Assembly: GCF_013394165.1 (NCBI RefSeq)
Contig: NZ_CP041330.1
Span: 1,232,501-1,296,500, forward strand
Reading direction: 5' to 3'
Length of the DNA stretch: 64,000 bases
From: Pseudoalteromonas sp. Scap06
Lineage (GTDB): Bacteria > Pseudomonadota > Gammaproteobacteria > Enterobacterales > Alteromonadaceae
In this document: piece by piece, positions 1-64,000 of the stretch
Numbering within the stretch: position 1 is the first letter of the stretch
Layout: every line of letters begins with the position of its first letter
Position numbers and translations under genes: made by a program
Notes under the pieces: model-generated
What the model was told of the DNA's origin: nothing
What the model saw: the letters and a program-made list of their open reading frames with translations, nothing else
The model's database searches: none

Positions 1-913
<913 letters not shown>

Positions 914-1050
914 ATACAACGCCAAACGCGTTTTATGTGATAGTGAAACAAGCGAAGAAGTTAATAGACTAAAGTAGATTACTGAAAACTTTTATTATCA
1001 GAATTCCAAATTTTAGTTAGTGCGTAGCGATACGGACTGACACCCAAATT
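914..1050 (+). other. 23S-5S internal transcribed spacer
   Basis: This is 137 bp between the 23S and 5S genes. It contains no tRNA and no reading frame. It should be removed during rRNA processing. Confidence 0.85.
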
Positions 1051-1168
1051 TGCTTGGTGACAATAGCGTTTTGGACCCACCTGACCCCATGCCGAACTCA
1101 GTAGTGAAACGAAACAGCGCCGATGATAGTGTAGCATTTGTTATGTGAAAGTAGGTCATTACCAGGCT
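1051..1168 (+). rRNA. 5S ribosomal RNA
   Basis: The sequence has the gammaproteobacterial 5S signatures, with CCCACCTGACCCCATGCCGA in the first half and GCGCCGATGATAGTGT in the second. The ends TGCTTGGTGA and ACCAGGCT pair as helix I. The length of about 118 nt is normal. It follows 23S in the same transcript. Confidence 0.96.
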
Positions 1169-1180
1169 CCAAATAAGAGA

Positions 1181-1212
1181 AACCCGTTACAGAAATGTGA
1201 CGGGTTTTTTTA
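1181..1212 (+). terminator. rho-independent terminator of the rRNA operon
   Basis: AACCCGTTAC and GTGACGGGTT form a 10-bp stem with one G-U pair around a 6-nt loop, followed by seven T. It lies 12 nt after 5S rRNA. Confidence 0.93.
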
Positions 1213-1237
1213 CGTCTGCAGGAAAGTGAAAATATTA

Positions 1238-1258
1238 GCTATCAGCCGTCAGCTATCA
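1238..1258. repeat. three heptamer units GCTATCA / GCCGTCA / GCTATCA
   Basis: Three tandem 7-bp units, the middle one differing at two positions, lie between the rRNA terminator and the DUF2066 gene. I see nothing else definite in 1213-1477 beyond an AT-rich promoter-like stretch. Confidence 0.5.
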
Positions 1259-1477
1259 GTTGCACTGCGTCAAACTGACCACCGTATCGTGGGTTTAGTA
1301 TCTCGACAATATTCTAGGTGATTGCCGTAATTAAGTAGCGCACCGACTCCAATTAGTCGGTATTTACTTTGAGGTTTTTTATGATCATTAAAGCGAGCTT
1401 AATGGCGTTAGTGACTGAGAAAAATATAATTTTGCTTTGTTAGTGGCTTTGATTTAGGATCAAAACAGTTTAAAACC

Positions 1478-2548
1478 ATGAATGATTTGCCTGTGTATAG
1501 ATTATTAATTAGCGCCTTATCCATTTTCTTTTGTGTTTCTGTATCAGCAGTTGAAGTAACTGATCTATATCAAGATATTTTGGTCGTAGAAGATAAATCT
1601 CGTGATACTCGTTTAGACGCTAGCCGCAAAGCGTTACTTAACGTATTAGTAAAAGTGAGTGGTGACAAAAGCGCAGATGAAAATCGAGTCGCTAAGCAAC
1701 GCACTAAAGATATATCCGATTATATGCTGAAATTTGAATATGATGAGCGTATCCCCGGAGAGCTTAAATTATTAGTTAAGTTTGAAGCACGAAAAATCGA
1801 TGCACTAATCAAAGAGCTTAATTTGCCATTGTGGGGAATGCAACGACCACTGGTTGCAATCTGGTTAGGGATTGAAGATAACAGGCAACGAGAGCTAGTA
1901 ACTCAAGAAAGTTACCCACAGTTAGAGCAGCTCATTTATGATAAGGCAAGCCGTCGTGGATTACCTGTCGTTGTACCTTTGCTTGATTTACAAGATAGAC
2001 GCCTTGTTGGTGTCCCTGAGGTTTGGGGGAACTTTTCTGAACCAGTAGAAGAGGCATCTAAACGTTACAGTGCTGAGCGCAGTATTACTGCTAGAATGTA
2101 TCAAGAGTTTAACTCCGATAATTGGGTATTAGATTGGCGTTTTACTAATGACGAAATGTTTGAATCTAACCGAATTATTGGCTATAGACAGCAAATCGTT
2201 GCGCAAATGATTGATGATTTAGCGCAAGGTTTAGCTGGCGAATATGCGATCGATCCGAATGCGTATTATGAGCAACGTACTGCCAATTTGACCTTAAAAG
2301 GGACAGATAATTTTGTGGATATAGAGTTGGCAAAGCGCCGTCTACTCAACCTAAGTGTTGTCACCCAAGCGGTTATTATACGTAAAACTCCCGATTCTGT
2401 TGAATTTAAGCTAGATCATACCGGCACTGTAAACGATCTTAAAAAAGCCCTTGGTCTTGATAATGCCTTTAAAGATTATGTCGACCCCCGTGCTTTTTAT
2501 CACATAGTTGATAAGCAAAGCCTAGAGTATCAATGGGTTGAAAACTAA
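1478..2548 (+). CDS. DUF2066 family exported protein
   Basis: A 356-residue protein with an N-terminal signal peptide (hydrophobic segment about residues 8-23, ending SVSAVEV). The start of the mature protein matches the DUF2066 pattern: DLYQDILVVEDKSRDTRLDASRKAL followed by LVKVSG. The family is common next to hda in Alteromonadales and Vibrionales and has no firmly established function. Its TAA stop overlaps the ATG of hda by one base, so the two genes are almost certainly cotranscribed. The export call rests on the signal peptide alone; no lipobox is visible. Confidence 0.85.
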   Translation: MNDLPVYRLLISALSIFFCVSVSAVEVTDLYQDILVVEDKSRDTRLDASRKALLNVLVKVSGDKSADENRVAKQRTKDISDYMLKFEYDERIPGELKLLVKFEARKIDALIKELNLPLWGMQRPLVAIWLGIEDNRQRELVTQESYPQLEQLIYDKASRRGLPVVVPLLDLQDRRLVGVPEVWGNFSEPVEEASKRYSAERSITARMYQEFNSDNWVLDWRFTNDEMFESNRIIGYRQQIVAQMIDDLAQGLAGEYAIDPNAYYEQRTANLTLKGTDNFVDIELAKRRLLNLSVVTQAVIIRKTPDSVEFKLDHTGTVNDLKKALGLDNAFKDYVDPRAFYHIVDKQSLEYQWVEN

Positions 2549-3258
2549 TGCTAACTCAAGAGCCAATGCAAATGGCGCTACCGGTTACTTTACCGGATGA
2601 TGAAACATTTGCCTCTTATTTTGGGGGAGAAGACTCATTAGAGGTTAACCACCTTAAAGATAGCTTTTCTAAGCTATCTCAAGCTTTTCAGTATACTTAT
2701 TTGTGTGGCTTAGGAGACTCAGGTAAATCCCACTTGTTATACGCCACCTGTATTCAAGCCCAAGAGCGTGGCTTATCGAATATGCTGCTATCAATGCGAG
2801 AAGTTCTACATTTTGGCCCGATGGTTTTAGATGGTCTTGAGGCGCTAGATGTATTATGTATTGATGATGTTCACTTAGTGGCGGGTAATGATGCATGGGA
2901 AAAAGCGTTATTTAATTTCTTCAACCGCTTTAATGAGCCTAATAAAATGCTGGTAGTAACTGCTGATTTACTGCCAAATATGCTTAATATTAGCTTGCCT
3001 GATTTAGAATCACGCTTGAAGTGGGGGACCACCTTTCAAATTCGCTCCATGAGTGATGATGATAAAGCACAAGCGCTAGTAAAGCGGGCTAACATGCGCG
3101 GTCTTGAACTGAGTGACGAATGCGCGCGGTTTTTATTAACCCGTTTAAGTCGTGATATGCGCGCATTATTGGATGTATTAGACAAATTAGATCACGCATC
3201 CATGGCTGCACAGCGAAAATTAACTATTCCTTTCATAAAATCAACGCTAAAGCTGTAG
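2548..3258 (+). CDS. hda: DnaA regulatory inactivator Hda
   Basis: Hda is a short AAA+ protein related to DnaA domain III. With the beta clamp it stimulates ATP hydrolysis by DnaA after initiation and so prevents over-replication. The 236-residue length is typical. The N-terminus MLTQEPMQMALPVTL contains a clamp-binding-like QMALPV segment. Walker A is GLGDSGKSHL near residue 55, and Walker B LCIDDVHL is near 110. The arginine-finger region (LESRLKWG) and sensor 2 region (SRDMRALLDVLDKLD) are both present. The start overlaps the DUF2066 stop by one base. Confidence 0.95.
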   Translation: MLTQEPMQMALPVTLPDDETFASYFGGEDSLEVNHLKDSFSKLSQAFQYTYLCGLGDSGKSHLLYATCIQAQERGLSNMLLSMREVLHFGPMVLDGLEALDVLCIDDVHLVAGNDAWEKALFNFFNRFNEPNKMLVVTADLLPNMLNISLPDLESRLKWGTTFQIRSMSDDDKAQALVKRANMRGLELSDECARFLLTRLSRDMRALLDVLDKLDHASMAAQRKLTIPFIKSTLKL

Positions 3259-3260
3259 TA

Positions 3261-3277
3261 GGTCTAGAATCTAGACC
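3261..3277. other. 17-bp palindrome after hda
   Basis: GGTCTAGA and TCTAGACC flank a single A three bases after the hda stop. There is no T-tract, so it is more likely a 3'-end stabilising stem or a weak rho-assisted site than an intrinsic terminator. No pheM-like leader peptide is visible between here and pheS. Confidence 0.4.
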
Positions 3278-3325
3278 CCGCTTTCAGTTATCATTAGCTA
3301 ACTAAATTGTAATCACCTTCTTTGA

Positions 3326-4321
<996 letters not shown>

Positions 4322-4336
4322 GAGTGAAGAAATAAA

Positions 4337-6724
4337 ATGAAATTTAGTGAAAAGTGGTTAAGAGAGTGGGTAAATCCTGCAATTGATACGCAAGCTCTTT
4401 CGGAACAGCTTTCAATGGCTGGTTTAGAAGTAGATGGCGTAGAGCCGGCAGCAGCCAAATTTAATGGTGTTGTTGTAGGTGAGGTGGTTGAATGTGGCCA
4501 GCACCCTGATGCAGATAAACTACGTGTAACAAAAATTAATGTTGGTGGTGATGAACTGCTTGATATTGTTTGTGGTGCACCAAATTGCCGCCAAGGTATT
4601 AAAGTTGCTGTTGCCACTGTTGGTGCAGTATTACCAGGTGATTTTAAAATTAAAAAGGCCAAACTTCGTGGTCAACCATCATACGGCATGTTGTGTGCGT
4701 TTGATGAGCTAGGCATTAGCGAAGAGGGCGATGGCATTATGGAATTGCCGCTTGACGCGCCGATTGGCACAGATTTACGCGAATACTTAGGATTAGATGA
4801 CAACATCATAGATGTAGATTTAACCCCTAACCGTGGTGACTGTTTAGGTATTAAAGGCCTTGCTCGTGAAGTTGGCGTACTGAACAGCATTGATGTTAAT
4901 ACATTAAGTATTCCAGCGGTAGCACCGACAATTGAAGATAAAGTATCAATAGAGTTGGTTAACGATGAAGCTTGTCCTCGTTATTTAGGGCGTGTTATCA
5001 AAGGCATTAACCTTAATGCTGAAACACCTCTATGGATGGTTGAAAAGCTACGCCGTAGTGGTGTGCGTTCAATCGACCCGGTAGTTGATGTGACTAACTT
5101 TGTGTTATTAGAGCTTGGTCACCCAATGCATGCATTTGATTTAAATGCGATTGAGGGTGGAATTAAAGTACGTAGTGCAAACGCAGGTGAAGAATTAGTT
5201 TTACTTGATGGTAACACTGCAAAGTTAAATGAATCGACATTAGTGATTGCCGATCATCATAAAGCGCTAGCCATTGCTGGTATTTTTGGTGGTGAGCAAT
5301 CTGGCGTTACTGAAAAAACAGCTGATATTCTGTTAGAAAGCGCATTCTTTAACCCTGTTGCCATTGCTGGTCAAGCACGTAGCTACGGTTTACACACCGA
5401 TGCATCTCATCGCTATGAGCGTGGTGTAGACTTTGCTCTACAACATGATGCAATGGAGCGCGCTACAGCGTTACTGCTTGAAATTGTTGGTGGTGAAGCG
5501 GGTCCTGTTGTTGAAGCTGTGGCTGCTGATAAGTTACCAAAAGTAACTGAAGTACGTTTACGTCGTTCACGTTTAGACCGCGTTATTGGTCATCATATTG
5601 AAGATGCGAAAGTAACCGATATTCTGACGCGTTTAGGACTTGATGTTAAATTTGACAATGATAGCTGGAGTGCTGATGTACCAAGCTACCGTTTTGATAT
5701 TCGTATCGAAGAAGATTTAATTGAAGAAGTTGCACGTGTATACGGTTATAACAGCATTCCTAATGTTGCACCAACTGCAAAACTGAAAATGACCACGCAT
5801 GATGAGTCAACTGTTGCCCTGAGCCGTTTTCGTAATGCCTTAGTAACACGTGGCTATCAAGAAGCCATTACTTACAGTTTTGTTGACCCTAAAGCGCAAG
5901 CTATTTTACACCCTGAGTGTAATGCATTGGTATTGCCGCACCCAATTTCAATTGAAATGTCAGCGATGCGTGTAAGTTTAATGCCAGGGTTGCTTTCATC
6001 TGTTGCGTATAACCAAAACCGCCAACAACCTCGTATTCGCTTATTTGAACACGGCCTTAAGTTTATCAGTGATGTAAATGCTGAAAATGGTGTATACCAA
6101 GTGCCTGTTATTGGTGGCGTTATTACTGGTTTGGTTCATGGTGAGCATTGGGTTGAAGAAAAACGTAACGTTGATTTTTATGACCTAAAAGGGGATGTTG
6201 AAGCATTACTTGCAATTACCAACGATGTTAGCCGCTTTGAAATTAAAGCTGAGCAATCTGATGGTCTTCATCCTGGCCAGTCTGCCGTTATTTATGTTGA
6301 TGGTAAAAAAGTAGGTTTCTTTGGTGCATTACATCCTCAAGCGCAAAAATCGTTAGATATCAACAATGCTACTTTTGTGTTTGAAATTGAAATGTCGGCA
6401 TTAGAAAAAAGAAATTTACCTCAAGCTGTAGGGGTGTCTAAATTCCCATCAAATCGCCGCGACATCGCGATTTTAGTACAAGACAGCGTTAAAATTGGTG
6501 ATATTTTAAACGTCATCGGAAAAGTTGGCGGAAATCAATTGGTTGACCTAAACTTATTCGATGTGTATAAGGGCAAAGGTATTGAGCCAAATTATAAGAG
6601 TTTGGCGATTGCTCTAACACTGCAGGCGGTTGATAGAACACTCGAAGAGAAAGATATCAATCAGGTAGTTGATAACGTGGTGGCCGCACTGGCCGAACAG
6701 TTTAATGCATCGTTGAGGGACTAG
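4337..6724 (+). CDS. pheT: phenylalanyl-tRNA synthetase beta subunit
   Basis: The beta subunit of 795 residues is full length. An OB-fold tRNA-binding domain lies at about 40-150 ([19 protein letters not shown]). The B3/B4 editing domain that removes Tyr-tRNA-Phe follows, then B5 at about 400-470 and a C-terminal ferredoxin-like anticodon-binding domain ([12 protein letters not shown] near residue 700). It lies 15 bases after pheS and ends 2 bases before ihfA, so the three form one operon. Confidence 0.98.
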
Positions 6725-6726
6725 AT

Positions 6727-7023
6727 ATGGCGCTTACTAAAGCCGACATAGCTGAACACCTATTTGAAAAGCTCGGGATCAATAAAAAAGATGCCAAAGA
6801 TTTAGTTGAAGCGTTTTTTGAAGAAATCCGCTCAGCGCTTGAAAAAGGCGAGCAGATTAAGCTCTCTGGATTTGGTAACTTTGATCTTCGAGATAAGAAA
6901 GAAAGACCGGGACGTAATCCGAAAACGGGAGAAGATATTCCAATTTCAGCGCGTCGCGTAGTTACTTTTAGGCCGGGGCAAAAGTTAAAGACCCGTGTCG
7001 AAGTAGGCACAAGCAAAAAATAA
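6727..7023 (+). CDS. ihfA: integration host factor alpha subunit
   Basis: A 98-residue member of the HU/IHF family. It pairs with IhfB to bend DNA sharply at specific sites. The sequence [18 protein letters not shown] matches IhfA, and the arm [19 protein letters not shown] carries the RNPKTG motif with the intercalating proline. It starts 2 bases after pheT and is followed at once by a terminator, so it closes the pheST-ihfA operon. IHF may matter for the sigma-54 promoter at 19980, since many such promoters need DNA bending. Confidence 0.97.
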
Positions 7024-7025
7024 AC

Positions 7026-7052
7026 AAAAAGGCAGCGCAAGCTGCCTTTTTT
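7026..7052. terminator. bidirectional terminator between ihfA and the DUF2989 gene
   Basis: GGCAGC and GCTGCC form the stem around GCAA, with five A before and six T after. It can end both the pheST-ihfA transcript and the convergent lipoprotein transcript. Confidence 0.9.
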
Positions 7053-7064
7053 GTATCTGTTGTA

Positions 7065-7862
7065 TTATTTCCGGGGAGAAATAAATTTTCCTTGGTTTAT
7101 TTGGTGTAATGTTTGCTCCGCGAGGGCATCTAAACTCTCTAAATTCTTTCCTTGTGCTATTAACTGCTGTTCAATTAATAATATATCGATATTTTTTATT
7201 CCAGAAAGCTCTGCTATTTTGGCAAAAATGTACGCGTGCTTATATTGGCGGTGCTTGTAAAAAAGACTAATTAAAGAGGTGTAAATTTCTGGATCAGGTA
7301 TTTGCTTAGCTTGATTTAACGCCAGTGTGTTGTATAAAAAACCAATCGCTTTTTGCTCATCAACTTTAATGTAATAAGACGCTAAATAAAATTGCATTTC
7401 AGCACTTGTTTCCACCGCGGGGGTATTTTCTAGAGCAAGTAGCCGGGTGAGTGCCGTTTCATCATTGTTTCTTGACCAATGGTAATAGAGTAGGCCAGGG
7501 TGAGTGGTTGCATGTGTTTGCTGATAAATACGTGCCATTTCTCTATTACTGGTGAGGTAGGCTCGTCGACGGGCGGTAGTTTTACCTTTCAGTTTTATAT
7601 GCTGAATATTAGCGGCTAAGCCAATACATTGGTTGTAATGCTCAAACGCTTTGAGTAGTTGATATTTGTTCTCATCGGCTGGTTGTAAGGATTCGCGGTA
7701 GCGAGAAAAAATAGTACGCTCTCGCAGTGCCTTACAGTGGCTATCGTGGTTAAGATCATTGCACATGGCGGGTGATTGCACACAAATATCTTCAACGGTA
7801 AAAGATTCTTCACATCCTGCAAGCAACAATGCAAAAGTGAGGGTTATGTGCTTAAAAGCCAT
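7065..7862 (-). CDS. probable DUF2989 family lipoprotein
   Basis: A 265-residue protein whose N-terminus ends in a lipobox (LLLAGC, Cys about residue 17), so it should be a lipid-anchored envelope protein. The mature part contains ICVQSPAMCNDLNHDSHC with four cysteines, then helical, repeat-like sequence (QFYLASYYIKVDEQKAIGFLYNTLAL) resembling TPR/Sel1 repeats. I place it in DUF2989 from the Cys-rich start and overall layout, with moderate confidence. The function is unknown. The SD sequence is GAGAGG. A MITE-like repeat ends only 20 bp upstream of the start codon. Confidence 0.7.
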   Translation of the reverse strand: MAFKHITLTFALLLAGCEESFTVEDICVQSPAMCNDLNHDSHCKALRERTIFSRYRESLQPADENKYQLLKAFEHYNQCIGLAANIQHIKLKGKTTARRRAYLTSNREMARIYQQTHATTHPGLLYYHWSRNNDETALTRLLALENTPAVETSAEMQFYLASYYIKVDEQKAIGFLYNTLALNQAKQIPDPEIYTSLISLFYKHRQYKHAYIFAKIAELSGIKNIDILLIEQQLIAQGKNLESLDALAEQTLHQINQGKFISPRK

Positions 7863-7881
7863 CCGAGCCTCTCAATTTATT

Positions 7882-8194
7882 AGGGTCTGTTGACCTTTCA
7901 AGGTTGAATTTGCAGCAGTCTGTTTGGTATAGAGGCAAGGCAGAGCCTATGTGGTGTGGTTATTCCCCATAAATAGGCGATAACGCAGCATCAATGCCAA
8001 ACAGGCGCTGCCCGAAGGGTTCTGCCTAGGGGCGATTTACTCTTTGTTGCCTACATGGATGTAGGTAAGGGGCGTGAGCAGGACGCGGAAGCTTTGCTCG
8101 GTTTTGACTTAGCCCACTAGGTTACAAACCTCGCGCCGCGATTAAACAGCCCCTAGTTTGAACAAATTTTAATCCGCAAAGGTCAACAGACCCT
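7882..8194. mobile_element. MITE-like repeat, copy 1 (313 bp, perfect 17-bp terminal inverted repeats)
   Basis: The element starts AGGGTCTGTTGACCTTT and ends with the exact inverse complement. It has no coding capacity. Internally it has nested inverted repeats (GCAGC..CTGTTTGGTAT against ATGCCAAACAG..GCTGC; CCTACAT against ATGTAGG; CTAGGGGC against GCCCCTAG), so a transcript would fold strongly. A second copy is at 62685-63041. No clear target duplication is visible. It looks like a non-autonomous transposon whose transposase is elsewhere in the genome. I cannot assign it to a named family. Confidence 0.8.
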
Positions 8195-8348
8195 CATATA
8201 ATATTATTCTAGCCTAAACTTTAGTCTCTAACAGTAGAGAATAAAATGAGATTAAATTAGAATAGGCCTGCCCGAAGGAATGTGTTGCTCTCAAAATTCG
8301 ATACATTCTTAGGCTATCCGTTCAAAATTGTTTAATTAGGTAAAAAAA

Positions 8349-9791
8349 ATGACCTCATCTCACGAGTTAGAATACACAAGTAGCTGGCAAGAACGTCAAG
8401 ATTACGCTGAAAGCATGCAACCAATTATTGGTAAATTGTACCGTAATCGTGGTATTGAAATCGCTGTTTACGGCCGTCCATTAGTAAACTCAAGCACTAT
8501 TGATATTATTAAGTCTCACAAATCAGTAGCCCAGTTTGAAGGAACTAAACTTCGCCTACGTGAAAGCTTCCCATTCTTAGAAGCTATCAGCAAAATGGAA
8601 TTAAATTCTGCCCGTATCGATATTGGTAAATTAGCATACAGCTATTTATACACAGATGCTGCGAATGGCCGTTCAGTAGAAGAGTTCGTTAAAGACGAAC
8701 TAGCTGAAATTGTTAATTCTGAGCCTAAAGCGCCACGTGACGTAGTACTTTACGGCTTTGGTCGTATCGGCCGCTTATTAGCACGTTTGTTAATTGAAAA
8801 ATCAGGCCCATACGCCGACTTAAACCTACGCGCTATTGTTGTGCGTGGTGGTAAAGACGGCGATTTAGAAAAACGTGCAAGCTTATTGCGTCGTGATTCT
8901 ATCCACGGTCCGTTCAATGGTTCAATTACCATTGATAAAGAACGTAATGCTATTAAAGCTAATGGTAGCTACATTCAAGTTATCTACGCTAATTCGCCAA
9001 GCGAAGTTGATTACAGTGCCTACGGTATCGAAAACGCACTTGTTGTTGATAACACTGGTATTTGGAAAGATGAAGCTGGTCTTGGTCAACACTTAGAATC
9101 TAAAGGTGCTGCAAAAGTATTATTAACAGCGCCAGCTAAGGGCAACATTAAAAATATCGTTTACGGTGTAAATAACCAAGATATTTTACCTGAAGATAAA
9201 ATTGTATGTGCTGCAAGCTGTACAACTAATGCAATAACGCCAACATTGAAAGCATTAAACGATCAGTTTGGTATTAAGAATGGTCACGTTGAAACAGTTC
9301 ACTCATACACTAATGACCAAAACTTAATTGATAACTACCACAAAGCAGAACGTCGTGGTCGTGCTGCGGCATTAAACATGGTTATCACTGAAACAGGTGC
9401 AGCTAAAGCGGTATCTAAAGCATTACCAGAGCTTGAAGGTAAACTAACAGGTAACGCAATTCGTGTACCTACACCAAACGTATCGTTAGCTATCTTAAAC
9501 TTGAATCTTGAAAAGAGCACGACGGTTGAAGAACTTAATGCGTTTTTACGTGAAACAGCACTTCACTCAGACCTACGTGATCAAATCGATTACACAGCAT
9601 CAACTGAAATCGTGTCTACCGATTTAGTGGGTAGCCGTTACGCAGGTGTTGTTGATTCTCAAGCAACGATTGTTGATGAAAACCGTGTTGTACTTTACGT
9701 ATGGTACGACAATGAGTTTGGTTATAGCTGCCAGGTAGTTCGCTGTATGCGCGATATGGCAGAAGTCTCATTCCCAAGTTTACCTCGATAA
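8349..9791 (+). CDS. gap: glyceraldehyde-3-phosphate dehydrogenase, long form
   Basis: The enzyme oxidises glyceraldehyde 3-phosphate to 1,3-bisphosphoglycerate with NAD(P) and phosphate. The 480 residues consist of an N-terminal extension of about 130 residues and then a standard GAPDH. The nucleotide-binding motif is GFGRIGRLLARLL near residue 135. The catalytic Cys291 is in ASCTTNAITP. The C-terminal catalytic half ends WYDNEFGYSCQVVRCM. This long type occurs in several marine gammaproteobacteria beside or instead of the usual 330-residue form. The role of the extension is not evident from sequence. The gene is monocistronic, with a terminator 15 bases after its stop. The MITE-like repeat lies about 150 bp upstream. 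Confidence 0.93.
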   Translation: MTSSHELEYTSSWQERQDYAESMQPIIGKLYRNRGIEIAVYGRPLVNSSTIDIIKSHKSVAQFEGTKLRLRESFPFLEAISKMELNSARIDIGKLAYSYLYTDAANGRSVEEFVKDELAEIVNSEPKAPRDVVLYGFGRIGRLLARLLIEKSGPYADLNLRAIVVRGGKDGDLEKRASLLRRDSIHGPFNGSITIDKERNAIKANGSYIQVIYANSPSEVDYSAYGIENALVVDNTGIWKDEAGLGQHLESKGAAKVLLTAPAKGNIKNIVYGVNNQDILPEDKIVCAASCTTNAITPTLKALNDQFGIKNGHVETVHSYTNDQNLIDNYHKAERRGRAAALNMVITETGAAKAVSKALPELEGKLTGNAIRVPTPNVSLAILNLNLEKSTTVEELNAFLRETALHSDLRDQIDYTASTEIVSTDLVGSRYAGVVDSQATIVDENRVVLYVWYDNEFGYSCQVVRCMRDMAEVSFPSLPR

Positions 9792-9805
9792 ACACTTGAG
9801 CAATT

Positions 9806-9834
9806 AAAAAAAGCCAGCACTTGCTGGCTTTTTT
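9806..9834 (+). terminator. terminator of the GAPDH gene
   Basis: AAGCCAGCA and TGCTGGCTT form a 9-bp stem with a 2-nt loop, flanked by A and T runs. It could work in both directions. Confidence 0.9.
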
Positions 9835-9983
9835 AGGTCTGAAGATTTTTAAAGTGTAGTGGTTATGGTACGCTTTATTAAATTGAGTACGTAGTAATAG
9901 CCGTTTAAAGTGCATTAACACGTACTTACCTCTTGGCTAAATCCTTTGGTCAAGACACACAGTTAACTAATAGGTTTGTTGTA

Positions 9984-11111
9984 ATGAAAATCAGTAGCAA
10001 TTTTGACAGTGGTAATATTAAAGTTATTGAAGCCACCGATCCGTTAAATATTCAGTTAGAAATTAATAAAGATCATCAGTCTGAGTTTTATCAGTGGTTT
10101 CACTTTCGTCTTGAAACAACGCCTTATCAATTACATCAGTTAAATATTAATAATCTTGATAAGTCTGCATACCCAGATGGTTGGGTAGACTACCAAGCTG
10201 TTGCCTCATACGACCGTCAAACATGGTTTCGTGTACCGTCTTCGTATGAAAATGGCACACTAACATTTGAGCTTGAGCCTGAGTGTAGCAGCGTTTACTT
10301 TGCCTATTTTGCTCCTTACAGCTACGACCGCCATTTAGACTTATTATCATGGGCACAAAGCCAAGAGCTTTGTCAGTTAGAGACGCTAGGTCAAACCCTT
10401 GATGGCCGTGATATGAGCGTGCTTAAAATTGGTCAGCCAAGTGCAGATAAAAAAATCATCTGGGTCACGGCTCGCCAACACCCGGGTGAAACTATGGCAG
10501 AGTGGTTTGTAGAAGGCTTATTACACAAGCTGCTTGATGATGAAGACCCACATGCAGCAGCCTTACTATCAAAAGCGGTATTCTATGTAGTGCCAAATAT
10601 GAATCCAGATGGCAGTGCACGTGGTCACTTACGTACTAATGCTAAAGGGGTTAACTTAAACCGTGAATGGCAAACACCAAGCATGGAAAATAGTCCTGAA
10701 GTTTACTTAGTGCTTAATAAAATGCGAGAAGCAGGTTTAGATATGCACCTTGACATTCACGGGGATGAAGCCATTCCATATAACTTTGTTGCCGGTAGTG
10801 AAGGCATACCAAGTTATGATGCACGCCTAAAAGGCCTTGAAGACAGCTTTAAAGCCGCGCTTTTAACTATTACTCCAGAGTTTCAAGATACGCATGGCTA
10901 CGATAAAGACGAACCAGGTCAAGCTAATTTAACAGTAGGTTCATCAGCGACCGCTGAAGAATTTAAAGCACTAACTTACACCGTTGAAATGCCATTTAAA
11001 GATAATAATGACTTACCAGATCCAGATTACGGCTGGTCAGATCGTCGTTCATATCAATTTGGTCAAGATACCTTAGCAGCCATTGTTAATGTTGTAGACA
11101 ACTTAAGATAA
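9984..11111 (+). CDS. M14-type cytosolic carboxypeptidase-like protein
   Basis: A zinc metallo-carboxypeptidase related to the cytosolic carboxypeptidase (CCP) branch of family M14. It has 375 residues from the start chosen here. Zinc ligands are His166 and Glu169 in ARQHPGETMAEW and His259 in LDIHGDE. Substrate-binding residues are in NPDGSARGHLRTNAKGVNLNREW, and the catalytic base is Glu335 in YTVEMPFKD. A beta-sandwich N-domain of about 130 residues precedes the catalytic domain, as in other CCPs. There is no signal peptide. I use the second in-frame Met (MKISSNFDSGNI) because the 17 residues before it look unlike the family; an upstream start at 9933 is possible. The physiological substrate is unknown. 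Confidence 0.88.
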   Translation: MKISSNFDSGNIKVIEATDPLNIQLEINKDHQSEFYQWFHFRLETTPYQLHQLNINNLDKSAYPDGWVDYQAVASYDRQTWFRVPSSYENGTLTFELEPECSSVYFAYFAPYSYDRHLDLLSWAQSQELCQLETLGQTLDGRDMSVLKIGQPSADKKIIWVTARQHPGETMAEWFVEGLLHKLLDDEDPHAAALLSKAVFYVVPNMNPDGSARGHLRTNAKGVNLNREWQTPSMENSPEVYLVLNKMREAGLDMHLDIHGDEAIPYNFVAGSEGIPSYDARLKGLEDSFKAALLTITPEFQDTHGYDKDEPGQANLTVGSSATAEEFKALTYTVEMPFKDNNDLPDPDYGWSDRRSYQFGQDTLAAIVNVVDNLR

Positions 11112-11125
11112 AACGCTTGTTTTAA

Positions 11126-11154
11126 AGGGTATCAATAATTTTGATGCCCTTTTT
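11126..11154 (+). terminator. terminator of the M14 gene
   Basis: AGGGTATCAA and TTGATGCCCT pair over 10 bp (one G-U) around TAATT, followed by T4AT4. The rest of the gap to 11484 is AT-rich and should hold the promoter of the symporter gene. I see no reading frame or RNA gene there. Confidence 0.85.
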
Positions 11155-11484
11155 ATTTTAGGCTAAACCGGCCGTATCAAAAAATAAAAATCATTTCCCA
11201 CCATCACACTAAAACGTTTCAATACACCTTCTCGACAGATTTAATAACCTATAATTTTAATCAATTCCCACTTAGTTAAACGTTGTCTTAGCAGGCTCAA
11301 TATAAATAAACAATAAGTTGTTTTGAAAATTAACTGTTAACAAGGTTGGGTACTTAAGTTAATATCGATTGAGCAATAAGAAAGACGAAAAAGATTAACC
11401 CCTTATTTCGTAAAGCTTATGACAGGTATTCTGAGTAGCAGAGTATGGTAATTAATAATAATAAATATAACTGTGAGGATGTTC

Positions 11485-12987
11485 ATGGAAGCTTTTGTAA
11501 GCGCCGTTAATGATGTTGTTTGGAGTGATGCACTCATCTATTTATGCCTAGGCGCAGGCTTATTTTACTCCGTACTAACTCGATTTGCTCAAGTTAGACA
11601 TTTTAAAGAAATGTGTAAGCTATTATTTAGCCCCAACACCTCAGAAAAAGGGATCTCATCTTTTCAAGCTCTTGCTGTTTCATTGTCTGGCCGAGTAGGG
11701 GTTGGTAATATTGCCGGTGTTGCAGCCGCAATCGGTTTTGGTGGTCCGGGCGCTATTTTTTGGATGTGGGTTGTTGCTTTTTTAGGTGCAAGCACTGCAT
11801 ACGCAGAATCAACATTAGGTCAAATTTATAAACTAGAAGAAGACGGCCAATACCGCGGTGGTCCAGCCTATTATTTTGACCGTTGCTTAGGGCAAAAGTG
11901 GCTGGCTGTATTATTTGCTGTGTCGGCAATTATAGCCTGTGGAGTTTTTCTGCCGGGCGTACAAGCAAATGCTGTGGGCAACGCATTCACTCAAGTATTT
12001 GGTGATGGCGCTATGGTGTCTACAACTTTTGGTGACGTAGGCAGTTTTAAACTCGTTGCATTGGCCATTATTCTAATCGTTTTAGCGTTTATTATTTTTG
12101 GTGGTATAAAGCGCATTGCTAATTTTACCCAAATTGTAGTGCCATTTATGGCGCTTGGTTACATCGTATTGGCTTTAATTATCGTATTTTTAAACATAGA
12201 CAAAGTACCAGGCATTTTCTCGCTTATTATTGGTGATGCATTTACAGCCCAAGCAGGCTTTGGTGCTGCAATTGCTTGGGGTGTTAAGCGTGGTATCTAT
12301 TCTAATGAAGCCGGTCAAGGTACAGGTCCTCATGCTGCGGCGGCAGCAGAAGTTGATCACCCTGCACAGCAAGGTTTAGTGCAAGCTTTTTCTGTTTATG
12401 TTGATACACTTTTTGTATGTACAGCAACGGCATTAATGATCTTAATGACGCAGCAATACAATGTAGTCGGCACTTTGCCAGAAGGACAATTCATTATACA
12501 AAATGTTGATGCGGCAACTGAAGTGGGGTCAGCAGCATTTACCCAAATGGCGTTGTTTAGTGTATTTGGTAGCTTTGGAGAAGCGTTTGTAGGTATCGCT
12601 TTATTCTTCTTTGCTTTTACCACTATACTTGCTTATTACTTCATTGCTGAGACTAATATCGCGTACTTAAATCGCTACTTTAAAGGAAGTATTCCGCTTG
12701 TAGTGGTAAAACTTATGATTATGTTTATGGTAGCCTACGGCATGGTTAACAGTTCCGGTTATATATGGACTATTGGCGACATAGGCGTTGGCTTAATGGC
12801 GTGGATCAACATATTGGGTATATTAGCCATTTTCTTTGTCGCTAAACCGGCCTTATCATGTTTGAGCGATTATGAAGAACAAAAGAAAAAAGGTGGAAAA
12901 ATCATATTTGATCCTGTTAAGTTAGGGATTAAAAATGCTACCTTCTGGGAAAAGCGCCTTGAAAAGCAATCAAAAGACGCTGAATAA
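11485..12987 (+). CDS. sodium:alanine/glycine symporter, AGCS family
   Basis: A secondary transporter that imports small neutral amino acids (alanine, glycine) with sodium. About 500 residues with around ten hydrophobic segments. Family signatures include LSGRVGVGNIAGVAAAIGFGGPGAIFWMW near residues 70-98 and KRGIYSNEAGQGTGPHAAAAAEVDHPAQQGL near 270-300. I start at ATG 11485 because GAGGA lies 7 bases upstream. The GTG at 11473 and ATG at 11479 would overlap that site. The gene stands alone, with its own terminator. Confidence 0.93.
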   Translation: MEAFVSAVNDVVWSDALIYLCLGAGLFYSVLTRFAQVRHFKEMCKLLFSPNTSEKGISSFQALAVSLSGRVGVGNIAGVAAAIGFGGPGAIFWMWVVAFLGASTAYAESTLGQIYKLEEDGQYRGGPAYYFDRCLGQKWLAVLFAVSAIIACGVFLPGVQANAVGNAFTQVFGDGAMVSTTFGDVGSFKLVALAIILIVLAFIIFGGIKRIANFTQIVVPFMALGYIVLALIIVFLNIDKVPGIFSLIIGDAFTAQAGFGAAIAWGVKRGIYSNEAGQGTGPHAAAAAEVDHPAQQGLVQAFSVYVDTLFVCTATALMILMTQQYNVVGTLPEGQFIIQNVDAATEVGSAAFTQMALFSVFGSFGEAFVGIALFFFAFTTILAYYFIAETNIAYLNRYFKGSIPLVVVKLMIMFMVAYGMVNSSGYIWTIGDIGVGLMAWINILGILAIFFVAKPALSCLSDYEEQKKKGGKIIFDPVKLGIKNATFWEKRLEKQSKDAE

Positions 12988-13062
12988 ACAGACCCTAATA
13001 ACCTAATATGAACTATTGGGTTAAATTCAAAAAAGACAAAGAGCAATAAAACAAGTACAATG

Positions 13063-13087
13063 AAAAGCGCCGAAAGGCGCTTTTTTT
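13063..13087 (+). terminator. terminator of the symporter gene
   Basis: AGCGCC and GGCGCT form a stem capped by a GAAA tetraloop and followed by T7. Confidence 0.9.
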
Positions 13088-13110
13088 ATGCGTAGTATGG
13101 AGAGAGATGT

Positions 13111-13437
13111 ATGGCGATTATTCGTTGCCCCAAATGTGCAAAATCAATTTCAGATAAACATCCGCAGTGTCCACATTGCCAAAGTAACGTTGCTGAATTA
13201 AATGCCGAGCAAGTTCAACAACTTCAACGTGAGCAGCGAATTAAAAAGCAGCAAATGTTTATGAACCACTCCTTTTTAGCGCTGATCTTATTTTTAGGTG
13301 GCTTCTTTTGTTTGTACTTCCTACAACCTCAAGAAAAAACACTTCAGTGGTATGCGTATACCTCAGCTATAGGCATTGGCTGTATTTGGTACCTTATTAA
13401 CCGTATTATTTTAGTGACTCTGAAAAAGAAAAAATGA
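13111..13437 (+). CDS. small zinc-ribbon membrane protein
   Basis: A 108-residue protein. Residues 5-23 hold two CxxC knuckles (CPKCAKSISDKHPQCPHC), a zinc-ribbon pattern. A charged helix follows, then two hydrophobic segments (about 54-70 and 76-98) and a lysine tail. It has a good SD (GAGAGAG). It ends one base before the DUF1315 gene, so they are probably cotranscribed. The function is unknown; the layout suggests a membrane protein with a cytosolic zinc-binding head. Confidence 0.75.
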   Translation: MAIIRCPKCAKSISDKHPQCPHCQSNVAELNAEQVQQLQREQRIKKQQMFMNHSFLALILFLGGFFCLYFLQPQEKTLQWYAYTSAIGIGCIWYLINRIILVTLKKKK

Positions 13438-13438
13438 C

Positions 13439-13720
13439 ATGAATATTGACAACTTAGTACAGAATATTACTCCAGAATTATTTGAGCGCCTACAATATGG
13501 CGCATCAACAGGAAAGTGGCCAGATGGCACACCTTTATCAGATGAACAAAAACAACAAACAGTCCAACTTGTGATGTTGTATCAAGCAAAAGTAGCACAA
13601 TCAAACGAGCAGTTTACCATTGGTGCAGATGGAGAAATGATCCAAAAAACCAAAGCGCAACTACAAAAAGAATTTAAATCAGATAACGAAATAGCTAGGT
13701 TCAGTGAAAATGATCTTTAA
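13439..13720 (+). CDS. DUF1315 (YeaC-like) protein
   Basis: A 93-residue acidic cytosolic protein. The segment LFERLQYGASTGKWPDGTPLSDEQ matches the conserved DUF1315/YeaC core, in which a YGxxxGKWPDG motif recurs. The function is not established. Its end overlaps the start of the DUF349 gene by 11 bases. Confidence 0.85.
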   Translation: MNIDNLVQNITPELFERLQYGASTGKWPDGTPLSDEQKQQTVQLVMLYQAKVAQSNEQFTIGADGEMIQKTKAQLQKEFKSDNEIARFSENDL

Positions 13721-16394
13721 ACACCTTTTTACACCAAAATGGAAACACCCGAAGCAACAAGTTCGTTTAGATGCGATTGAAAAACTTGATGTAGCACGCG
13801 ACGTAACAATTTTAAGCACCTTAGCGCTTGAAGACTCATCGGCTGAAATTCGTCGTAAAGCACTGCAAAAAGTAAACGATTTACCGCTTTGGTGGAAAGC
13901 TTACAAGCAAGATCAGGCATTAAAAGATGTAGCTGAGCAGCAAATATCGTCTGCTGTATTAAACAGTGAAAGTAGCTTATCGGCGCAGATTAAAAATGAG
14001 TACATTGAACGTTTTGCACCGGTTAAAACCCTTGAAAAACTAGCATTTGCAGAAAAAGAACTGCAAGTGAGAGTTAAGCTCTTAAAACGCCTAGCAAACC
14101 CTAAACTGATTGAAAAAGCTTTTAAAGAAGCCAATGAAGAGCTGCAAAAGCAGTTAGTTGACTTAGTCATTACACAGCAGTTAACTAAAGCTTTGTTAAA
14201 GCATGCTCAAGGTGAAGCTAAAACGGCCCTTGAAAGCCATCTTGAAAACGAGCGTTTAGCGCTTGAAATGCCAGCGCAAGTTGAAAATGCTACCCGTGTT
14301 ATTTTAGCCAAGCTTAATGCATTGCGTGATAAAAATGACTACGCCATTGTTGACCCACAAGCCGCAGAGCTCATGGCACAATGGCAAGCTCTAGAATTAA
14401 AATGGCTAAGTGAAGAACATGTAAAAACCCTTGATGCTAAGTATATTTCAATTACCGATAAGCTTGATGCCCACATTGCCATACTAAAAGCGCAGCACGA
14501 AGTAGAGCAGCAATGTTTAGCTCAGCAACAGCGCCAAGTGTTAGCGTTAGCTACGTTAGAAGCATTAAGTGAAGAAATTGAGAATGCATTACAGTTAGGG
14601 TTAGAAACGCCAGAGCAAATTCAGCAAGACTGGCTTAATGCAAAAGTAGCGCAAGCGAAAGACACGCTAGATAAAACGGAACTGGTGGCTGATCAGCAAT
14701 CAAAACAAGTGATTAATAAGCTTGAGCAATTATTCTCACAAGTTGCTAAGTTGCCTGAGCTAACTGCGGCGATTAAAGAATATAAAATTGCCTACAATGC
14801 GCTTAGTGAAATAAAACCTGCAGAGCAACTTAGCGATTACGATCAACAGTTAACAGCATTCAATAATACCTTTAAAACTGCACGCAGCCACTTAAATTTA
14901 CTTAGCGCTGATTTACAAGCGTCATTCAAAACTCAGCTTAATGCGCATAAGAAGCAGTTCTTAGCTTCAATGAGCGAACTCACTAAGCCGCTAGAAAAAA
15001 CTCAAAGCCAAGCTAAGCGAAAAGCGCGTGATGTTAAACGTTTAATTGAAGAAGGGCGTTTTAATGTTGCATTTGGTGTATTTAAAGGCTTCGAAGAGCT
15101 ATTTAATGCCCTAACTGAGAAATACCAACAGCCGCTGGTTAACTCAAAAGCTGATCTAGAAGCGCAGCTAGCTGATGCTAAAGATTGGCAAAAATATGCA
15201 GCGGCCCCTAAACGCACTGCACTTTTAGAAGAAGTAACACTGCTAGTTGATGAGCCTTGTAACGATCCGCAACAGCGTGCTGACCAAGTTAAAGTATTGC
15301 GTAAGCGTTGGAATGAACTAGGTCGTCTTGATACAGAGCAAGAAAAGCAGCAAGGAAATGAGTTTGATGAAAAAATTGAGCTATTGTTCGCACCTTGTCG
15401 TAGTTATTTCGCAGAGCAAGAAATCCAGCGTGAAGCGGCTAAAGTAGAGCGTGAGCAACTAATAGCGCAAATGCATGCACTGCATTTACAAGCGACAGAG
15501 GATGCTGATTTAGATTGGAAACAATTCGAAAGCCACTACAACCGATTACAAAAAGCATGGCGTAGTGTAGGTAAAGTTGATCCTAAAACATACCGAATTT
15601 TAAACGAGCGTTATAAGGCAGAACAGCAGCTAGTTGTATCTTCACTTAATGCGTTTCATAAAGGCAATGCCGCACTTAAAAATGAGCTCGTTGAGCAAGC
15701 GCAACAGCTATCTCAAAGTGAAAACCTAGCAGAGGCGTGTCAGCAGTTAAAGCAGTTACAGCAACAATGGCAGAGTATAGGGTTTGCAGGCTTAAAAGCT
15801 GAGAATGCACTATGGCAAAAATTCCGTGAGTTTAATGATGCAACATTCACTAAACGCAGCGAAGAGTTTGAGCAGCAAAAACGCGAGCAAGGTGAATCAG
15901 ATAAGCTAGCAACAGCCGAACTAAATGAGCTCGAAGCGGTTTTAAATAGTGTTGAAGGTAAAGCCCAATTACTGGATCTGCAAACCAAAGTTAAAGGGTA
16001 TATGCCATTTAAATCGTTAACGCCTAAAGTATCCGCTTTATTGTCAGCTATAGATGAAAAGCTAACCGGATTAGCCGCCAAAAACGAACAAGCTAACTTA
16101 AACGCATTATTTGTTGCGCTTGAGAATAATGAACCAGTGCCAAGTCAGTATACTGGTGTGGTAAAAACGGCATTAAGTATCGAGCAGTTGCTAACGCGTA
16201 TGGAAATACTAGCCAACGTTAGTTCGCATGACTCAGCGCAAAGAATGGTTGAGCAAGTGGCAATGCTAGATGACAAGCACCGTGGAGACCACGCTGATTT
16301 AAACTATTATTTAAAGCAATTAATTGCACTCAGCGAAGGTTCAGTCAAAACTGACACACTAGCAAGGTTAAAAGTTATTTTTGCTGTAAATTAA
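13710..16394 (+). CDS. DUF349 family large coiled-coil protein
   Basis: About 894 residues, almost entirely alpha-helical, rich in Gln, Glu, Ala and Lys. It contains repeated DUF349 units recognisable by spaced Trp and helix patterns (RKRWNELGRLDTEQEKQ; NRLQKAWRSVGKVDPKTYR; QLQQQWQSIGFAGLKAENALWQKFREF). The N-terminal 60 residues resemble HEAT-like helices (STLALEDSSAEIRRKALQKV). There are no membrane segments. The family is widespread in proteobacteria and its function is unclear. I place the start at ATG 13710, with AGG at 13697; GTG 13704 is the alternative. It ends a three-gene operon with a terminator. Confidence 0.85.
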   Translation: MIFKHLFTPKWKHPKQQVRLDAIEKLDVARDVTILSTLALEDSSAEIRRKALQKVNDLPLWWKAYKQDQALKDVAEQQISSAVLNSESSLSAQIKNEYIERFAPVKTLEKLAFAEKELQVRVKLLKRLANPKLIEKAFKEANEELQKQLVDLVITQQLTKALLKHAQGEAKTALESHLENERLALEMPAQVENATRVILAKLNALRDKNDYAIVDPQAAELMAQWQALELKWLSEEHVKTLDAKYISITDKLDAHIAILKAQHEVEQQCLAQQQRQVLALATLEALSEEIENALQLGLETPEQIQQDWLNAKVAQAKDTLDKTELVADQQSKQVINKLEQLFSQVAKLPELTAAIKEYKIAYNALSEIKPAEQLSDYDQQLTAFNNTFKTARSHLNLLSADLQASFKTQLNAHKKQFLASMSELTKPLEKTQSQAKRKARDVKRLIEEGRFNVAFGVFKGFEELFNALTEKYQQPLVNSKADLEAQLADAKDWQKYAAAPKRTALLEEVTLLVDEPCNDPQQRADQVKVLRKRWNELGRLDTEQEKQQGNEFDEKIELLFAPCRSYFAEQEIQREAAKVEREQLIAQMHALHLQATEDADLDWKQFESHYNRLQKAWRSVGKVDPKTYRILNERYKAEQQLVVSSLNAFHKGNAALKNELVEQAQQLSQSENLAEACQQLKQLQQQWQSIGFAGLKAENALWQKFREFNDATFTKRSEEFEQQKREQGESDKLATAELNELEAVLNSVEGKAQLLDLQTKVKGYMPFKSLTPKVSALLSAIDEKLTGLAAKNEQANLNALFVALENNEPVPSQYTGVVKTALSIEQLLTRMEILANVSSHDSAQRMVEQVAMLDDKHRGDHADLNYYLKQLIALSEGSVKTDTLARLKVIFAVN

Positions 16395-16411
16395 CTTTTA
16401 TCAACTAAAAT

Positions 16412-16440
16412 AAAAAAACCGCTATTAAAGCGGTTTTTTA
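16412..16440 (+). terminator. terminator after the DUF349 gene
   Basis: AAACCGCT and AGCGGTTT form the stem, preceded by an A run and followed by T6. Confidence 0.9.
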
Positions 16441-16484
16441 TTATGGCTACTTACTGCCAATACGATTAATGAATAGGGTTTTGT

Positions 16485-17039
16485 ATGAAAATTTTTGTTT
16501 TTATTTCACTATTATTTTTAACTGCCTGTAACAGCACTCAGGGTATTTCGGTTTATTCATTTACAAATTCAGAGGTTGAGTCGTTACTAAATAAAGAGTT
16601 ACCTAAATTAAGTGAAAAAGTTAGCCTGATGGGCTTACCTGTGCAGTTTGATGTAAATGATTTAAGCGTTAATATTGGTCCCGACAACAGTGATTATGTT
16701 TTATTAGGTGCTGATTCGAGCGCCGAGATTAATGCCTTTGCATTGAAGTATCCTGTGCGTTTAAAGTTACAAATACAAGGCACGCCTTTTTATGATAGCG
16801 AGAAAAAAGCCGTATTTTTACGTAATGTTAAGTTACGCGATTCAAGTATCGATGCAGGGGGTTTTAAAGGTAATTTAGAAGTGCTGGATAATGAGGCGAT
16901 GGATGTCATGAATGCATTTTTAGCGGTTAACCCTGTTTATAAGTTAAATATGAACGACCCTAAAATGGCACTGTTAAGTAATTTACCCTTAGATTTAAAA
17001 GTAGTCGAAGGCGCGATTAAGCTAGTACCTCGGTTATAA
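16485..17039 (+). CDS. DUF1439 (YceB-like) lipoprotein
   Basis: A 184-residue protein with a short signal peptide and lipobox FLTAC (Cys15). The mature part matches DUF1439/YceB: YSFTNSEVESLLNKELPKLSEKVSLMGLPVQFDVNDLSVNIG, which has the look of a lipid-binding SMP/BPI-like fold as described for YceB relatives. It is probably anchored to the outer membrane. The SD is AGGG. It may share a transcript with the following ABC1 gene (64-bp gap, no terminator seen). Confidence 0.82.
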   Translation: MKIFVFISLLFLTACNSTQGISVYSFTNSEVESLLNKELPKLSEKVSLMGLPVQFDVNDLSVNIGPDNSDYVLLGADSSAEINAFALKYPVRLKLQIQGTPFYDSEKKAVFLRNVKLRDSSIDAGGFKGNLEVLDNEAMDVMNAFLAVNPVYKLNMNDPKMALLSNLPLDLKVVEGAIKLVPRL

Positions 17040-17103
17040 TTTAGATCTAATAAGCGTAATAAAACGTATTAATTGACCTTATTATTAATAGATTAGGTTA
17101 ATT

Positions 17104-18405
17104 ATGGCTAATGAGCGATCCGTTCCCACCTCTCGACTTTCACGATTTGCAAAGTTAGGCTCATTAGCCACAGGTGTTGCCACAAATATGTTAGTAGGTG
17201 GTGCCAAAAGTGCGCTTAGTGGTAAAGGCTGGGATAATAAAAGCTTATTACTCCAGCCGAAAAATATTGAAAACTTAGCCACTCAGCTGTCGCACCTTCG
17301 CGGTGCGGCAATGAAGCTTGGGCAGTTACTTTCAATGGATGCTGGCGACTTATTAACTCCCGAGCTTGCGCAGTTACTGTCTTTGTTGCGTGCCGATGCC
17401 AACCCAATGCCACATAAGCAATTAGTGAGCGTGCTAAAAGAGCAATGGGGGGATGATTGGTTATCGCGTTTTTCTCATATTGAACTAAGGCCGTTTGCAG
17501 CTGCATCAATTGGGCAGGTTCATTTAGCTTATATAGAAAATGGTGATCAATTAGCCGTTAAAATTCAATATCCAGGTATTTCTAAAAGTGTGGTAAGCGA
17601 CGTAGATAATGTGATCACTTTACTTACTTTATCGCGATTATTACCTAAAGAATTGGATATAAAACCCTTAGTTGAAGAAGCGAAAGCGCAGTTACTAGCT
17701 GAGACTGATTACACCCTAGAAGCTCAGTATTTAGCAAGATACAAAAACCTGTTATCGACTAACCCCCATTTTAAAGTGCCTAGTGTGTATGTAGAGCACA
17801 GTACTGCGCAAGTGCTAACCATGGAGTATGTAGATGCCAAGCCTATAGAGGGCATTACATATTTACCACAATCAGATCGAAGTCGGGTTGCTGAGCAACT
17901 AATTGATTTGTTTTTTAAAGAAATGTTTGAGTTTAAGTTAATTCAAACCGACCCTAACTTTGCTAATTACCATTACCAACCAGAATCACAAAAAATCGTG
18001 TTATTTGATTTTGGTGCCACCCGAGAAATTACAGCTACCCTAAGTGATGCCTATTTAGCCTTGTTTAAAGCCGGCAGTAATAATGATCGTGAAGGTGTGC
18101 TCAATGCCGCCACTGCTATTGGCTATTTTAAAGACGCTCTAAAAGATGACTATAAAGAAAGAGTGATTGATTTATTTTTAATGGCTTGCGAGCCACTTCG
18201 CTATAATGGTGAGTTTGATTTTAAAAACAGTGAACTTGCTAGCAACATCAAAGATGCTGGAATGCAATTAAGTGCCCAGTCGCAGCAGTGGCATACCCCT
18301 CCTGTGGATGCATTGTTTATTCACCGTAAATTAGCTGGCTTATATTTAATTGCAGCGCGTTTAGACGCCAAAATAAATATTAAGGCGTTATTTAGCCATT
18401 ATTAA
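17104..18405 (+). CDS. ABC1/AarF/UbiB family atypical kinase
   Basis: A 433-residue protein of the ABC1 (ADCK/UbiB) protein-kinase-like family. The diagnostic KxGQ motif is in MKLGQLLSMDAGDLL (about residue 63), and the Ala-rich nucleotide loop is in AAASIGQVHLA. Further motifs are the lysine in LAVKIQYPGI, the catalytic loop QTDPNFANYHY and the DFG-equivalent LFDFGATRE. No C-terminal membrane segment is seen, unlike UbiB, so I do not call it ubiB. Family members support ubiquinone or other lipid metabolism; the exact role here is unknown. Confidence 0.88.
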   Translation: MANERSVPTSRLSRFAKLGSLATGVATNMLVGGAKSALSGKGWDNKSLLLQPKNIENLATQLSHLRGAAMKLGQLLSMDAGDLLTPELAQLLSLLRADANPMPHKQLVSVLKEQWGDDWLSRFSHIELRPFAAASIGQVHLAYIENGDQLAVKIQYPGISKSVVSDVDNVITLLTLSRLLPKELDIKPLVEEAKAQLLAETDYTLEAQYLARYKNLLSTNPHFKVPSVYVEHSTAQVLTMEYVDAKPIEGITYLPQSDRSRVAEQLIDLFFKEMFEFKLIQTDPNFANYHYQPESQKIVLFDFGATREITATLSDAYLALFKAGSNNDREGVLNAATAIGYFKDALKDDYKERVIDLFLMACEPLRYNGEFDFKNSELASNIKDAGMQLSAQSQQWHTPPVDALFIHRKLAGLYLIAARLDAKINIKALFSHY

Positions 18406-18424
18406 GTGCTAAAGCAGGATAAAA

Positions 18425-18452
18425 TTGGCATAATGCTCGCGATATTTCGCGA
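18425..18452 (+). promoter_or_regulatory. 16-bp palindrome (site A) overlapping a sigma-54-like -24/-12 element
   Basis: TCGCGATATTTCGCGA at 18437-18452 is a near-perfect palindrome. It matches two sites upstream of ccoG. TTGGCATAATGCTCGC at 18425-18440 has GG-N10-GC spacing as in sigma-54 promoters, and the palindrome covers its -12 side. The regulator's ATG is only 10 bp further. The position suggests that the regulator controls its own gene, probably by blocking the promoter. Confidence 0.55.
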
Positions 18453-18461
18453 GGTTGTATT

Positions 18462-19880
18462 ATGATAAAAAACTTTTTAAACGATCCTACCTTATTGCTC
18501 AATGCGGTAGGTGAGGGTATATATGGATTTGATTTGTCCGGTAATGCGGTATTTGTAAACCCAGCTGCAGAGCGAATGACTGGGTGGACGGCCGATGAAT
18601 TATTAGGAAAAAAAATACATCAATATCATCATCATAGTCATGCCGATGGCACCCCTTACCCTGCCGATGAGTGCCAAATTTATTGCACTATGTTTGATGG
18701 CAAACGCCGCGAAGTAAAAAACGAAGTATTTTGGCGCAAAGATGGTAGTGCCTTTGCAGTTGAGTACACCTCCACTCCCGTTTATAAAAATAACCAGCTT
18801 ATTGGTGCTGTGGCAGTATTTCGCGATATATCAGCACAACAGCAAACCCAAACCCAGTTGCACGAAGCGTTAGCTCAAGTAAAGCATCTAAGCGAGCAGC
18901 TAAAAGATGAGAACGATTACCTTATTGCCGAGCTTAACGAGGATTGGCAAGATTCAGGACTGGTTGGCCACAGCGCTGTATTCCAACGCATGTTAGATCA
19001 AATACAGTTAGTGAGTGAAACCGACAGCACCGTACTCATTCTTGGTGAAAATGGCACTGGCAAAGAGTTGGTAGCGCGTAACTTGCACCGTCTCAGTAAG
19101 CGCAACGAACAAGCATTCATAAAAGTAAATTGTGCGGCATTCACTCCAAGTTTATTAGAGTCAGAACTTTTTGGGCATGAAAGGGGCTCATTTACTGGCG
19201 CTAACGAGCGTCGTAAAGGACGTTTTGAACTTGCCGATCACGGCACCTTATTTTTAGATGAAGTCGCAGAGCTGCCGTTAGAGTCCCAAAGTAAGCTATT
19301 AAGGGTATTACAAGAGCGTGAATTTGAACGCGTTGGCGGTAGTCAAACCCTAAAGGTTGATATTCGCATCATTGCTGCAACCAACCGTAACTTGTGGGAA
19401 ATGGTACAAGCAGGGCAGTTTAGAATGGACTTATATTACCGTTTAAATGTATTTCCTATTCATGTGCCAGCACTTAAAGAACGAAAAGAAGACATTCCTT
19501 ACTTGTGTCAAAACTTAATTGCACAAATAAACAAGCGCTTAGGTAAGCAATTGCAAGGGTTAAGTACAAAAGCGATCAGACAATTACAAGCCTATGACTG
19601 GCCAGGTAACATTAGAGAGCTACAAAATGTACTCGAACGAGAAGCTATTTTATCTAAACACTCTACATTACAGTTAAGTCAGTCGCTCAAAGCGGGCGAT
19701 GATAACGCCATAAACCCAACGCTTACACTTGATGAAGCACAAAAACAGCATATAAGTAGCGTATTAGCACTGTGTAATTGGAAAATTGCAGGTGAACAAG
19801 GCGCGGCAAATAAGTTGGGCTTACCAGAGAGCACCTTACGCTCAAAAATGCAAAAGTTAGGACTGCGTCGTCAGAGCTAA
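18462..19880 (+). CDS. sigma-54-dependent activator with PAS sensor
   Basis: A 472-residue enhancer-binding protein. A PAS domain lies at about 8-130 with the variant loop HHHSHADGTPYPADECQIYC. A coiled-coil linker follows. The AAA+ domain at about 165-395 has Walker A GENGTGKE, a GSFTGA loop (the usual GAFTGA with Ala replaced by Ser) and Walker B GTLFLDEVAEL. A Fis-type helix-turn-helix is at the C-terminus (AANKLGLPESTLRSKMQKLGL). The GSFTGA loop contacts sigma-54. Three copies of one palindrome flank the gene, and ccoG lies downstream behind a -24/-12 promoter, so I infer that it activates ccoG and controls itself. Its signal is unknown; copper, redox or oxygen would fit CcoG. Confidence 0.9.
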   Translation: MIKNFLNDPTLLLNAVGEGIYGFDLSGNAVFVNPAAERMTGWTADELLGKKIHQYHHHSHADGTPYPADECQIYCTMFDGKRREVKNEVFWRKDGSAFAVEYTSTPVYKNNQLIGAVAVFRDISAQQQTQTQLHEALAQVKHLSEQLKDENDYLIAELNEDWQDSGLVGHSAVFQRMLDQIQLVSETDSTVLILGENGTGKELVARNLHRLSKRNEQAFIKVNCAAFTPSLLESELFGHERGSFTGANERRKGRFELADHGTLFLDEVAELPLESQSKLLRVLQEREFERVGGSQTLKVDIRIIAATNRNLWEMVQAGQFRMDLYYRLNVFPIHVPALKERKEDIPYLCQNLIAQINKRLGKQLQGLSTKAIRQLQAYDWPGNIRELQNVLEREAILSKHSTLQLSQSLKAGDDNAINPTLTLDEAQKQHISSVLALCNWKIAGEQGAANKLGLPESTLRSKMQKLGLRRQS

Positions 19881-19881
19881 C

Positions 19882-19916
19882 TCGTGATATATCGCGATAG
19901 TCGCTAAATATCGCGA
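19882..19916 (+). promoter_or_regulatory. tandem 16-bp palindromes (sites B and C), probable upstream activating sequences
   Basis: Site B TCGTGATATATCGCGA (19882-19897) and site C TCGCTAAATATCGCGA (19901-19916) share the consensus TCGCGATATATCGCGA with site A. Their centres are 19 bp apart and lie about 95-116 bp before the predicted ccoG start of transcription, the usual distance for enhancer-binding proteins. Confidence 0.7.
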
Positions 19917-19979
19917 TATTATAGTTCGGTTTTATTTTTAAAGTCATTTAATATCAATGCTTTAGTTTAACTTTCAGTG

Positions 19980-19995
19980 TGGTCTGAAAGTTGCA
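19980..19995 (+). promoter_or_regulatory. sigma-54 promoter of ccoG
   Basis: TGGTCTGAAAGTTGCA has TGG at -24, TTGCA at -12 and exactly 10 bases between GG and GC. Transcription would start near 20006, before the ccoG ATG at 20034 and after sites B and C. Confidence 0.72.
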
Positions 19996-20033
19996 AATAC
20001 TTGTTTAGTACCCGTCACTATGAAGTAAGTAGC

Positions 20034-21416
20034 ATGAAGTTTGATATTAAAGAAGAAGACATGATCATAAAGCCCTATAAAGAAGAGGGGCCAATTTATA
20101 TACGCGAGCAAAAAGGTTTTTTTCAACGTATACGTCGCAATTTAGGCTGGTTGTTAATGCTGAGTTTTATTGCCATTCCGTGGGTTCAATATAACGGCCA
20201 GCAAGCGGTTTTATTGGATGTGGCCACCCAAAAATTTACTATTTTTGGCCTTACCTTGCTCCCTCAAGACTTTATGATTTTAGCCATGCTGTTTATGGTG
20301 GGAGCGTTTGCCCTATTTTTTGTTACCAACTGGCTTGGCAGAGTATGGTGTGGTTATACCTGCCCACAAACCATTTGGATGTTAATGTTTTCTTGGGTTG
20401 AGCAACGTATAGAGGGTACGCGTAACCAGCGTATTAAGCTTGATAAAAGCCCTTGGGATATTACCAAATTGCGAAAAAAAATCACTAAGCACAGTGCTTG
20501 GCTGGTTATTTCGATACTCACGGCGACCTCATTTTTAGCGTATTTTATCCCCGCTAAAACCTTGTATCTCGAAATGTTAAATTTAGAGTGGTCTGGGATC
20601 ACCAGTTTTTGGGTATTTTTATTTGCGTTTTGTACTTATGGAAATGCGGGCTTTTTACGTGAAAAAATGTGTACTGTGGCGTGTCCGTATTCGCGCTTTC
20701 AATCGGTGATGTTTGATAAAGACACTCTGGTGGTTACTTACGATAGCGAACGGGGTGAAAATCGCGGCCCACGTAAACGCAAAGCTGATCCTAAAGCGCT
20801 TAATTTAGGTGATTGCGTAGACTGTAACTTATGTGTGGAAGTATGCCCTGCAGGGATTGATATTCGCAATGGCTTGCAATATGAATGTATTAACTGTGGT
20901 TTATGTATTGACGCTTGTGACGACACCATGGATAAGTTTGGCTACGAAAAAGGCTTAATTAAATACGCCAGTGAAAAGCAAATGGCAGGGCAAAAAACGA
21001 ATCCATTTAGGCTTAAACTTGTAGGCTATGGGGCGTTAACTGCGCTATTAATTTTATCTATGTTTGCTTGGATGTTACAACGCACCCCTATAGAAGCTTC
21101 TGTGCTTAGAGATAGAAACGCATTGTATCGGGTAAATTACGAAGGCTTAGTTGAAAACCCTTACACACTTACTATTATCAATAAAACTCAGCAACCGCTG
21201 CATTATTCAATTTCAATTAGCGGTTTAGAGGGGGCTACATTGCAAAGCCCAAATGCTATATTAGTAGAGCCTGGGCTGATGAAAAGTGTGCCGGTAACGG
21301 TGACTGCAGACGGTTACGATTTAGCACGCAAAGTGAGTAAGCTGAGTTTTGTGATCACTTCGCAAGAAGATCCTGCAATTACTATTACCAAAGACAGTCA
21401 GTTTTATAAAAATTAA
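20034..21416 (+). CDS. ccoG: cytochrome c oxidase accessory protein CcoG (FixG/RdxA)
   Basis: An inner-membrane polyferredoxin; CcoG of other bacteria reduces Cu(II) to Cu(I) for assembly of cbb3 oxidase. About 460 residues. Several membrane segments come first, including LGWLLMLSFIAIPWV and MLFMVGAFALFFVTNWLG. The GYTCPQTIW motif follows, then two [4Fe-4S] cysteine sets in CVDCNLCVEVCPAG and CINCGLCIDACD (about residues 262-302). The C-terminal Ig-like domain comes last. I start at 20034; ATG 20061, with AGAAG upstream, is an alternative. The longer frame from 19977 would run through the promoter. No ccoNOQP genes are in the window. Confidence 0.92.
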   Translation: MKFDIKEEDMIIKPYKEEGPIYIREQKGFFQRIRRNLGWLLMLSFIAIPWVQYNGQQAVLLDVATQKFTIFGLTLLPQDFMILAMLFMVGAFALFFVTNWLGRVWCGYTCPQTIWMLMFSWVEQRIEGTRNQRIKLDKSPWDITKLRKKITKHSAWLVISILTATSFLAYFIPAKTLYLEMLNLEWSGITSFWVFLFAFCTYGNAGFLREKMCTVACPYSRFQSVMFDKDTLVVTYDSERGENRGPRKRKADPKALNLGDCVDCNLCVEVCPAGIDIRNGLQYECINCGLCIDACDDTMDKFGYEKGLIKYASEKQMAGQKTNPFRLKLVGYGALTALLILSMFAWMLQRTPIEASVLRDRNALYRVNYEGLVENPYTLTIINKTQQPLHYSISISGLEGATLQSPNAILVEPGLMKSVPVTVTADGYDLARKVSKLSFVITSQEDPAITITKDSQFYKN

Positions 21417-21437
21417 TAAAGTATGAGTCCTAGCCAG

Positions 21438-21854
21438 TTAACAACCTGACTCGGCTAGGGCTAGCTGCTTAATTACAAATTTTTTGGCGCTTTGAAAATC
21501 ATCAAACAAGCACTCTTGTAAATGAGCATCACGGCCTGAGCTGTGCATAATCCGCTGCAATTGCCTTATAGCAATAGGCGAGGTGAGGACAAACGCACTG
21601 ATCAAACAGTTATTAATCCCCATTGTTTGGCTTACATCTATCATGTTTTTTTCAGCATCGGGGGTAGCAGCAATCACCTCAGGAGAGTGGCTAATATAAC
21701 CCCAAGACAAATGTTTAAAAGGTTCAATGGTATTTAATAAAGCGGCTTTAAAATGATTTAATAACTGAGGGTTTAAGTTACCTTTAAACTGCCCAATAAC
21801 TATATTACCTTCAACGCGCAAGCTATAACTGCCGTAGTTATTTTCAAATTTCAA
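21438..21854 (-). CDS. conserved hypothetical protein, possibly STAS/SpoIIAA-like
   Basis: A 138-residue cytosolic protein with no membrane segment. The alternating pattern near the start (YSLRVEGNIVIGQFKGNLNPQLLNHFKAALLNTIEPF) resembles the strand-strand-helix opening of SpoIIAA/STAS-like proteins, but I cannot confirm the family. It lies 35 bp after the M14 peptidase gene on the same strand and may be cotranscribed with it. A dyad (CCTAGCC / GGCTAGG, 21429-21459) overlaps its 3' end. Confidence 0.6.
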   Translation of the reverse strand: MKFENNYGSYSLRVEGNIVIGQFKGNLNPQLLNHFKAALLNTIEPFKHLSWGYISHSPEVIAATPDAEKNMIDVSQTMGINNCLISAFVLTSPIAIRQLQRIMHSSGRDAHLQECLFDDFQSAKKFVIKQLALAESGC

Positions 21855-21889
21855 TAGCCGCTCCTTTTATTGATTATCTACTGCATTGG

Positions 21890-22804
21890 TCACTTATTTA
21901 TAATGTAGTCTAAGGCACCTGAAATTGCAGCAACTTGCGCTAATATACACTCTTCAGGGTTAGCCGTTGCACTGTCTGGATATACTTCAGTGGTGGTGAC
22001 ATACGCAGCTTCAGAAAATCCCATACATAAGCCTAAATCACGGGCCGCGTAATTAATTACCCCAAATTGCGCTTGTGGTACACCAATTAATTGCTGATTT
22101 TCATCGCTAGGTGCAATATGCGTTACTTTTTCAACATGTTCAATAATTGCTTTTTGAAAAGCAGGCTCTGGTTTGTTGCTATCAGCCACTAAATAAAAGC
22201 CATCAGGAATGTTCCAGTTGGTGTTTACTTTGCCTTCACGAGCCGCGAGTGCTGGTCTAAATTCACTGTTATCAGAATCTGTTGTTTCATGTAAATCGAT
22301 ATGCGCGATTAAATCAGTATTTAAAGATTGCACATAGTTCATTACTGCCGCTGATTCTTGTGCTGGACTGCCCTGATAAAAAGAGCGGTTAGGGTCTACC
22401 GCATCTGGGTTCCAACGATTAATCGTTTCATAACCCCATGGGCTAATACAGGGGGTAATTACAATATTAAAGTGCTCAGCGTACTTATTTGCCAATGTTT
22501 TAGCGAATCTTAAAGCGCCATGAACACCACTGGTCTCGTAGCCATGTACGCCGCCAGTAATTAAAACAGTGGCTTTGTTTGTATCAAAATTAGTGGTTTT
22601 TAACGCGTACAAAGGGTAGCTACCTGCGGCATAATTAAGCTCACCGTATTGCTGTACTTCTAGAGTGCTTTTAAGTTCATCAATTAATGTTACGACTTCT
22701 TGTTGATAGCTTCGCTTAATTTTTTGTGCCTCAAGCCATTGGATTTTATTATTGTTGTTCCACTTCTCACCAGGCGTACCAATTGGGTAACTACTGTTAT
22801 TCAT
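21890..22804 (-). CDS. M14 family zinc carboxypeptidase
   Basis: A 304-residue metallo-carboxypeptidase. The HxxE zinc motif is in TGGVHGYETSGVHGALRF (about residues 81-98), the third ligand is in IAHIDLHETTD, and a late TTEVYPDS carries the likely catalytic Glu. NRWNPDAVDPNRSF matches the substrate-binding region. It has no signal peptide, so it is probably cytosolic. It differs from the CCP-like enzyme at 9984. The substrate is unknown. A 17-bp dyad AGCGTTA-GCT-TAACGCT (22871-22887) lies about 70 bp upstream and could be an operator. Confidence 0.85.
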   Translation of the reverse strand: MNNSSYPIGTPGEKWNNNNKIQWLEAQKIKRSYQQEVVTLIDELKSTLEVQQYGELNYAAGSYPLYALKTTNFDTNKATVLITGGVHGYETSGVHGALRFAKTLANKYAEHFNIVITPCISPWGYETINRWNPDAVDPNRSFYQGSPAQESAAVMNYVQSLNTDLIAHIDLHETTDSDNSEFRPALAAREGKVNTNWNIPDGFYLVADSNKPEPAFQKAIIEHVEKVTHIAPSDENQQLIGVPQAQFGVINYAARDLGLCMGFSEAAYVTTTEVYPDSATANPEECILAQVAAISGALDYIINK

Positions 22805-23001
22805 ATTAAACCTTTAAGTTGAATTATCTCTGCGGGCTATAGAGCACATAGACCATAATGACGAAAATAAAGCGTTAGCTTAACGCTGACTAAAATAGCG
22901 CGCAAGTATATGCGATAGTCACTGCATTAGTTAATGGCTGAGCTTGAATGCGGATAGTACCTTTGTTGCATAAAGTCTTTTAAAAACCATGCGGCAAACT
23001 C

Positions 23002-23262
23002 ATGTCTGCACTCTACATCGGCTTTGCTGTATATGTAACACAGTGCATTTTAGATGTTGCAAGTAGGCGGCTACGCCCTGTATTAATGACCGCTACAACC
23101 GCTATGTTTGGTTTATTGCCGCTGGTGTTTGCAACAGGTCCAGGAGCTGAAATACAAAAGCCATTAGCTATCGTGGTTATTGGCGTGTTAATTACCTCCA
23201 CTATTACTACCCTTTATTTATTACCTATCTTCTATGGTTGGTTGGAGAAAAAATATGGCTGA
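23002..23262 (+). pseudogene. C-terminal remnant of a heavy-metal RND efflux pump (CzcA/CusA type)
   Basis: Only the last 86 or so codons remain of a protein normally about 1,030 residues long. They carry the conserved end of heavy-metal RND pumps: SRRLRPVLMTATTAMFGLLPLVFATGPGAEIQKPLAIVVIGVLITSTITTLYLLPIFYGW. The ATG at 23002 is an internal codon, not a real start. No other part of the pump or its partner genes is present. The remnant overlaps a broken DUF3240 gene by 8 bases, which preserves the original operon order. Confidence 0.85.
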
Positions 23263-23558
23263 ACAGTTACTTTTTACCCTAAATGCACCCACAAATATAA
23301 AAGATGACGTAGTTGATATATTAATAGGCATAGACTGTATAACCGGCTTTAACTTAAAAAAATTCAAGGCTATAGCAAAGAGCACAGCGAGTTTGATATT
23401 GCCGAGCAAGTAGAAGGGTATCGTAGTTTTTATCAATTTGAGGTGCATATTTTATTATCTGAACTTGCCATACTAAAAACGACGCTAAGCCCTGTTTGTA
23501 AGTACACACCGTTAAATATTGGGTAACCCCGGTTTATGAAAGTGAGCATATTGGATAG
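23255..23558 (+). pseudogene. frameshifted DUF3240 gene
   Basis: ATG at 23255 opens a frame MAEQLLFTLNAPTNIKDDVVD.., typical of DUF3240 proteins, which are encoded right after czcA/cusA in Shewanella-like genomes. The frame breaks at a run of seven A (23356-23362). The next frame continues as IQGYSKEHSEFDIAEQVEGY..FEVHILLSELAILKTTLSPVCKYTPLN. A second break near 23515-23523 is needed to reach YWVTPVYESEHIG and the stop at 23556-23558. Two frameshifts mean the gene is dead. Confidence 0.75.
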
Positions 23559-23679
23559 TTACCATATATTAGATTAACTTTGAGAGTCACTTCAATTGGA
23601 TTAGTTATTAGACTTATTTAATTGATTTTGACAACTTATCAATGTTTAATTGAATGACATGTATTAATTGTTGTTTATT

Positions 23680-25953
23680 ATGCACTTTCTCCATAAGTAC
23701 TTCTTACTTAACGATCATCATACTGCCCATGATGAAGTCGCACACTGGCGGGTGAGTGCACTGCGGATAATTTTAACTCTCGTTACTTTGCTCTGTTTTT
23801 TGGTAGTTTGTTATACATACACCCGCGCAATTGAATTCAACCTAATTTACATTGCAGTTATTACTATTAGTTTTTTCACTATTGCTTTTAGTCTTTTATT
23901 AGCAAGTAAGCGATTTTACACATTTAGTGCAAACGCACTTTTATTAACTATCGTTGCTGGTAGTTTATCAATGAATTTATTTTTAACTGACTTAGAGCTT
24001 GCAAAGGTGGGTTCTATGTTTATGTATTCATGTCCCATCATTGCTCTTATGCTACTCGGTTACAGAACGGCTTTGGCCTACGGTATTTTAAACATCATAC
24101 CTTTTTACATGATTATTAATAATGTTGATTTATCTGGCTATTCAGGAATATCAAGCCAATTACCAGAAGCTGACTTATATATTACAGGCCTGATATTTTT
24201 ATTTTTTAATATTTGTATTCCACTGGCTACTGCGCGAACAATTGTTGCTGCCAAACGTTTAAACAAAACCATGTTAAATGCTAATAGCTTCCTTAAAGAT
24301 AAAAACGAGCTTTATCGCACCTTATTTACTGAATCTAATAAAGCTAAAATTATTGTCGACGAAAATTTAGTAATTACAGATTTAAATCAACATGCTATTG
24401 AAATGTTTGGATTAAAAAACAGCTTGAAAGAAAAGGCTGAGAGAATTGATGGATTATTCCCTGCACTTAATAGCAAAGAGTTAAATATAAAAAATCAAAT
24501 CATAGAATATAAGAGTCGCTACTATAAGAGTAATTATCAGCAAATAGCAATGAGTACAAATTACCGAGTGTATGACTTTTATGATTGCACGCAAGAGCAG
24601 TTAATTAAACAAAACTTGTCTATGATGGAGCAAGAGAACAAACGTCTAAGGTTTAGAGACTCGCAGACGAAATTGCCTAATCGAGAGTGGTTTGAGATGC
24701 AATGCGATAGGTTAACGTCTAAATATCAAAAAGGCTTTTATATCGTAGTCACACAAAGCGCAAATAGTGAATATTTAAATTTAAAACTTAAAAAGGCTGA
24801 CTCCCAATCATTGCTAATTACTGCTTATAAGCGCTTAAAAGCAATGCCTGAAGGGCCCTTGCTTTGTGCGTATATAGAAGGTAGTAAACTTTGCTTTATT
24901 GTTGGTTCAAGCTCAAGTGAACAGCAAAACAAGTTATTAATACAAATTAAAAGCACTTTAGATCAAACTTATGATGTATTTGGTACTAATTACCAACAAT
25001 CATTTTTATTTGGTTTTGCTAAGTGTCCTGAGCACGGTGAAGATAGTGCTATTGTTCTTAGTAATGCGTGTGAGGCGCTCAAGCTCGCAGACTATAACTT
25101 GCCTTTTAGTGGTTACAACCAAAAACAATCACAGGCTTTTATGGAAAAGTATGAAATTTCCATGTTACTTGATGAAGCTTTGCAACAAAATGATCTGTCA
25201 GTACATTATCAACCTAAAGTGAATGCAAAAGGTGAATGTATTGGGCTTGAAGCATTAGCTCGTTGGCATAGCTCTGTGCTTGGTAATATATCGCCAACTG
25301 TCTTTATTCCTATTGCAGAAGAGTACAGAATGATTAGTAGATTAACGGATTTAATTATTCAAAAAGTCTGCGCTCAAATTGCCCAATGGAATAAAGTTGG
25401 TTTGCCACTTTTACCTATAGCAATAAACATATCTTTGCTCGATTTTAGCCAAGCTGACTTTATGTCAAAATTGGTGAAATATTTGGCGGATTTTAATGTA
25501 AAACCGAATCAAATAGAATTAGAGCTTACCGAAACATCACTTGAGGCTAACCAAGCCCACTCTCTAAAACTTATGCAAACTTTGCAAGATTGGGGGTTCT
25601 CTATTACTGTGGATGACTTTGGTGTTGGCTACTCAAATATTGCACGCCTTGCTGATTACCCTATTGATAAACTTAAATTGGATCGCTCTTTAATAAGTCA
25701 GGTTACACGCTCTACACGCCAGAAAAGCTTAGTTAAAGCTATGCATGTGATGTGTGATGAACTCAATATCAAGTGTGTAGCCGAGGGAGTAGAAACCGAA
25801 GAACAGGTCTTAATAATGTCCGAAATGGGATGTAAAGAGTTTCAAGGTTATTACTTTTCTAAACCCATGAGTGCTCAGGTGTATGCTGAATGTATAAATG
25901 AAAATGGTCTTGTTTTTATGACAAAAAACTCAGCTACAATGAAAGGTAGTTGA
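23680..25953 (+). CDS. membrane EAL-domain c-di-GMP phosphodiesterase with degenerate GGDEF
   Basis: About 757 residues. The N-terminal 180 residues hold some six membrane helices, followed by a PAS-like segment (residues about 210-300). A GGDEF-type fold (RDSQTKLPNREWFEMQC onward) lacks the GGDEF signature and should be inactive. The EAL domain (about 490-745) keeps the residues needed for activity: E in GLEALARW, N in AINISLLDF, E in ELTETSLE, DD in VDDFGVGYSN, K in KLKLDRS, E in AEGVETEEQ and Q in FQGYYFSKP. It should hydrolyse c-di-GMP at the membrane. I start at ATG 23680, since 23668 is a TTG without SD. Confidence 0.88.
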   Translation: MHFLHKYFLLNDHHTAHDEVAHWRVSALRIILTLVTLLCFLVVCYTYTRAIEFNLIYIAVITISFFTIAFSLLLASKRFYTFSANALLLTIVAGSLSMNLFLTDLELAKVGSMFMYSCPIIALMLLGYRTALAYGILNIIPFYMIINNVDLSGYSGISSQLPEADLYITGLIFLFFNICIPLATARTIVAAKRLNKTMLNANSFLKDKNELYRTLFTESNKAKIIVDENLVITDLNQHAIEMFGLKNSLKEKAERIDGLFPALNSKELNIKNQIIEYKSRYYKSNYQQIAMSTNYRVYDFYDCTQEQLIKQNLSMMEQENKRLRFRDSQTKLPNREWFEMQCDRLTSKYQKGFYIVVTQSANSEYLNLKLKKADSQSLLITAYKRLKAMPEGPLLCAYIEGSKLCFIVGSSSSEQQNKLLIQIKSTLDQTYDVFGTNYQQSFLFGFAKCPEHGEDSAIVLSNACEALKLADYNLPFSGYNQKQSQAFMEKYEISMLLDEALQQNDLSVHYQPKVNAKGECIGLEALARWHSSVLGNISPTVFIPIAEEYRMISRLTDLIIQKVCAQIAQWNKVGLPLLPIAINISLLDFSQADFMSKLVKYLADFNVKPNQIELELTETSLEANQAHSLKLMQTLQDWGFSITVDDFGVGYSNIARLADYPIDKLKLDRSLISQVTRSTRQKSLVKAMHVMCDELNIKCVAEGVETEEQVLIMSEMGCKEFQGYYFSKPMSAQVYAECINENGLVFMTKNSATMKGS

Positions 25954-26024
25954 ATTTAATAACTATGTTCTAGCGACCTTTTCGGATTAAAATTTCAAAC
26001 TAGGGTAACGAATTTTTTGGCGTT

Positions 26025-26054
26025 AAATGCTGCTGAAATATTTCAGCAGCATTT
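26025..26054. terminator. 30-bp perfect palindrome between convergent genes
   Basis: AAATGCTGCTGAAAT is followed directly by its reverse complement. It sits between the EAL gene and iadA, which converge, and probably ends both transcripts. The T-tracts are short (three T), so it is not a strong textbook terminator. Confidence 0.65.
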
Positions 26055-26067
26055 GAGCTGTTCTAGT

Positions 26068-27234
26068 TTATTCAAACAATCCTTTTATAACCGCGTGGCG
26101 GTTTTGCACCATTAATATGCCGTTAGCCCATACATACTCAGGGGTTAAGGTCTCTTTATCGAGAAGCACAACATCCGCGTCGCTTGTTGCTTTAAGGCGG
26201 CCTTTATCAAGTCCTAAAATATCGGCAGGGTTACTGGTTATGCTCATTAAAGCCTGCTCTATAGGGACGTTATATTCTTTGACTGCTTGCTGAAACGAAC
26301 TCAGTAGGGATGCCTCTTTGCCCACCTCAAGCCCTAATAAATTAAAGTCTTTATCAAAAATAGGTAAACTAGCATGGCCATCTGAGCTCATAGTGAGTTG
26401 ATTTGGTGCTACGCCTTGTTCTAAGCAGTAGGCAAGGGCATGGGCTGCTGCATATTCACCATGTGCTAAATCGTAGTCGGTGGTGCTGGTGGTAAAGTCG
26501 ATAGTACCGCCCTGATCACAAAAGTGAATACCGGCATCAAGAAGTGCTTTATTGCGGTTCATATGCGTAGGATAAAACTGTTTAAGCTTAATATCACTTT
26601 GCTGAGCCACCTGATGCAAAATACTCAAGTGACTATCGACAGGGCCGACATGAATACTCACGGTGCCTTTTTTACCACTGAGCATACCGGCTACTTTGGC
26701 CTCGGCTGCCAATTCTGCTAATTGCTGGACCGTAGGTTGGCTACTGCGATGATCAGAAATAGCCACTTCGCCAACACCTATAAACTCCTCTATATACATG
26801 ATGTCGTCAGTGATTGAGTGAGTAAGAGTTTTAGCGGGTAAATGATACGAACCGGTATGGCAAAATACATTCAGCCCTTGCTCTTTTAGGCCTTTTGCTT
26901 TGGCAACCAAATTGGTAAGCGTACGTGAGCTTGAGTCGGTACCCAGTGCGCCCACCACTGTGGTAGTGCCCGATAGGGTTGCATCGGTTAGGTTCATTTC
27001 AGGGGTGCGGCTGGCAAATCCAGCTTCGCCACCGCCACCGGTAATATGCACTAACGAGTCAACAAACCCCGGCGTAACAAGCTTATTTTTACCGTCAATT
27101 CGTTTGACGAGTACACTGCTGTCGAGGATTATATTTTCGTCAATAGCAATGATTTTACCACCGCCAATTAAAACATCTTGTGTGCCTAGGTAGGTAGGTG
27201 CATAAACGTTTGCACCTTGAATTAAAGTTAACAT
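26068..27234 (-). CDS. iadA: isoaspartyl dipeptidase
   Basis: An amidohydrolase-superfamily enzyme of 388 residues that splits beta-aspartyl dipeptides. Most IadA signatures are present: GGGGEAGF (substrate-binding Glu), VVGALGTDSSSRT, TGSYHLP (Tyr), ISDHRSSQP (Arg), a metal His in VSIHVGP, a metal His plus Arg in YPTHMNRNKAL, and the metal/catalytic Asp in MSSDGHAS. Two metal positions differ from E. coli IadA. HVH is DSLVH here (Leu61 in place of the first His), and the carboxylated lysine position appears as Glu156 (GVGEVAISDHR). In this locus the likely substrate is beta-Asp-Arg from cyanophycin. It is 12 bp downstream of the transporter gene, in one operon. Confidence 0.9.
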   Translation of the reverse strand: MLTLIQGANVYAPTYLGTQDVLIGGGKIIAIDENIILDSSVLVKRIDGKNKLVTPGFVDSLVHITGGGGEAGFASRTPEMNLTDATLSGTTTVVGALGTDSSSRTLTNLVAKAKGLKEQGLNVFCHTGSYHLPAKTLTHSITDDIMYIEEFIGVGEVAISDHRSSQPTVQQLAELAAEAKVAGMLSGKKGTVSIHVGPVDSHLSILHQVAQQSDIKLKQFYPTHMNRNKALLDAGIHFCDQGGTIDFTTSTTDYDLAHGEYAAAHALAYCLEQGVAPNQLTMSSDGHASLPIFDKDFNLLGLEVGKEASLLSSFQQAVKEYNVPIEQALMSITSNPADILGLDKGRLKATSDADVVLLDKETLTPEYVWANGILMVQNRHAVIKGLFE

Positions 27235-27246
27235 AACAAATTCTTT

Positions 27247-28650
27247 TTATTGATAATTAATAAAGTAAGCAAGAAATATAAAGCCGCTTGCTAATACAAA
27301 AAGTGCTAGAGCAAAGCGCCAAATAAACGCAGCCCATTCTCCCCAATCTAATTTCACGACCCCTAAACAACCAATTAAACTAGCTGAGGTGGGAATTAAA
27401 ATATTGGTTAATCCATCACCTAATTGAAAGGCCAATACCACAATTTGCCTTGATACATTGAGCAAATCGCCAAGTGGAGACATCAGCGGCATAGTGATGG
27501 CAGCTTGGCCTGAACCCGATGAAACAAAAAAGTTAAATACACTTTGAAACACCAGCATTCCCCAAGCTGCAATGTAATCTGGCACACTGGCTATGCTACT
27601 TGCACAGTAATAAAGCAGGGTGTTGAGAGTTGAGGGAGTGGTTAAATCACTACCGCCTAATAGTAATACAATGCCTTTAGCCAGTGCGACTAATAACGCC
27701 GCTGGCAATAATTCTTGTGCACCGTGTTTAAACGCATCCGCGCACTCATTCGCGGTTAGCTTTTTAAACACGATGGCAATTATTGCACTGATAAGGCCAA
27801 TACAAAAAAACTGTGCCGCAAGCTCAGGAATATAATATTGGCGAGCCATCACTCCCCATACAACCCAGGCTATGCCCAATACAAACACTAATAATGTGAG
27901 TGCATCGGCTAGGCTGAGTTTAATCGTTGGCTGATCACCCGTTTTTAGGGATTGTGTTTTTATCCGTTTTGCATAGCGCATAGTAAACACAAGGCCTACA
28001 AGGGTAAAACAAGCCCACGCTAACATACGAAAGCCCGCACCAGAAAATACTGGAATTTCAGCTATCGATTGCGCTATAGCAATGCTAAAAGGGTTCATCC
28101 ATGAGGTGGCAAAGCCTATTTGCGTAGCCACATAAGTTGTAAGTACAGTGACTTTAGCGTCGTAGCCAAGTTGTTGCATAATAGGGAGCAGCACAATACA
28201 AAATGCAATAGCCTCTTCGCCCATACCAAATACCGCGCCGCCTAACGAAAATAGTAAAAACAGTAAGGGAATAAACAGCCATTCAACCCGCTTGGTTTTA
28301 TTAATAAGTGCCATAATGCCGTTATTAATCGCACCGGTTTTCATAATAATGCCAAAGGCACCGCCAGTGATTAAAATAAACGCCATTACGCCAATAGCTG
28401 CACCATATTTATCACCCGACACTAAGCCTTCAAACAATACATTTGCTAAACCAATGTCCCCACCTTGTGCAAAAACAGGTGGTGATTGTTGGTCGTTAAC
28501 GGCTTGATATTGTGAAAGCTGCACAGTGTGGCTACCAGATTCTGCATTAAATACCCCGGGGGTAATAAATACCGTGGCCATATAGGCAATCACTGCCACA
28601 CACAGCAAAATGATGCTGGCATCGGGCATAGAAAATTGTTTTTGTTTCAT
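27247..28650 (-). CDS. YfcC-family transporter, probable dipeptide or amino-acid carrier
   Basis: A 467-residue inner-membrane protein with about twelve hydrophobic segments. Family patterns include ITGGAFGIIMKTGAINNGI, LGGAVFGMGEEAIAFCIVLLPIMQQLGYD and SSGSGQAAITMPLMSPLGDLL (repeated re-entrant-loop motifs typical of the YfcC/DcuC-like ion-transporter superfamily). E. coli YfcC is annotated as a putative basic amino-acid carrier on weak evidence. Here it lies between the TonB receptor and iadA, so I infer uptake of beta-Asp-Arg or a related product into the cytosol. Confidence 0.85.
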   Translation of the reverse strand: MKQKQFSMPDASIILLCVAVIAYMATVFITPGVFNAESGSHTVQLSQYQAVNDQQSPPVFAQGGDIGLANVLFEGLVSGDKYGAAIGVMAFILITGGAFGIIMKTGAINNGIMALINKTKRVEWLFIPLLFLLFSLGGAVFGMGEEAIAFCIVLLPIMQQLGYDAKVTVLTTYVATQIGFATSWMNPFSIAIAQSIAEIPVFSGAGFRMLAWACFTLVGLVFTMRYAKRIKTQSLKTGDQPTIKLSLADALTLLVFVLGIAWVVWGVMARQYYIPELAAQFFCIGLISAIIAIVFKKLTANECADAFKHGAQELLPAALLVALAKGIVLLLGGSDLTTPSTLNTLLYYCASSIASVPDYIAAWGMLVFQSVFNFFVSSGSGQAAITMPLMSPLGDLLNVSRQIVVLAFQLGDGLTNILIPTSASLIGCLGVVKLDWGEWAAFIWRFALALFVLASGFIFLAYFINYQ

Positions 28651-28747
28651 AATTTCACTTTAATAAAAGGTCATTGTGTTGATGCGTAAATAAACGCTTA
28701 AACGTACTTTAGCACTTAATAGGCAGTGTCACTGTAGCCATGACCTG

Positions 28748-28784
28748 TAATAAAAGGAAGGCCGCAAAGCGTTTGCTTTGCGGC
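28748..28784 (-). terminator. hairpin between the TonB receptor gene and the transporter gene
   Basis: GCCGCAAAGC and GCTTTGCGGC form a perfect 10-bp stem 7 bp after the receptor stop. On the minus strand it is followed by CTTCCTTTTATT. It may be a partial terminator or an mRNA-stabilising stem that sets receptor expression apart from the downstream genes. Confidence 0.6.
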
Positions 28785-28791
28785 TAAGTGG

Positions 28792-31719
28792 TTAAAAACG
28801 GTAGCTAATACTTAATTTGTAATTAGCACCTAGGGCATTATGATTAATTGAATCAAAGCCACGGTTTGAGCCATAAAGAGTGGGTGGCTGTTTATCAAAA
28901 ATATTATTGATGCGCGCACGCAAAGTCAGTGATTTATTAACATAAAAACCCGCTGATAAATCCCAAACGAGCCAGTCATCAACCTGATGCTCACCTTTTG
29001 AGTCTAATACGCCAAGCGAATCTAGCTCATCAATTTCACGACCACGCAGGCCTTTTATATCATCTTCGTAGCTGCTGGTGTAGTTTGCACCTAAGTTAAG
29101 GTAGTAATTTTGCGCTTCCCAATCTATTGACATACGCGCAACATTTTCAGGATAACGATAAGTTCCTACCAACTTCTCTAACGAGTCAGACCCCGGTTTA
29201 TTACGTTCAAACTCAAGGTAATGAGTACCGTCAAACGCAAAGGTCAAATCGCCGCTTGGTAATACAAACCTATGGTCAAACTTAAAGTCTATGCCTGCTA
29301 ATGTTTGTGTACCAGTGTTTTCAAGTGGGATAGCATGATCGCGAAACAACGGTAAAAATAGCTCGTCATCACGTGGGTTAAATTCATCTATATAACTGCT
29401 TAAAATTTCAGTTAAATTAGCGCCGTCTTGCTCTATGTTTAAACCACTGGTGTCGGTGACATCACATAATGCTTCATCGTACGATATGCCTTGCTCGCCC
29501 GGTGGGACAATGCCACAGTGACGAAGTGACGCATCAGTTATAGCGCGGTCGAGCACTGCGGTCATGTTGGTATCGATTACTTCTTCATGATCAAACTGCC
29601 AATAATCAATGGTTAAATTAGTATTAGCCGATGGACTCCATGCAAAGCCAACACTGATAGCCTCAGATTCTTCTGCATTTAGATTAGGGTTACCTAACTC
29701 TAACGAATTAACACTCACTTGGGTGCCATCACCCATACAGTATAAATCGGCTACAGCTTGGTTGGCACCACAGTCAAAAGTAGATTGCGTGGTTCTTAAT
29801 TTAACGCCAGCTTGAGTTAATGATGGTGCTCTAAACGAGGTTGACCATGAACCACGAACAACTAACGAATCAGTCGGGCGATAGCTCAAACCTATTTTAG
29901 GATTAAAGGTGCCACCAAAATCATCGTAATGATCGTATCGACCCGCTGCTTGCAGCTCTATTTGCTCACTCAGTGAAATACTTAATTCAGCAAAGGCGGC
30001 ATATTGAGTGCGCTCGGCTTCTGATAAGCTAGAGCCAAAGCCAAATACATCAACAAGGTAGTCTTTGTCTGCTTGAGCTTGTGAATTAAGCGAAGGAAAG
30101 TCGCTTAGCTCTTCACGGCGTGCTTCTACCCCAAATGAGGCATAGGCTGGTAGGTCGTTAAAGGTAAATAGTTCACCATTAAAGTTAGCATCCCAGCCGT
30201 AAACAGTACTTTCTCCACTGCGTGTTGGGCGAGCTTGCGCTGTTGCCAAAACGGCATCATTAGCGGCGTCGCCTTGAAGGAAAGGGTTGTAAAAAGGTAG
30301 CAACTCCCCAGATACACAATTTAAGTCAGTACCGTCATAACTTGCCAGCGTACCGTCTGAACATAGCTCGCCTGTAATCGCGCCATGAAACTGGTAACGA
30401 TTATATACCCCTGCAATCGCTTCTTGCTCTGAACGTGAGCGAGAAAGAGTAACACCAGATTCCCAACCCCAATCACCAATTTCACCACTTAGACTGCTTA
30501 CCAAGCGAAAGTTTTTCGTTTCTACTTCCACCGTTCTTGGGGCATTAAAGCGCGCGTCAAACGCAAAGCCATATACTTCTCGGCCACTTTGAGTATCAAA
30601 TGGGTCAATATAAAGTTGATCCATTAAATCATTACTACCATCGGCATTATCGTAAATAAATAAGGCGTCTTCTAAAACATACGGGCCGTCGTCATCATTA
30701 ATTTGGTTAATAGGTGAGGGCGATGAATACGCTTTTGCCTTGGTCTGACTGTAAAAAAAATCAGTATGCCATTGTAGACCACCAAGCTCACTATTAAACA
30801 TAAAGCCAGTTGAAAGGCTTTCAAATGGCGTTTCTAGGTAATCATCTTGATTTGGGTAGTAAGCACAAATTTGTTCATCAAGTTCAGTAGTAACTAACTC
30901 GGTTTTGCAGTTTGGTGATGGAAGTTCGTTACCATCTCGGCTGCTGAAATAATAAATATTAGGTGAGTTCTCCAGCTTAGGTAAATAGGAGTAACCATTC
31001 ACTAAAGAGGGAGAGGCCGTGTAATTACGATCGGTGGCTTTAAAAGCGTTACGGTCATATATATCTGCAAATACCGTTAAGTTACTCTCGCCTATTTTTG
31101 TACCATACACTAAGTTTAATTGTTTTTTACTTTCGTCATGTTGATCAAAGCTATCGGCAAACGAAGTATTGATTTCAGCGCCTTCAAAATCATCTTTTAA
31201 AATATAGTTAATAACACCCGCTACAGCATCGGCACCATAAACGGCTGATGCACCGGTGGCTAAAATATCAATACGTTCAATGGCCGCAAGTGGAATAGAA
31301 TTAACATCTACAAAGTTTTCAGTGCCTGCAGCAAATGAGCTAGGCGCAACTCTTCGCCCATTTATTAATGTAAGCGTTGCTGATGGCCCCATGCCTCTTA
31401 AGCTCGCTGCTGATTGACCCGCTGGTGTTGAGGTAGACGTACCGCCACTTTCAGAGGTTGAAAATGTGCCACTTCCGCCTTTAAAAACAGATAAATCTTT
31501 GAGTAATTCATGAATGGTATTAGCACCAGAGCGTTTGATTGCATCTTGGTCTAGCACGGTTAGTGGAATAGTGCCTTCCAGATCAACGCCTTTTAAGCGA
31601 GATCCTGTTACTTCTACTCGTTCAATGTTGGTATTAGTTTGAGTTTCTTGTGCATACACACAAGTGACAGGGCTCAGTAAAGTGCTTACTGTGGCCGCAA
31701 TAGTTAGTTGACGAAACAT
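28792..31719 (-). CDS. TonB-dependent outer-membrane receptor
   Basis: A 975-residue receptor with a signal peptide (about 1-23, ending VYAQE). The N-terminal plug holds ERVEVTGSRLKGVDLEG, SAASLRGMGPSATLTLINGRRV and ATGASAVYGADAVAGVINYILK. A 22-strand-type barrel follows with Asp/Asn-rich loops, ending in the outer-membrane signature LSISYRF. The C-terminal IFDKQPPTLYG region is typical of Alteromonadales receptors that import peptides or glycans. It is divergent from the cyanophycinase gene and upstream of the transporter and dipeptidase genes. I infer import of cyanophycin fragments, but the sequence alone does not show the ligand. Confidence 0.93.
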   Translation of the reverse strand: MFRQLTIAATVSTLLSPVTCVYAQETQTNTNIERVEVTGSRLKGVDLEGTIPLTVLDQDAIKRSGANTIHELLKDLSVFKGGSGTFSTSESGGTSTSTPAGQSAASLRGMGPSATLTLINGRRVAPSSFAAGTENFVDVNSIPLAAIERIDILATGASAVYGADAVAGVINYILKDDFEGAEINTSFADSFDQHDESKKQLNLVYGTKIGESNLTVFADIYDRNAFKATDRNYTASPSLVNGYSYLPKLENSPNIYYFSSRDGNELPSPNCKTELVTTELDEQICAYYPNQDDYLETPFESLSTGFMFNSELGGLQWHTDFFYSQTKAKAYSSPSPINQINDDDGPYVLEDALFIYDNADGSNDLMDQLYIDPFDTQSGREVYGFAFDARFNAPRTVEVETKNFRLVSSLSGEIGDWGWESGVTLSRSRSEQEAIAGVYNRYQFHGAITGELCSDGTLASYDGTDLNCVSGELLPFYNPFLQGDAANDAVLATAQARPTRSGESTVYGWDANFNGELFTFNDLPAYASFGVEARREELSDFPSLNSQAQADKDYLVDVFGFGSSLSEAERTQYAAFAELSISLSEQIELQAAGRYDHYDDFGGTFNPKIGLSYRPTDSLVVRGSWSTSFRAPSLTQAGVKLRTTQSTFDCGANQAVADLYCMGDGTQVSVNSLELGNPNLNAEESEAISVGFAWSPSANTNLTIDYWQFDHEEVIDTNMTAVLDRAITDASLRHCGIVPPGEQGISYDEALCDVTDTSGLNIEQDGANLTEILSSYIDEFNPRDDELFLPLFRDHAIPLENTGTQTLAGIDFKFDHRFVLPSGDLTFAFDGTHYLEFERNKPGSDSLEKLVGTYRYPENVARMSIDWEAQNYYLNLGANYTSSYEDDIKGLRGREIDELDSLGVLDSKGEHQVDDWLVWDLSAGFYVNKSLTLRARINNIFDKQPPTLYGSNRGFDSINHNALGANYKLSISYRF

Positions 31720-31759
31720 TGTAGTACCTTTTGTCTTTTTTAAGCGCGCAGAAATAGGT

Positions 31760-31788
31760 TTAATATTTCTTAAGGCTTTAATTATTAT
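31760..31788 (+). promoter_or_regulatory. candidate sigma-70 promoter for the cyanophycinase leader
   Basis: TTAATA (31760-31765) and TATTAT (31783-31788) are separated by 17 bp. The start site would be near 31795, just before the folded leader region. The -35 match is weak. Confidence 0.35.
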
Positions 31789-31794
31789 GGTTTT

Positions 31795-32072
31795 TTAGAC
31801 AGGGCAATGGTGAAATGACACGCTGAGCCCCTCACAGAAATTAGTGAGGTGGTGGGCTACTCGTCAAACCACTCCGAAAGGTAGTGTGGTGAGTAGAAAT
31901 ATGTTGTAAGCAGTGTTGCTTTTTTAAACATAATTCTCGTTCCAAAAAGGTTTTTGACAAAGCTAGCAAATGGGTGCTAGCTTACTCGCGTTTTAAAGTT
32001 CCTTTTTTTTATAGCAAGTGAGAGACGCTCTCGCAAGTTATTTCTTATAATTTTTCACATGAGTGTAACATA
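31795..32072 (+). promoter_or_regulatory. structured 5' leader RNA upstream of cyanophycinase (candidate)
   Basis: The gap between the divergent receptor and cyanophycinase genes is rich in nested inverted repeats. CCTCAC/GTGAGG is enclosed by AGCCC/GGGCT (31826-31858). CTACTC/GAGTAG (31857-31896) encloses ACCACT-CC, a GAAA tetraloop (31876-31879) and GG-T-AGT..GGT. A short hairpin AAGCA/TGCTT runs into T6 (31908-31926). A perfect 9-bp stem AAGCTAGCA/TGCTAGCTT lies at 31960-31983. The GNRA loop exists only on the plus strand, so the RNA probably leads into cyanophycinase. I do not recognise a known riboswitch class. Confidence 0.45.
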
Positions 32073-33773
32073 ATGGAACGAATAAATTTACCAAACAAGC
32101 GGTTAGTTAAATCGCGAATAATAACCGCTTTTTACTCAATTTTAATTGCTTTTTCGCTACAGTTAGGCGCAAAAGAGTCTAATCAAACTCTTGTTTTAGT
32201 GGGGGGAGCTCTCACAACATGCGCCAGTTTAAGCTCTAAAAACTGTGAAAAAAATACTCAGATCTCGGGTAAAACGCATAATGTATTTGCGCTCTCTCAC
32301 ACTAAAATTAGCCAAATAAAGCAACAATGGCCCAGTAAAAATAGCCAAGCTAAAAATAACACTATTAAAAATTTAGCAACAATGCAGGCTAAGTCATCGC
32401 CCACATTATCGAAAAAAGAACTGTTATGGTTGTGGCGCGATATTGATAGCAAACAGCTCAATAGTTTATCGGATCAAGAATACAATTTTGTAATAGATAT
32501 GCTTGAAGTAGCTCAAATAAAAAGCGACAACACACGGCTAAAAGAGCGGGTAAATACTGCGCTTAATAGCGAATCGGCAGCGACAGAGATTTTGCAGTTT
32601 ATATCGGGTAGTTTAAAAGTTAATAACTCCAACCCGAGTATACTGGCCATTACCGCCTCAAGCAGAGACCCTTATGAATCTGCTGATTTTTACGAAGGAT
32701 TACTAAGCTTCCCTAATGTAAATTCGCAATGGCTTGCATTAACCCCTGCGCTTGCTAAAGCAATAACCACCAACAAGTGTGATGATTTAACCACGCTTAG
32801 GCACTCCGAAATGGGGCTATATCAACGCGAACATATTTACCCTGATCGCACACAAGCTGAATATCAATTGTGTAAAAAAGGCATCGACGCTTTAGTAGAG
32901 CTAATAAAAAACAGTACCGGTGTGATGTTTAATGGTGGCGATCAAAGCCTAACTCGAAAAGTATTATTTGATGAAAATAACCAGCCTTACCCTTGGACAA
33001 AAGCATTACAGTCTCGCCCTGTTATTGTTGGAACAAGTGCAGGTACCGCGGTGCAAAGTGGTGGGCAAGCCCACGCCGGGAATGTGGTGATGATCACCAA
33101 TGGCACTAGCTTGTCGGCATTGAAAGAAGGCGCACAAGCCATTGATGCCCCAAGTGAACGCTCAAACAGCGATAGTTTAACTTACAACCGCTTTGGGGGT
33201 TTAGGCACATTTAGTTACGGTGTACTCGATACACACTTTAGCGAGCGAAACCGTACATTAAGACTAGGCACTTTGCTCGACGACTTAAGCGCAAACCAAG
33301 ATCAGCCGACATTCGGTTTTGGTGTAGACGAAACCACAGCCTTAGTGGTGATTAAATCTGAAGCTGGCAATTTAATGACCGTAATTGGTAAAAATGGTGT
33401 AGTGATGGTTAAATCAACAGGGCAAGCTCAGGCTAAAACTAAAACCTATAGTTACTCTTATTGGCCTGTGGGAAGTGTGATTGATATTAAAAATAACGAT
33501 TATACCTTAAGTCAGCGCAGTATTAGCCAAGCATTACCAGCAATTAAAATACCGCCTTTACCAGTTCAGCGTTTTGGCAGTATTTTAATGGATGCCAAAT
33601 TACGCTCTTTAACGCAAGCCATGTGCCTTAGCCAAGAACAAACGGCTGTTGGTCAGCAAGGTGAGTTTATTATTAGCCTATCTACCACGCCTGAGTCGGC
33701 ATATCATCGTATTAGTGCTGCGCAGTATGGCTGTGCGGTGAGTAATTTAGAAATTGCAGTGAGTACCTTTTAA
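32073..33773 (+). CDS. exported cyanophycinase (peptidase family S51)
   Basis: The enzyme cleaves cyanophycin (a poly-Asp backbone with Arg side chains) to beta-Asp-Arg dipeptides. 566 residues, twice the length of cytosolic CphB, with an N-terminal signal segment (about 16-33, ending LQLGAKES). LVLVGGALTTC opens the S51 domain. An insert of about 130 residues follows. Then come MFNGGDQSLTRKV, the nucleophile Ser322 in IVGTSAGTAVQSGG, LDTHFSERNRTLRL and GFGVDETTALVV, all typical of the family. The signal peptide points to a periplasmic or secreted (CphE-like) enzyme acting on polymer from outside the cell. It is divergent from the receptor-transporter-dipeptidase operon, which could use its products. 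Confidence 0.9.
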   Translation: MERINLPNKRLVKSRIITAFYSILIAFSLQLGAKESNQTLVLVGGALTTCASLSSKNCEKNTQISGKTHNVFALSHTKISQIKQQWPSKNSQAKNNTIKNLATMQAKSSPTLSKKELLWLWRDIDSKQLNSLSDQEYNFVIDMLEVAQIKSDNTRLKERVNTALNSESAATEILQFISGSLKVNNSNPSILAITASSRDPYESADFYEGLLSFPNVNSQWLALTPALAKAITTNKCDDLTTLRHSEMGLYQREHIYPDRTQAEYQLCKKGIDALVELIKNSTGVMFNGGDQSLTRKVLFDENNQPYPWTKALQSRPVIVGTSAGTAVQSGGQAHAGNVVMITNGTSLSALKEGAQAIDAPSERSNSDSLTYNRFGGLGTFSYGVLDTHFSERNRTLRLGTLLDDLSANQDQPTFGFGVDETTALVVIKSEAGNLMTVIGKNGVVMVKSTGQAQAKTKTYSYSYWPVGSVIDIKNNDYTLSQRSISQALPAIKIPPLPVQRFGSILMDAKLRSLTQAMCLSQEQTAVGQQGEFIISLSTTPESAYHRISAAQYGCAVSNLEIAVSTF

Positions 33774-33884
33774 TTTAATGCCACGCAAGCTAATTTAATT
33801 AAACACGCTGCTTAGTTGATTTTAACTTTAGCGGCCATACTATATTTAAAGCGTGTTTATTAAATCACAACAAAAGGAAGGTTC

Positions 33885-34436
33885 ATGAGTAAAGTAGCGG
33901 TTATTTATTTTTCGGGATATGGCCATACCAAAAAAGTGGCTGAATTTGTAGCTGATGGAGCAAACGCTCAACTTATTGCTATTGATGAAAATGGCGATAT
34001 ACAAGACGCCGATTGGGATACGTTAAACAATGCAGACGCCATTATTTTTGGTGCACCTACCTATATGGGCTCATATCCTTGGCAGTTTAAAAAGTTTGTT
34101 GATGCTACCTCTAAAGTATGGTTTACCATGGGGTGGAAAGACAAAATATTTGGCGGGTTTACTAATAGCGGCAGCCTAAATGGCGATAAACAAGTCACTC
34201 TAATTAGTATGCAAACATTGGCTTCGCAACATGGTGGAATTTGGGTAAGCCTAGGGTTACCACCGGCCAATAAACTGGAATCAACTCGTCAAGACATCAA
34301 TAATTTAGGCGGTTCAGTTGGCGTATTAGTGCAATCACCTACTGATGCAGATGAATCTGCTATTCCATCAGGCGATTTAGAAACGGCCCGTTTATACGGC
34401 GAACGTGTAGCTGATATAGCCAAACGCTTAAAGTAA
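33885..34436 (+). CDS. flavodoxin-like NAD(P)H-dependent reductase (WrbA-like)
   Basis: A 183-residue flavodoxin-fold protein. The FMN phosphate loop is YFSGYGHTKKVAEF (residues 8-21). The second loop is FGAPTYMGSYPWQFKKF, and the third is GGFTNSGSLNGDKQVTL. These match the WrbA/NAD(P)H:quinone oxidoreductase group. The likely role is two-electron reduction of quinones. The SD is AAGGAAGG, and a terminator follows. It may be cotranscribed with cyanophycinase, but a 110-bp gap separates them. Confidence 0.85.
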   Translation: MSKVAVIYFSGYGHTKKVAEFVADGANAQLIAIDENGDIQDADWDTLNNADAIIFGAPTYMGSYPWQFKKFVDATSKVWFTMGWKDKIFGGFTNSGSLNGDKQVTLISMQTLASQHGGIWVSLGLPPANKLESTRQDINNLGGSVGVLVQSPTDADESAIPSGDLETARLYGERVADIAKRLK

Positions 34437-34458
34437 AAGTCACTCGATAAAATAAGTT

Positions 34459-34485
34459 AAAAAAGCCACATTGTGTGGCTTTTTT
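34459..34485. terminator. bidirectional terminator
   Basis: GCCACA and TGTGGC form the stem around TTG, flanked by A and T runs, between the convergent flavodoxin and PilZ-like genes. Confidence 0.9.
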
Positions 34486-35080
34486 AGTTTGATAATTCCA
34501 ATTTTTGTTGTTTGTGCTCTAGCTGGTATAGGCTTGAAAATTGACGTTTATGAACTTCAAATAAATACGCTCTTAGCTGCTCTTTACCATGGTGAATGTG
34601 TTTAATTTTTGCTGCTATGCCACACTTACTCTGCCTAACCGGTTCTATATCTAATGATATCGCCGCTTCGTTGGGTAAAATAAATTGCATATTCTGCAAC
34701 TCATCAAGTTCACTGTGTACTGATGTGGGTTTTAAAAATATCCCTGTGCTAGATATAGATTCAATGCAAAAACCTTGGCTTTGGATATTTAATTCGCTCA
34801 ACCGCCAGCTGCGCTGAATACCTTTAGTGTCAATTACTTCGGGGGCTTCTAATACAGTACTGAAATGGCCTAATTCATCGGTTTTAAATTGAAGTGGGAA
34901 CCATAGTTGGTAGTGGGCTACTTCTGCTAATAAGGTTAATTTAGCTTGACCAAGTAAATGCGCAATACCATCTGGTATTGATGCTTGTACTGTTAACTTT
35001 GTTTCATTGATTAATGCACTACTTTGACTAGGTTCAAATAAGCCAGATAAAAAGTTAATTTCTTCGTCAGACAAATCCAT
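34484..35080 (-). CDS. hypothetical protein, possible PilZ-like domain
   Basis: A 198-residue cytosolic protein. The middle has beta-rich sequence with RSWRLSELNIQSQGFCIESISSTGIFLKP, which loosely recalls the RxxxR/D-x-S-x-x-G layout of PilZ domains. The exact signature is not present, so c-di-GMP binding is doubtful. The C-terminus is Gln/Lys-rich. It lies alone, convergent with the flavodoxin gene. Confidence 0.55.
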   Translation of the reverse strand: MDLSDEEINFLSGLFEPSQSSALINETKLTVQASIPDGIAHLLGQAKLTLLAEVAHYQLWFPLQFKTDELGHFSTVLEAPEVIDTKGIQRSWRLSELNIQSQGFCIESISSTGIFLKPTSVHSELDELQNMQFILPNEAAISLDIEPVRQSKCGIAAKIKHIHHGKEQLRAYLFEVHKRQFSSLYQLEHKQQKLELSN

Positions 35081-35467
35081 GTATTTTCCTTAATACCTAA
35101 ATTGTGGATTCTATTCCTCACAAGGTTACTGCCCAATGAATGAACAGTTTATTATTTTGTAAGCTCCGCATAGCGCGGCTAAATTTTTATACAATTAAAA
35201 ATTTCAACCTTCCTGATTGAAATTTTAAGCTGTTGATTTTAATTGGTTTTGTTTGTTTTTAAACTCAGTGAGTTAAATAGTTGTATGCGTTTTTTAGTAT
35301 TTTAACCTTATTATCACCAATAAGTTAAGTAATAAAGTGTACAAAATTAAAACGCTTCGCGATGTTTTTATATCAACAATGCGTAAATGAGACTTAGGTC
35401 TAGCTTACGAAGCATAAGGAAATACTTAGAATAGCGCCAAATAAAAATGGGGTTTAAGGGGTTCCAA
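35081..35467. other. AT-rich intergenic region with overlapping hairpins
   Basis: There is no gene in these 387 bp. AAATTTTTA/TAAAAATTT (35181-35204) and AAATTTCAA/TTGAAATTT (35199-35225) share bases and cannot form together. AACTCA-G-TGAGTT lies at 35262-35274. The region should hold the promoter of the CoA-transferase gene and that of the minus-strand gene. Confidence 0.4.
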
Positions 35468-36961
35468 ATGCAATTAGAACGAATTCGTCGTAGCGACTTA
35501 CACAACAAAGTAATGTCTGCAGAGCAGGCCAGTTTATTTATTAAAGACGGTATGACCGTGGGTATGAGTGGTTTTACTCGTGCCGGTGAAGCGAAAGCTG
35601 TACCACGTGCGCTTGCAGAGCGAGTGCGTGAAAACCCAATGAAAATTAACTTAATGACGGGCGCGTCATTAGGAAACGACTTAGATAAGCTACTAACTGA
35701 ATCAGGTGCGTTAGCGCGTCGTATGCCATTTCAAGTAGACAGCACATTACGTAAAGCGATTAACAACGGTGAGGTCATGTTTATTGACCAGCATTTATCT
35801 GAAACCGTTGAACAGCTACGTAATCATCAGTTAACTATGCCTGATGTAGCGGTCATTGAAGCCGTAGCTATTACTGAAGAAGGCCACATAGTACCTACAA
35901 CATCAGTGGGCAATTCAGCCAGCTTTGCTATTTTTGCCAAACAGGTAATTGTAGAAATTAATATGTTACACCAGCCAGAGCTTGAAGGGCTGCACGACAT
36001 TTATATTCCATCTTATCGTCCTACACGTACGCCAGTGCCGCTAGTGAAAGTAGATGACCGCATTGGTAGTACTGCAATTCCAATTGATCCGGCTAAAATT
36101 GTGGGTATTGTATTTACCAATCAAAGTGACTCATTTTCAACCGTTACCGACCCAGATGCAGATACAGCCTCTATTGCACGTCACTTAGTGAACTTTTTTA
36201 AAGAAGAAGTAGCACAACAGCGTATGCCTGAAAACCTAGGCCCATTACAAGCCGGTATAGGTAACATTGCCAACGCAGTAATGATGGGTTTATTAGACTC
36301 TGATTTTAAAGACCTCACTATGTATTCAGAGGTACTACAAGATTCTACCTTTGATTTAATTGATGCGGGTAAACTTAATTTTGCATCAGGGTGTTCAATT
36401 ATTTTATCAGAGCGTTGTAACTCACAAGTATTTAATAACCTTGAAAAGTATCGTGATAAGCTAGTACTTCGTCCACAAGAAATGTCGAACCACCCTGAAA
36501 TTGTGCGTCGTTTAGGTATTATTGCAATTAACACTGCACTTGAGTTTGATATATATGGCAACGTTAACTCAACCCATGTGTGTGGTACTAAAATGATGAA
36601 CGGTATTGGTGGTTCAGGCGACTTTGCACGTAATGCGCATGTATCGGTGTTTGTAACTAAATCAATTGCCAAAGGTGGCGCTATTTCAAGTGTTGTGCCT
36701 ATGGTAAGCCATGTTGATCATACTGAGCACGATGTTGATATTTTAGTAACCGAGCAAGGCCTTGCTGATTTACGCGGTTTAGCGCCACGCGAACGTGCAA
36801 TTGAAGTCATTAAGCACTGTGTACACCCAGATTATCGCAACGCCATGCTTGACTACTACGAGCGTGCATGTGTTCGTGGCGGTCATACGCCTCATATTTT
36901 AGAAGAGGCATTCAGCTGGCATACCCGCCTTGAGCAACAAGGCACAATGAAGCAAAGTTAA
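35468..36961 (+). CDS. succinate:CoA-transferase / acetyl-CoA hydrolase family
   Basis: About 497 residues of the class I CoA-transferase family that moves CoA between acetyl-CoA and succinate or hydrolyses acetyl-CoA. The catalytic Glu is in MYSEVLQD. The CoA-binding loop is in NGIGGSGDFARNA, and TEQGLADLRGLAPRERA is near the C-terminus. It probably handles acetate overflow or recovery. I start at ATG 35468 with AAGGGG upstream; ATG 35447 has no SD. The gene is alone and is followed by a strong terminator. Confidence 0.9.
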   Translation: MQLERIRRSDLHNKVMSAEQASLFIKDGMTVGMSGFTRAGEAKAVPRALAERVRENPMKINLMTGASLGNDLDKLLTESGALARRMPFQVDSTLRKAINNGEVMFIDQHLSETVEQLRNHQLTMPDVAVIEAVAITEEGHIVPTTSVGNSASFAIFAKQVIVEINMLHQPELEGLHDIYIPSYRPTRTPVPLVKVDDRIGSTAIPIDPAKIVGIVFTNQSDSFSTVTDPDADTASIARHLVNFFKEEVAQQRMPENLGPLQAGIGNIANAVMMGLLDSDFKDLTMYSEVLQDSTFDLIDAGKLNFASGCSIILSERCNSQVFNNLEKYRDKLVLRPQEMSNHPEIVRRLGIIAINTALEFDIYGNVNSTHVCGTKMMNGIGGSGDFARNAHVSVFVTKSIAKGGAISSVVPMVSHVDHTEHDVDILVTEQGLADLRGLAPRERAIEVIKHCVHPDYRNAMLDYYERACVRGGHTPHILEEAFSWHTRLEQQGTMKQS

Positions 36962-36966
36962 TACAT

Positions 36967-36990
36967 AAAACCCCGCATCTGCGGGGTTTT
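36967..36990. terminator. bidirectional terminator
   Basis: CCCCGCA and TGCGGGG form a 7-bp GC stem with a 2-nt loop, with A4 before and T5 after, between convergent genes. Confidence 0.92.
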
Positions 36991-37000
36991 TATTTTGTAA

Positions 37001-37360
37001 TTAGTCTAAAATATTAGACTCAGACCAAACCCTAAGATCGTGAAGAATTCCTAGTGCAGAGCGCCCAAACTCAGTGAGCTCGTAGGTGACAGCAATAGGT
37101 CTAGTGCTGATCACCGTCCTTAAAACCATCTTATTGGCCTCTAACTCTTTTAAACGTTGATCTATCATTTTTTTGCTCGCTCCACCTAACATTCGAGTTA
37201 GATCATTAAAGCGAACAGGTTCATCTTTTAAGTGATAAATAATAGAGCTTGTCCACTTCCCGCCAATTAAGCGCATTCCTTTTTCAATAGCACAAGGTTC
37301 TAAGCAGGCATTTAAAACTTTTTTTCTTCCCTTACTATCTGTTTCTATAGAGCTTTCCAA
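37001..37360 (-). CDS. HxlR family transcriptional regulator
   Basis: A 119-residue winged-helix regulator. It has the HxlR start CLEPCAIEKGMRLIGGKWTSSIIYHL and the core FNDLTRMLGGASKKMIDQRLKELEANKMV, with a basic wing. The N-terminal cysteines (about 17 and 22) are placed as in thiol-sensing members. The start appears to be TTG with AGAGG seven bases upstream. It is divergent from a quinone-reductase-like gene and a peroxiredoxin-like gene, which it likely represses until electrophile or oxidant stress. Confidence 0.88.
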   Translation of the reverse strand: MESSIETDSKGRKKVLNACLEPCAIEKGMRLIGGKWTSSIIYHLKDEPVRFNDLTRMLGGASKKMIDQRLKELEANKMVLRTVISTRPIAVTYELTEFGRSALGILHDLRVWSESNILD

Positions 37361-37382
37361 AATTTAACCTCTAAAATAGGGT

Positions 37383-37435
37383 GGTTACTAAAAGTATACT
37401 AATTGAATCTATTCTTCAGGTAACTATTATATACC
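37383..37435. promoter_or_regulatory. two direct repeats, probable HxlR operators
   Basis: GGTTACTAAAAGTATACT (37383-37400) and GGTAACTATTATATACC (37419-37435) share GGTWACTAWWA(K)TATAC. Their starts are 36 bp apart, about three to four helical turns. They lie between the divergent HxlR and reductase genes, where the promoters should be. Confidence 0.55.
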
Positions 37436-37481
37436 ACATTAAAGTAAAGACCAATTTTTGTACTATTTTTGGAGAGATCAC

Positions 37482-38063
37482 ATGAGCAAGGTACTCATTA
37501 TAAATGCACACCAATATTATTCTTTTTCAGAGGGCAAATTAAATGCCACCCTAGTTGATGTAGCATCATCGATACTGATAGAAAAAGGCCATGAAGTTAA
37601 AACCGTAACTATGACAGATAGTATTGATGTAGAGGCACAATTAGCACTTCATAAATGGGCTGACGTTGTCTTACTGCAATCACCTATTAACTGGATGGGC
37701 GTGCCATTTTCGTTTAAAAGATATATGGACGAGGTGTATACAGCCGGTATGGGTGGCGCCATGTGTAATGGCGATGGTCGTCACCAGGACGACCCAAAAA
37801 GCGGTTATGGCACAGGTGGCACACTTAAAGATACTAAATATATGATGTCACTCACATTTAACGCACCAGAGGAGTCATTTAACAATTTAGAAGAATTTTT
37901 TAATGGTAAAAGTGTTGACGACTTAATGTTCCCAATGCATATGAACTTTAAGTTTTTTGGTATGACAGCAATGCCTACCATTGCTTGTTTTGATGTTATG
38001 AAAAACGCCGATATAGATACTGACTTAGCGCGCTTTAAAGCACATATAAGTACACACTTTTGA
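37482..38063 (+). CDS. NAD(P)H-dependent oxidoreductase, MdaB/Kef-ancillary-like flavodoxin fold
   Basis: About 193 residues. KVLIINAHQYYSFSEGKLNATL is the FMN/NAD(P)H-binding start. VVLLQSPINWMGVPFSFKRYMDEVYTAG matches MdaB-type quinone reductases, as does the GYGTGGTLKDTKYMMSLTFNAP segment. It likely reduces quinones by two electrons. The start is ATG 37482 with GGAGAG upstream. It precedes the peroxiredoxin-like gene by 11 bases, forming an operon divergent from HxlR. Confidence 0.88.
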   Translation: MSKVLIINAHQYYSFSEGKLNATLVDVASSILIEKGHEVKTVTMTDSIDVEAQLALHKWADVVLLQSPINWMGVPFSFKRYMDEVYTAGMGGAMCNGDGRHQDDPKSGYGTGGTLKDTKYMMSLTFNAPEESFNNLEEFFNGKSVDDLMFPMHMNFKFFGMTAMPTIACFDVMKNADIDTDLARFKAHISTHF

Positions 38064-38074
38064 GAGGAAACACA

Positions 38075-38626
38075 ATGACTAATGCATCACAGTATACAAA
38101 TAAACTTCTTCCGGGGAGTCGTTTCCCAAAGATTAATTGCCCTGTACTAAATAGTAACGAAGTAGAGTTAGGGCGTGTCCAGCAAGACGCTGCTTGGCAA
38201 ATGGTGGTTGTGTATCGTGGCCAGCATTGTCCTATGTGTACGCAGTATCTAAATCAGTTAGAAGAAATTAAACAGTCATTACAAGACATTGGAGTTTCTT
38301 TAATTGCTGTATCGGCCGACAGCGAAGCGCAGTTGTTAACACATAAAGAGAAGTTATCAGTGAGTTATCCCATTGCGTTTGAATTAAAGCCTGAACAAAT
38401 GAATGCGTTAGGGCTGTATGTTTCTCAACCTCGCAACGCTCAAGAAACAGACCATTTATTTGCTGAGCCTGCTGTGTATGTAGTGAATGAACACGGTACA
38501 ATACAAGTTGTTGATATCTCAAATAACCCATTTGTAAGACCAGATCTGTCTACTTTATTGCGAGGTATAACTTGGATTAAAAACCCTGATAATAATTACC
38601 CTATTCGTGGAATGCATAAAGGTTAA
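38075..38626 (+). CDS. peroxiredoxin-like / AhpC-TSA family protein
   Basis: About 183 residues with a thioredoxin fold. VVVYRGQHCPMCTQYLNQLEEI holds a CPMC motif at the site where peroxiredoxins carry the peroxidatic Cys. IAVSADSEAQLLTHKEKLSVSYPIAFEL follows, as in the AhpC/TSA group. It is probably a thiol peroxidase or disulfide reductase for oxidative or electrophile stress. The SD is GAGAGGAA, with the start at ATG 38075. It is the second gene of the HxlR-divergent operon. Confidence 0.83.
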   Translation: MTNASQYTNKLLPGSRFPKINCPVLNSNEVELGRVQQDAAWQMVVVYRGQHCPMCTQYLNQLEEIKQSLQDIGVSLIAVSADSEAQLLTHKEKLSVSYPIAFELKPEQMNALGLYVSQPRNAQETDHLFAEPAVYVVNEHGTIQVVDISNNPFVRPDLSTLLRGITWIKNPDNNYPIRGMHKG

Positions 38627-38654
38627 TGTTTGATGGTTTAAGTTTGCCACTATG

Positions 38655-38699
38655 ATCTGTAAAATAACTGCATATTATTTACAGACTCGCTATGGCGAG
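38655..38699 (+). other. two adjacent hairpins upstream of a small gene
   Basis: TCTGTAAAATAA (38656-38667) pairs with TTATTTACAGA (38675-38685) with one bulge. CTCGC-TAT-GGCGAG (38686-38699) follows directly. There is no T-tract, so this is not an intrinsic terminator. It would form the 5' leader of the gene at 38718. Confidence 0.4.
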
Positions 38700-38717
38700 C
38701 AACACAGAGTAACCATA

Positions 38718-38966
38718 ATGGAAAACAAACTAACTGCAATCGATACACTCGCTGAACTTGAAAGTTTTTTACTGCAAGTTGAAAACGGCGGCCTAGGTTT
38801 AACCGGCGTAGCAGGCGTGGGTATGGCAACTAACAATGCTGACGGCAGCCGTTTTGTAGCCGTGTTTGATGACAAGCAACAACTTTTATTAGCACGTGAA
38901 ATTACCGAAGAGATCTTCCAAAGCGGACAAGACATGGTGCGCAACGGCGTAGGGCGTAAGCACTAG
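38718..38966 (+). CDS. small conserved hypothetical protein
   Basis: About 82 residues (from MENKLTAIDTLAELESFLLQVENGGLGLTGVAGVG). It is acidic, has no membrane segment, and ends NGVGRKH. A Gly-rich core is followed by a predicted strand (SRFVAVFDDKQQLLLAREI). I do not recognise the family. The upstream Met at 38652 would place the hairpins inside the coding region, so I prefer 38718. A clear terminator follows. Confidence 0.6.
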   Translation: MENKLTAIDTLAELESFLLQVENGGLGLTGVAGVGMATNNADGSRFVAVFDDKQQLLLAREITEEIFQSGQDMVRNGVGRKH

Positions 38967-38983
38967 TACCTTACTACTAATTT

Positions 38984-39009
38984 AAAAAGCGCCAAATGGC
39001 GCTTTTTTT
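38984..39009 (+). terminator. terminator
   Basis: AAAGCGCC and GGCGCTTT around AAAT, then T7. Confidence 0.9.
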
Positions 39010-39155
39010 GTGGTTTTATTTTAAACAGGTGTTAAATATAAAATAAATTTACACAAATGGCACGCTATGTAATGGTTTCACTAGTTTTATTATGTAAAAG
39101 CGAAATAGCTCAGGTGAAATCATCAATATTCAACCGTTATCAGGTGTTAGTTAGT

Positions 39156-39698
39156 ATGGACTTTATTGCTATCGGACTTTTCTTTTTAGTTCTTCTAATC
39201 GCTTTATCTATTGTTTGGAGCACGCTAAAAACGGGAATTTCACCGATGATGAGCTCAAGCAAAGCGCGCCAAACTATGCTTAATGCAATAAGCATGGATG
39301 AAAAAGGCGCATTAATTGATTTGGGTTCAGGTTGGGGGACGCTCGTTATAGCGGTTGCTAAAAATTATCCTAATAAACATGTTATTGGCTATGAGTTATC
39401 GTGGTTTCCTTGGATGGTTTCAGTGCTTTTTAAATATAGTTTGGGTTTAGGTAATCTTACCCTCTATCGTAAAGACTTCAAAAATGCCGATCTTAGTTCT
39501 GCGTCTACTTTGGTATGTTACTTGTTTCCTGGTGGTATGGTAGCGCTTGAAGATAAGTTAAAGCATGAAAAAGTTAATAATAAAATCACTATTGTGAGTA
39601 ATACCTTCGCTTTACCTTCATGTAAACCAACTAACGTTATCAAGCTTAAAGATTTTTACCAAACGCCTATTTATGTATACCACTGGCAATCCAAATAG
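39156..39698 (+). CDS. membrane-anchored class I SAM methyltransferase, FAM173-like
   Basis: About 180 residues from MDFIAIGLFFLVLLIALSIVW, which is a single membrane helix. A compact methyltransferase domain follows, with motif I GALIDLGSGWGTLVIAVAKNYP, the acidic loop GYELSWFPW, and LVCYLFPGGMVALEDKL. This short layout resembles the FAM173 group of lysine methyltransferases. The substrate here is unknown. A longer start at 39057 is possible but adds an unusual 33-residue head. Confidence 0.72.
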   Translation: MDFIAIGLFFLVLLIALSIVWSTLKTGISPMMSSSKARQTMLNAISMDEKGALIDLGSGWGTLVIAVAKNYPNKHVIGYELSWFPWMVSVLFKYSLGLGNLTLYRKDFKNADLSSASTLVCYLFPGGMVALEDKLKHEKVNNKITIVSNTFALPSCKPTNVIKLKDFYQTPIYVYHWQSK

Positions 39699-39715
39699 AG
39701 GGATATTATTTGGAT

Positions 39716-41443
39716 TCAGTGCTTAGTTGATGTCATATTTTTTATCCATAAGTTCATGTTATCTGCAGACATTGGTTTGGCAATATAATAGCCTTGCCCA
39801 TGATAGCAACCCATATCTATAAGTACTTTTTCGAGCTCTTGCGACTCGATCCCCTCTGCTATTAGGTTAAACCCAAATGCTTTACTTAGCGCCACGATAC
39901 AGGTAACGATGGACTTGTCTTCATGGTCTGATAGGAGCTTTTTAACAAAGCTTTGATCTATTTTTAATGTATCTAAAGGTAATTTTTTTAAGTAACTCAA
40001 AGAGGCGTAACCTGTACCAAAGTCGTCTAACGCAATACTTACCCCTAAATTTCGACAGCCATTGAGAACGTCGACTGCCTGTTCAACGTTTCCAATGGTG
40101 GTGCTCTCTAAAATTTCTAATTCGAGGGTTTTTGGTTTTATATTATTAGTGCTGATGAGTAACTCTCTGAGGTTTTCAACAAAGCCCTCACTAAGTAAAT
40201 GAGCTGGAGAGATGTTTACACTCATAGAAAGATGATTTCTAGTCCAAATTTTATGTTGTTTTAAGGCTTCAGCAAGTACCCATTCACCAATTAATATACC
40301 AATGTGTGGGTGCTCTAATGCCTCTGAAAAGTGACCAGGGTAAAGTAAACCCAAAGTAGGGTGATTCCAGCGTATTAAGGCTTCAACGCCAATCAACTGG
40401 TGATCCATTAAATTTACCTTTGGTTGATAATGTAGAATAAACTCTTTACGAGCAATGCCTTTTTCAGCAGCCAATAACAAATCATGTCTTGCATGCCTTA
40501 GGCTTTCTTCCTCTGGATCAAAAAACAGAATCCGGTTTGTTCCTGATCTTTTTGCTTGGTACATAGTTTGATCGGCTCTTCGTAAAATGTCATCACAAGT
40601 TAAGCCATCATCACTGGGAAGTGCAACGCCGATGCTGACTGAAATTTGAACGGAGCACGAAAACTCTGCTAATTTTATCGGATCATTTACCTCAATTAGC
40701 ACGTCTTGTAACAGAATCTCATATTCTTGTATTGTGTGCGCAGCCCCTCTTAATAAAAGGATAAACTCATCTCCACCAATACGCGCTAGTGTATCTTCCT
40801 TGCGTAATGTGTTTTGTAGCCTTTGGGCAATGGTTTTCAACACGAAATCTCCGATTTCGTGACCGTATTTGTCATTAATAGGTTTAAAGTTATCTAAATC
40901 TAAATAGGCAACGGCGAGCTTTTGGTGAGATGTAATAGCTTGTTGAAGTTGATCGATTAAAATAGGGCGGCTTGCTAGGCCTGTTAGGCTATCGTAATGT
41001 GCCATGTCATGAAGTTTTTTCTCTGAGCTTGCGCGTTGAATAGAGCTAGATATAGAGTGTATCAACTGAGCGCTTTTTAATTGGTTTTTAAGTAAATAAT
41101 CGCTTGCTCCTAGCCGCATAGCTTCTGCTGCTATTTGTTCATCTCCCAATCCCGTGATCATAATCACAGCGCAATGATTATTTACAGACTTTCTAATATT
41201 ATCTAGCAGGGTAAGCCCGGAGCCGATACCTAATCGATAATCAACTATGACGCAATCAAACTCCCCATGTTCAAGATAAGACATCGAGCTTTCAATAGAG
41301 GATGCTTCTGAAATTTTCGCCTGTATGTTAGAGCGAGATATCATACGACGTATATGTTCTCTATCAACCGCATCGTCATCAACAATGAGTAGGTTAATAG
41401 TGTCGCAGCTTTCAAAATCATCTATTGAAGTTCTCATATCCAT
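39716..41443 (-). CDS. response regulator with GGDEF and EAL domains
   Basis: 575 residues. A receiver domain (about 16-135) has phospho-acceptor Asp68 in VIVDYRLG. A GGDEF domain (about 150-315) has an intact RIGGDEFILLL. An EAL domain (about 325-570) has GVEALIRWNHP, ELEILESTT, LDDFGTGYASLSYL, LKIDQSF and AEGIESQEL. Both catalytic signatures are intact, so it may make or break c-di-GMP depending on phosphorylation. It is the last gene of an operon with a histidine kinase and a single-domain receiver. Confidence 0.93.
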   Translation of the reverse strand: MDMRTSIDDFESCDTINLLIVDDDAVDREHIRRMISRSNIQAKISEASSIESSMSYLEHGEFDCVIVDYRLGIGSGLTLLDNIRKSVNNHCAVIMITGLGDEQIAAEAMRLGASDYLLKNQLKSAQLIHSISSSIQRASSEKKLHDMAHYDSLTGLASRPILIDQLQQAITSHQKLAVAYLDLDNFKPINDKYGHEIGDFVLKTIAQRLQNTLRKEDTLARIGGDEFILLLRGAAHTIQEYEILLQDVLIEVNDPIKLAEFSCSVQISVSIGVALPSDDGLTCDDILRRADQTMYQAKRSGTNRILFFDPEEESLRHARHDLLLAAEKGIARKEFILHYQPKVNLMDHQLIGVEALIRWNHPTLGLLYPGHFSEALEHPHIGILIGEWVLAEALKQHKIWTRNHLSMSVNISPAHLLSEGFVENLRELLISTNNIKPKTLELEILESTTIGNVEQAVDVLNGCRNLGVSIALDDFGTGYASLSYLKKLPLDTLKIDQSFVKKLLSDHEDKSIVTCIVALSKAFGFNLIAEGIESQELEKVLIDMGCYHGQGYYIAKPMSADNMNLWIKNMTSTKH

Positions 41444-41460
41444 ATCTCTTGCAAAATAGC

Positions 41461-41883
41461 TTATTCAAGCTCAATGGCATGTATATAAGCATCCATAAGT
41501 ATCGCTAATTTGGCAAACTGCGGGCCAATTGCATGTTTAACCATATAACCTGCTACGTTGTTATGATACGCGCGAGTACGATCGTTATCCTCATTGGAGG
41601 TCGTTAGTATAAATACAACGGTATTGTTTAAGTTTTTATCTTTACGAATATGGTCTAAAAATTCAAACCCATTCATCACTGGCATATTTAAATCAAGTAA
41701 TACCAAGTAAGGCTCCGATATTTCTTTTTGTTGCGCTTTTTCTCGTAACGCATCTAGCGCAAGTTTTCCGTTTTGTTTCCAAATTATTTTAATTTTAGGA
41801 TCAACTTTTTTTAAGCTTCTTGTAACGGCTTCCGCGGCAACATCGTCGTCCTCAACAAGTAGTATGGATAGATTTTTGATCAT
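41461..41883 (-). CDS. single-domain response regulator, Rcp1-like
   Basis: 140 residues, receiver only. It has the acidic pocket LLVEDDDVA, phospho-acceptor Asp64 in LVLLDLNMPVMNGFEFL, and TTSNEDNDR. The long alpha-beta insert resembles the Rcp1 group that partners with PAS/phytochrome-type kinases. Its start overlaps the kinase stop by 4 bases (ATGA), and it precedes the GGDEF-EAL regulator. It may relay or compete for phosphate between the two. Confidence 0.9.
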   Translation of the reverse strand: MIKNLSILLVEDDDVAAEAVTRSLKKVDPKIKIIWKQNGKLALDALREKAQQKEISEPYLVLLDLNMPVMNGFEFLDHIRKDKNLNNTVVFILTTSNEDNDRTRAYHNNVAGYMVKHAIGPQFAKLAILMDAYIHAIELE

Positions 41884-43361
41884 AAATTCTCTTTCCTAGC
41901 AAAGCGTGGCCACCAAACATGAAATGTTGACCCTTTGTGCGGTTCATTTGAACTAACTGAAATGCGCCCACCATGGGCTTGTGCAAGGCGCCGACTAATA
42001 GACAGCCCTATACCTGAAACCGACTTATCATCGGAAGTTGTTTGAAACAAACTAAAAATACGCTCGTAAGCCTCTGGTGGTATACCGGGTCCATCATCAG
42101 TCACAGTGATATGGCAAAGCGTATTTTCTGCTACACAACTAATCTCTATAGTTCCTTCTTTACTGTCATGGTGTTTAATAGCGTTACTTAATAAATTACG
42201 GACCACGGTTTCAAGTGGCGTCCATGCAGTCACGATGGTATTTAATTGAATGTCTTTATGAATCTTCATTCCAACTGGTAAATCTAACAGTTCGGTAACG
42301 TTATAAATTAATTTATGCATATCGATTACTTGAGTATCTAGGCTGGCTTTACCAGCTCTTGCATAGGCCAATAAATTATCTATTAACGTCTCCATTTTGT
42401 GAATACGATCATCAATACGCGTTAAGTTATATTCGACTTCAGGCGTGGTAGTGCCCAAATCTTCTTTTACCCATTCAATTAAGTTTGAAATGCCTCGCAA
42501 TGGAGAGCGTAAATCATGAGAGGCCACATAGGTAAATTCTTTCAGGCTAGTGTTATTTTCTTTTAGCTCGGTTTCCATTCGTTTTCGTTCTGTTATATCT
42601 AACAAGGACACAAATACCATGTCTTCGTCATTGGTGTTTATAAAAGGACTCAGGCCCACTTCAACTGGGAATTCTTTTCCATCTTTGTGTAAGGCGGTTA
42701 AATCTCTGCCTACTCCCATACTTCTGACACTGGGTTCACGATGAAATGAATGGCGAAGTGCTGAATGGTGCCCTTGATAGCGCTGCGGTAATAGCATTTC
42801 CATTTTTTTATCGAGTAATTCTATTTCACTGTAGCCAAAAGATTTACATAACGATTGATTAACCGCTTGAATAATGCCCGCTTGGTCTACTATTAACACA
42901 CCATGTGGTGCAGCCTGAATAGAGCGTTGAAACATATTGTTAGCGCGCAGCCTTTGCGATATATCAACCAGTGTGGCTAAAACTAACTCTTGTTGTCCGT
43001 GTATTGGGTTTAAGCCTATTTCGATTGGGATTTGCTTACCATTTTTTTGACTCGCAAATAACTCACGACCTTCACCCATTAAGCGTTTTCGAGGGTTAAC
43101 AAAAAACTGACTCATCAAATGGGTATGGTTCGCTTTAAATTGCGCTGGAAGTAAACTATCTATGTTCATTCCTATGAGTTCTGAATCCTCATACCCCAGT
43201 ATTTCAGATAGTTGACTATTGGCAAAAAGGATCTGAGCATCAGTATTAACTATCATTGCCCCCATGGGTAAACAATTAACTAGCTGAGTTAAAAATGCTT
43301 CATCCATATTTACATTTACACTTGGCGAATTAGATTTTTTATTTACTTTTTTAAGGTCCAT
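41880..43361 (-). CDS. cytosolic PAS-PAS sensor histidine kinase
   Basis: About 493 residues with no membrane segment. Two PAS domains (about 25-135 and 145-260) each carry the LGYEDSEL/FGYSEIEL-type signature. HisKA follows with the phosphoryl His near residue 282 (VASHDLRSPLRG). HATPase has NLLSNAIKHHD, DDGPGIPPEAYERIF and GIGLSISRRLAQAHGG. The start is ATG 43361, with a TTG one codon earlier. It is the first gene of a kinase-receiver-GGDEF/EAL operon, so its signal should end in a change of c-di-GMP. The ligand is unknown; the cytosolic PAS pair suggests an internal cue. Confidence 0.92.
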   Translation of the reverse strand: MDLKKVNKKSNSPSVNVNMDEAFLTQLVNCLPMGAMIVNTDAQILFANSQLSEILGYEDSELIGMNIDSLLPAQFKANHTHLMSQFFVNPRKRLMGEGRELFASQKNGKQIPIEIGLNPIHGQQELVLATLVDISQRLRANNMFQRSIQAAPHGVLIVDQAGIIQAVNQSLCKSFGYSEIELLDKKMEMLLPQRYQGHHSALRHSFHREPSVRSMGVGRDLTALHKDGKEFPVEVGLSPFINTNDEDMVFVSLLDITERKRMETELKENNTSLKEFTYVASHDLRSPLRGISNLIEWVKEDLGTTTPEVEYNLTRIDDRIHKMETLIDNLLAYARAGKASLDTQVIDMHKLIYNVTELLDLPVGMKIHKDIQLNTIVTAWTPLETVVRNLLSNAIKHHDSKEGTIEISCVAENTLCHITVTDDGPGIPPEAYERIFSLFQTTSDDKSVSGIGLSISRRLAQAHGGRISVSSNEPHKGSTFHVWWPRFARKENL

Positions 43362-43587
43362 CAAGCATCCCGCAAGTAAATGTAGTTCCTATAGTATAGT
43401 AATAGTCGAACAAGTAATGAACAGCAAATCTAGAGGATGATCATATTGTTTAAATGCTAATTTTAATAATTTCTTCTTGTATTTTAGCGAGTCATTATGA
43501 ACGTACTGTTCAGAGTGAGGTGTATAAAAGACGTGTTTCTTTCAGCTTTTAATAAAAATCATTTCACACCAACACAAAGAGTTTAGG

Positions 43588-43618
43588 TTGACACTTGACC
43601 TGTCTATTACTCTATAGT
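43588..43618 (+). promoter_or_regulatory. MerR-type promoter with 19-bp spacer
   Basis: TTGACA (43588-43593) and TATAGT (43613-43618) are 19 bp apart. This over-long spacing is what MerR-family activators correct by twisting the DNA. ACCT in the spacer and AGT at its end give an imperfect dyad. It lies 29 bp before the MerR-fusion gene, so the gene probably controls itself. Confidence 0.65.
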
Positions 43619-43646
43619 TTACATTTAACATCGCATTTAAAAATGT

Positions 43647-44828
43647 ATGGAGTCATATGTGTATCGTATTTCTGAGCTAGGTGCATTAGTTGGTTTATCG
43701 AGGACCACTTTACTTTATTACGAAAAGCTTAAGCTAATTTCTAGTAAGAGGTTAGAAAGTGGCTACCGAGTATATAGCGAAAGAGTTTTACAGCAGGTGC
43801 GTTTAGTTCAACACCTAAAAAGTGGTGGACTGAGCTTGGCTGAATGTAAGTCTTGCCTCGATAGTAAGTTAGATAAGTCTGTTCTTAAGTTTCGTTATAA
43901 CGAATTAGAAGAAGACATTAAACGAAAACAAAAGTCATTGGCTTTGCTGTCGTCTCTGTTAGGAGAAAACAGTAGCAAGTCATGGCATGAAATGCTTAGC
44001 GAAGTGGCTCCAGATGCGCATATTGACTGGTTAAAAACTCAAGGGTTTAACGAAAAGCAAGCTCTAAGAATTAGGTGGTTATCAAAAGATATGAACGAAC
44101 ATGACAAATATATGCAAGATTTTATGAGCGTATTTGCAGCACTAGAATCTTGGGGGCCTAATAGTGAAGAGGACACGAAAAAAGCGTTTCATTTACTTAG
44201 TACCAATCCTAAACGAATTTTAGAGATTGGCTGTGGCAAGGGTTACTCAACAATATTACTCGAAAGGTTATCGAACGCAGAAATAATAGCGACTGACAAT
44301 GAGCAAAGTGCGCTTGATAAAGTAGAAGATAAAATAAAGCAGCATAACTTGAGTGAGCGGGTATCAACTAAATGCACCAGCATGACAGAATTAAACTTTG
44401 GCACTAAAAAGTTTGACGTTATTTGGGCTGAAGCCTCGGCTTATATAATGGGTATAGAAAACGCCCTAAAAAAATGGAAATCGTTACTCACCGACGATGG
44501 TACTTTGGTTTTTAGCGATTTAGTTTGGTTAACTGACAGCCCAAGTCAAGATGCTATTGATTATTGGAAGAGCGATTATCCAGATATACAAACAGTTAAT
44601 ACACGTAAATCACAAATAGAAAAAGCTGGCTACCAGCTTCAGCATACATTTACGGTATCAGTGCAAGCTTGGAAGAATTATTACGAGCCACTCGAACTGC
44701 GCTTACAAGATGTTGCATCAAAAATGACTGGGTCACAAGCTGTGGTTGATATTCAAAATGAAATAGATTTATATAAATCTCATTTAGGCGAATTTGGTTA
44801 TCAGTTTTTTATTGCTAAAAGGCTTTAA
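43647..44828 (+). CDS. MerR-type DNA-binding domain fused to a SAM methyltransferase
   Basis: 393 residues. Residues about 4-75 are a MerR winged helix-turn-helix (YRISELGALVGLSRTTLLYYEKLKLISSKRLESGYRVYSE). A dimerisation helix lies near 85-110. A class I methyltransferase domain starts near residue 180 with RILEIGCGKGYSTILLERL, then IIATDNEQSAL and FDVIWAEASAY. The effector or substrate of the second domain takes the place of the usual small MerR sensing tail. A GTG at 43659, with GGAG upstream, is an alternative start (MYRISELG). Known relatives are annotated only by domain; the target molecule is unknown. Confidence 0.85.
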   Translation: MESYVYRISELGALVGLSRTTLLYYEKLKLISSKRLESGYRVYSERVLQQVRLVQHLKSGGLSLAECKSCLDSKLDKSVLKFRYNELEEDIKRKQKSLALLSSLLGENSSKSWHEMLSEVAPDAHIDWLKTQGFNEKQALRIRWLSKDMNEHDKYMQDFMSVFAALESWGPNSEEDTKKAFHLLSTNPKRILEIGCGKGYSTILLERLSNAEIIATDNEQSALDKVEDKIKQHNLSERVSTKCTSMTELNFGTKKFDVIWAEASAYIMGIENALKKWKSLLTDDGTLVFSDLVWLTDSPSQDAIDYWKSDYPDIQTVNTRKSQIEKAGYQLQHTFTVSVQAWKNYYEPLELRLQDVASKMTGSQAVVDIQNEIDLYKSHLGEFGYQFFIAKRL

Positions 44829-44875
44829 GAAATCAATAACCATGGGCTAACCCATAGAATAAATAACTTTAGCTT

Positions 44876-44912
44876 AAACACCATTCATATTAACCGGTTG
44901 AATGGTGTTTTT
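44876..44912 (+). terminator. terminator of the MerR-fusion gene
   Basis: AACACCATTCA and TGAATGGTGTT form an 11-bp stem, followed by TTTTTAATT. The next 190 bp up to the tRNA hold no gene that I can see. Confidence 0.85.
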
Positions 44913-45099
44913 AATTATTATTTGAAAAGTATTTAACTGTGGCGTCACATAATCTCAATACCATGGAAATCAAAAAGCAGAAAAACAGTCAATAAATTAG
45001 TCGGTGCGATAAATGTGCGATATTTTTTATTATTAAATTAGGTAGTACGAAAGGAAAGCAGTTTTTATTGAATAATATAGAATTATGAAAGGATTTAAA

Positions 45100-45176
45100 T
45101 GGTCGGTATGGAGAGATTCGAACTCTCGACCCCTGCCACCCCATGACAGTGCGCTACCAAGCTGCGCCACATACCG
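45100..45176 (-). tRNA. tRNA-Pro (GGG)
   Basis: A 77-nt cloverleaf on the minus strand. The acceptor stem is CGGTATG/CATACCG, with A73 and an encoded CCA. The anticodon stem CTGTC/GGCAG encloses ATGGGGT, so the anticodon is GGG. The TTCGAAT T-loop is present. It resembles E. coli proL. Confidence 0.95.
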
Positions 45177-45292
45177 ACTTTGATAGCAATAGTACGTGTA
45201 TTTATAAAAAAATCAATAAGCTTTTGTTTGTTTGGATGTTTATTGCGCAAGCGCTTAGTTTTAAGGACTTGCGCAGGAGACTCTTTACGGCC

Positions 45293-45916
45293 CTAGTCTT
45301 TATTTAACCACTGGTTGATCGTGTTATACATTTCATCTCGTAGTATTGGTTGTGCAGTTTTGTTAGGGTGTAAGTTATCGTTTTGCATTAGCTCGTTTTT
45401 TCCTGCTACTTTAAGTATAAAAAACGGCATTAAATGTGAGTTAGTAGCTTCACTAACACTGGCAAAGCTATCGGTGAACATTTTACTGTACCGAGGGCCA
45501 TAGTTAGGTGGAATATATATTTCCATAAGTGCGGTTTGTGCATCTGCAGCTTGGCTTTTTTTAATTAAAGCGGTTAAGTTAGTTTGCATTTTAGTGATTG
45601 GAAAACCGCGCAGGCCGTCATTGGCACCGAGCTCAATAAGTACGTGAGTGGGTTGATATTGCTCAAGTAGCGCGTCTAATCGGCGCAATGCTCCGCCGGT
45701 GGTTTCGCCGCTAATACTGGCATTTACTAAGTTGATAGGGCGTTGCTCGGCATCGTATTTATCTTGTAACAATTGCACCCAGCCTTGTTCTTGTTTTAAG
45801 CCATAGGCTGCGCTTAAACTATCACCAAGTATTAAAATCGTGTTGTTAGCTGCCGCGTGTAGTGGGTTAATAACTAAAAATAAAATGAATACACAACGTA
45901 GGATTGAATGAGTCAT
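45293..45916 (-). CDS. tesA: multifunctional acyl-CoA thioesterase I / arylesterase (TesA, SGNH hydrolase)
   Basis: 207 residues with a signal peptide ending ANN. SGNH blocks: the nucleophile Ser in ILGDSLSAAYG, Gly in ASISGETTGG, Asn in ELGANDGLRG, and Asp/His in NDNLHPNKTAQP. This periplasmic enzyme hydrolyses acyl thioesters and esters. It is divergent from ybbA-ybbP, as in E. coli; the start codons overlap by 9 bp, so the promoters lie inside the opposing genes. Confidence 0.93.
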   Translation of the reverse strand: MTHSILRCVFILFLVINPLHAAANNTILILGDSLSAAYGLKQEQGWVQLLQDKYDAEQRPINLVNASISGETTGGALRRLDALLEQYQPTHVLIELGANDGLRGFPITKMQTNLTALIKKSQAADAQTALMEIYIPPNYGPRYSKMFTDSFASVSEATNSHLMPFFILKVAGKNELMQNDNLHPNKTAQPILRDEMYNTINQWLNKD

Positions 45917-46630
45917 ATGTCAGCGCTTTCTCAATTAAATATAATTCAAGTAAATGGTTTGTCTAAAGTGGTTTCCACCTTTGAAGGTGAGTTGTCCATC
46001 CTCAGCGACATCAGCTTTAATGTCAAGCATGGTGAGTCTGTTGCTGTTGTTGGCACATCGGGTTCTGGTAAGTCTACATTATTGAGCTTGCTAGCAGGGC
46101 TTGATACCGCCAGCAGTGGCGAGGTAATGTTAGATGGTGAGCCTTTGCACAAGTTAGATGAAGAAGCGCGAGCAGCACTGAGAGCCGCTAAAGTCGGTTT
46201 TGTATTTCAGTCTTTCATGTTGGTGCAAAGTTTAACCGCACTTGAAAATGTGATGCTACCTGCAGAGCTTGCTGGCGAACATGACGCTAAAGAGCAGGGA
46301 CTCGCCTTGCTTGAAAAAGTTGGTTTGAGTCATCGTATTGATCATTACCCATCGCAGTTATCTGGTGGTGAGCAACAACGTGTTGCTATTGCTCGTGCAT
46401 TTGTGGGTTCGCCTAAAATACTGTTTGCCGACGAGCCATCAGCTAACCTAGATAGCAAAAACGGCCATATGATTGAGTCGTTATTATTTGATTTAAATAA
46501 GCAAAATGGCACAACGCTTATTTTAGTTACCCACGATGAAGCACTGGCGCAAAAGTGTGAACGTATTATTCAGATTGAAGCCGGTGAGCTGGTACATAAT
46601 TCAACTGAGGAAATGGCAAATGTGGGCTAA
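45908..46630 (+). CDS. ybbA: ABC transporter ATP-binding protein YbbA
   Basis: 240 residues of the MacB/LolD-type ATPase group. Walker A is GTSGSGKSTLLSLLAG, the Q-loop is VFQSFMLVQSLTALENVMLPAEL, the signature is LSGGEQQRVAIARAF, and Walker B is ILFADEPSANLDS. It works with the FtsX-like permease YbbP downstream, whose start lies inside its last codons. AGGA at 45899 supports the ATG at 45908. Confidence 0.93.
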   Translation: MSHMSALSQLNIIQVNGLSKVVSTFEGELSILSDISFNVKHGESVAVVGTSGSGKSTLLSLLAGLDTASSGEVMLDGEPLHKLDEEARAALRAAKVGFVFQSFMLVQSLTALENVMLPAELAGEHDAKEQGLALLEKVGLSHRIDHYPSQLSGGEQQRVAIARAFVGSPKILFADEPSANLDSKNGHMIESLLFDLNKQNGTTLILVTHDEALAQKCERIIQIEAGELVHNSTEEMANVG

Positions 46631-49121
46631 ATTAGCACTTAAACTATTTTCTCGAGAGTTTCGCCGTGGTGAACTAACCGTTATAAGTGCAGCCATTGCT
46701 TTAGCGGTGTTAACGGTGCTTACTTTATCTATGGTGACCGAGCGAATTGCACAAAGTATTGCGCAAAAAAGTAGTGCCTTTATTGCAGCCGATAGGGTGT
46801 TGGCCAGTAACCATGCCATAGATACCGCTTATATTACTCAAGCCAAACAGCAAAACCTCAAAACAGCGCAAATGGTGTATTTTGACACTATGCTGTTTGC
46901 AAACGATGAAATGCAATTTAGCTCAGTAAAAGCTGCGTCAAACAGTTACCCGCTTAAAGGCCAGTTAAAGGTTAAGTCGGGCTTAAACGCAGAAACAGAA
47001 GTTGCCCCGGGGGCACCAACCCCCGGTAACGTGTGGCTAAGTGAATCGGTTTTTTACAGTTTAAATATAAACGTAGGCGACCAAGTTGAGCTAGGTGCTG
47101 CGTTATTCAATGTGGAAAAGGTGATTGTTGAAGAACCCGATGCGCCGTTTAATGTGTTCTCTAGCAGCCGCAGGGTACTAATTAATATTGACGATGTACC
47201 AAAAACTGAAGTAATACAGCCCGGTAGCCGTGTATTTTACCGCCAGTTGTATGCAGGTGATGAAAGCGAAATAAATAGTTTTTACGATTGGTTAAAACCG
47301 CAACTTAAAGAAAACCAAAACTGGTATGGTGTTAAAGACCGTCAATCGCCCATTTCAAATAGCTTAAATAGAGCTGAAAGCTTTTTGTTATTAGCCGGTT
47401 TGCTAGGGATTATTTTAGCCGCGGTTGCTATTGCAGTATCGGCTAAGCGCTATTGTGAGCGTCAATACGACCCAGTCGCAATGATGAAAACTTTAGGTGG
47501 CAGCCGAGATATGATCCGTAAAATTTACCTTATGCACCTATTAATGGTATGTACCATGGCGGTGGTTGTTGGCCTAGCTATTGGCTATGGTTTGCAAGAG
47601 ATGGCTACCGGTTATTTAGCTAAAAGTATGGGTACCGAACTGCCCATGGCTGGTTTTAAACCTTGGCTGGTGGCGATTAGTACAGGGGTTATTTGTGCGG
47701 TTATGTTCTCTATTAAGCCACTTTTAGATTTATTTGATATTCCACCGCTCAGAGTACTTCGCCGTAATTTAGGCGATCGACTAGCGGTAAGTAAAATTCA
47801 TTTAGGGCTAAGTGCACTCACCGTGTTTTTATTAATGTGGTTATTTAGTAATAACATAAAAATTACGCTTATTTTGTTTGTCTCAACGCTTGCGCTTATT
47901 TTGGTGTTATTTTTAATCTCTAAGTTAATATTTGGCGGTGGCCGCAAGCTTGGCTTAAAGCCGGGTAACAGCTGGTCTTTGGCTATTGCGTCTATTCAAA
48001 AGCGCGCCAATGTTAATGCAGTGCAGTTAATTAGTTTTTCGTTAGCTATTAAATTACTGTTATTTTTAATTGTGCTTAAAAATGATATTATTTCTGATTG
48101 GCAGTCACAATTACCAAGTGATGCACCTAATGCTTTTTTAGTGAATATTACGCAAAATGAACTGGACCCAGTTAATGAATATTTAGCACAAAAAGGCATT
48201 CAGGTGTCGGAGTTTTACCCGACTATTCGTGGTCGCGTAAATGCCGTCAACGGTGAAGCGGTTGCGCGTGAAGTGTCACTGCAAGATAACGAGAAAAAAG
48301 ACGAAGAAGCCCGCTCAGGCATTGGCCGCGAGCTCAATTTAACCTGGCTTGACGAAGTCCCTTCGCAAAATGACATTATCGATGGCCAGTGGTTTGGCGA
48401 TGACGCCGTTGCCGAGGCCTCACTGGAAGAGTCGATGATGCAGCGCCTCGATGTTAAATTAGGCGATACTCTTACATTTTTAATCGGTGCGCAGTCGTTT
48501 GATGCTAAAATAACCAGTGTGCGAAAAGTAAATTGGGCCACACTCAAGCCTAACTTTTTTATTATTTTAAGCCCAGATGTACTTAGCGACTTTCCGGCAA
48601 CCTATATTTCATCGGTACGCATTGAACCTGAGCAAAAGCGCGACTTTAGCCAGTTATTACGTTCATACCCCACTATTACAGCAATTGATGTAGATAATTT
48701 TGTTAAGCAAATACAGTCGACTATTGAGCAAGTGTCGTTAGCCATTGGTTTTGTATTGGCTATTGTGGTGTTATGTGGTGCGTTGGTACTAATATCGCAG
48801 GTGCAAGCAAGCTTAGGTGAGCGCATGCAAGAAATCGTAATATTGCGTACGTTAGGTGCTAAAAGCCGATTAATAAAAAATGCCACTTTATATGAGTTTT
48901 TATTACTGGGCGGTTTAGCCGGACTGGTCGCTGCATTTTTTAGTGATATTGCACTGTTAATAGTGCAGCAGCAAATGTTTGATTTGGCGGGTAAGCTGCA
49001 TCCAAATATTTGGATTATTGGCCCCGTTGCTGGTGGCGTGTTTGTAGCAGGTTTAGGTTATTTTATGATTGCCCGTACGCTCAAACAAAACACCCAAGGC
49101 TTAGTGCGCGCATTGGCGTAA
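46620..49121 (+). CDS. ybbP: ABC transporter permease YbbP (FtsX-like)
   Basis: About 833 residues. It has one N-terminal membrane helix, a large periplasmic domain, then a core of FtsX-type helices in two copies (LLGIILAAVAIAVSAKRYCERQYDPVAMMKTLGGSRDMIRKIY and VVLCGALVLISQVQASLGERMQEIVILRTLGAKSRLIKN). The family is thought to extract or move substrates across the envelope mechanically. The start ATG 46620 has GAGGAA upstream and overlaps ybbA by 11 bases. It belongs to the tesA-ybbAP group. Confidence 0.92.
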   Translation: MWAKLALKLFSREFRRGELTVISAAIALAVLTVLTLSMVTERIAQSIAQKSSAFIAADRVLASNHAIDTAYITQAKQQNLKTAQMVYFDTMLFANDEMQFSSVKAASNSYPLKGQLKVKSGLNAETEVAPGAPTPGNVWLSESVFYSLNINVGDQVELGAALFNVEKVIVEEPDAPFNVFSSSRRVLINIDDVPKTEVIQPGSRVFYRQLYAGDESEINSFYDWLKPQLKENQNWYGVKDRQSPISNSLNRAESFLLLAGLLGIILAAVAIAVSAKRYCERQYDPVAMMKTLGGSRDMIRKIYLMHLLMVCTMAVVVGLAIGYGLQEMATGYLAKSMGTELPMAGFKPWLVAISTGVICAVMFSIKPLLDLFDIPPLRVLRRNLGDRLAVSKIHLGLSALTVFLLMWLFSNNIKITLILFVSTLALILVLFLISKLIFGGGRKLGLKPGNSWSLAIASIQKRANVNAVQLISFSLAIKLLLFLIVLKNDIISDWQSQLPSDAPNAFLVNITQNELDPVNEYLAQKGIQVSEFYPTIRGRVNAVNGEAVAREVSLQDNEKKDEEARSGIGRELNLTWLDEVPSQNDIIDGQWFGDDAVAEASLEESMMQRLDVKLGDTLTFLIGAQSFDAKITSVRKVNWATLKPNFFIILSPDVLSDFPATYISSVRIEPEQKRDFSQLLRSYPTITAIDVDNFVKQIQSTIEQVSLAIGFVLAIVVLCGALVLISQVQASLGERMQEIVILRTLGAKSRLIKNATLYEFLLLGGLAGLVAAFFSDIALLIVQQQMFDLAGKLHPNIWIIGPVAGGVFVAGLGYFMIARTLKQNTQGLVRALA

Positions 49122-49143
49122 ACTTTTTGGCCAAATAGAGTTT

Positions 49144-49172
49144 AAATGCCTACTTTTTAAGTAGGCATTTTT
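49144..49172 (+). terminator. terminator of ybbAP
   Basis: AAATGCCTACTT and AAGTAGGCATTT form a 12-bp stem with a 3-nt loop, ending in T5. Confidence 0.9.
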
Positions 49173-49253
49173 GTTTTGGCTTGGTACTGGTAATTTATAC
49201 AGTGCTCTGGCATTATTAGCATTATTAATAAATAACAATAATGAGAGTGCTGT

Positions 49254-49778
49254 TTGGCCATTATTTTAGGGATCGATCCGGGCTCGCGTTTAACGGGTTA
49301 CGGTGTGGTTGCGCACCAAGGTGCTAAGTTTACATACTTAGGCAGTGGCTGTATTAAATTAGCCGATCATGACTTTCCCACCCGACTTAAAATGATCTAC
49401 CAAGGTATTACGCAGCTTATAGAGCAGTTTTCGCCTGAAACCTTTGCCATAGAAAAAGTATTTATGGCACATAACCCCGATTCTGCTTTAAAGCTTGGGC
49501 AAGCCCGTGGTGCTGCCATTGTGGGGGCCTCTATGGCCGACTTACCGGTGTTTGAATACTCTGCACGGCAAATAAAGCAAGCCGTGGTGGGTAACGGTGG
49601 AGCAGATAAATCGCAAGTGCAACATATGGTTAAAAATATACTTAAACTGCCAGGTACGCCGCAAGCCGATGCAGCAGATGCACTCGCGATTGCAATTTGC
49701 CATGCTCACTCTGAACAAAATTTAATAAAACTAGCGGGTAGCGCAAGCAAAACCGTTAGAGGACGTCTAAGGAAATAA
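49254..49778 (+). CDS. ruvC: Holliday junction resolvase RuvC
   Basis: 174 residues. It is the nuclease that cuts Holliday junctions behind the RuvAB motor. [18 protein letters not shown] holds the first catalytic Asp. [18 protein letters not shown] and [15 protein letters not shown] hold the others. The start is TTG at 49254 with GAGAG upstream; no ATG is available in frame. It is the first gene of ruvCAB. Confidence 0.96.
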
Positions 49779-49780
49779 CA

Positions 49781-50398
49781 ATGATAGGTCGCTTAAACGG
49801 CGTGTTAGTTGAAAAACAGCCCCCAGAAATATTATTAGAAGTGAGTGGCGTTGGCTACGAAGTACAAATGCCAATGACCTGTTTTTATGATTTACCCAAA
49901 GTGGGCGACAACGCCATTGTGTACACTCACTTTGTTGTACGCGAAGACGCACAGTTATTGTTTGGCTTTAATAATAAAACCGAACGAGCCTTATTTCGAG
50001 AGCTGTTAAAAGCCAATGGCGTAGGACCTAAGTTGGGTTTAGCTATTTTGTCGGGTATGTCGGCGCAGCAGTTTGTAAGTTGCGTAAATAATGAAGACGC
50101 TACCGCCTTGGTTAAACTGCCAGGGGTAGGTAAAAAAACCGCCGAGCGCTTAGTGCTCGAAATGAAAGACCGATTAAAGAATTGGGGCAACGACTTATTT
50201 ACCCCATTTAGCGACAGCGCCGTAATAGAGCCTGCGAGCGATGCAACTATAGCTAATAATGCGGCCGATGATGCGGTTTCGGCGTTAGTGGCGCTCGGTT
50301 ATAAATTGCCACAAGCGCAAAAAGCAGTAAAATCAGTAAGCAAACCCGATATGTCGACTGAGGTTCTAATTAAAGAATCTTTGAAATCAATGCTGTGA
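49781..50398 (+). CDS. ruvA: Holliday junction branch-migration protein RuvA
   Basis: 205 residues. The N-terminal OB fold is [28 protein letters not shown]. Two helix-hairpin-helix motifs follow ([16 protein letters not shown] and [19 protein letters not shown]), and the C-terminal UBA-like domain [21 protein letters not shown] contacts RuvB. Two bases separate it from ruvC and seven from ruvB. Confidence 0.97.
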
Positions 50399-50405
50399 GT
50401 AAATT

Positions 50406-51413
50406 ATGATCGAAGCTGATCGCTTAATAGATGCTGCTGAAAAAACCAATGAAGACACCATAGATCGTGCTATTAGGCCTAAGTTACTGGCCGATTATCG
50501 TGGTCAGCCGCATGTTAAGCAACAAATGGAAATATTTATTGAAGCTGCGCGTAGCCGCAGTGAAGCGTTGGATCATTTATTAATATTTGGCCCGCCAGGC
50601 TTAGGTAAAACCACGCTTGCTAATATTGTAGCAAATGAATTAAGCGTAAATATTAAAACGACCTCGGGCCCTGTACTTGAAAAAGCCGGCGATTTAGCTG
50701 CATTGCTTACTAATCTTGAAGAAGGTGATGTACTGTTTATTGATGAAATTCACCGCTTAAGCCCACAAGTAGAAGAAATACTTTACCCTGCAATGGAAGA
50801 TTACCAACTCGATATAATGATAGGTGAGGGGCCTGCAGCACGCTCTATTAAGCTTGATTTACCTGCATTTACCTTAATTGGCGCAACCACGCGTGCGGGC
50901 TCATTAACCTCACCACTGCGTGATCGCTTTGGTATTGTACAGCGTTTAGAGTTTTATTCTGTTGAGGATTTGTCGCATATAGTGGGGCGCTCAGCGCATT
51001 ACCTTGATTTAGAAATGTGTGACGATGGCGCAGCTGAAATTGCCAAGCGCTCTCGTGGCACACCGCGTATAGCAAACCGTTTATTGCGTCGCGTGCGCGA
51101 TTACACCCAAGTTAAATCAGATGGTACGGTTAATGCCGAGGTTGCTCAACAAGCCCTCGATATGATTGATGTTGATAAAAGCGGCTTTGATTACATGGAC
51201 CGTAAATATTTACTCGCCATCATCGAAAAATTTATGGGTGGCCCGGTTGGCCTTGACAACCTAGCCGCTGCCATAGGCGAAGAAAAAGAAACCATAGAAG
51301 ATGTGATTGAACCGTTTTTAATTCAACAAGGGTTTATTCAGCGCACGCCTCGCGGACGAATTGTGTCGGATAATGCGTATCATCATTTTGGTTTACTTCC
51401 CAAGCAAGACTAA
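50406..51413 (+). CDS. ruvB: Holliday junction branch-migration ATPase RuvB
   Basis: 335 residues. This AAA+ hexameric motor drives branch migration with RuvA. Walker A is [11 protein letters not shown], Walker B is [12 protein letters not shown], sensor 1 is LIGATTRAG, and the arginine finger is in [14 protein letters not shown]. The C-terminal winged helix ends with [10 protein letters not shown]. It is the last gene of the operon. Confidence 0.97.
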
Positions 51414-51460
51414 TTAGCAGCCTGAGATAGATTTATTATCCAGAGTTTAGGTTAAATACT

Positions 51461-51495
51461 AAAGCCATTGTCTTTTTAACGACAGTGGCTTTTTT
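51461..51495 (+). terminator. terminator of ruvCAB
   Basis: AGCCATTGTC and GACAGTGGCT (one G-U) around TTTTTAAC, then T6. Confidence 0.9.
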
Positions 51496-51613
51496 GTATG
51501 AGCAAACATTACGTATTTTACTTTGCCAATAATTCACAGAGCGTTAAGACATACCAGGCTATTGTTCGACTGCTTATTTAGCCCGAGTTGAGATGGTTTG
51601 ATAAATTGTGGGC

Positions 51614-51725
51614 AAAAAAAAGCCCGCAAATAATGCGGGCAAACAACAAGTTTAAGGAAGTAATCTAGGGAACTACGTTTTACTTGTTGAGGTCATACCC
51701 CAAGAAGTAAAAAAGTAATACGAAA
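51614..51725 (-). ncRNA. candidate small RNA with its own promoter and terminator
   Basis: The minus strand carries a strong intrinsic terminator (GCCCGC/GCGGGC, then T8 at 51614-51640) with no protein gene upstream of it. Reading upstream there is TTTCAT (51754-51759), a 16-bp spacer and TATTAT-like TAATAT (51732-51737), placing a start near 51725. The 112-nt RNA could form TTGGGG/CCTCAA and CAACAAGT/ACTTGTTG stems, leaving TAGATTACTTCCTTAA unpaired as a possible seed. The T8 tail fits an Hfq-bound sRNA. I do not recognise a known family. Confidence 0.5.
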
Positions 51726-51782
51726 TAAATCATATTACGAAGAACTGGATTCAATGAAATAGCTTTCATTTAATGCGCTAGC

Positions 51783-51829
51783 TCGGTATGGGAGAATAAT
51801 ACCGAAGCGACACAATTTGTTCAAACTAG
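51783..51829. other. hairpin and 16-bp match to the MITE-like repeat
   Basis: TCGGTAT/ATACCGA (51783-51805) is extended by CGCT/AGCG. Just after it, AATTTGTTCAAACTAG (51814-51829) equals the inverse of the inner right end of the MITE-like repeats. I see nothing else definite in the AT-rich remainder to 52304, where the tolQ promoter must lie. Confidence 0.35.
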
Positions 51830-52304
51830 AAAATTTATATTTTCAGATTAAAAAAACTAATAGCAGCGGTTTTTTGTTTTTGCTTATTGTTGCATGTTAA
51901 TTAATCATTAATTCTATAAGTTAATGAAATGCTTTGTTTATGTATATTAACATATTAACGTTCGGTATTAGTTTTACTATTACGTTAAGGTAAGCATGTG
52001 CTGGTTATGAGTGCTTATGCATTAATTTTGAATAAACAGCGCATTTTGTCACTCTTTAGTGAAACTAAGCGCGCTTCCATAAAGCTTTGTTGTTATTTAT
52101 TTATACAGTAGAACAAGAGTTAAGTAGTAAATATTGAGTAAAGCTGTTTTTTTTAACGTTTTTTGTTGTCTATTCACAGCAATATCGTTGTCAGCAGTAA
52201 ATACACTAGATACACTAGCAAAACTTTAATGGTGGCTAATGTATTGCTAAGTTACCTTACTCAAATAAATCAATTTGATGTTTTTAATTATTTAGGAGTT
52301 TAAC

Positions 52305-53009
52305 GTGGGATCAGGGCTTAATTTTTTAGATCTAATTCTAGAAGCCAGTTTGCTTGTGCAATTAGTAATGCTAGCGTTGGTTGCTATGTCGGTTATGTCA
52401 TGGGCTATTATTTTTCAACGTAAAAAAGCCATCTCTGACGCCTTAGCAAATGCCAAAAAATTTGAGCAACGTTTTTGGTCTGGTGTTGACCTAAGTAAAC
52501 TATATAACGAAATCTCTTCTCGCGGTGGCCAGTCTGCTGGTATTGAGGCGTTATTTACCTCAGGCTTTAAAGAGTTTGCACGTCATAAAAAAAATACTTT
52601 TCAAAGTGCGGGCATTGTAATGGAAGGCACACACCGTTCAATGCGGGTTGCGCTTTCTCGCGAAATAGAAAAACTAGAATCAAGCCTATCGTTTTTAGCA
52701 ACGGTCGGTTCAATTAGCCCTTACATCGGCTTATTTGGTACGGTGTGGGGTATTATGAATGCCTTTATTGCCTTAGGTGAGGTAAAGCAAGCGACCTTAC
52801 AAATGGTTGCTCCTGGTATAGCAGAGGCACTAATTGCTACAGCAATGGGTTTATTTGCGGCAATTCCAGCCGTTATTGCTTACAACCGCTTTGCTAACAA
52901 AGTTGAAAAGTTAGAATCTCACTATATTAACTTTATGGAAGAATTTGCCAATATCTTACACCGTCAAGCAGCTACCCAAATAGAGGCTCAAGCGAATGTA
53001 CCAGCGTAA
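52305..53009 (+). CDS. tolQ: Tol-Pal system inner-membrane protein TolQ
   Basis: 234 residues. It is homologous to ExbB/MotA and forms the proton-driven stator of the Tol machine with TolR. Three membrane helices are seen: [42 protein letters not shown] and [20 protein letters not shown]. The start is GTG with AGGAG six bases upstream. ybgC, usually upstream, is absent here. It overlaps tolR by 14 bases. Confidence 0.96.
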
Positions 53010-53427
53010 AAAGCGTCGCCCAGTCGCAGAAATTAATGTAGTACCATACATTGATGTAATGTTGGTGCTGCTTATTATATTTATGGCCACTGCGCCGTTA
53101 ATTACTCATGGTGTAAAAGTAGACCTGCCAAAAATGGAAGAGTCGGACTTAGTCGATACCAAAGACACGCCACCCATTATTGCTTCTATTGATGCCGATG
53201 GTAAGTATTATGTGAGTGTCGGTACCGATCCTGAGGAGCCGATGGAAGCATTAGATGTAGCCGCAGTAATTAAGCTACAACTAATGAAAAACCCAGATGT
53301 GCCTGTGATGATCAAAGGCTCGGGTAAAGTGTCGTATCAGGAAGTGTTACTGTTAATGGACTTTTTAAAAAATGCAGGTGTACCGTCGGTAGGATTAATG
53401 ACCGAATCCTTTGAGGGGACCAAGTAA
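52996..53427 (+). CDS. tolR: Tol-Pal system protein TolR
   Basis: 143 residues, ExbD-like. The single N-terminal helix [22 protein letters not shown] carries the proton-bearing Asp in YIDVML. The periplasmic domain ends [10 protein letters not shown]. It works with TolQ to energise TolA. Confidence 0.96.
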
Positions 53428-53431
53428 CTGT

Positions 53432-54337
53432 ATGAGTAGTTCATTAATTAAATCAGTATTGCTGCATTTAGCGTTAGGCGGGTTTTTGTATGCATCAGCA
53501 AACATTCATCCTCCTAAACCTAAAGTAATGGAAGTGACGCTTAATGCGGCTATTCCTGAACCAGAGAAAGCGGTTTCAGCGGTTACGGTTGATCAAAAGC
53601 AAGTTGAGCAAAAAATAGCTGAGCTTAAAAAGAAAGAAGATGATAAAAAGCGTGCTGAAGATAAACGCATTCGAGATTTAGAACGCAGAGCTGCCGATGC
53701 ACGTAAACAGCGTGAAGCTGAAGCAAGACGCATTAAAAAGCTTGAACAGCAGCGCAAAGCGAAAGAAAAAGAAACCGCAGAGGCGCAAGCACAAGCTAAA
53801 AAAGCCCGTGAAATAGAACAACGCGAGCGAGCAAAAGCGAAGCAAGCCGAAAAGCAAAAGCAAGAAGCTGAAAACGCAGCAAAAGCGGCTGCCGATAAAC
53901 GCAAAGCGGAAGAAGCGGCACTTAAAAAAGCCGAACAAGAGCGTAAAAAGCGCGCTGAAGAAGCAGAACGTAAACGTCAGCAAGCATTGCAAGAACAAAT
54001 GCTGCAAGAGCAGCTTGCCAAAGAGCAGGCGGCACGTAATAAAATACGTCAACAGCAAGTAGTGAGTGAAGTTGATAAATTCCGCGCATTAATTATGGCG
54101 CGTATTCAACAAAACTTATTAATTGATGAAAAAATGAAAAACCAGCAATGCCGCATTAACATCCGTCTTGGATTTAATGGGCTGGTAACACAAGTTAAAT
54201 CGTTAGGCGGTGATAAGTTAGTATGTGAGGCTGCATTAAGAGCTGTTCGCATGGCCGACACATTACCGGTATCTAAAGATAAAGACGTATTCGAGCAACT
54301 AAAGAATATTAATATAACCATCGCGCCAGAGTTTTAA
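53432..54337 (+). CDS. tolA: Tol-Pal system protein TolA
   Basis: About 301 residues. It has an N-terminal membrane helix ([19 protein letters not shown]), then a long Lys/Glu/Ala/Arg-rich helix (about residues 48-205) that spans the periplasm. The C-terminal domain ([30 protein letters not shown]) binds TolB and Pal. The cysteine pair in QQCRIN and KLVCEAAL fits the usual disulfide. It is slightly shorter than E. coli TolA. The start is ATG 53432; the upstream frame start at 53411 would lie inside tolR. Confidence 0.94.
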
Positions 54338-54345
54338 GGGATGAC

Positions 54346-55704
54346 ATGTTTAACAAAATTAAAATAGCCTGTTTAGTTTTAATATTAGGATTTCAGGGTG
54401 TTGCACATGCGGCACTTGAAATTGTTATTACTGAAGGTATTGACGGCGCAAGACCGATTGCGATTGTGCCATTTAAATACCAAGGTATTGGTCCTATTCC
54501 ACAGCAGCTAAGTGATGTAATTGCTGCCGATTTAATGCGCAGCGGTAAGTTTAAGCCTGTGAGTGTGTCTCAAATGCCACAACAGCCTCACAAAGATGCT
54601 GATATTGATTACGGTGCTTGGGTAAATCAAGGTGTAGAAGCTGTATTGGTTGGTGAAGTAGAGCAGCAAACCAATGGACGCTATTTAGTGCGTTATGAGT
54701 TGGTTGATGTTATTCGCGGCCAAATCACTGGCGGTGAAACACAAATGATGAGCAACGGTAAGCTGGTTCAAAGCCAAGACCATATCTTAGAAGCGCGCCA
54801 AAGCGTGATCGGTGAAACCGGCTTTCGCCGTTACTCGCACCGCATCAGTGATGTAATTTATGAAAAACTAACCGGTGAAAAGGGCGCGTTTTTAACTAAA
54901 ATAGCCTATGTTATTGTTCGTGATACTGACGAAAAGCCTTATCAGTTAGTGGTTGCTGACTACGATGGCTTTAATGAACAAGTGTTATTGCGCTCAAAAG
55001 AGCCATTAATGTCGCCAGTATGGTCGCCTGATGGTACTAAATTAGCGTATGTAACGTTTGAAAATCGCCAGAGCCAAATTTTTATTCAAGACATTTATAC
55101 CGGTAAACGTGAACTGATCACCAGCTATAAAGGAATTAACGGTGCGCCGCAGTTCTCGCCAGACGGTAAAAAGCTACTGTTAGTGCTATCAAAAGATAAA
55201 ACTGGTGCAACTGAGGTTTACTTATTAGACTTACTAACGCGTAAAGAGACCCGATTAACACGCCATCGTAGTATAGATACCGAACCTTCGTGGTACCCAA
55301 ATGGTCAAGATATAGTATTTACGTCGGAAAGGGGTGGTAATGCTCAGATTTATAAGTTAAATTTAAAAACTGGCAGATCTCAAAGATTAACCTTTGACGG
55401 TGACATGAACCTAGCGGGTTCTATTTCACCAGACGGGAAAGAATTAGTGATGGTAAACCGTACTAACGGACAGTATCATCTTGCTAAGAAAGAGTTGGCT
55501 ACAGGTGCGTTCCAAGTTTTAACTCGAACTCGCCTTGATGAATCGCCGAGCATAGCGCCAAATGGCTCGATGATTATATACAGCACGCTCCATAATAATA
55601 AACAGGTACTTGCGCTAGTATCGATGGACGGCCGTTTTAAAGCACGCTTACCTGTGCTTGATGGACAAGTGAAGGCACCGGCTTGGTCGCCATATTTACA
55701 GTAA
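54346..55704 (+). CDS. tolB: Tol-Pal system periplasmic protein TolB
   Basis: 452 residues with a signal peptide ending VAHAAL. An N-terminal alpha/beta domain (about 22-160) is followed by a six-bladed beta-propeller with repeated [36 protein letters not shown] and [10 protein letters not shown] units. It binds Pal and TolA. The SD is AAGGGA. Confidence 0.97.
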
Positions 55705-55739
55705 TAATTGCTGGTTTACTCAAAATAGGAATCTACTCA

Positions 55740-56279
55740 ATGCAACTTAACAAAATACTTAAAGGCCTGCTAATTGCTGTGCCAGTAATGACACTAGCAG
55801 CTTGTAGCTCATCTTCAGATATCGATGAAAATGCAGCCAACCAGTCTAACCAAGCAACTGTTGAGCAAACAACAACTGATACAGTTGAAGTAGCAACAAT
55901 GACGCCAGAGCAACAAGCTGAAGAGCAACTTCGTCAAAAGTACGAAGCGCTTCGTCAAGAGCAAATCATTTACTTTGGTTTTGACACTGCAACGATTCAA
56001 GGTCAATACGGCGAGCTACTTCGTGCACACGCTGAGTTTTTAGTTAAAAATCCTTCTGTTAAAGTATTAATCGAAGGCCACGCAGATGAGCGCGGTACGC
56101 CAGAGTACAACATTGCACTTGGTGAGCACCGTGGACAAGCAGTTGAAAAATACCTACAAAGCTTAGGTGTTTCTGCAAGCCAAATGTCAGTAGTTAGCTA
56201 CGGTGAAGAGAAGCCAATGGTTAAATCTCGCACTGAAGAAGCTTTCGCTAAAAACCGCCGTGCGGTACTAGTTTACTAA
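55740..56279 (+). CDS. pal: peptidoglycan-associated lipoprotein Pal
   Basis: About 179 residues. The lipobox LAAC follows the signal peptide (MQLNKILKGLLIAVPVMT). An Asn/Thr/Gln-rich linker leads to an OmpA-like domain: IIYFGFDTATIQ, VLIEGHADERGTPEYNIALGEHRG and FAKNRRAVLVY, with the peptidoglycan-binding Asp and Arg. AGGA supports the start at 55740; the longer frame from 55683 overlaps tolB and is not real. Confidence 0.97.
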   Translation: MQLNKILKGLLIAVPVMTLAACSSSSDIDENAANQSNQATVEQTTTDTVEVATMTPEQQAEEQLRQKYEALRQEQIIYFGFDTATIQGQYGELLRAHAEFLVKNPSVKVLIEGHADERGTPEYNIALGEHRGQAVEKYLQSLGVSASQMSVVSYGEEKPMVKSRTEEAFAKNRRAVLVY

Positions 56280-56292
56280 GATAAGAGATATT

Positions 56293-57045
56293 ATGAAGCC
56301 GAAAATTATTTTGGCAGCCATGATATTGAGCGGGAGCACCCAGTTAATGGCTGCTCCCGCTCCTGTTTCAGAAGCTGCAAGTTCACAGTCGAGCATTGAA
56401 AAGCGTTTAGCAACCCTTGAAAGCATGATGCAACAACGTAATTTCTTACAAGTAGAGTTACAGCAACAGCTTAACTTACTGCAAGATGAAGTGAGTCAAA
56501 TTCGCGGTGTTACCGAAGAGCAAAGCTATAAACTTGAAAAGGTATTGCAGCGCCAGCGCGAGCTTTATCAAGAAATAGAAAACCGTGTTAGCCAAGCATA
56601 TGCTAAGCCGGCTACTCCAGCGCCTACAACAGACTACACGCAACCAGGTAGCGATCAGAGCTACAGCAGTGATTTATCTGAAAACGAAGCGTACGAGCGT
56701 GCTGTTGCGCTTATAATGAAAGATAAGCGCTATGACCAAGCTATTCCAGAATTTCAAGCGTTCTTAACAACGTATCCAAATTCAGTGTACACCTCAAACG
56801 CACATTATTGGCTTGGGCAATTATTAACGATTAAAAATGACGGTGTAAAAGCAGCCGAGCATTTCAAAGTAGTTGTTAACGAATTTCCAAACTCAAATAA
56901 GCGCCCAGATGCAATGTTAAAGCTTGGTACACTTTTACAAGAGCAAGGGTTAAAGGCTGAAGCGCAAAAAATACTGAATGAGCTAATCAATCAGTACCCA
57001 AGTACAACTGCTGCTAAACTAGCCACAGATCGCTTATCAAAATAA
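56293..57045 (+). CDS. cpoB: cell division coordinator CpoB (YbgF)
   Basis: 250 residues with a signal peptide (ending LMAAPAP). An N-terminal trimerising coiled coil (RLATLESMMQQRNFLQVELQQQLNLL) comes next, then a Ser/Pro/Thr-rich linker. The C-terminal TPR domain contains YERAVALIMKDKRYDQAIPEFQAFLTTYPNS, ANAHYWLGQL-like and RPDAMLKLGTLLQEQG repeats. In E. coli it links Tol function to septal peptidoglycan synthesis. It is the last gene of the tol-pal operon. Confidence 0.93.
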   Translation: MKPKIILAAMILSGSTQLMAAPAPVSEAASSQSSIEKRLATLESMMQQRNFLQVELQQQLNLLQDEVSQIRGVTEEQSYKLEKVLQRQRELYQEIENRVSQAYAKPATPAPTTDYTQPGSDQSYSSDLSENEAYERAVALIMKDKRYDQAIPEFQAFLTTYPNSVYTSNAHYWLGQLLTIKNDGVKAAEHFKVVVNEFPNSNKRPDAMLKLGTLLQEQGLKAEAQKILNELINQYPSTTAAKLATDRLSK

Positions 57046-57135
57046 ATGTTGATGCTTGATTAGACTGCTTTTTGTCATAAGCGGTCTAAATTTGCTCAAC
57101 TAGACATAAAAACTTAAAAAAAGAGACAATTTCGG

Positions 57136-57163
57136 TTGCACTCATTTTATAAATAAGTATTAT
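57136..57163 (+). promoter_or_regulatory. promoter of the tRNA-Lys array
   Basis: TTGCAC and TATTAT are separated by 16 bp and followed by GCGCCCGC, a GC-rich discriminator typical of stringently controlled stable-RNA promoters. It is about 50 bp before the first tRNA. Confidence 0.65.
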
Positions 57164-57216
57164 AAGCGCCCGCAGCAAACGAATGGTAACCCCACTCGAA
57201 ATGCGACAAAAAGAGC

Positions 57217-57292
57217 GGGTCATTAGCTCAGTTGGTAGAGCAGTGGACTTTTAATCCATTGGTCGATGGTTCAAGTCCATCATGACCCACCA
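57217..57292 (+). tRNA. tRNA-Lys (UUU), copy 1
   Basis: A 76-nt cloverleaf with acceptor GGGTCAT/ATGACCC, A73 and encoded CCA. The anticodon loop CTTTTAA gives anticodon TTT. It is identical in sequence to the four copies that follow. Confidence 0.97.
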
Positions 57293-57362
57293 TTCTTTAT
57301 TGTTAATAAAGTTTGGTCTTTAATCGGCGGATTTACGTAAAGTGTTAACAAACACACAGAGC

Positions 57363-57438
57363 GGGTCATTAGCTCAGTTGGTAGAGCAGTGGACTTTTAA
57401 TCCATTGGTCGATGGTTCAAGTCCATCATGACCCACCA
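57363..57438 (+). tRNA. tRNA-Lys (UUU), copy 2
   Basis: Identical to copy 1. The 70-bp spacer before it differs from the later spacers except for the shared CGGCGGATTTACG block. Confidence 0.97.
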
Positions 57439-57503
57439 TTCTTTACTGAATGGCTATAATCGGCGGATTTACGCAACCTTACTTTTTATAAGTAAACCAG
57501 AGC

Positions 57504-57579
57504 GGGTCATTAGCTCAGTTGGTAGAGCAGTGGACTTTTAATCCATTGGTCGATGGTTCAAGTCCATCATGACCCACCA
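57504..57579 (+). tRNA. tRNA-Lys (UUU), copy 3
   Basis: Identical to copy 1. It starts exactly 141 bp after copy 2. Confidence 0.97.
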
Positions 57580-57644
57580 TTCTTTACTGAATGGTTATAG
57601 TCGGCGGATTTACGCAGCCTTACTTTTTATAAGTAAACCAGAGC

Positions 57645-57720
57645 GGGTCATTAGCTCAGTTGGTAGAGCAGTGGACTTTTAATCCATTGGTCGATGGTTC
57701 AAGTCCATCATGACCCACCA
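57645..57720 (+). tRNA. tRNA-Lys (UUU), copy 4
   Basis: Identical to copy 1. It starts 141 bp after copy 3, and the spacer is almost identical to the previous one. Confidence 0.97.
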
Positions 57721-57785
57721 TTCTTTATTGAGTGGTTATAATCGGCGGATTTACGCAGCCTTACTTTTTATAAGTAAACCAGAGC

Positions 57786-57861
57786 GGGTCATTAGCTCAG
57801 TTGGTAGAGCAGTGGACTTTTAATCCATTGGTCGATGGTTCAAGTCCATCATGACCCACCA
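57786..57861 (+). tRNA. tRNA-Lys (UUU), copy 5
   Basis: Identical to copy 1. It starts 141 bp after copy 4 and is the last of the array. No clear terminator is seen after it. Confidence 0.97.
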
Positions 57862-58008
57862 CTTCTGGTACACTTCTCCGTATAATATATTTCTTAGTAT
57901 CTCCCTTATTTTTATTTATAAACTGCCTGACTAGATTGCTATTATTTAGCGTTCGTTTCTCGTATAATTTGCGCTATTAATTGCACTGTAAATAAAGTGG
58001 TCGAGAAC

Positions 58009-59049
58009 ATGAGTTTAGCTCAAACTATTATGCCTGAAGGTTATATTTTCCCTCCTAAGCCGGCACCGTTAACACAAGACGAAAAAGGCGAATATAAAGC
58101 GCGTATAAAACAATTACTGCAAGAGAAAAACGCGGTACTTGTTGCTCATTATTACACTGATCCTGAAATTCAAGCACTTGCTGAAGAAACGGGCGGCTGT
58201 GTAGCCGATTCACTCGAAATGGCGCGTTTTGGCGCTCGCCATGAAGCCGATATGATCATCGTCGCGGGTGTACGTTTTATGGGTGAGACTGCTAAAATTT
58301 TAACCCCTAACAAAACTGTGGTGATGCCTACACTTGAAGCGACTTGTTCATTAGATATTGGTTGCCCAGTGGATGAGTTTTCAGCGTTTTGTGATCAACA
58401 CCCAGACCGTAAAGTGGTAGTGTATGCTAACACTTCTACCGCGGTTAAAGCGCGTGCTGATTGGATAGTTACCTCATCGTGTGCACTTGAAATAGTAGAG
58501 CACTTAGATGAGCAAGGCGAAAAAATCATTTGGGGCCCAGATAAGCATTTAGGCAGTTATATTCAAAAGAATACTGGCGCCGATATGATCATGTGGAACG
58601 GCGCATGTATTGTACATGATGAGTTCAAAACCAAAGCGCTAAAAGACTTTAAAGTCTTGCATCCAGATGCAGGCGTATTGGTGCATCCAGAATCACCGGC
58701 TGAAATTGTTGAACTCGCTGATGCTGTTGGCTCTACTAGCCAGCTTATTAAAGCAGCGCAAACTATGCCGAATAAAAAGTTTATTGTGGCGACCGATCGC
58801 GGTATCTTTTATAAAATGCAGCAACTATGCCCAGATAAAGAGTTTTTTGAAGCGCCAACGGCTGGTAGCGGCGCTACATGTAAAACTTGCGCTCACTGCC
58901 CTTGGATGGCAATGAACGGCTTACAAGCGATTGAGGAAGCACTGATTGATGCTAGCGGTAAAGAAGTGTTTGTTGATATGGATTTGCGTGAAGGCGCACT
59001 TAAATCATTAAATCGCATGCTAGATTTTACAGCCAATATGGCAAAATAA
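58009..59049 (+). CDS. nadA: quinolinate synthase NadA
   Basis: About 346 residues. It condenses iminoaspartate with dihydroxyacetone phosphate to quinolinate in NAD synthesis, using a [4Fe-4S] cluster. The three cluster cysteines lie in [25 protein letters not shown] and [23 protein letters not shown] and SGATC are also typical. I start at ATG 58009 ([12 protein letters not shown]); the GTG at 57997 is less likely. A terminator follows. Confidence 0.96.
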
Positions 59050-59074
59050 TAAATAGCAATATAATGCATTAGAT

Positions 59075-59104
59075 AAAGGCGATACTCAGGTATCGCCTTT
59101 TTAT
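59075..59104 (+). terminator. terminator of nadA
   Basis: AAAGGCGATAC and GTATCGCCTTT around a 4-nt loop, then T-rich sequence. Confidence 0.9.
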
Positions 59105-59218
59105 TTGCTTATGAGTAGTTAGTTTGATTATTGAGCAGTTAAAAGCATGATGTTAAAAAGGCCTTGCACCAAGCAAGTGTATTTCATACTATAGCGCGCT
59201 GTTGCAAAGCAACATTGT

Positions 59219-59308
59219 GGAGAGATGGCTGAGTGGCTGAAGGCGCACGCCTGGAAAGTGTGTTTAGGTTAATCCCTAACGAGGGTTCGAATCCCTCTCT
59301 CTCCACCA
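59219..59308 (+). tRNA. tRNA-Ser (GGA)
   Basis: A 90-nt class II tRNA with acceptor GGAGAGA/TCTCTCC, a long variable arm (TTTAGGTTAATCCCTAACGA region) and encoded CCA. The anticodon stem CACGC/GTGTG encloses CTGGAAA, so the anticodon is GGA. Confidence 0.96.
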
Positions 59309-59320
59309 TTATTCTATATT

Positions 59321-59346
59321 AGGACGTCTCAGGGCGTCCTTTTTTG
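59321..59346 (+). terminator. terminator of tRNA-Ser
   Basis: AGGACGTC and GGCGTCCT (one G-U) around TCAG, followed by T6. Confidence 0.9.
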
Positions 59347-59360
59347 TGCCTGTAATAAAG

Positions 59361-61010
59361 TTAAGCGTGTTGGCTTTGTACTTGGCGTTTGTTTTTACGC
59401 TGATGTTTTAATGTATACATTCGTTGGTCGGCTAGGGTTAAGCAGGCTTTGTAGTCATTACATTCCTCACTACTAGCTAAGCCATAGCTCACGCCTGATA
59501 ACGGCCAATGTTTTTGAACTTGTTGATGAATATAGTTTAACGACTCGTTGATGCTCAGGGTGAGTTGGGCGAGCTGTTGTGCTGACTGAACGTTACACAC
59601 ACAAATAAACTCATCACCGCCGGTTCTGCATACCTCGCCTTTGTCGGCTAACGCATTTTGTATTAACCGCGTAACCTCAATGAGTAGCTTGTCACCGTGA
59701 GCATGACCTAGGTGATCGTTAACGCTTTTAATATTGTCGCAATCTATAAACACAATGAGATAAAAATTATCTAAGTTATCGAGCTTTTCTTGTAATTGCA
59801 GCCGGTTTCCTACTTTGGTGAGTGGGTCTATGCGTGATAGCTCTAGCGCTTTTATAAAATTATTTTGCTTTATTTTTAGCCATTCAGATAAAGAAAGTAA
59901 AATACAGATACAATCAATGGCCAGAGCAATAAGTACCCATAATTCAGGTGAACTTATTTCTATTAAATTTAGGTGCGATAAAATAAAAATAACTAAGGAC
60001 AAGCTATAAACAAGGTTGCCAGTTAAAAAATATTTCGCTCTAAAGTCTTTCATCCCCAGCATTGTAAAGCCCAGTTTTAAGCTTAAATACACCCAAATGG
60101 CAGCAAGGAAATGAGCTAAATAAAACACCCAATGAAAGGGTAAAAAGGGGTTTAAAAAACCACAGGCAAGTGCGGTTATGGAGAAGTATTTTAAAAATCG
60201 GCTAATACCAGTGCGGGTATGTTGGTCAAAGTTAAATAAGTAATAGGCAAATGAACTGGCACAAGCAATAGCAAAGGCAAAAATATACATGCCAAAGTAA
60301 TGGGTGTTAATTGCGTGGTAATTAAAAAGTAACGCAACTACCCCCGCGGCGAATGCCCAACCAATGCCGTGTAATCCTATATAACCTGCACAAAATAATG
60401 CCACGCGATGTCGTGTTTTAAAAAACATGATCAAGGCCATGCAAGCCAAGGTCAGCATTATAGTAATAGACACTAAGCTTAATGAATTGATATAAAACTG
60501 AAGTTTAATAAACCTAGATTGAGGAATAACATTAATGCTGACAGGTTTAGCAAAGTGTTTAGCATTAACATAAAGCCATAAAACACCGTGTGAATTAGCT
60601 TCTAGTTGTAATTCAAAAGCTCGGCTGTGCATTACAATGGCTGATGGGCTGGCACTATCTTGCGAAAAATCAGCGACTTTTCTGATCCCACTAGTATCTT
60701 GATAAAAAGCAACGCCACTATCTAAATAATTAATTTGGGGGATTATATACCAGCGACCTGCGCTCTCTGTGGTTAAACTGATTTTTGCTATTGCACTGCC
60801 ATGGGCACTATACAGCGAAGTGACGGGAGTACTTACATTGTTATAAGCATTAATGAGTTGCTCACCTTGGGTTGGTTTAGCTAAATCTACTTGATGCCAC
60901 ATAGCTGACTTTAGTTGTAAGCTGTCATTTTGATTTAATGCTACAGCAAAAGCATTAAAACTAATGGTTTGAAATAGTAAACAACATATAAAATTGAAAG
61001 TGTACCGCAT
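59361..61010 (-). CDS. 7TM-DISM membrane diguanylate cyclase
   Basis: 549 residues. A signal peptide (ending AFAVA) is followed by a periplasmic beta-rich 7TMR-DISM extracellular domain (about 25-165) and seven membrane helices (about 180-375). The C-terminal GGDEF domain has an intact RTGGDEFICV and DPLTKVGNR. The usual inhibitory RxxD is not obvious. It should make c-di-GMP in response to a periplasmic ligand, possibly a carbohydrate as proposed for DISM domains. It stands alone. Confidence 0.9.
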   Translation of the reverse strand: MRYTFNFICCLLFQTISFNAFAVALNQNDSLQLKSAMWHQVDLAKPTQGEQLINAYNNVSTPVTSLYSAHGSAIAKISLTTESAGRWYIIPQINYLDSGVAFYQDTSGIRKVADFSQDSASPSAIVMHSRAFELQLEANSHGVLWLYVNAKHFAKPVSINVIPQSRFIKLQFYINSLSLVSITIMLTLACMALIMFFKTRHRVALFCAGYIGLHGIGWAFAAGVVALLFNYHAINTHYFGMYIFAFAIACASSFAYYLFNFDQHTRTGISRFLKYFSITALACGFLNPFLPFHWVFYLAHFLAAIWVYLSLKLGFTMLGMKDFRAKYFLTGNLVYSLSLVIFILSHLNLIEISSPELWVLIALAIDCICILLSLSEWLKIKQNNFIKALELSRIDPLTKVGNRLQLQEKLDNLDNFYLIVFIDCDNIKSVNDHLGHAHGDKLLIEVTRLIQNALADKGEVCRTGGDEFICVCNVQSAQQLAQLTLSINESLNYIHQQVQKHWPLSGVSYGLASSEECNDYKACLTLADQRMYTLKHQRKNKRQVQSQHA

Positions 61011-61340
61011 GTAATACCTAAGTTAGTTACCGGTAAAAATTGTACTGCATTTTTAACAGAATAATTATTGCTATGACCGCTTTAGCGTATTCTTGCTTTA
61101 TAGTTACTAACTTTAATCACTAAACGGTGAGCTGTTATTATAAAAATATAGTTAATGATTAATTAAAGGGTTAATAATTTATCTAGTTTGGCTATTGAGC
61201 AATATTTATGACAAAAATACTCTTTAAGGTTTACGCTCGTGTAGACGTGTGATTAGTTTCTGATTGATTTACATGAATTTGATATTCATAGCGATGAATG
61301 ATTATAAATCGCTATGCAAAAGGAGATACTTATGACTATT
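61011..61340. other. AT-rich intergenic region with one dyad
   Basis: There is no gene in these 330 bp. CATAGCGAT and ATCGCTATG (61287-61316) form a 9-bp dyad with a 12-nt loop about 25 bp after the chemoreceptor stop. It lacks a T-tract and may be a weak terminator or a stabilising stem for that gene. Confidence 0.5.
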
Positions 61341-62453
61341 TTATTTAAAGTTATGCTCCATAATTTTATCTGATAACGCGCTAAGTATATCGACTACTTT
61401 AAAGCTTGCTTGCTCCATAAGAGATACTTTTTCAACAGCAGTATTGAGATCGCCTAATTGGAATGCTTCTAGAGCAGCAAAGCCATTTTTGTGGACATCT
61501 GCATGTGGTTTCTCTAATGCTTTGAAGTCGTTAATGCTTGAATATTTTAATGCACCTTCACCTTGATAGTACCATTGACCTAAACGGCACATGGTATGAT
61601 CAGAAAAGTCTTCTGCCGTCTTGTTTGATTGACCTAAAATGACTTTATAAATATCGTATTTCCATACAATATGGTCCATTTTTACTGTTTGAATAAATGC
61701 ATCCGCACTTGAATTAACAATAACGCTATACATATTTTGTGATAGTTCAACCACCTTTTTAGCAGTAGTATCAATTTCTAATGAGCTATTTGCAATGCCA
61801 TCACTTTCTTCGCTAACGTTAGTAATGTTAGTTACAACGCTTTGCATTTGCTCATTAACCTTATCTATTAAATTAGATATCTCGTTAGATGCCTCAGAAG
61901 AGCGTTGAGCAAGCGTTCTCACTTCATCTGCGACGACTGCAAACCCTCGCCCTTGCTCTCCCGCTCTTGCTGCCTCAATGGCTGCATTAAGTGCGAGTAA
62001 ATTTGTTTGATCAGAAATCCCTTTAATTATGTTTACAAAATCATTAATGCCGATTGTTACTGACTGCAATTCTTTAACGGATTTAGAGGCGGACTTTGTA
62101 TCTCTTGAGATATTATGTGTTGACGATGAAGTCGTTGCTAACATATCTAAAATTGTATCAAGTAATTCTTGGGATGACTTAAATGACGTAATATCATTGA
62201 TTAGTTTATGTGAAGTTGAGGCTAAGCTTTCTCTGATATCACTAATTAAATCAGATGACTGCAATGATAAGGTATTTAATTCACGCTGTTTTACAAATGC
62301 CGTATCGTTTGCTATTTCATTGTGGTTTAGTTGTGATTTCTCGCTGTTTACTGCTAATAATTGCTCCTCAAGTTTTTCATTGGCTTTTTTTAATTGCATT
62401 AACTCGTTATTTAACTCGTTAATTTTGTTTTTATATTTTGAATTGAACAGCAT
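61341..62453 (-). CDS. soluble methyl-accepting chemotaxis protein with CZB domain
   Basis: 370 residues with no membrane segment. It has an N-terminal coiled coil (about 5-45). The signalling hairpin tip is at [34 protein letters not shown]. The C-terminal CZB (chemoreceptor zinc-binding) domain is [42 protein letters not shown], with the His/Cys zinc set. CZB domains sense zinc and HOCl-type oxidants in other bacteria. It stands alone; no chemotaxis genes are nearby. Confidence 0.93.
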
Positions 62454-62684
62454 GTAGACCCCAATTTAAACACGGAAAATAAACGTTATATTTTTTATTA
62501 AATTTACCTGATTATAGATTACATAATTCGATTTTTAACAGGGCTGGAATTAATGTCCACCCAAATCGATTTTTATAAGAGTAAGTTACAACACAATAAT
62601 AGATGCTTTATAACTTTTTGGTAAAAAACTTTTCATTTCATGCTTATAACAAACTTATTTAAAATGGTCACTATTTTAGAGGTT

Positions 62685-63041
62685 AGGGTCTGTTGACCTT
62701 TCAAGGTTGGATTTGCAGCAGTCTGTTTGGTATTTAGGCAAGGCAGCGCCTATGTGGTTTATTCCCCATAAATAGGCGATAACGCAGTATCCATGCCAAA
62801 CAGGCGCTGCCCGAAGGGTTCTGCCTAGGGGCTATTTATTCTTTGTTGCCTACATGGATGTAGGTAAGGGGCGTGTGCAGGACGCGGAAGTTTTGCTCGG
62901 TTATGACTTGTTCTTACTAGGATGTAAGCCAGTAGAATAACGCAGGAGCAGTTATCGAGCCTACTAGGTTACAACCCTTGTGCCGCGATTAAATCGCCCC
63001 TAGCTTGAACAAATTTTAATCTGAAAAGATTAACAGGCCCT
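62685..63041. mobile_element. MITE-like repeat, copy 2 (357 bp, imperfect ends)
   Basis: It begins AGGGTCTGTTGACCTTTC like copy 1. Its right end matches only 14 of 17 bases (inverse AGGGCCTGTTAATCTTT). It is over 40 bp longer than copy 1, mainly through a segment near 62910-62965 (around AGGATGTAAGCCAGTAGAATAA) absent from copy 1. It is in the same orientation as copy 1. TA flanks both ends (TTA..CCCTAA). The right end overlaps the stop codon of the DUF2750 gene. Confidence 0.78.
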
Positions 63042-63429
63042 AATATTTTCTAATTGATTTATTCAACTGCGTTTGAAATTCATCAGGAAATAAAATTGTG
63101 CCGTCGTCTTCTTCGGTAGGGAACACGGCAACTAGTAAGTCGTCTTCTTCAAGGCCTGGCGTCCAGCGGCTAAACCAATCTGCTGTTGGAATTGCTTTTG
63201 GTGTACATCCTTCCCATTCACCGGTTGCCCATGCTTGTGCAAACTCACGGGTTGGCCATACGGGTACGCAATCGTCGTCTTCGTTAGTGAGCATTACGCA
63301 GCCGTCGTCATCGTTTAAAATCCACACTTGCTTAAACTGTTGCACAGTTTCGTACATGTATGCGAGTCGTTTTTTTGCGCCAAGACCTAAAATTACGTCG
63401 TCTTGCTTTGATAAATTGTCAGTGGTCAT
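63040..63429 (-). CDS. DUF2750 family protein
   Basis: About 129 residues. Family hallmarks are QVWILNDDDGCVMLTNEDDDCVPVWPTREFAQAW, KAIPTADWFSRWTPGLEEDDLLVAVFPTEEDDGTILFPDEF. It is a small acidic cytosolic protein of unknown function. I start at ATG 63429 with GAGAG upstream; ATG 63462 would add 11 residues. The final codons run NKSIRKY, and the stop TAG uses two bases of the MITE-like repeat, so the C-terminus may be altered. It lies 67 bp downstream of a TetR gene, probably in one operon. Confidence 0.85.
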   Translation of the reverse strand: MTTDNLSKQDDVILGLGAKKRLAYMYETVQQFKQVWILNDDDGCVMLTNEDDDCVPVWPTREFAQAWATGEWEGCTPKAIPTADWFSRWTPGLEEDDLLVAVFPTEEDDGTILFPDEFQTQLNKSIRKY

Positions 63430-63495
63430 TTTTGGCTCTCTCTCACTGTGGGGGGAATACAAAAGGCAGCGACATACTGCGCTTTAAAATTAAGT

Positions 63496-64000
63496 TTAGC
63501 TAATGGCTGCAAGCAGCTCGTCGGCTAGTTGGTTTAGTGCGTCAGGGTCTTGATTTGTTAATGCATAAGTGCGCAATCCATAAATACCCATAACACAAAA
63601 TCGTGCTAGTTCTATGGCACTTCGTCCATTGGTAATTTCTTTGTTATCTATCGCTTTTTGTAATTGCTGCGCAAAGGCATGCTCGTACGCCGTTAAATTA
63701 GTACGTAATACGTGGCAAATTTGTGGATCGTTACCCTCTACCTCGCTAATGCTTTTTGTAAGCAAGCACACTTTAGTTGCTTCGCCGTCAATACATTCTT
63801 GCACAATGATATTAAGGTATTGTTTCAGCGTATCTAAAATACAATTACTGTGCTCAAACAGCGCCGTAAATTGTGTATTGCGATCGGTTTGGTATTGCTC
63901 CGTAGCGGCTAAAAAAATACCTTTTTTATTACCAAATGCTCCATACAAAGAACCCGGATGTAAATGGGTTGCTTGAGTCAATTTTTGCATACTGGTTTTT
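63496..64000 (-). CDS. TetR family regulator (partial, start beyond window)
   Basis: 168 residues are visible. The reading frame continues past the window edge. SMQKLTQATHLHPGSLYGAFGNKKGIFLAATEQY is the second half of a TetR helix-turn-helix, so the first 25 to 30 residues are missing. The C-terminal ligand domain is complete and resembles the group annotated near nemR/acrR-type regulators. The target is unknown. Confidence 0.88.
   Translation of the reverse strand, partial: KTSMQKLTQATHLHPGSLYGAFGNKKGIFLAATEQYQTDRNTQFTALFEHSNCILDTLKQYLNIIVQECIDGEATKVCLLTKSISEVEGNDPQICHVLRTNLTAYEHAFAQQLQKAIDNKEITNGRSAIELARFCVMGIYGLRTYALTNQDPDALNQLADELLAAIS

Follow-up and report, generated by a model that had tools for sequence, protein, structure and literature searches.

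A conserved four-gene locus of Pseudoalteromonas sp. Scap06 with a probable role in cyanophycin scavenging

Loci for the scavenging of cyanophycin are already described. In the 'cyanophycin utilization locus' of the Bacteroidetes strain L21-Spi-D4, iadA and a transporter cluster with a cyanophycinase (Ben Hania et al. 2017, as cited in PMC10206079). In Citromicrobium sp. JLT1363, a TonB receptor is encoded beside a cyanophycinase gene, and the portion of Tang et al. 2012 (PMC3400609) that deals with it proposes cyanophycin as the substrate. With a utilization locus and a receptor by a cyanophycinase both published, the idea of a cyanophycin scavenging locus is not new. The isoaspartyl dipeptidases (IadA) of cyanophycin clusters are promiscuous on beta-aspartyl dipeptides, which leaves room for the pathway to act on other substrates, and an IadA from one such cluster shows no preference for Arg (PMC10206079). 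Cyanophycin synthetase is also carried by other bacteria, beyond the cyanobacteria (PMC10206079).

The window, which is the whole stretch of 64,000 nucleotides analysed here, contains a cyanophycinase-like S51 protein, an isoaspartyl dipeptidase, and a transporter in one cluster, together with a TonB receptor (Table 1). The sequence-only reading had placed IadA, YfcC, and the receptor on the minus strand, divergent from an S51 protein that it took to be exported, and the open reading frames lie as it described. The host genome has no match to cyanophycin synthetase (TIGR02068) at E 1e-50. The locus quite probably serves cyanophycin scavenging by a bacterium that is not itself a cyanophycin producer, with activity, uptake, and induction all predicted. 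The putatively exported CphE-like S51 protein would cleave the polymer outside the cytoplasm, in the extracellular or periplasmic space, and release beta-Asp-Arg or short pieces. These products would pass the outer membrane through the TonB receptor; beta-Asp-Arg would be taken through the inner membrane by the YfcC paralogue specific to the module, and cytoplasmic IadA would hydrolyse it to Asp and Arg. We infer the substrate, the direction of transport, and co-regulation.

Table 1. Features of the locus, with positions in the window
Feature	Positions	Strand	Details
iadA, cytoplasmic isoaspartyl (beta-aspartyl) dipeptidase, predicted last step	26068..27234	-	388 aa; TIGR01975, 441 bits (cut-off 331)
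yfcC-type inner-membrane carrier, module paralogue group; predicted beta-Asp-Arg importer	27247..28650	-	467 aa; NF008611, 607 bits (cut-off 500); PF03606, 389 bits
Hairpin between receptor and carrier genes	28761..28784	-	10-bp stem; terminator-like site
TonB-dependent receptor of the outer membrane; predicted to take up dipeptide or cyanophycin fragments	28792..31719	-	975 aa; PF07715 plug and PF00593 barrel; neighbour kept in other loci
Intergenic region between the divergent genes; presumed to serve as a shared promoter region	31720..32072	.	353 bases
Long S51 protein, CphE-like cyanophycinase, export judged by eye	32073..33773	+	566 aa; TIGR02069, 75.5 bits (below cut-off); residue alignments

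Hairpins with differing letters occur in all 17 receptor-carrier gaps tested, and 0-1 of 60 shuffles give one as stable; this hairpin perhaps lets the receptor be made in excess. An ArgR-type box is absent from the divergent region of the window at up to 3 mismatches, and the same pattern gives scattered 3-mismatch matches in the divergent regions of other loci. Rfam gives no match on 21000-38500, the divergent region included. Promoter and terminator scans find 11 and 6 sites, fewer than the shuffle means of 17.9 and 8.0.

YfcC proteins of the 540-799 bit class, the score classes having been set once the scores were known, all lie within 1 kb of iadA (24/24), and 22 of the 24 are also within 8 kb of an S51 gene. 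None of the 16 canonical YfcC genes is near iadA or S51. Among 75 lower-scoring YfcC rows, only two fragments of one contig-split locus are near either. This comparison of positions comprises 51 of the 67 S51 rows, the 16 weakest being left out. In the tree, the module YfcC proteins form one group with moderate support (83/78), apart from canonical YfcC (98/93). The window YfcC belongs to the same NCBIfam family as canonical YfcC and scores over its cut-off, but it lies outside the canonical group. The module YfcC is a separate paralogue. A crude scan gives 10 hydrophobic segments in the window protein. In a sample of 299 genomes from within the phylum, no module-type YfcC was found outside the order. 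No paper in the open-access library searched mentions YfcC and cyanophycin together.

The same substrate may be used by another route, in which the receptor imports the polymer or oligomers, the S51 protein is periplasmic, and YfcC handles arginine instead of the dipeptide. The NCBIfam name of NF008611 is a basic amino acid antiporter, and a Sec-type N-terminus by itself carries a protein no further than the periplasm. The size of the dipeptide permits its passage through porins. The N-terminus of the window S51 protein was judged by eye and has a hydrophobic stretch followed by LGA-KE; a crude 19-residue hydropathy scan flagged neither this protein nor the receptor and is uninformative on export. 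However, residues 1-2 of the window IadA already align with solved IadA chains, which leaves no room for an export signal, so that the dipeptide has to reach the cytoplasm uncleaved. In the flanking scan and the layouts, no inner-membrane protein other than YfcC recurs in the unit. The arginine route is accordingly rather unlikely, and import of beta-Asp-Arg by YfcC is preferred.

The window IadA has Leu in place of the first metal-ligand His of the HxH motif. It reads DSLVH in the window and DxLxH in all 55 module rows, whereas the five PDB IadA chains listed have His at this position. The other ligands (second His, Glu, His, His, and Asp) are kept; their roles are taken from PMC10206079 and the relevant part of PMC5517026. 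The module IadA shares TIGR01975, the bridging Glu, and the later His/His/Asp with Type I enzymes such as LmIadA (PMC10206079) and CpsIadA (PMC5517026, in the same part), and differs from them in the Leu. Among 36 same-genus genomes, IadA is present in 12, in each case inside the module. IadA as a module-specific protein was rejected by the tree, and IadAs with the same Leu also occur outside modules (L128-L130).

By profile, the window S51 protein is remote. It gives 19.3 bits on Pfam S51 (PF03575, cut-off 23.9) and falls below the TIGR02069 cyanophycinase cut-off of 126.6; it is therefore named CphE-like. Two module relatives give 41.4 bits (L075, which passes) and 23.2 bits (L089, just under) on PF03575. 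The motifs GGDQ (288-291), GTSAG (320-324), and DTHFSERNRTLR (386-397) align with CphB enzymes whose loci lie in genomes that carry CphA1. The catalytic residues of CphE correspond to Ser322 (GXSXG), His388, and Glu420, and those of the pocket to Gln291, Asp386, Arg392, Arg394, and Arg397, while Thr387 replaces CphB Gln173; the roles are as listed in PMC3235067. The full catalytic and binding set is present in all 30 linked S51 proteins compared by alignment. The S51 assignment, remote by profile, is secured by the residues of the aligned motifs. According to PMC3235067, CphE of Pseudomonas alcaligenes also has Ser-His-Glu, the Gln, Asp, and three Arg, and Thr for CphB Gln173. That enzyme is extracellular with a Sec signal, whereas the window protein has an export-like N-terminus by eye only. 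The CphEal gene comprises 1260 bases, and the window protein of 566 aa has a longer C-terminus. In comparison with the CphB rows, it has about 100 extra residues between the first strand motif and the core.

Relatives without the operon differ. In all 11 same-genus genomes that have this S51 gene but lack iadA, the nucleophile Ser is lost, and these Ser-less genes are under purifying selection. The S51 tree requires four changes, two of which are forced by well-supported branches, and suggests 2-4 independent losses. A single origin of the dead S51 proteins is disfavoured (one-clade p-AU 0.027) in a tree that was built with the motif columns included and has some weak placements. The coupling is not absolute. 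P. shioyasakiensis A316, a later record, keeps Ser and the other S51 residues with no operon adjacent, and two shorter S51 proteins (464 and 493 aa; L136 and L137) have intact motifs and no operon alongside; the rule that a catalytic S51 always has a linked operon was rejected. More widely, the catalytic serine is absent from 84 of 218 fetched relatives of the window S51 protein, some of which are named 'cyanophycinase' in databases, so counts of that name overstate cyanophycin use.

General salvage of isoaspartyl peptides is a less probable reading than either route for cyanophycin. Here the S51 protein would trim beta-aspartyl peptides of aged protein, YfcC and IadA would recover the dipeptides, and cyanophycin would be incidental. 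The promiscuity of IadA in cyanophycin clusters (PMC10206079), the Leu-type IadAs outside modules, and the YfcC-iadA pair without S51 or receptor at two order-level loci (L093 and L096) all agree with such salvage. Against it, the S51 protein keeps the Gln, Asp, and three Arg of the CphB/CphE pocket (PMC3235067), and these pocket residues decay in operon-less relatives. Salvage is on balance improbable, and cyanophycin remains the favoured substrate.

Further down the tree, another clade consists of dead S51 proteins whose genes lie immediately upstream of one for a hybrid histidine kinase, a position that suggests reuse as a sensor. It is possible, although doubtful, that the cyanophycinase fold has repeatedly been turned into exported non-catalytic proteins kept by selection. 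The nucleophile would have been lost after in-place loss of receptor, YfcC, and iadA, and the histidine-kinase clade would sense arginine-rich or beta-aspartyl ligands. Taken with the module YfcC and the changed IadA, the pathway would then be locked to its substrate, and its S51 protein would live on without catalysis.

The sequence-only reading had called for a search for the same linkage elsewhere, and the linkage was found. S51, YfcC, and iadA occur together at 22 loci in 20 genomes of 11 genera and 5 families within one order (247 genomes sampled), and the TonB receptor is present in 20 of the 22. In L087 and L097, the receptor is divided between two ORFs. No fifth gene is shared: no family occurs in more than 3 of the 74 flanking proteins scanned (73 of 106 listed flanking ORFs, hand-picked, and one arginase-family gene), and no regulator recurs. 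The arginase-family gene lies by iadA in P. sp. THAF3. It was rejected as pathway evidence and counted as shared flank, because the same gene and its neighbours (DUF2189, udp, and cdd) flank the operon-less S51 genes of L152-L154. Although no regulator or further shared gene accompanies the four genes, chance neighbourhood has a negligible probability given the identical divergent order in 19 of 21 S51-fetched loci of named genomes (the other two being one that ends at a contig edge and one S51 alone), the four-gene complement in 19 order-level loci beyond the window, the order itself being kept in 18 (the two sets overlap, L103 vs L046), the absence of the three operon genes between shared flanks in L064, and the spread over five families.

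CphA1 over the cut-off is absent from all 23 genomes with the module or the YfcC-iadA half and present in all six genomes given with a CphB-type enzyme. Partial synthetase matches below the cut-off occur in G048 and G066.

The locus could give common marine heterotrophs a concrete route to take up cyanobacterial stored nitrogen. It also assigns a likely substrate to one branch of the YfcC carriers, about which little is known. Where the uptake genes are missing, catalysis has been lost repeatedly; this natural experiment ties the four genes together and raises the question of the role of dead, conserved S51 proteins. New features are the multi-family linkage, the separate YfcC paralogue, the full CphE residue set of linked S51 proteins, the coupled loss of S51 catalysis, and the Leu of IadA.

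The sequence-only reading of a self-contained pathway holds in that the S51, receptor, carrier, and IadA unit is linked in other genera and has the full CphE residues. Its claim of two new parts is not supported for the receptor, which has a precedent in Citromicrobium (PMC3400609, in the portion noted above); for YfcC, a role as carrier of a cyanophycin pathway seems unreported before. Beyond that reading, the analysis adds the separate YfcC clade, the decay of S51 catalysis in operon-less relatives, the altered metal site of IadA, and the receptor-carrier hairpin. The Citromicrobium sp. JLT1363 locus likewise has a receptor near a cyanophycinase, but that portion of the paper mentions neither iadA nor YfcC. 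A polysaccharide utilisation locus resembles the window unit in having an outside enzyme, a TonB receptor, an inner-membrane carrier, and an inside enzyme. In contrast, the polymer of the window unit would be a peptide, and the unit has neither a SusC/SusD pair nor glycan enzymes; among the proteins scanned, none that is SusD-like or glycan-related recurs with it. The locus of Ben Hania et al. 2017, as far as the citing paper describes it, also clusters cyanophycinase, iadA, and transporter for scavenging, whereas the window locus is gammaproteobacterial and comprises a TonB receptor, a YfcC-type carrier, and a divergent long S51 protein.

The S51 gene and the operon formed by the receptor, yfcC and iadA genes occupy the places and strands that the sequence-only reading gave them, with S51 divergent from iadA-yfcC-receptor; ORF reading and profile matches confirm this. 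The host genome (4.13-Mb, two contigs) has a single iadA above the cut-off and a single strong DcuC/YfcC-family match, and the named homologues at 91-95% identity come from Pseudoalteromonas. A zinc hydrolase of AstE/AspA-like or M14-like type, weakly matching an N-acetyl-ornithine deacetylase model, is encoded near the locus at 21890-22804; several operon-less relatives likewise have a hydrolase of this type close to S51.

Features of the four-gene module in the window
Feature	Position	Strand	Description
iadA	26068-27234	-	isoaspartyl dipeptidase gene
yfcC	27247-28650	-	YfcC-type carrier gene
Hairpin	28784-28761		strong hairpin in the receptor-YfcC gap
TonB receptor gene	28792-31719	-	
S51 gene	32073-33773	+	divergent from the other three; product with export-like N-terminus

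The conserved linkage of S51, TonB receptor, YfcC and IadA that the same reading expected elsewhere is present. Searched against named genomes, the S51 protein gives 21 loci, of which 19, Salinimonas profundi among them, carry the complete four-gene set in the arrangement seen in the window; L041 is truncated where its contig stops, and only S51 is present in L043. Homologues of S51 are also named in Rheinheimera, Arsukibacterium, Corallincola, Neiella, Thalassotalea, Alteromonas, Colwellia, and Alkalimonas (S51 protein alone). Across 247 genomes of the order, positions were compared for 50 IadA rows, 115 YfcC rows, and 51 of the 67 S51 rows (all but the 16 weakest), and YfcC was split into three score classes with limits chosen after the scores were seen. 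YfcC of 540-799 bits is within 1 kb of iadA in 24/24 cases, and in 22 of these additionally within 8 kb of S51. Canonical YfcC (at least 800 bits) is near iadA or S51 in 0/16 cases, and lower-scoring YfcC in 2/75, both fragments of one contig-split locus (G162). The 22 complete S51-YfcC-iadA cases represent 20 genomes, 11 genera, and 5 families, counted by taxon codes, and the layouts read (window and L073-L075 included) contain the TonB receptor in 20 of them. The order is divergent in 19 of these 20, the exception being L086, where the genes share a single strand; the receptor is split into two ORF pieces in L087 and L097. In L085 and L089 the receptor position is taken by another large protein; that of L085 matches plug and outer-membrane barrel domains, and the sole domain match in that of L089 is a carboxypeptidase-regulatory-like one. 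L093 and L096 retain YfcC-iadA, with S51 and receptor both absent. In a phylum-wide sample of 299 genomes, YfcC of the module type is confined to the same order. No fifth recurring flank gene was found among 74 scanned proteins (73 of the 106 listed flanking ORFs, plus one).

In two loci (L135:976-2361 and L067:14569-15381) the edge of the module carries a second S51, which is shorter and whose motifs are intact or nearly so. Two other gammaproteobacterial loci, L142 (G366) and L143 (G370), have a TonB receptor close to a sub-cut-off cyanophycinase match, and an IadA match is absent from both genomes.

The S51 active site resembles that of CphE from P. alcaligenes, for which PMC3235067 gives catalytic Ser171, His224, and Glu251, pocket residues Gln136, Asp222, Arg228, Arg230, and Arg233, and Thr223 where CphB has Gln173. 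The window equivalents are Ser322, His388, and Glu420 (catalytic), Gln291, Asp386, Arg392, Arg394, and Arg397 (pocket), and Thr387. All nine are conserved in the alignment of 30/30 linked S51 proteins (the window and 29 others), a count that excludes the shorter second S51 of L067, in which one Arg is replaced by Lys and Thr by Gln.

That S51 loses catalysis when the operon is missing is the most surprising part of the analysis, and the strongest sequence evidence for a predicted joint action of the four genes. This long S51 occurs in 23 of 36 same-genus genomes (the window genome and 35 others); the operon accompanies it in 12, and in the other 11 no receptor, YfcC, or IadA matches lie around S51. 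IadA occurs in exactly the 12 operon-bearing genomes; receptor and YfcC absence was judged around S51, which in L058 (G031) is near a contig end. The nucleophile Ser322 is present in 12/12 proteins with the operon and 0/11 without, where it is replaced by Gly in ten and Ala in one, and His388 is additionally lost in 8 of the 11. Ten operon-less genes are full length; the exception, L066:8834-10446 of G008 (without iadA), is broken into two frames, and its pieces were compared separately. Pairwise dN/dS is 0.15-0.25 for operon-less S51 (7 pairs) versus 0.09-0.22 for linked S51 (6 pairs), with pairs of dS at least 1.6 discarded and several kept dS values above 1; the former range places operon-less S51 under purifying selection.

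The operon-less state requires four changes in a 55-row S51 tree and four in a 24-row tree, where two are forced by well-supported branches and some placements are weak; a single operon-less clade is rejected in the latter (p-AU 0.027). Operon-less L064 shares its flank genes and their order with linked loci L054, L059, and L032, and between these flanks the three operon genes are gone, as is a small ORF beyond S51. A fresh test covered three named replicons on which S51 has no operon next to it. The serine is lost in L152 and L154, although L152 is not independent because it is 99% identical to L064. In L153 (P. shioyasakiensis A316) the serine is intact though the operon is not adjacent, and a search of this replicon, which is not the chromosome, gave no iadA. 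This exception fits a recent operon loss preceding decay, or an operon located elsewhere. A further long S51 paralogue clade (7 rows, L076-L082) and L140 lack the motifs too. Among the matches listed, 84 of 218 S51 homologues are without all three motifs, and some of these bear the name cyanophycinase (e.g., P0033, P0040, and P0044).

A kinase-like protein of 682-781 aa directly follows the dead paralogue on the same strand in 6/7 clade loci (L077-L082, e.g., L080:8930-13142; not L076), and the three scanned by Pfam are hybrid histidine kinases that contain PAS, receiver, and Hpt domains. Pseudoalteromonas sp. THAF3 has an arginase-family gene (PF00491) beside iadA (L133:11652-12761); the same gene, together with its neighbours, is likewise found beside operon-less S51 in L152-L154.

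Cyanophycin synthetase, at a profile cut-off of 850, is found in 6 of 30 genomes examined, which are the six with a CphB-type enzyme, and in 0/23 of those that carry the module (22) or its YfcC-iadA half (G181). G048 and G066 show partial matches of about 200 bits, far under 850, and no match is present in G022, which has an operon-less S51. A module that would serve scavenging, not storage, of cyanophycin is well supported. The partial match of G048 (L138, G048:C1:1826719-1827633; 214 bits vs the cut-off of 850) is ~17 kb from the module, with a further weak S51 match between them.

The window IadA can be aligned to solved IadA chains from its first residues, indicating no export signal, and the intact dipeptide would therefore have to reach the cytoplasm. 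Because of this, and because YfcC is the sole inner-membrane protein recurring in the module, YfcC is the predicted dipeptide importer. Module YfcC forms a single group in the tree with moderate support (83/78), beside canonical YfcC (98/93). Module IadA conserves the bridging Glu and later ligands, and the first His of HxH is Leu (DxLxH) in 55/55 aligned rows, some genomes being counted twice. His is present at that position in the five PDB IadA chains printed and in four IadAs from CphA1-bearing genomes (L106-L109); L110 and L111, each from another CphA1-bearing genome, also have Leu, as do L128-L130. The first zinc of CpsIadA is described as held by His73, Glu166, and Asp293 (PMC5517026), and activity of module IadA with Leu is plausible because equivalents of these ligands are retained.

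The receptor-YfcC gap was read in 51 cases and has at least 30 bases in 39. Of these, 17 picked against near-duplicates were tested with 60 mononucleotide shuffles each; no shuffle equals the hairpin stability in 15, and one shuffle does in two. The long gap of L105, outside the tested 17, has a weak hairpin only. The hairpin could permit production of the receptor in excess.

Known systems include cyanophycinase-isoaspartyl dipeptidase clustering in 45 of 52 genomes without cphA1 (Sharon and Schmeing 2023, PMC10206079) and the 'cyanophycin utilization locus' of Ben Hania 2017 cited there. Cyanophycin use was inferred for Thalassotalea PS06 (PMC7564069), as was a putative secreted cyanophycinase for P. 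tunicata (PMC2536512). The receptor and YfcC had both been put forward as new parts of such systems. Tang 2012 (PMC3400609) had already placed a TonB receptor near a cyanophycinase and proposed cyanophycin as its substrate, so the receptor is not new; YfcC seems to retain its novelty, as no report connecting it with cyanophycin was found in the open-access literature. There is good support for reading the four genes as a probable cyanophycin scavenging locus, a variant of this known type.
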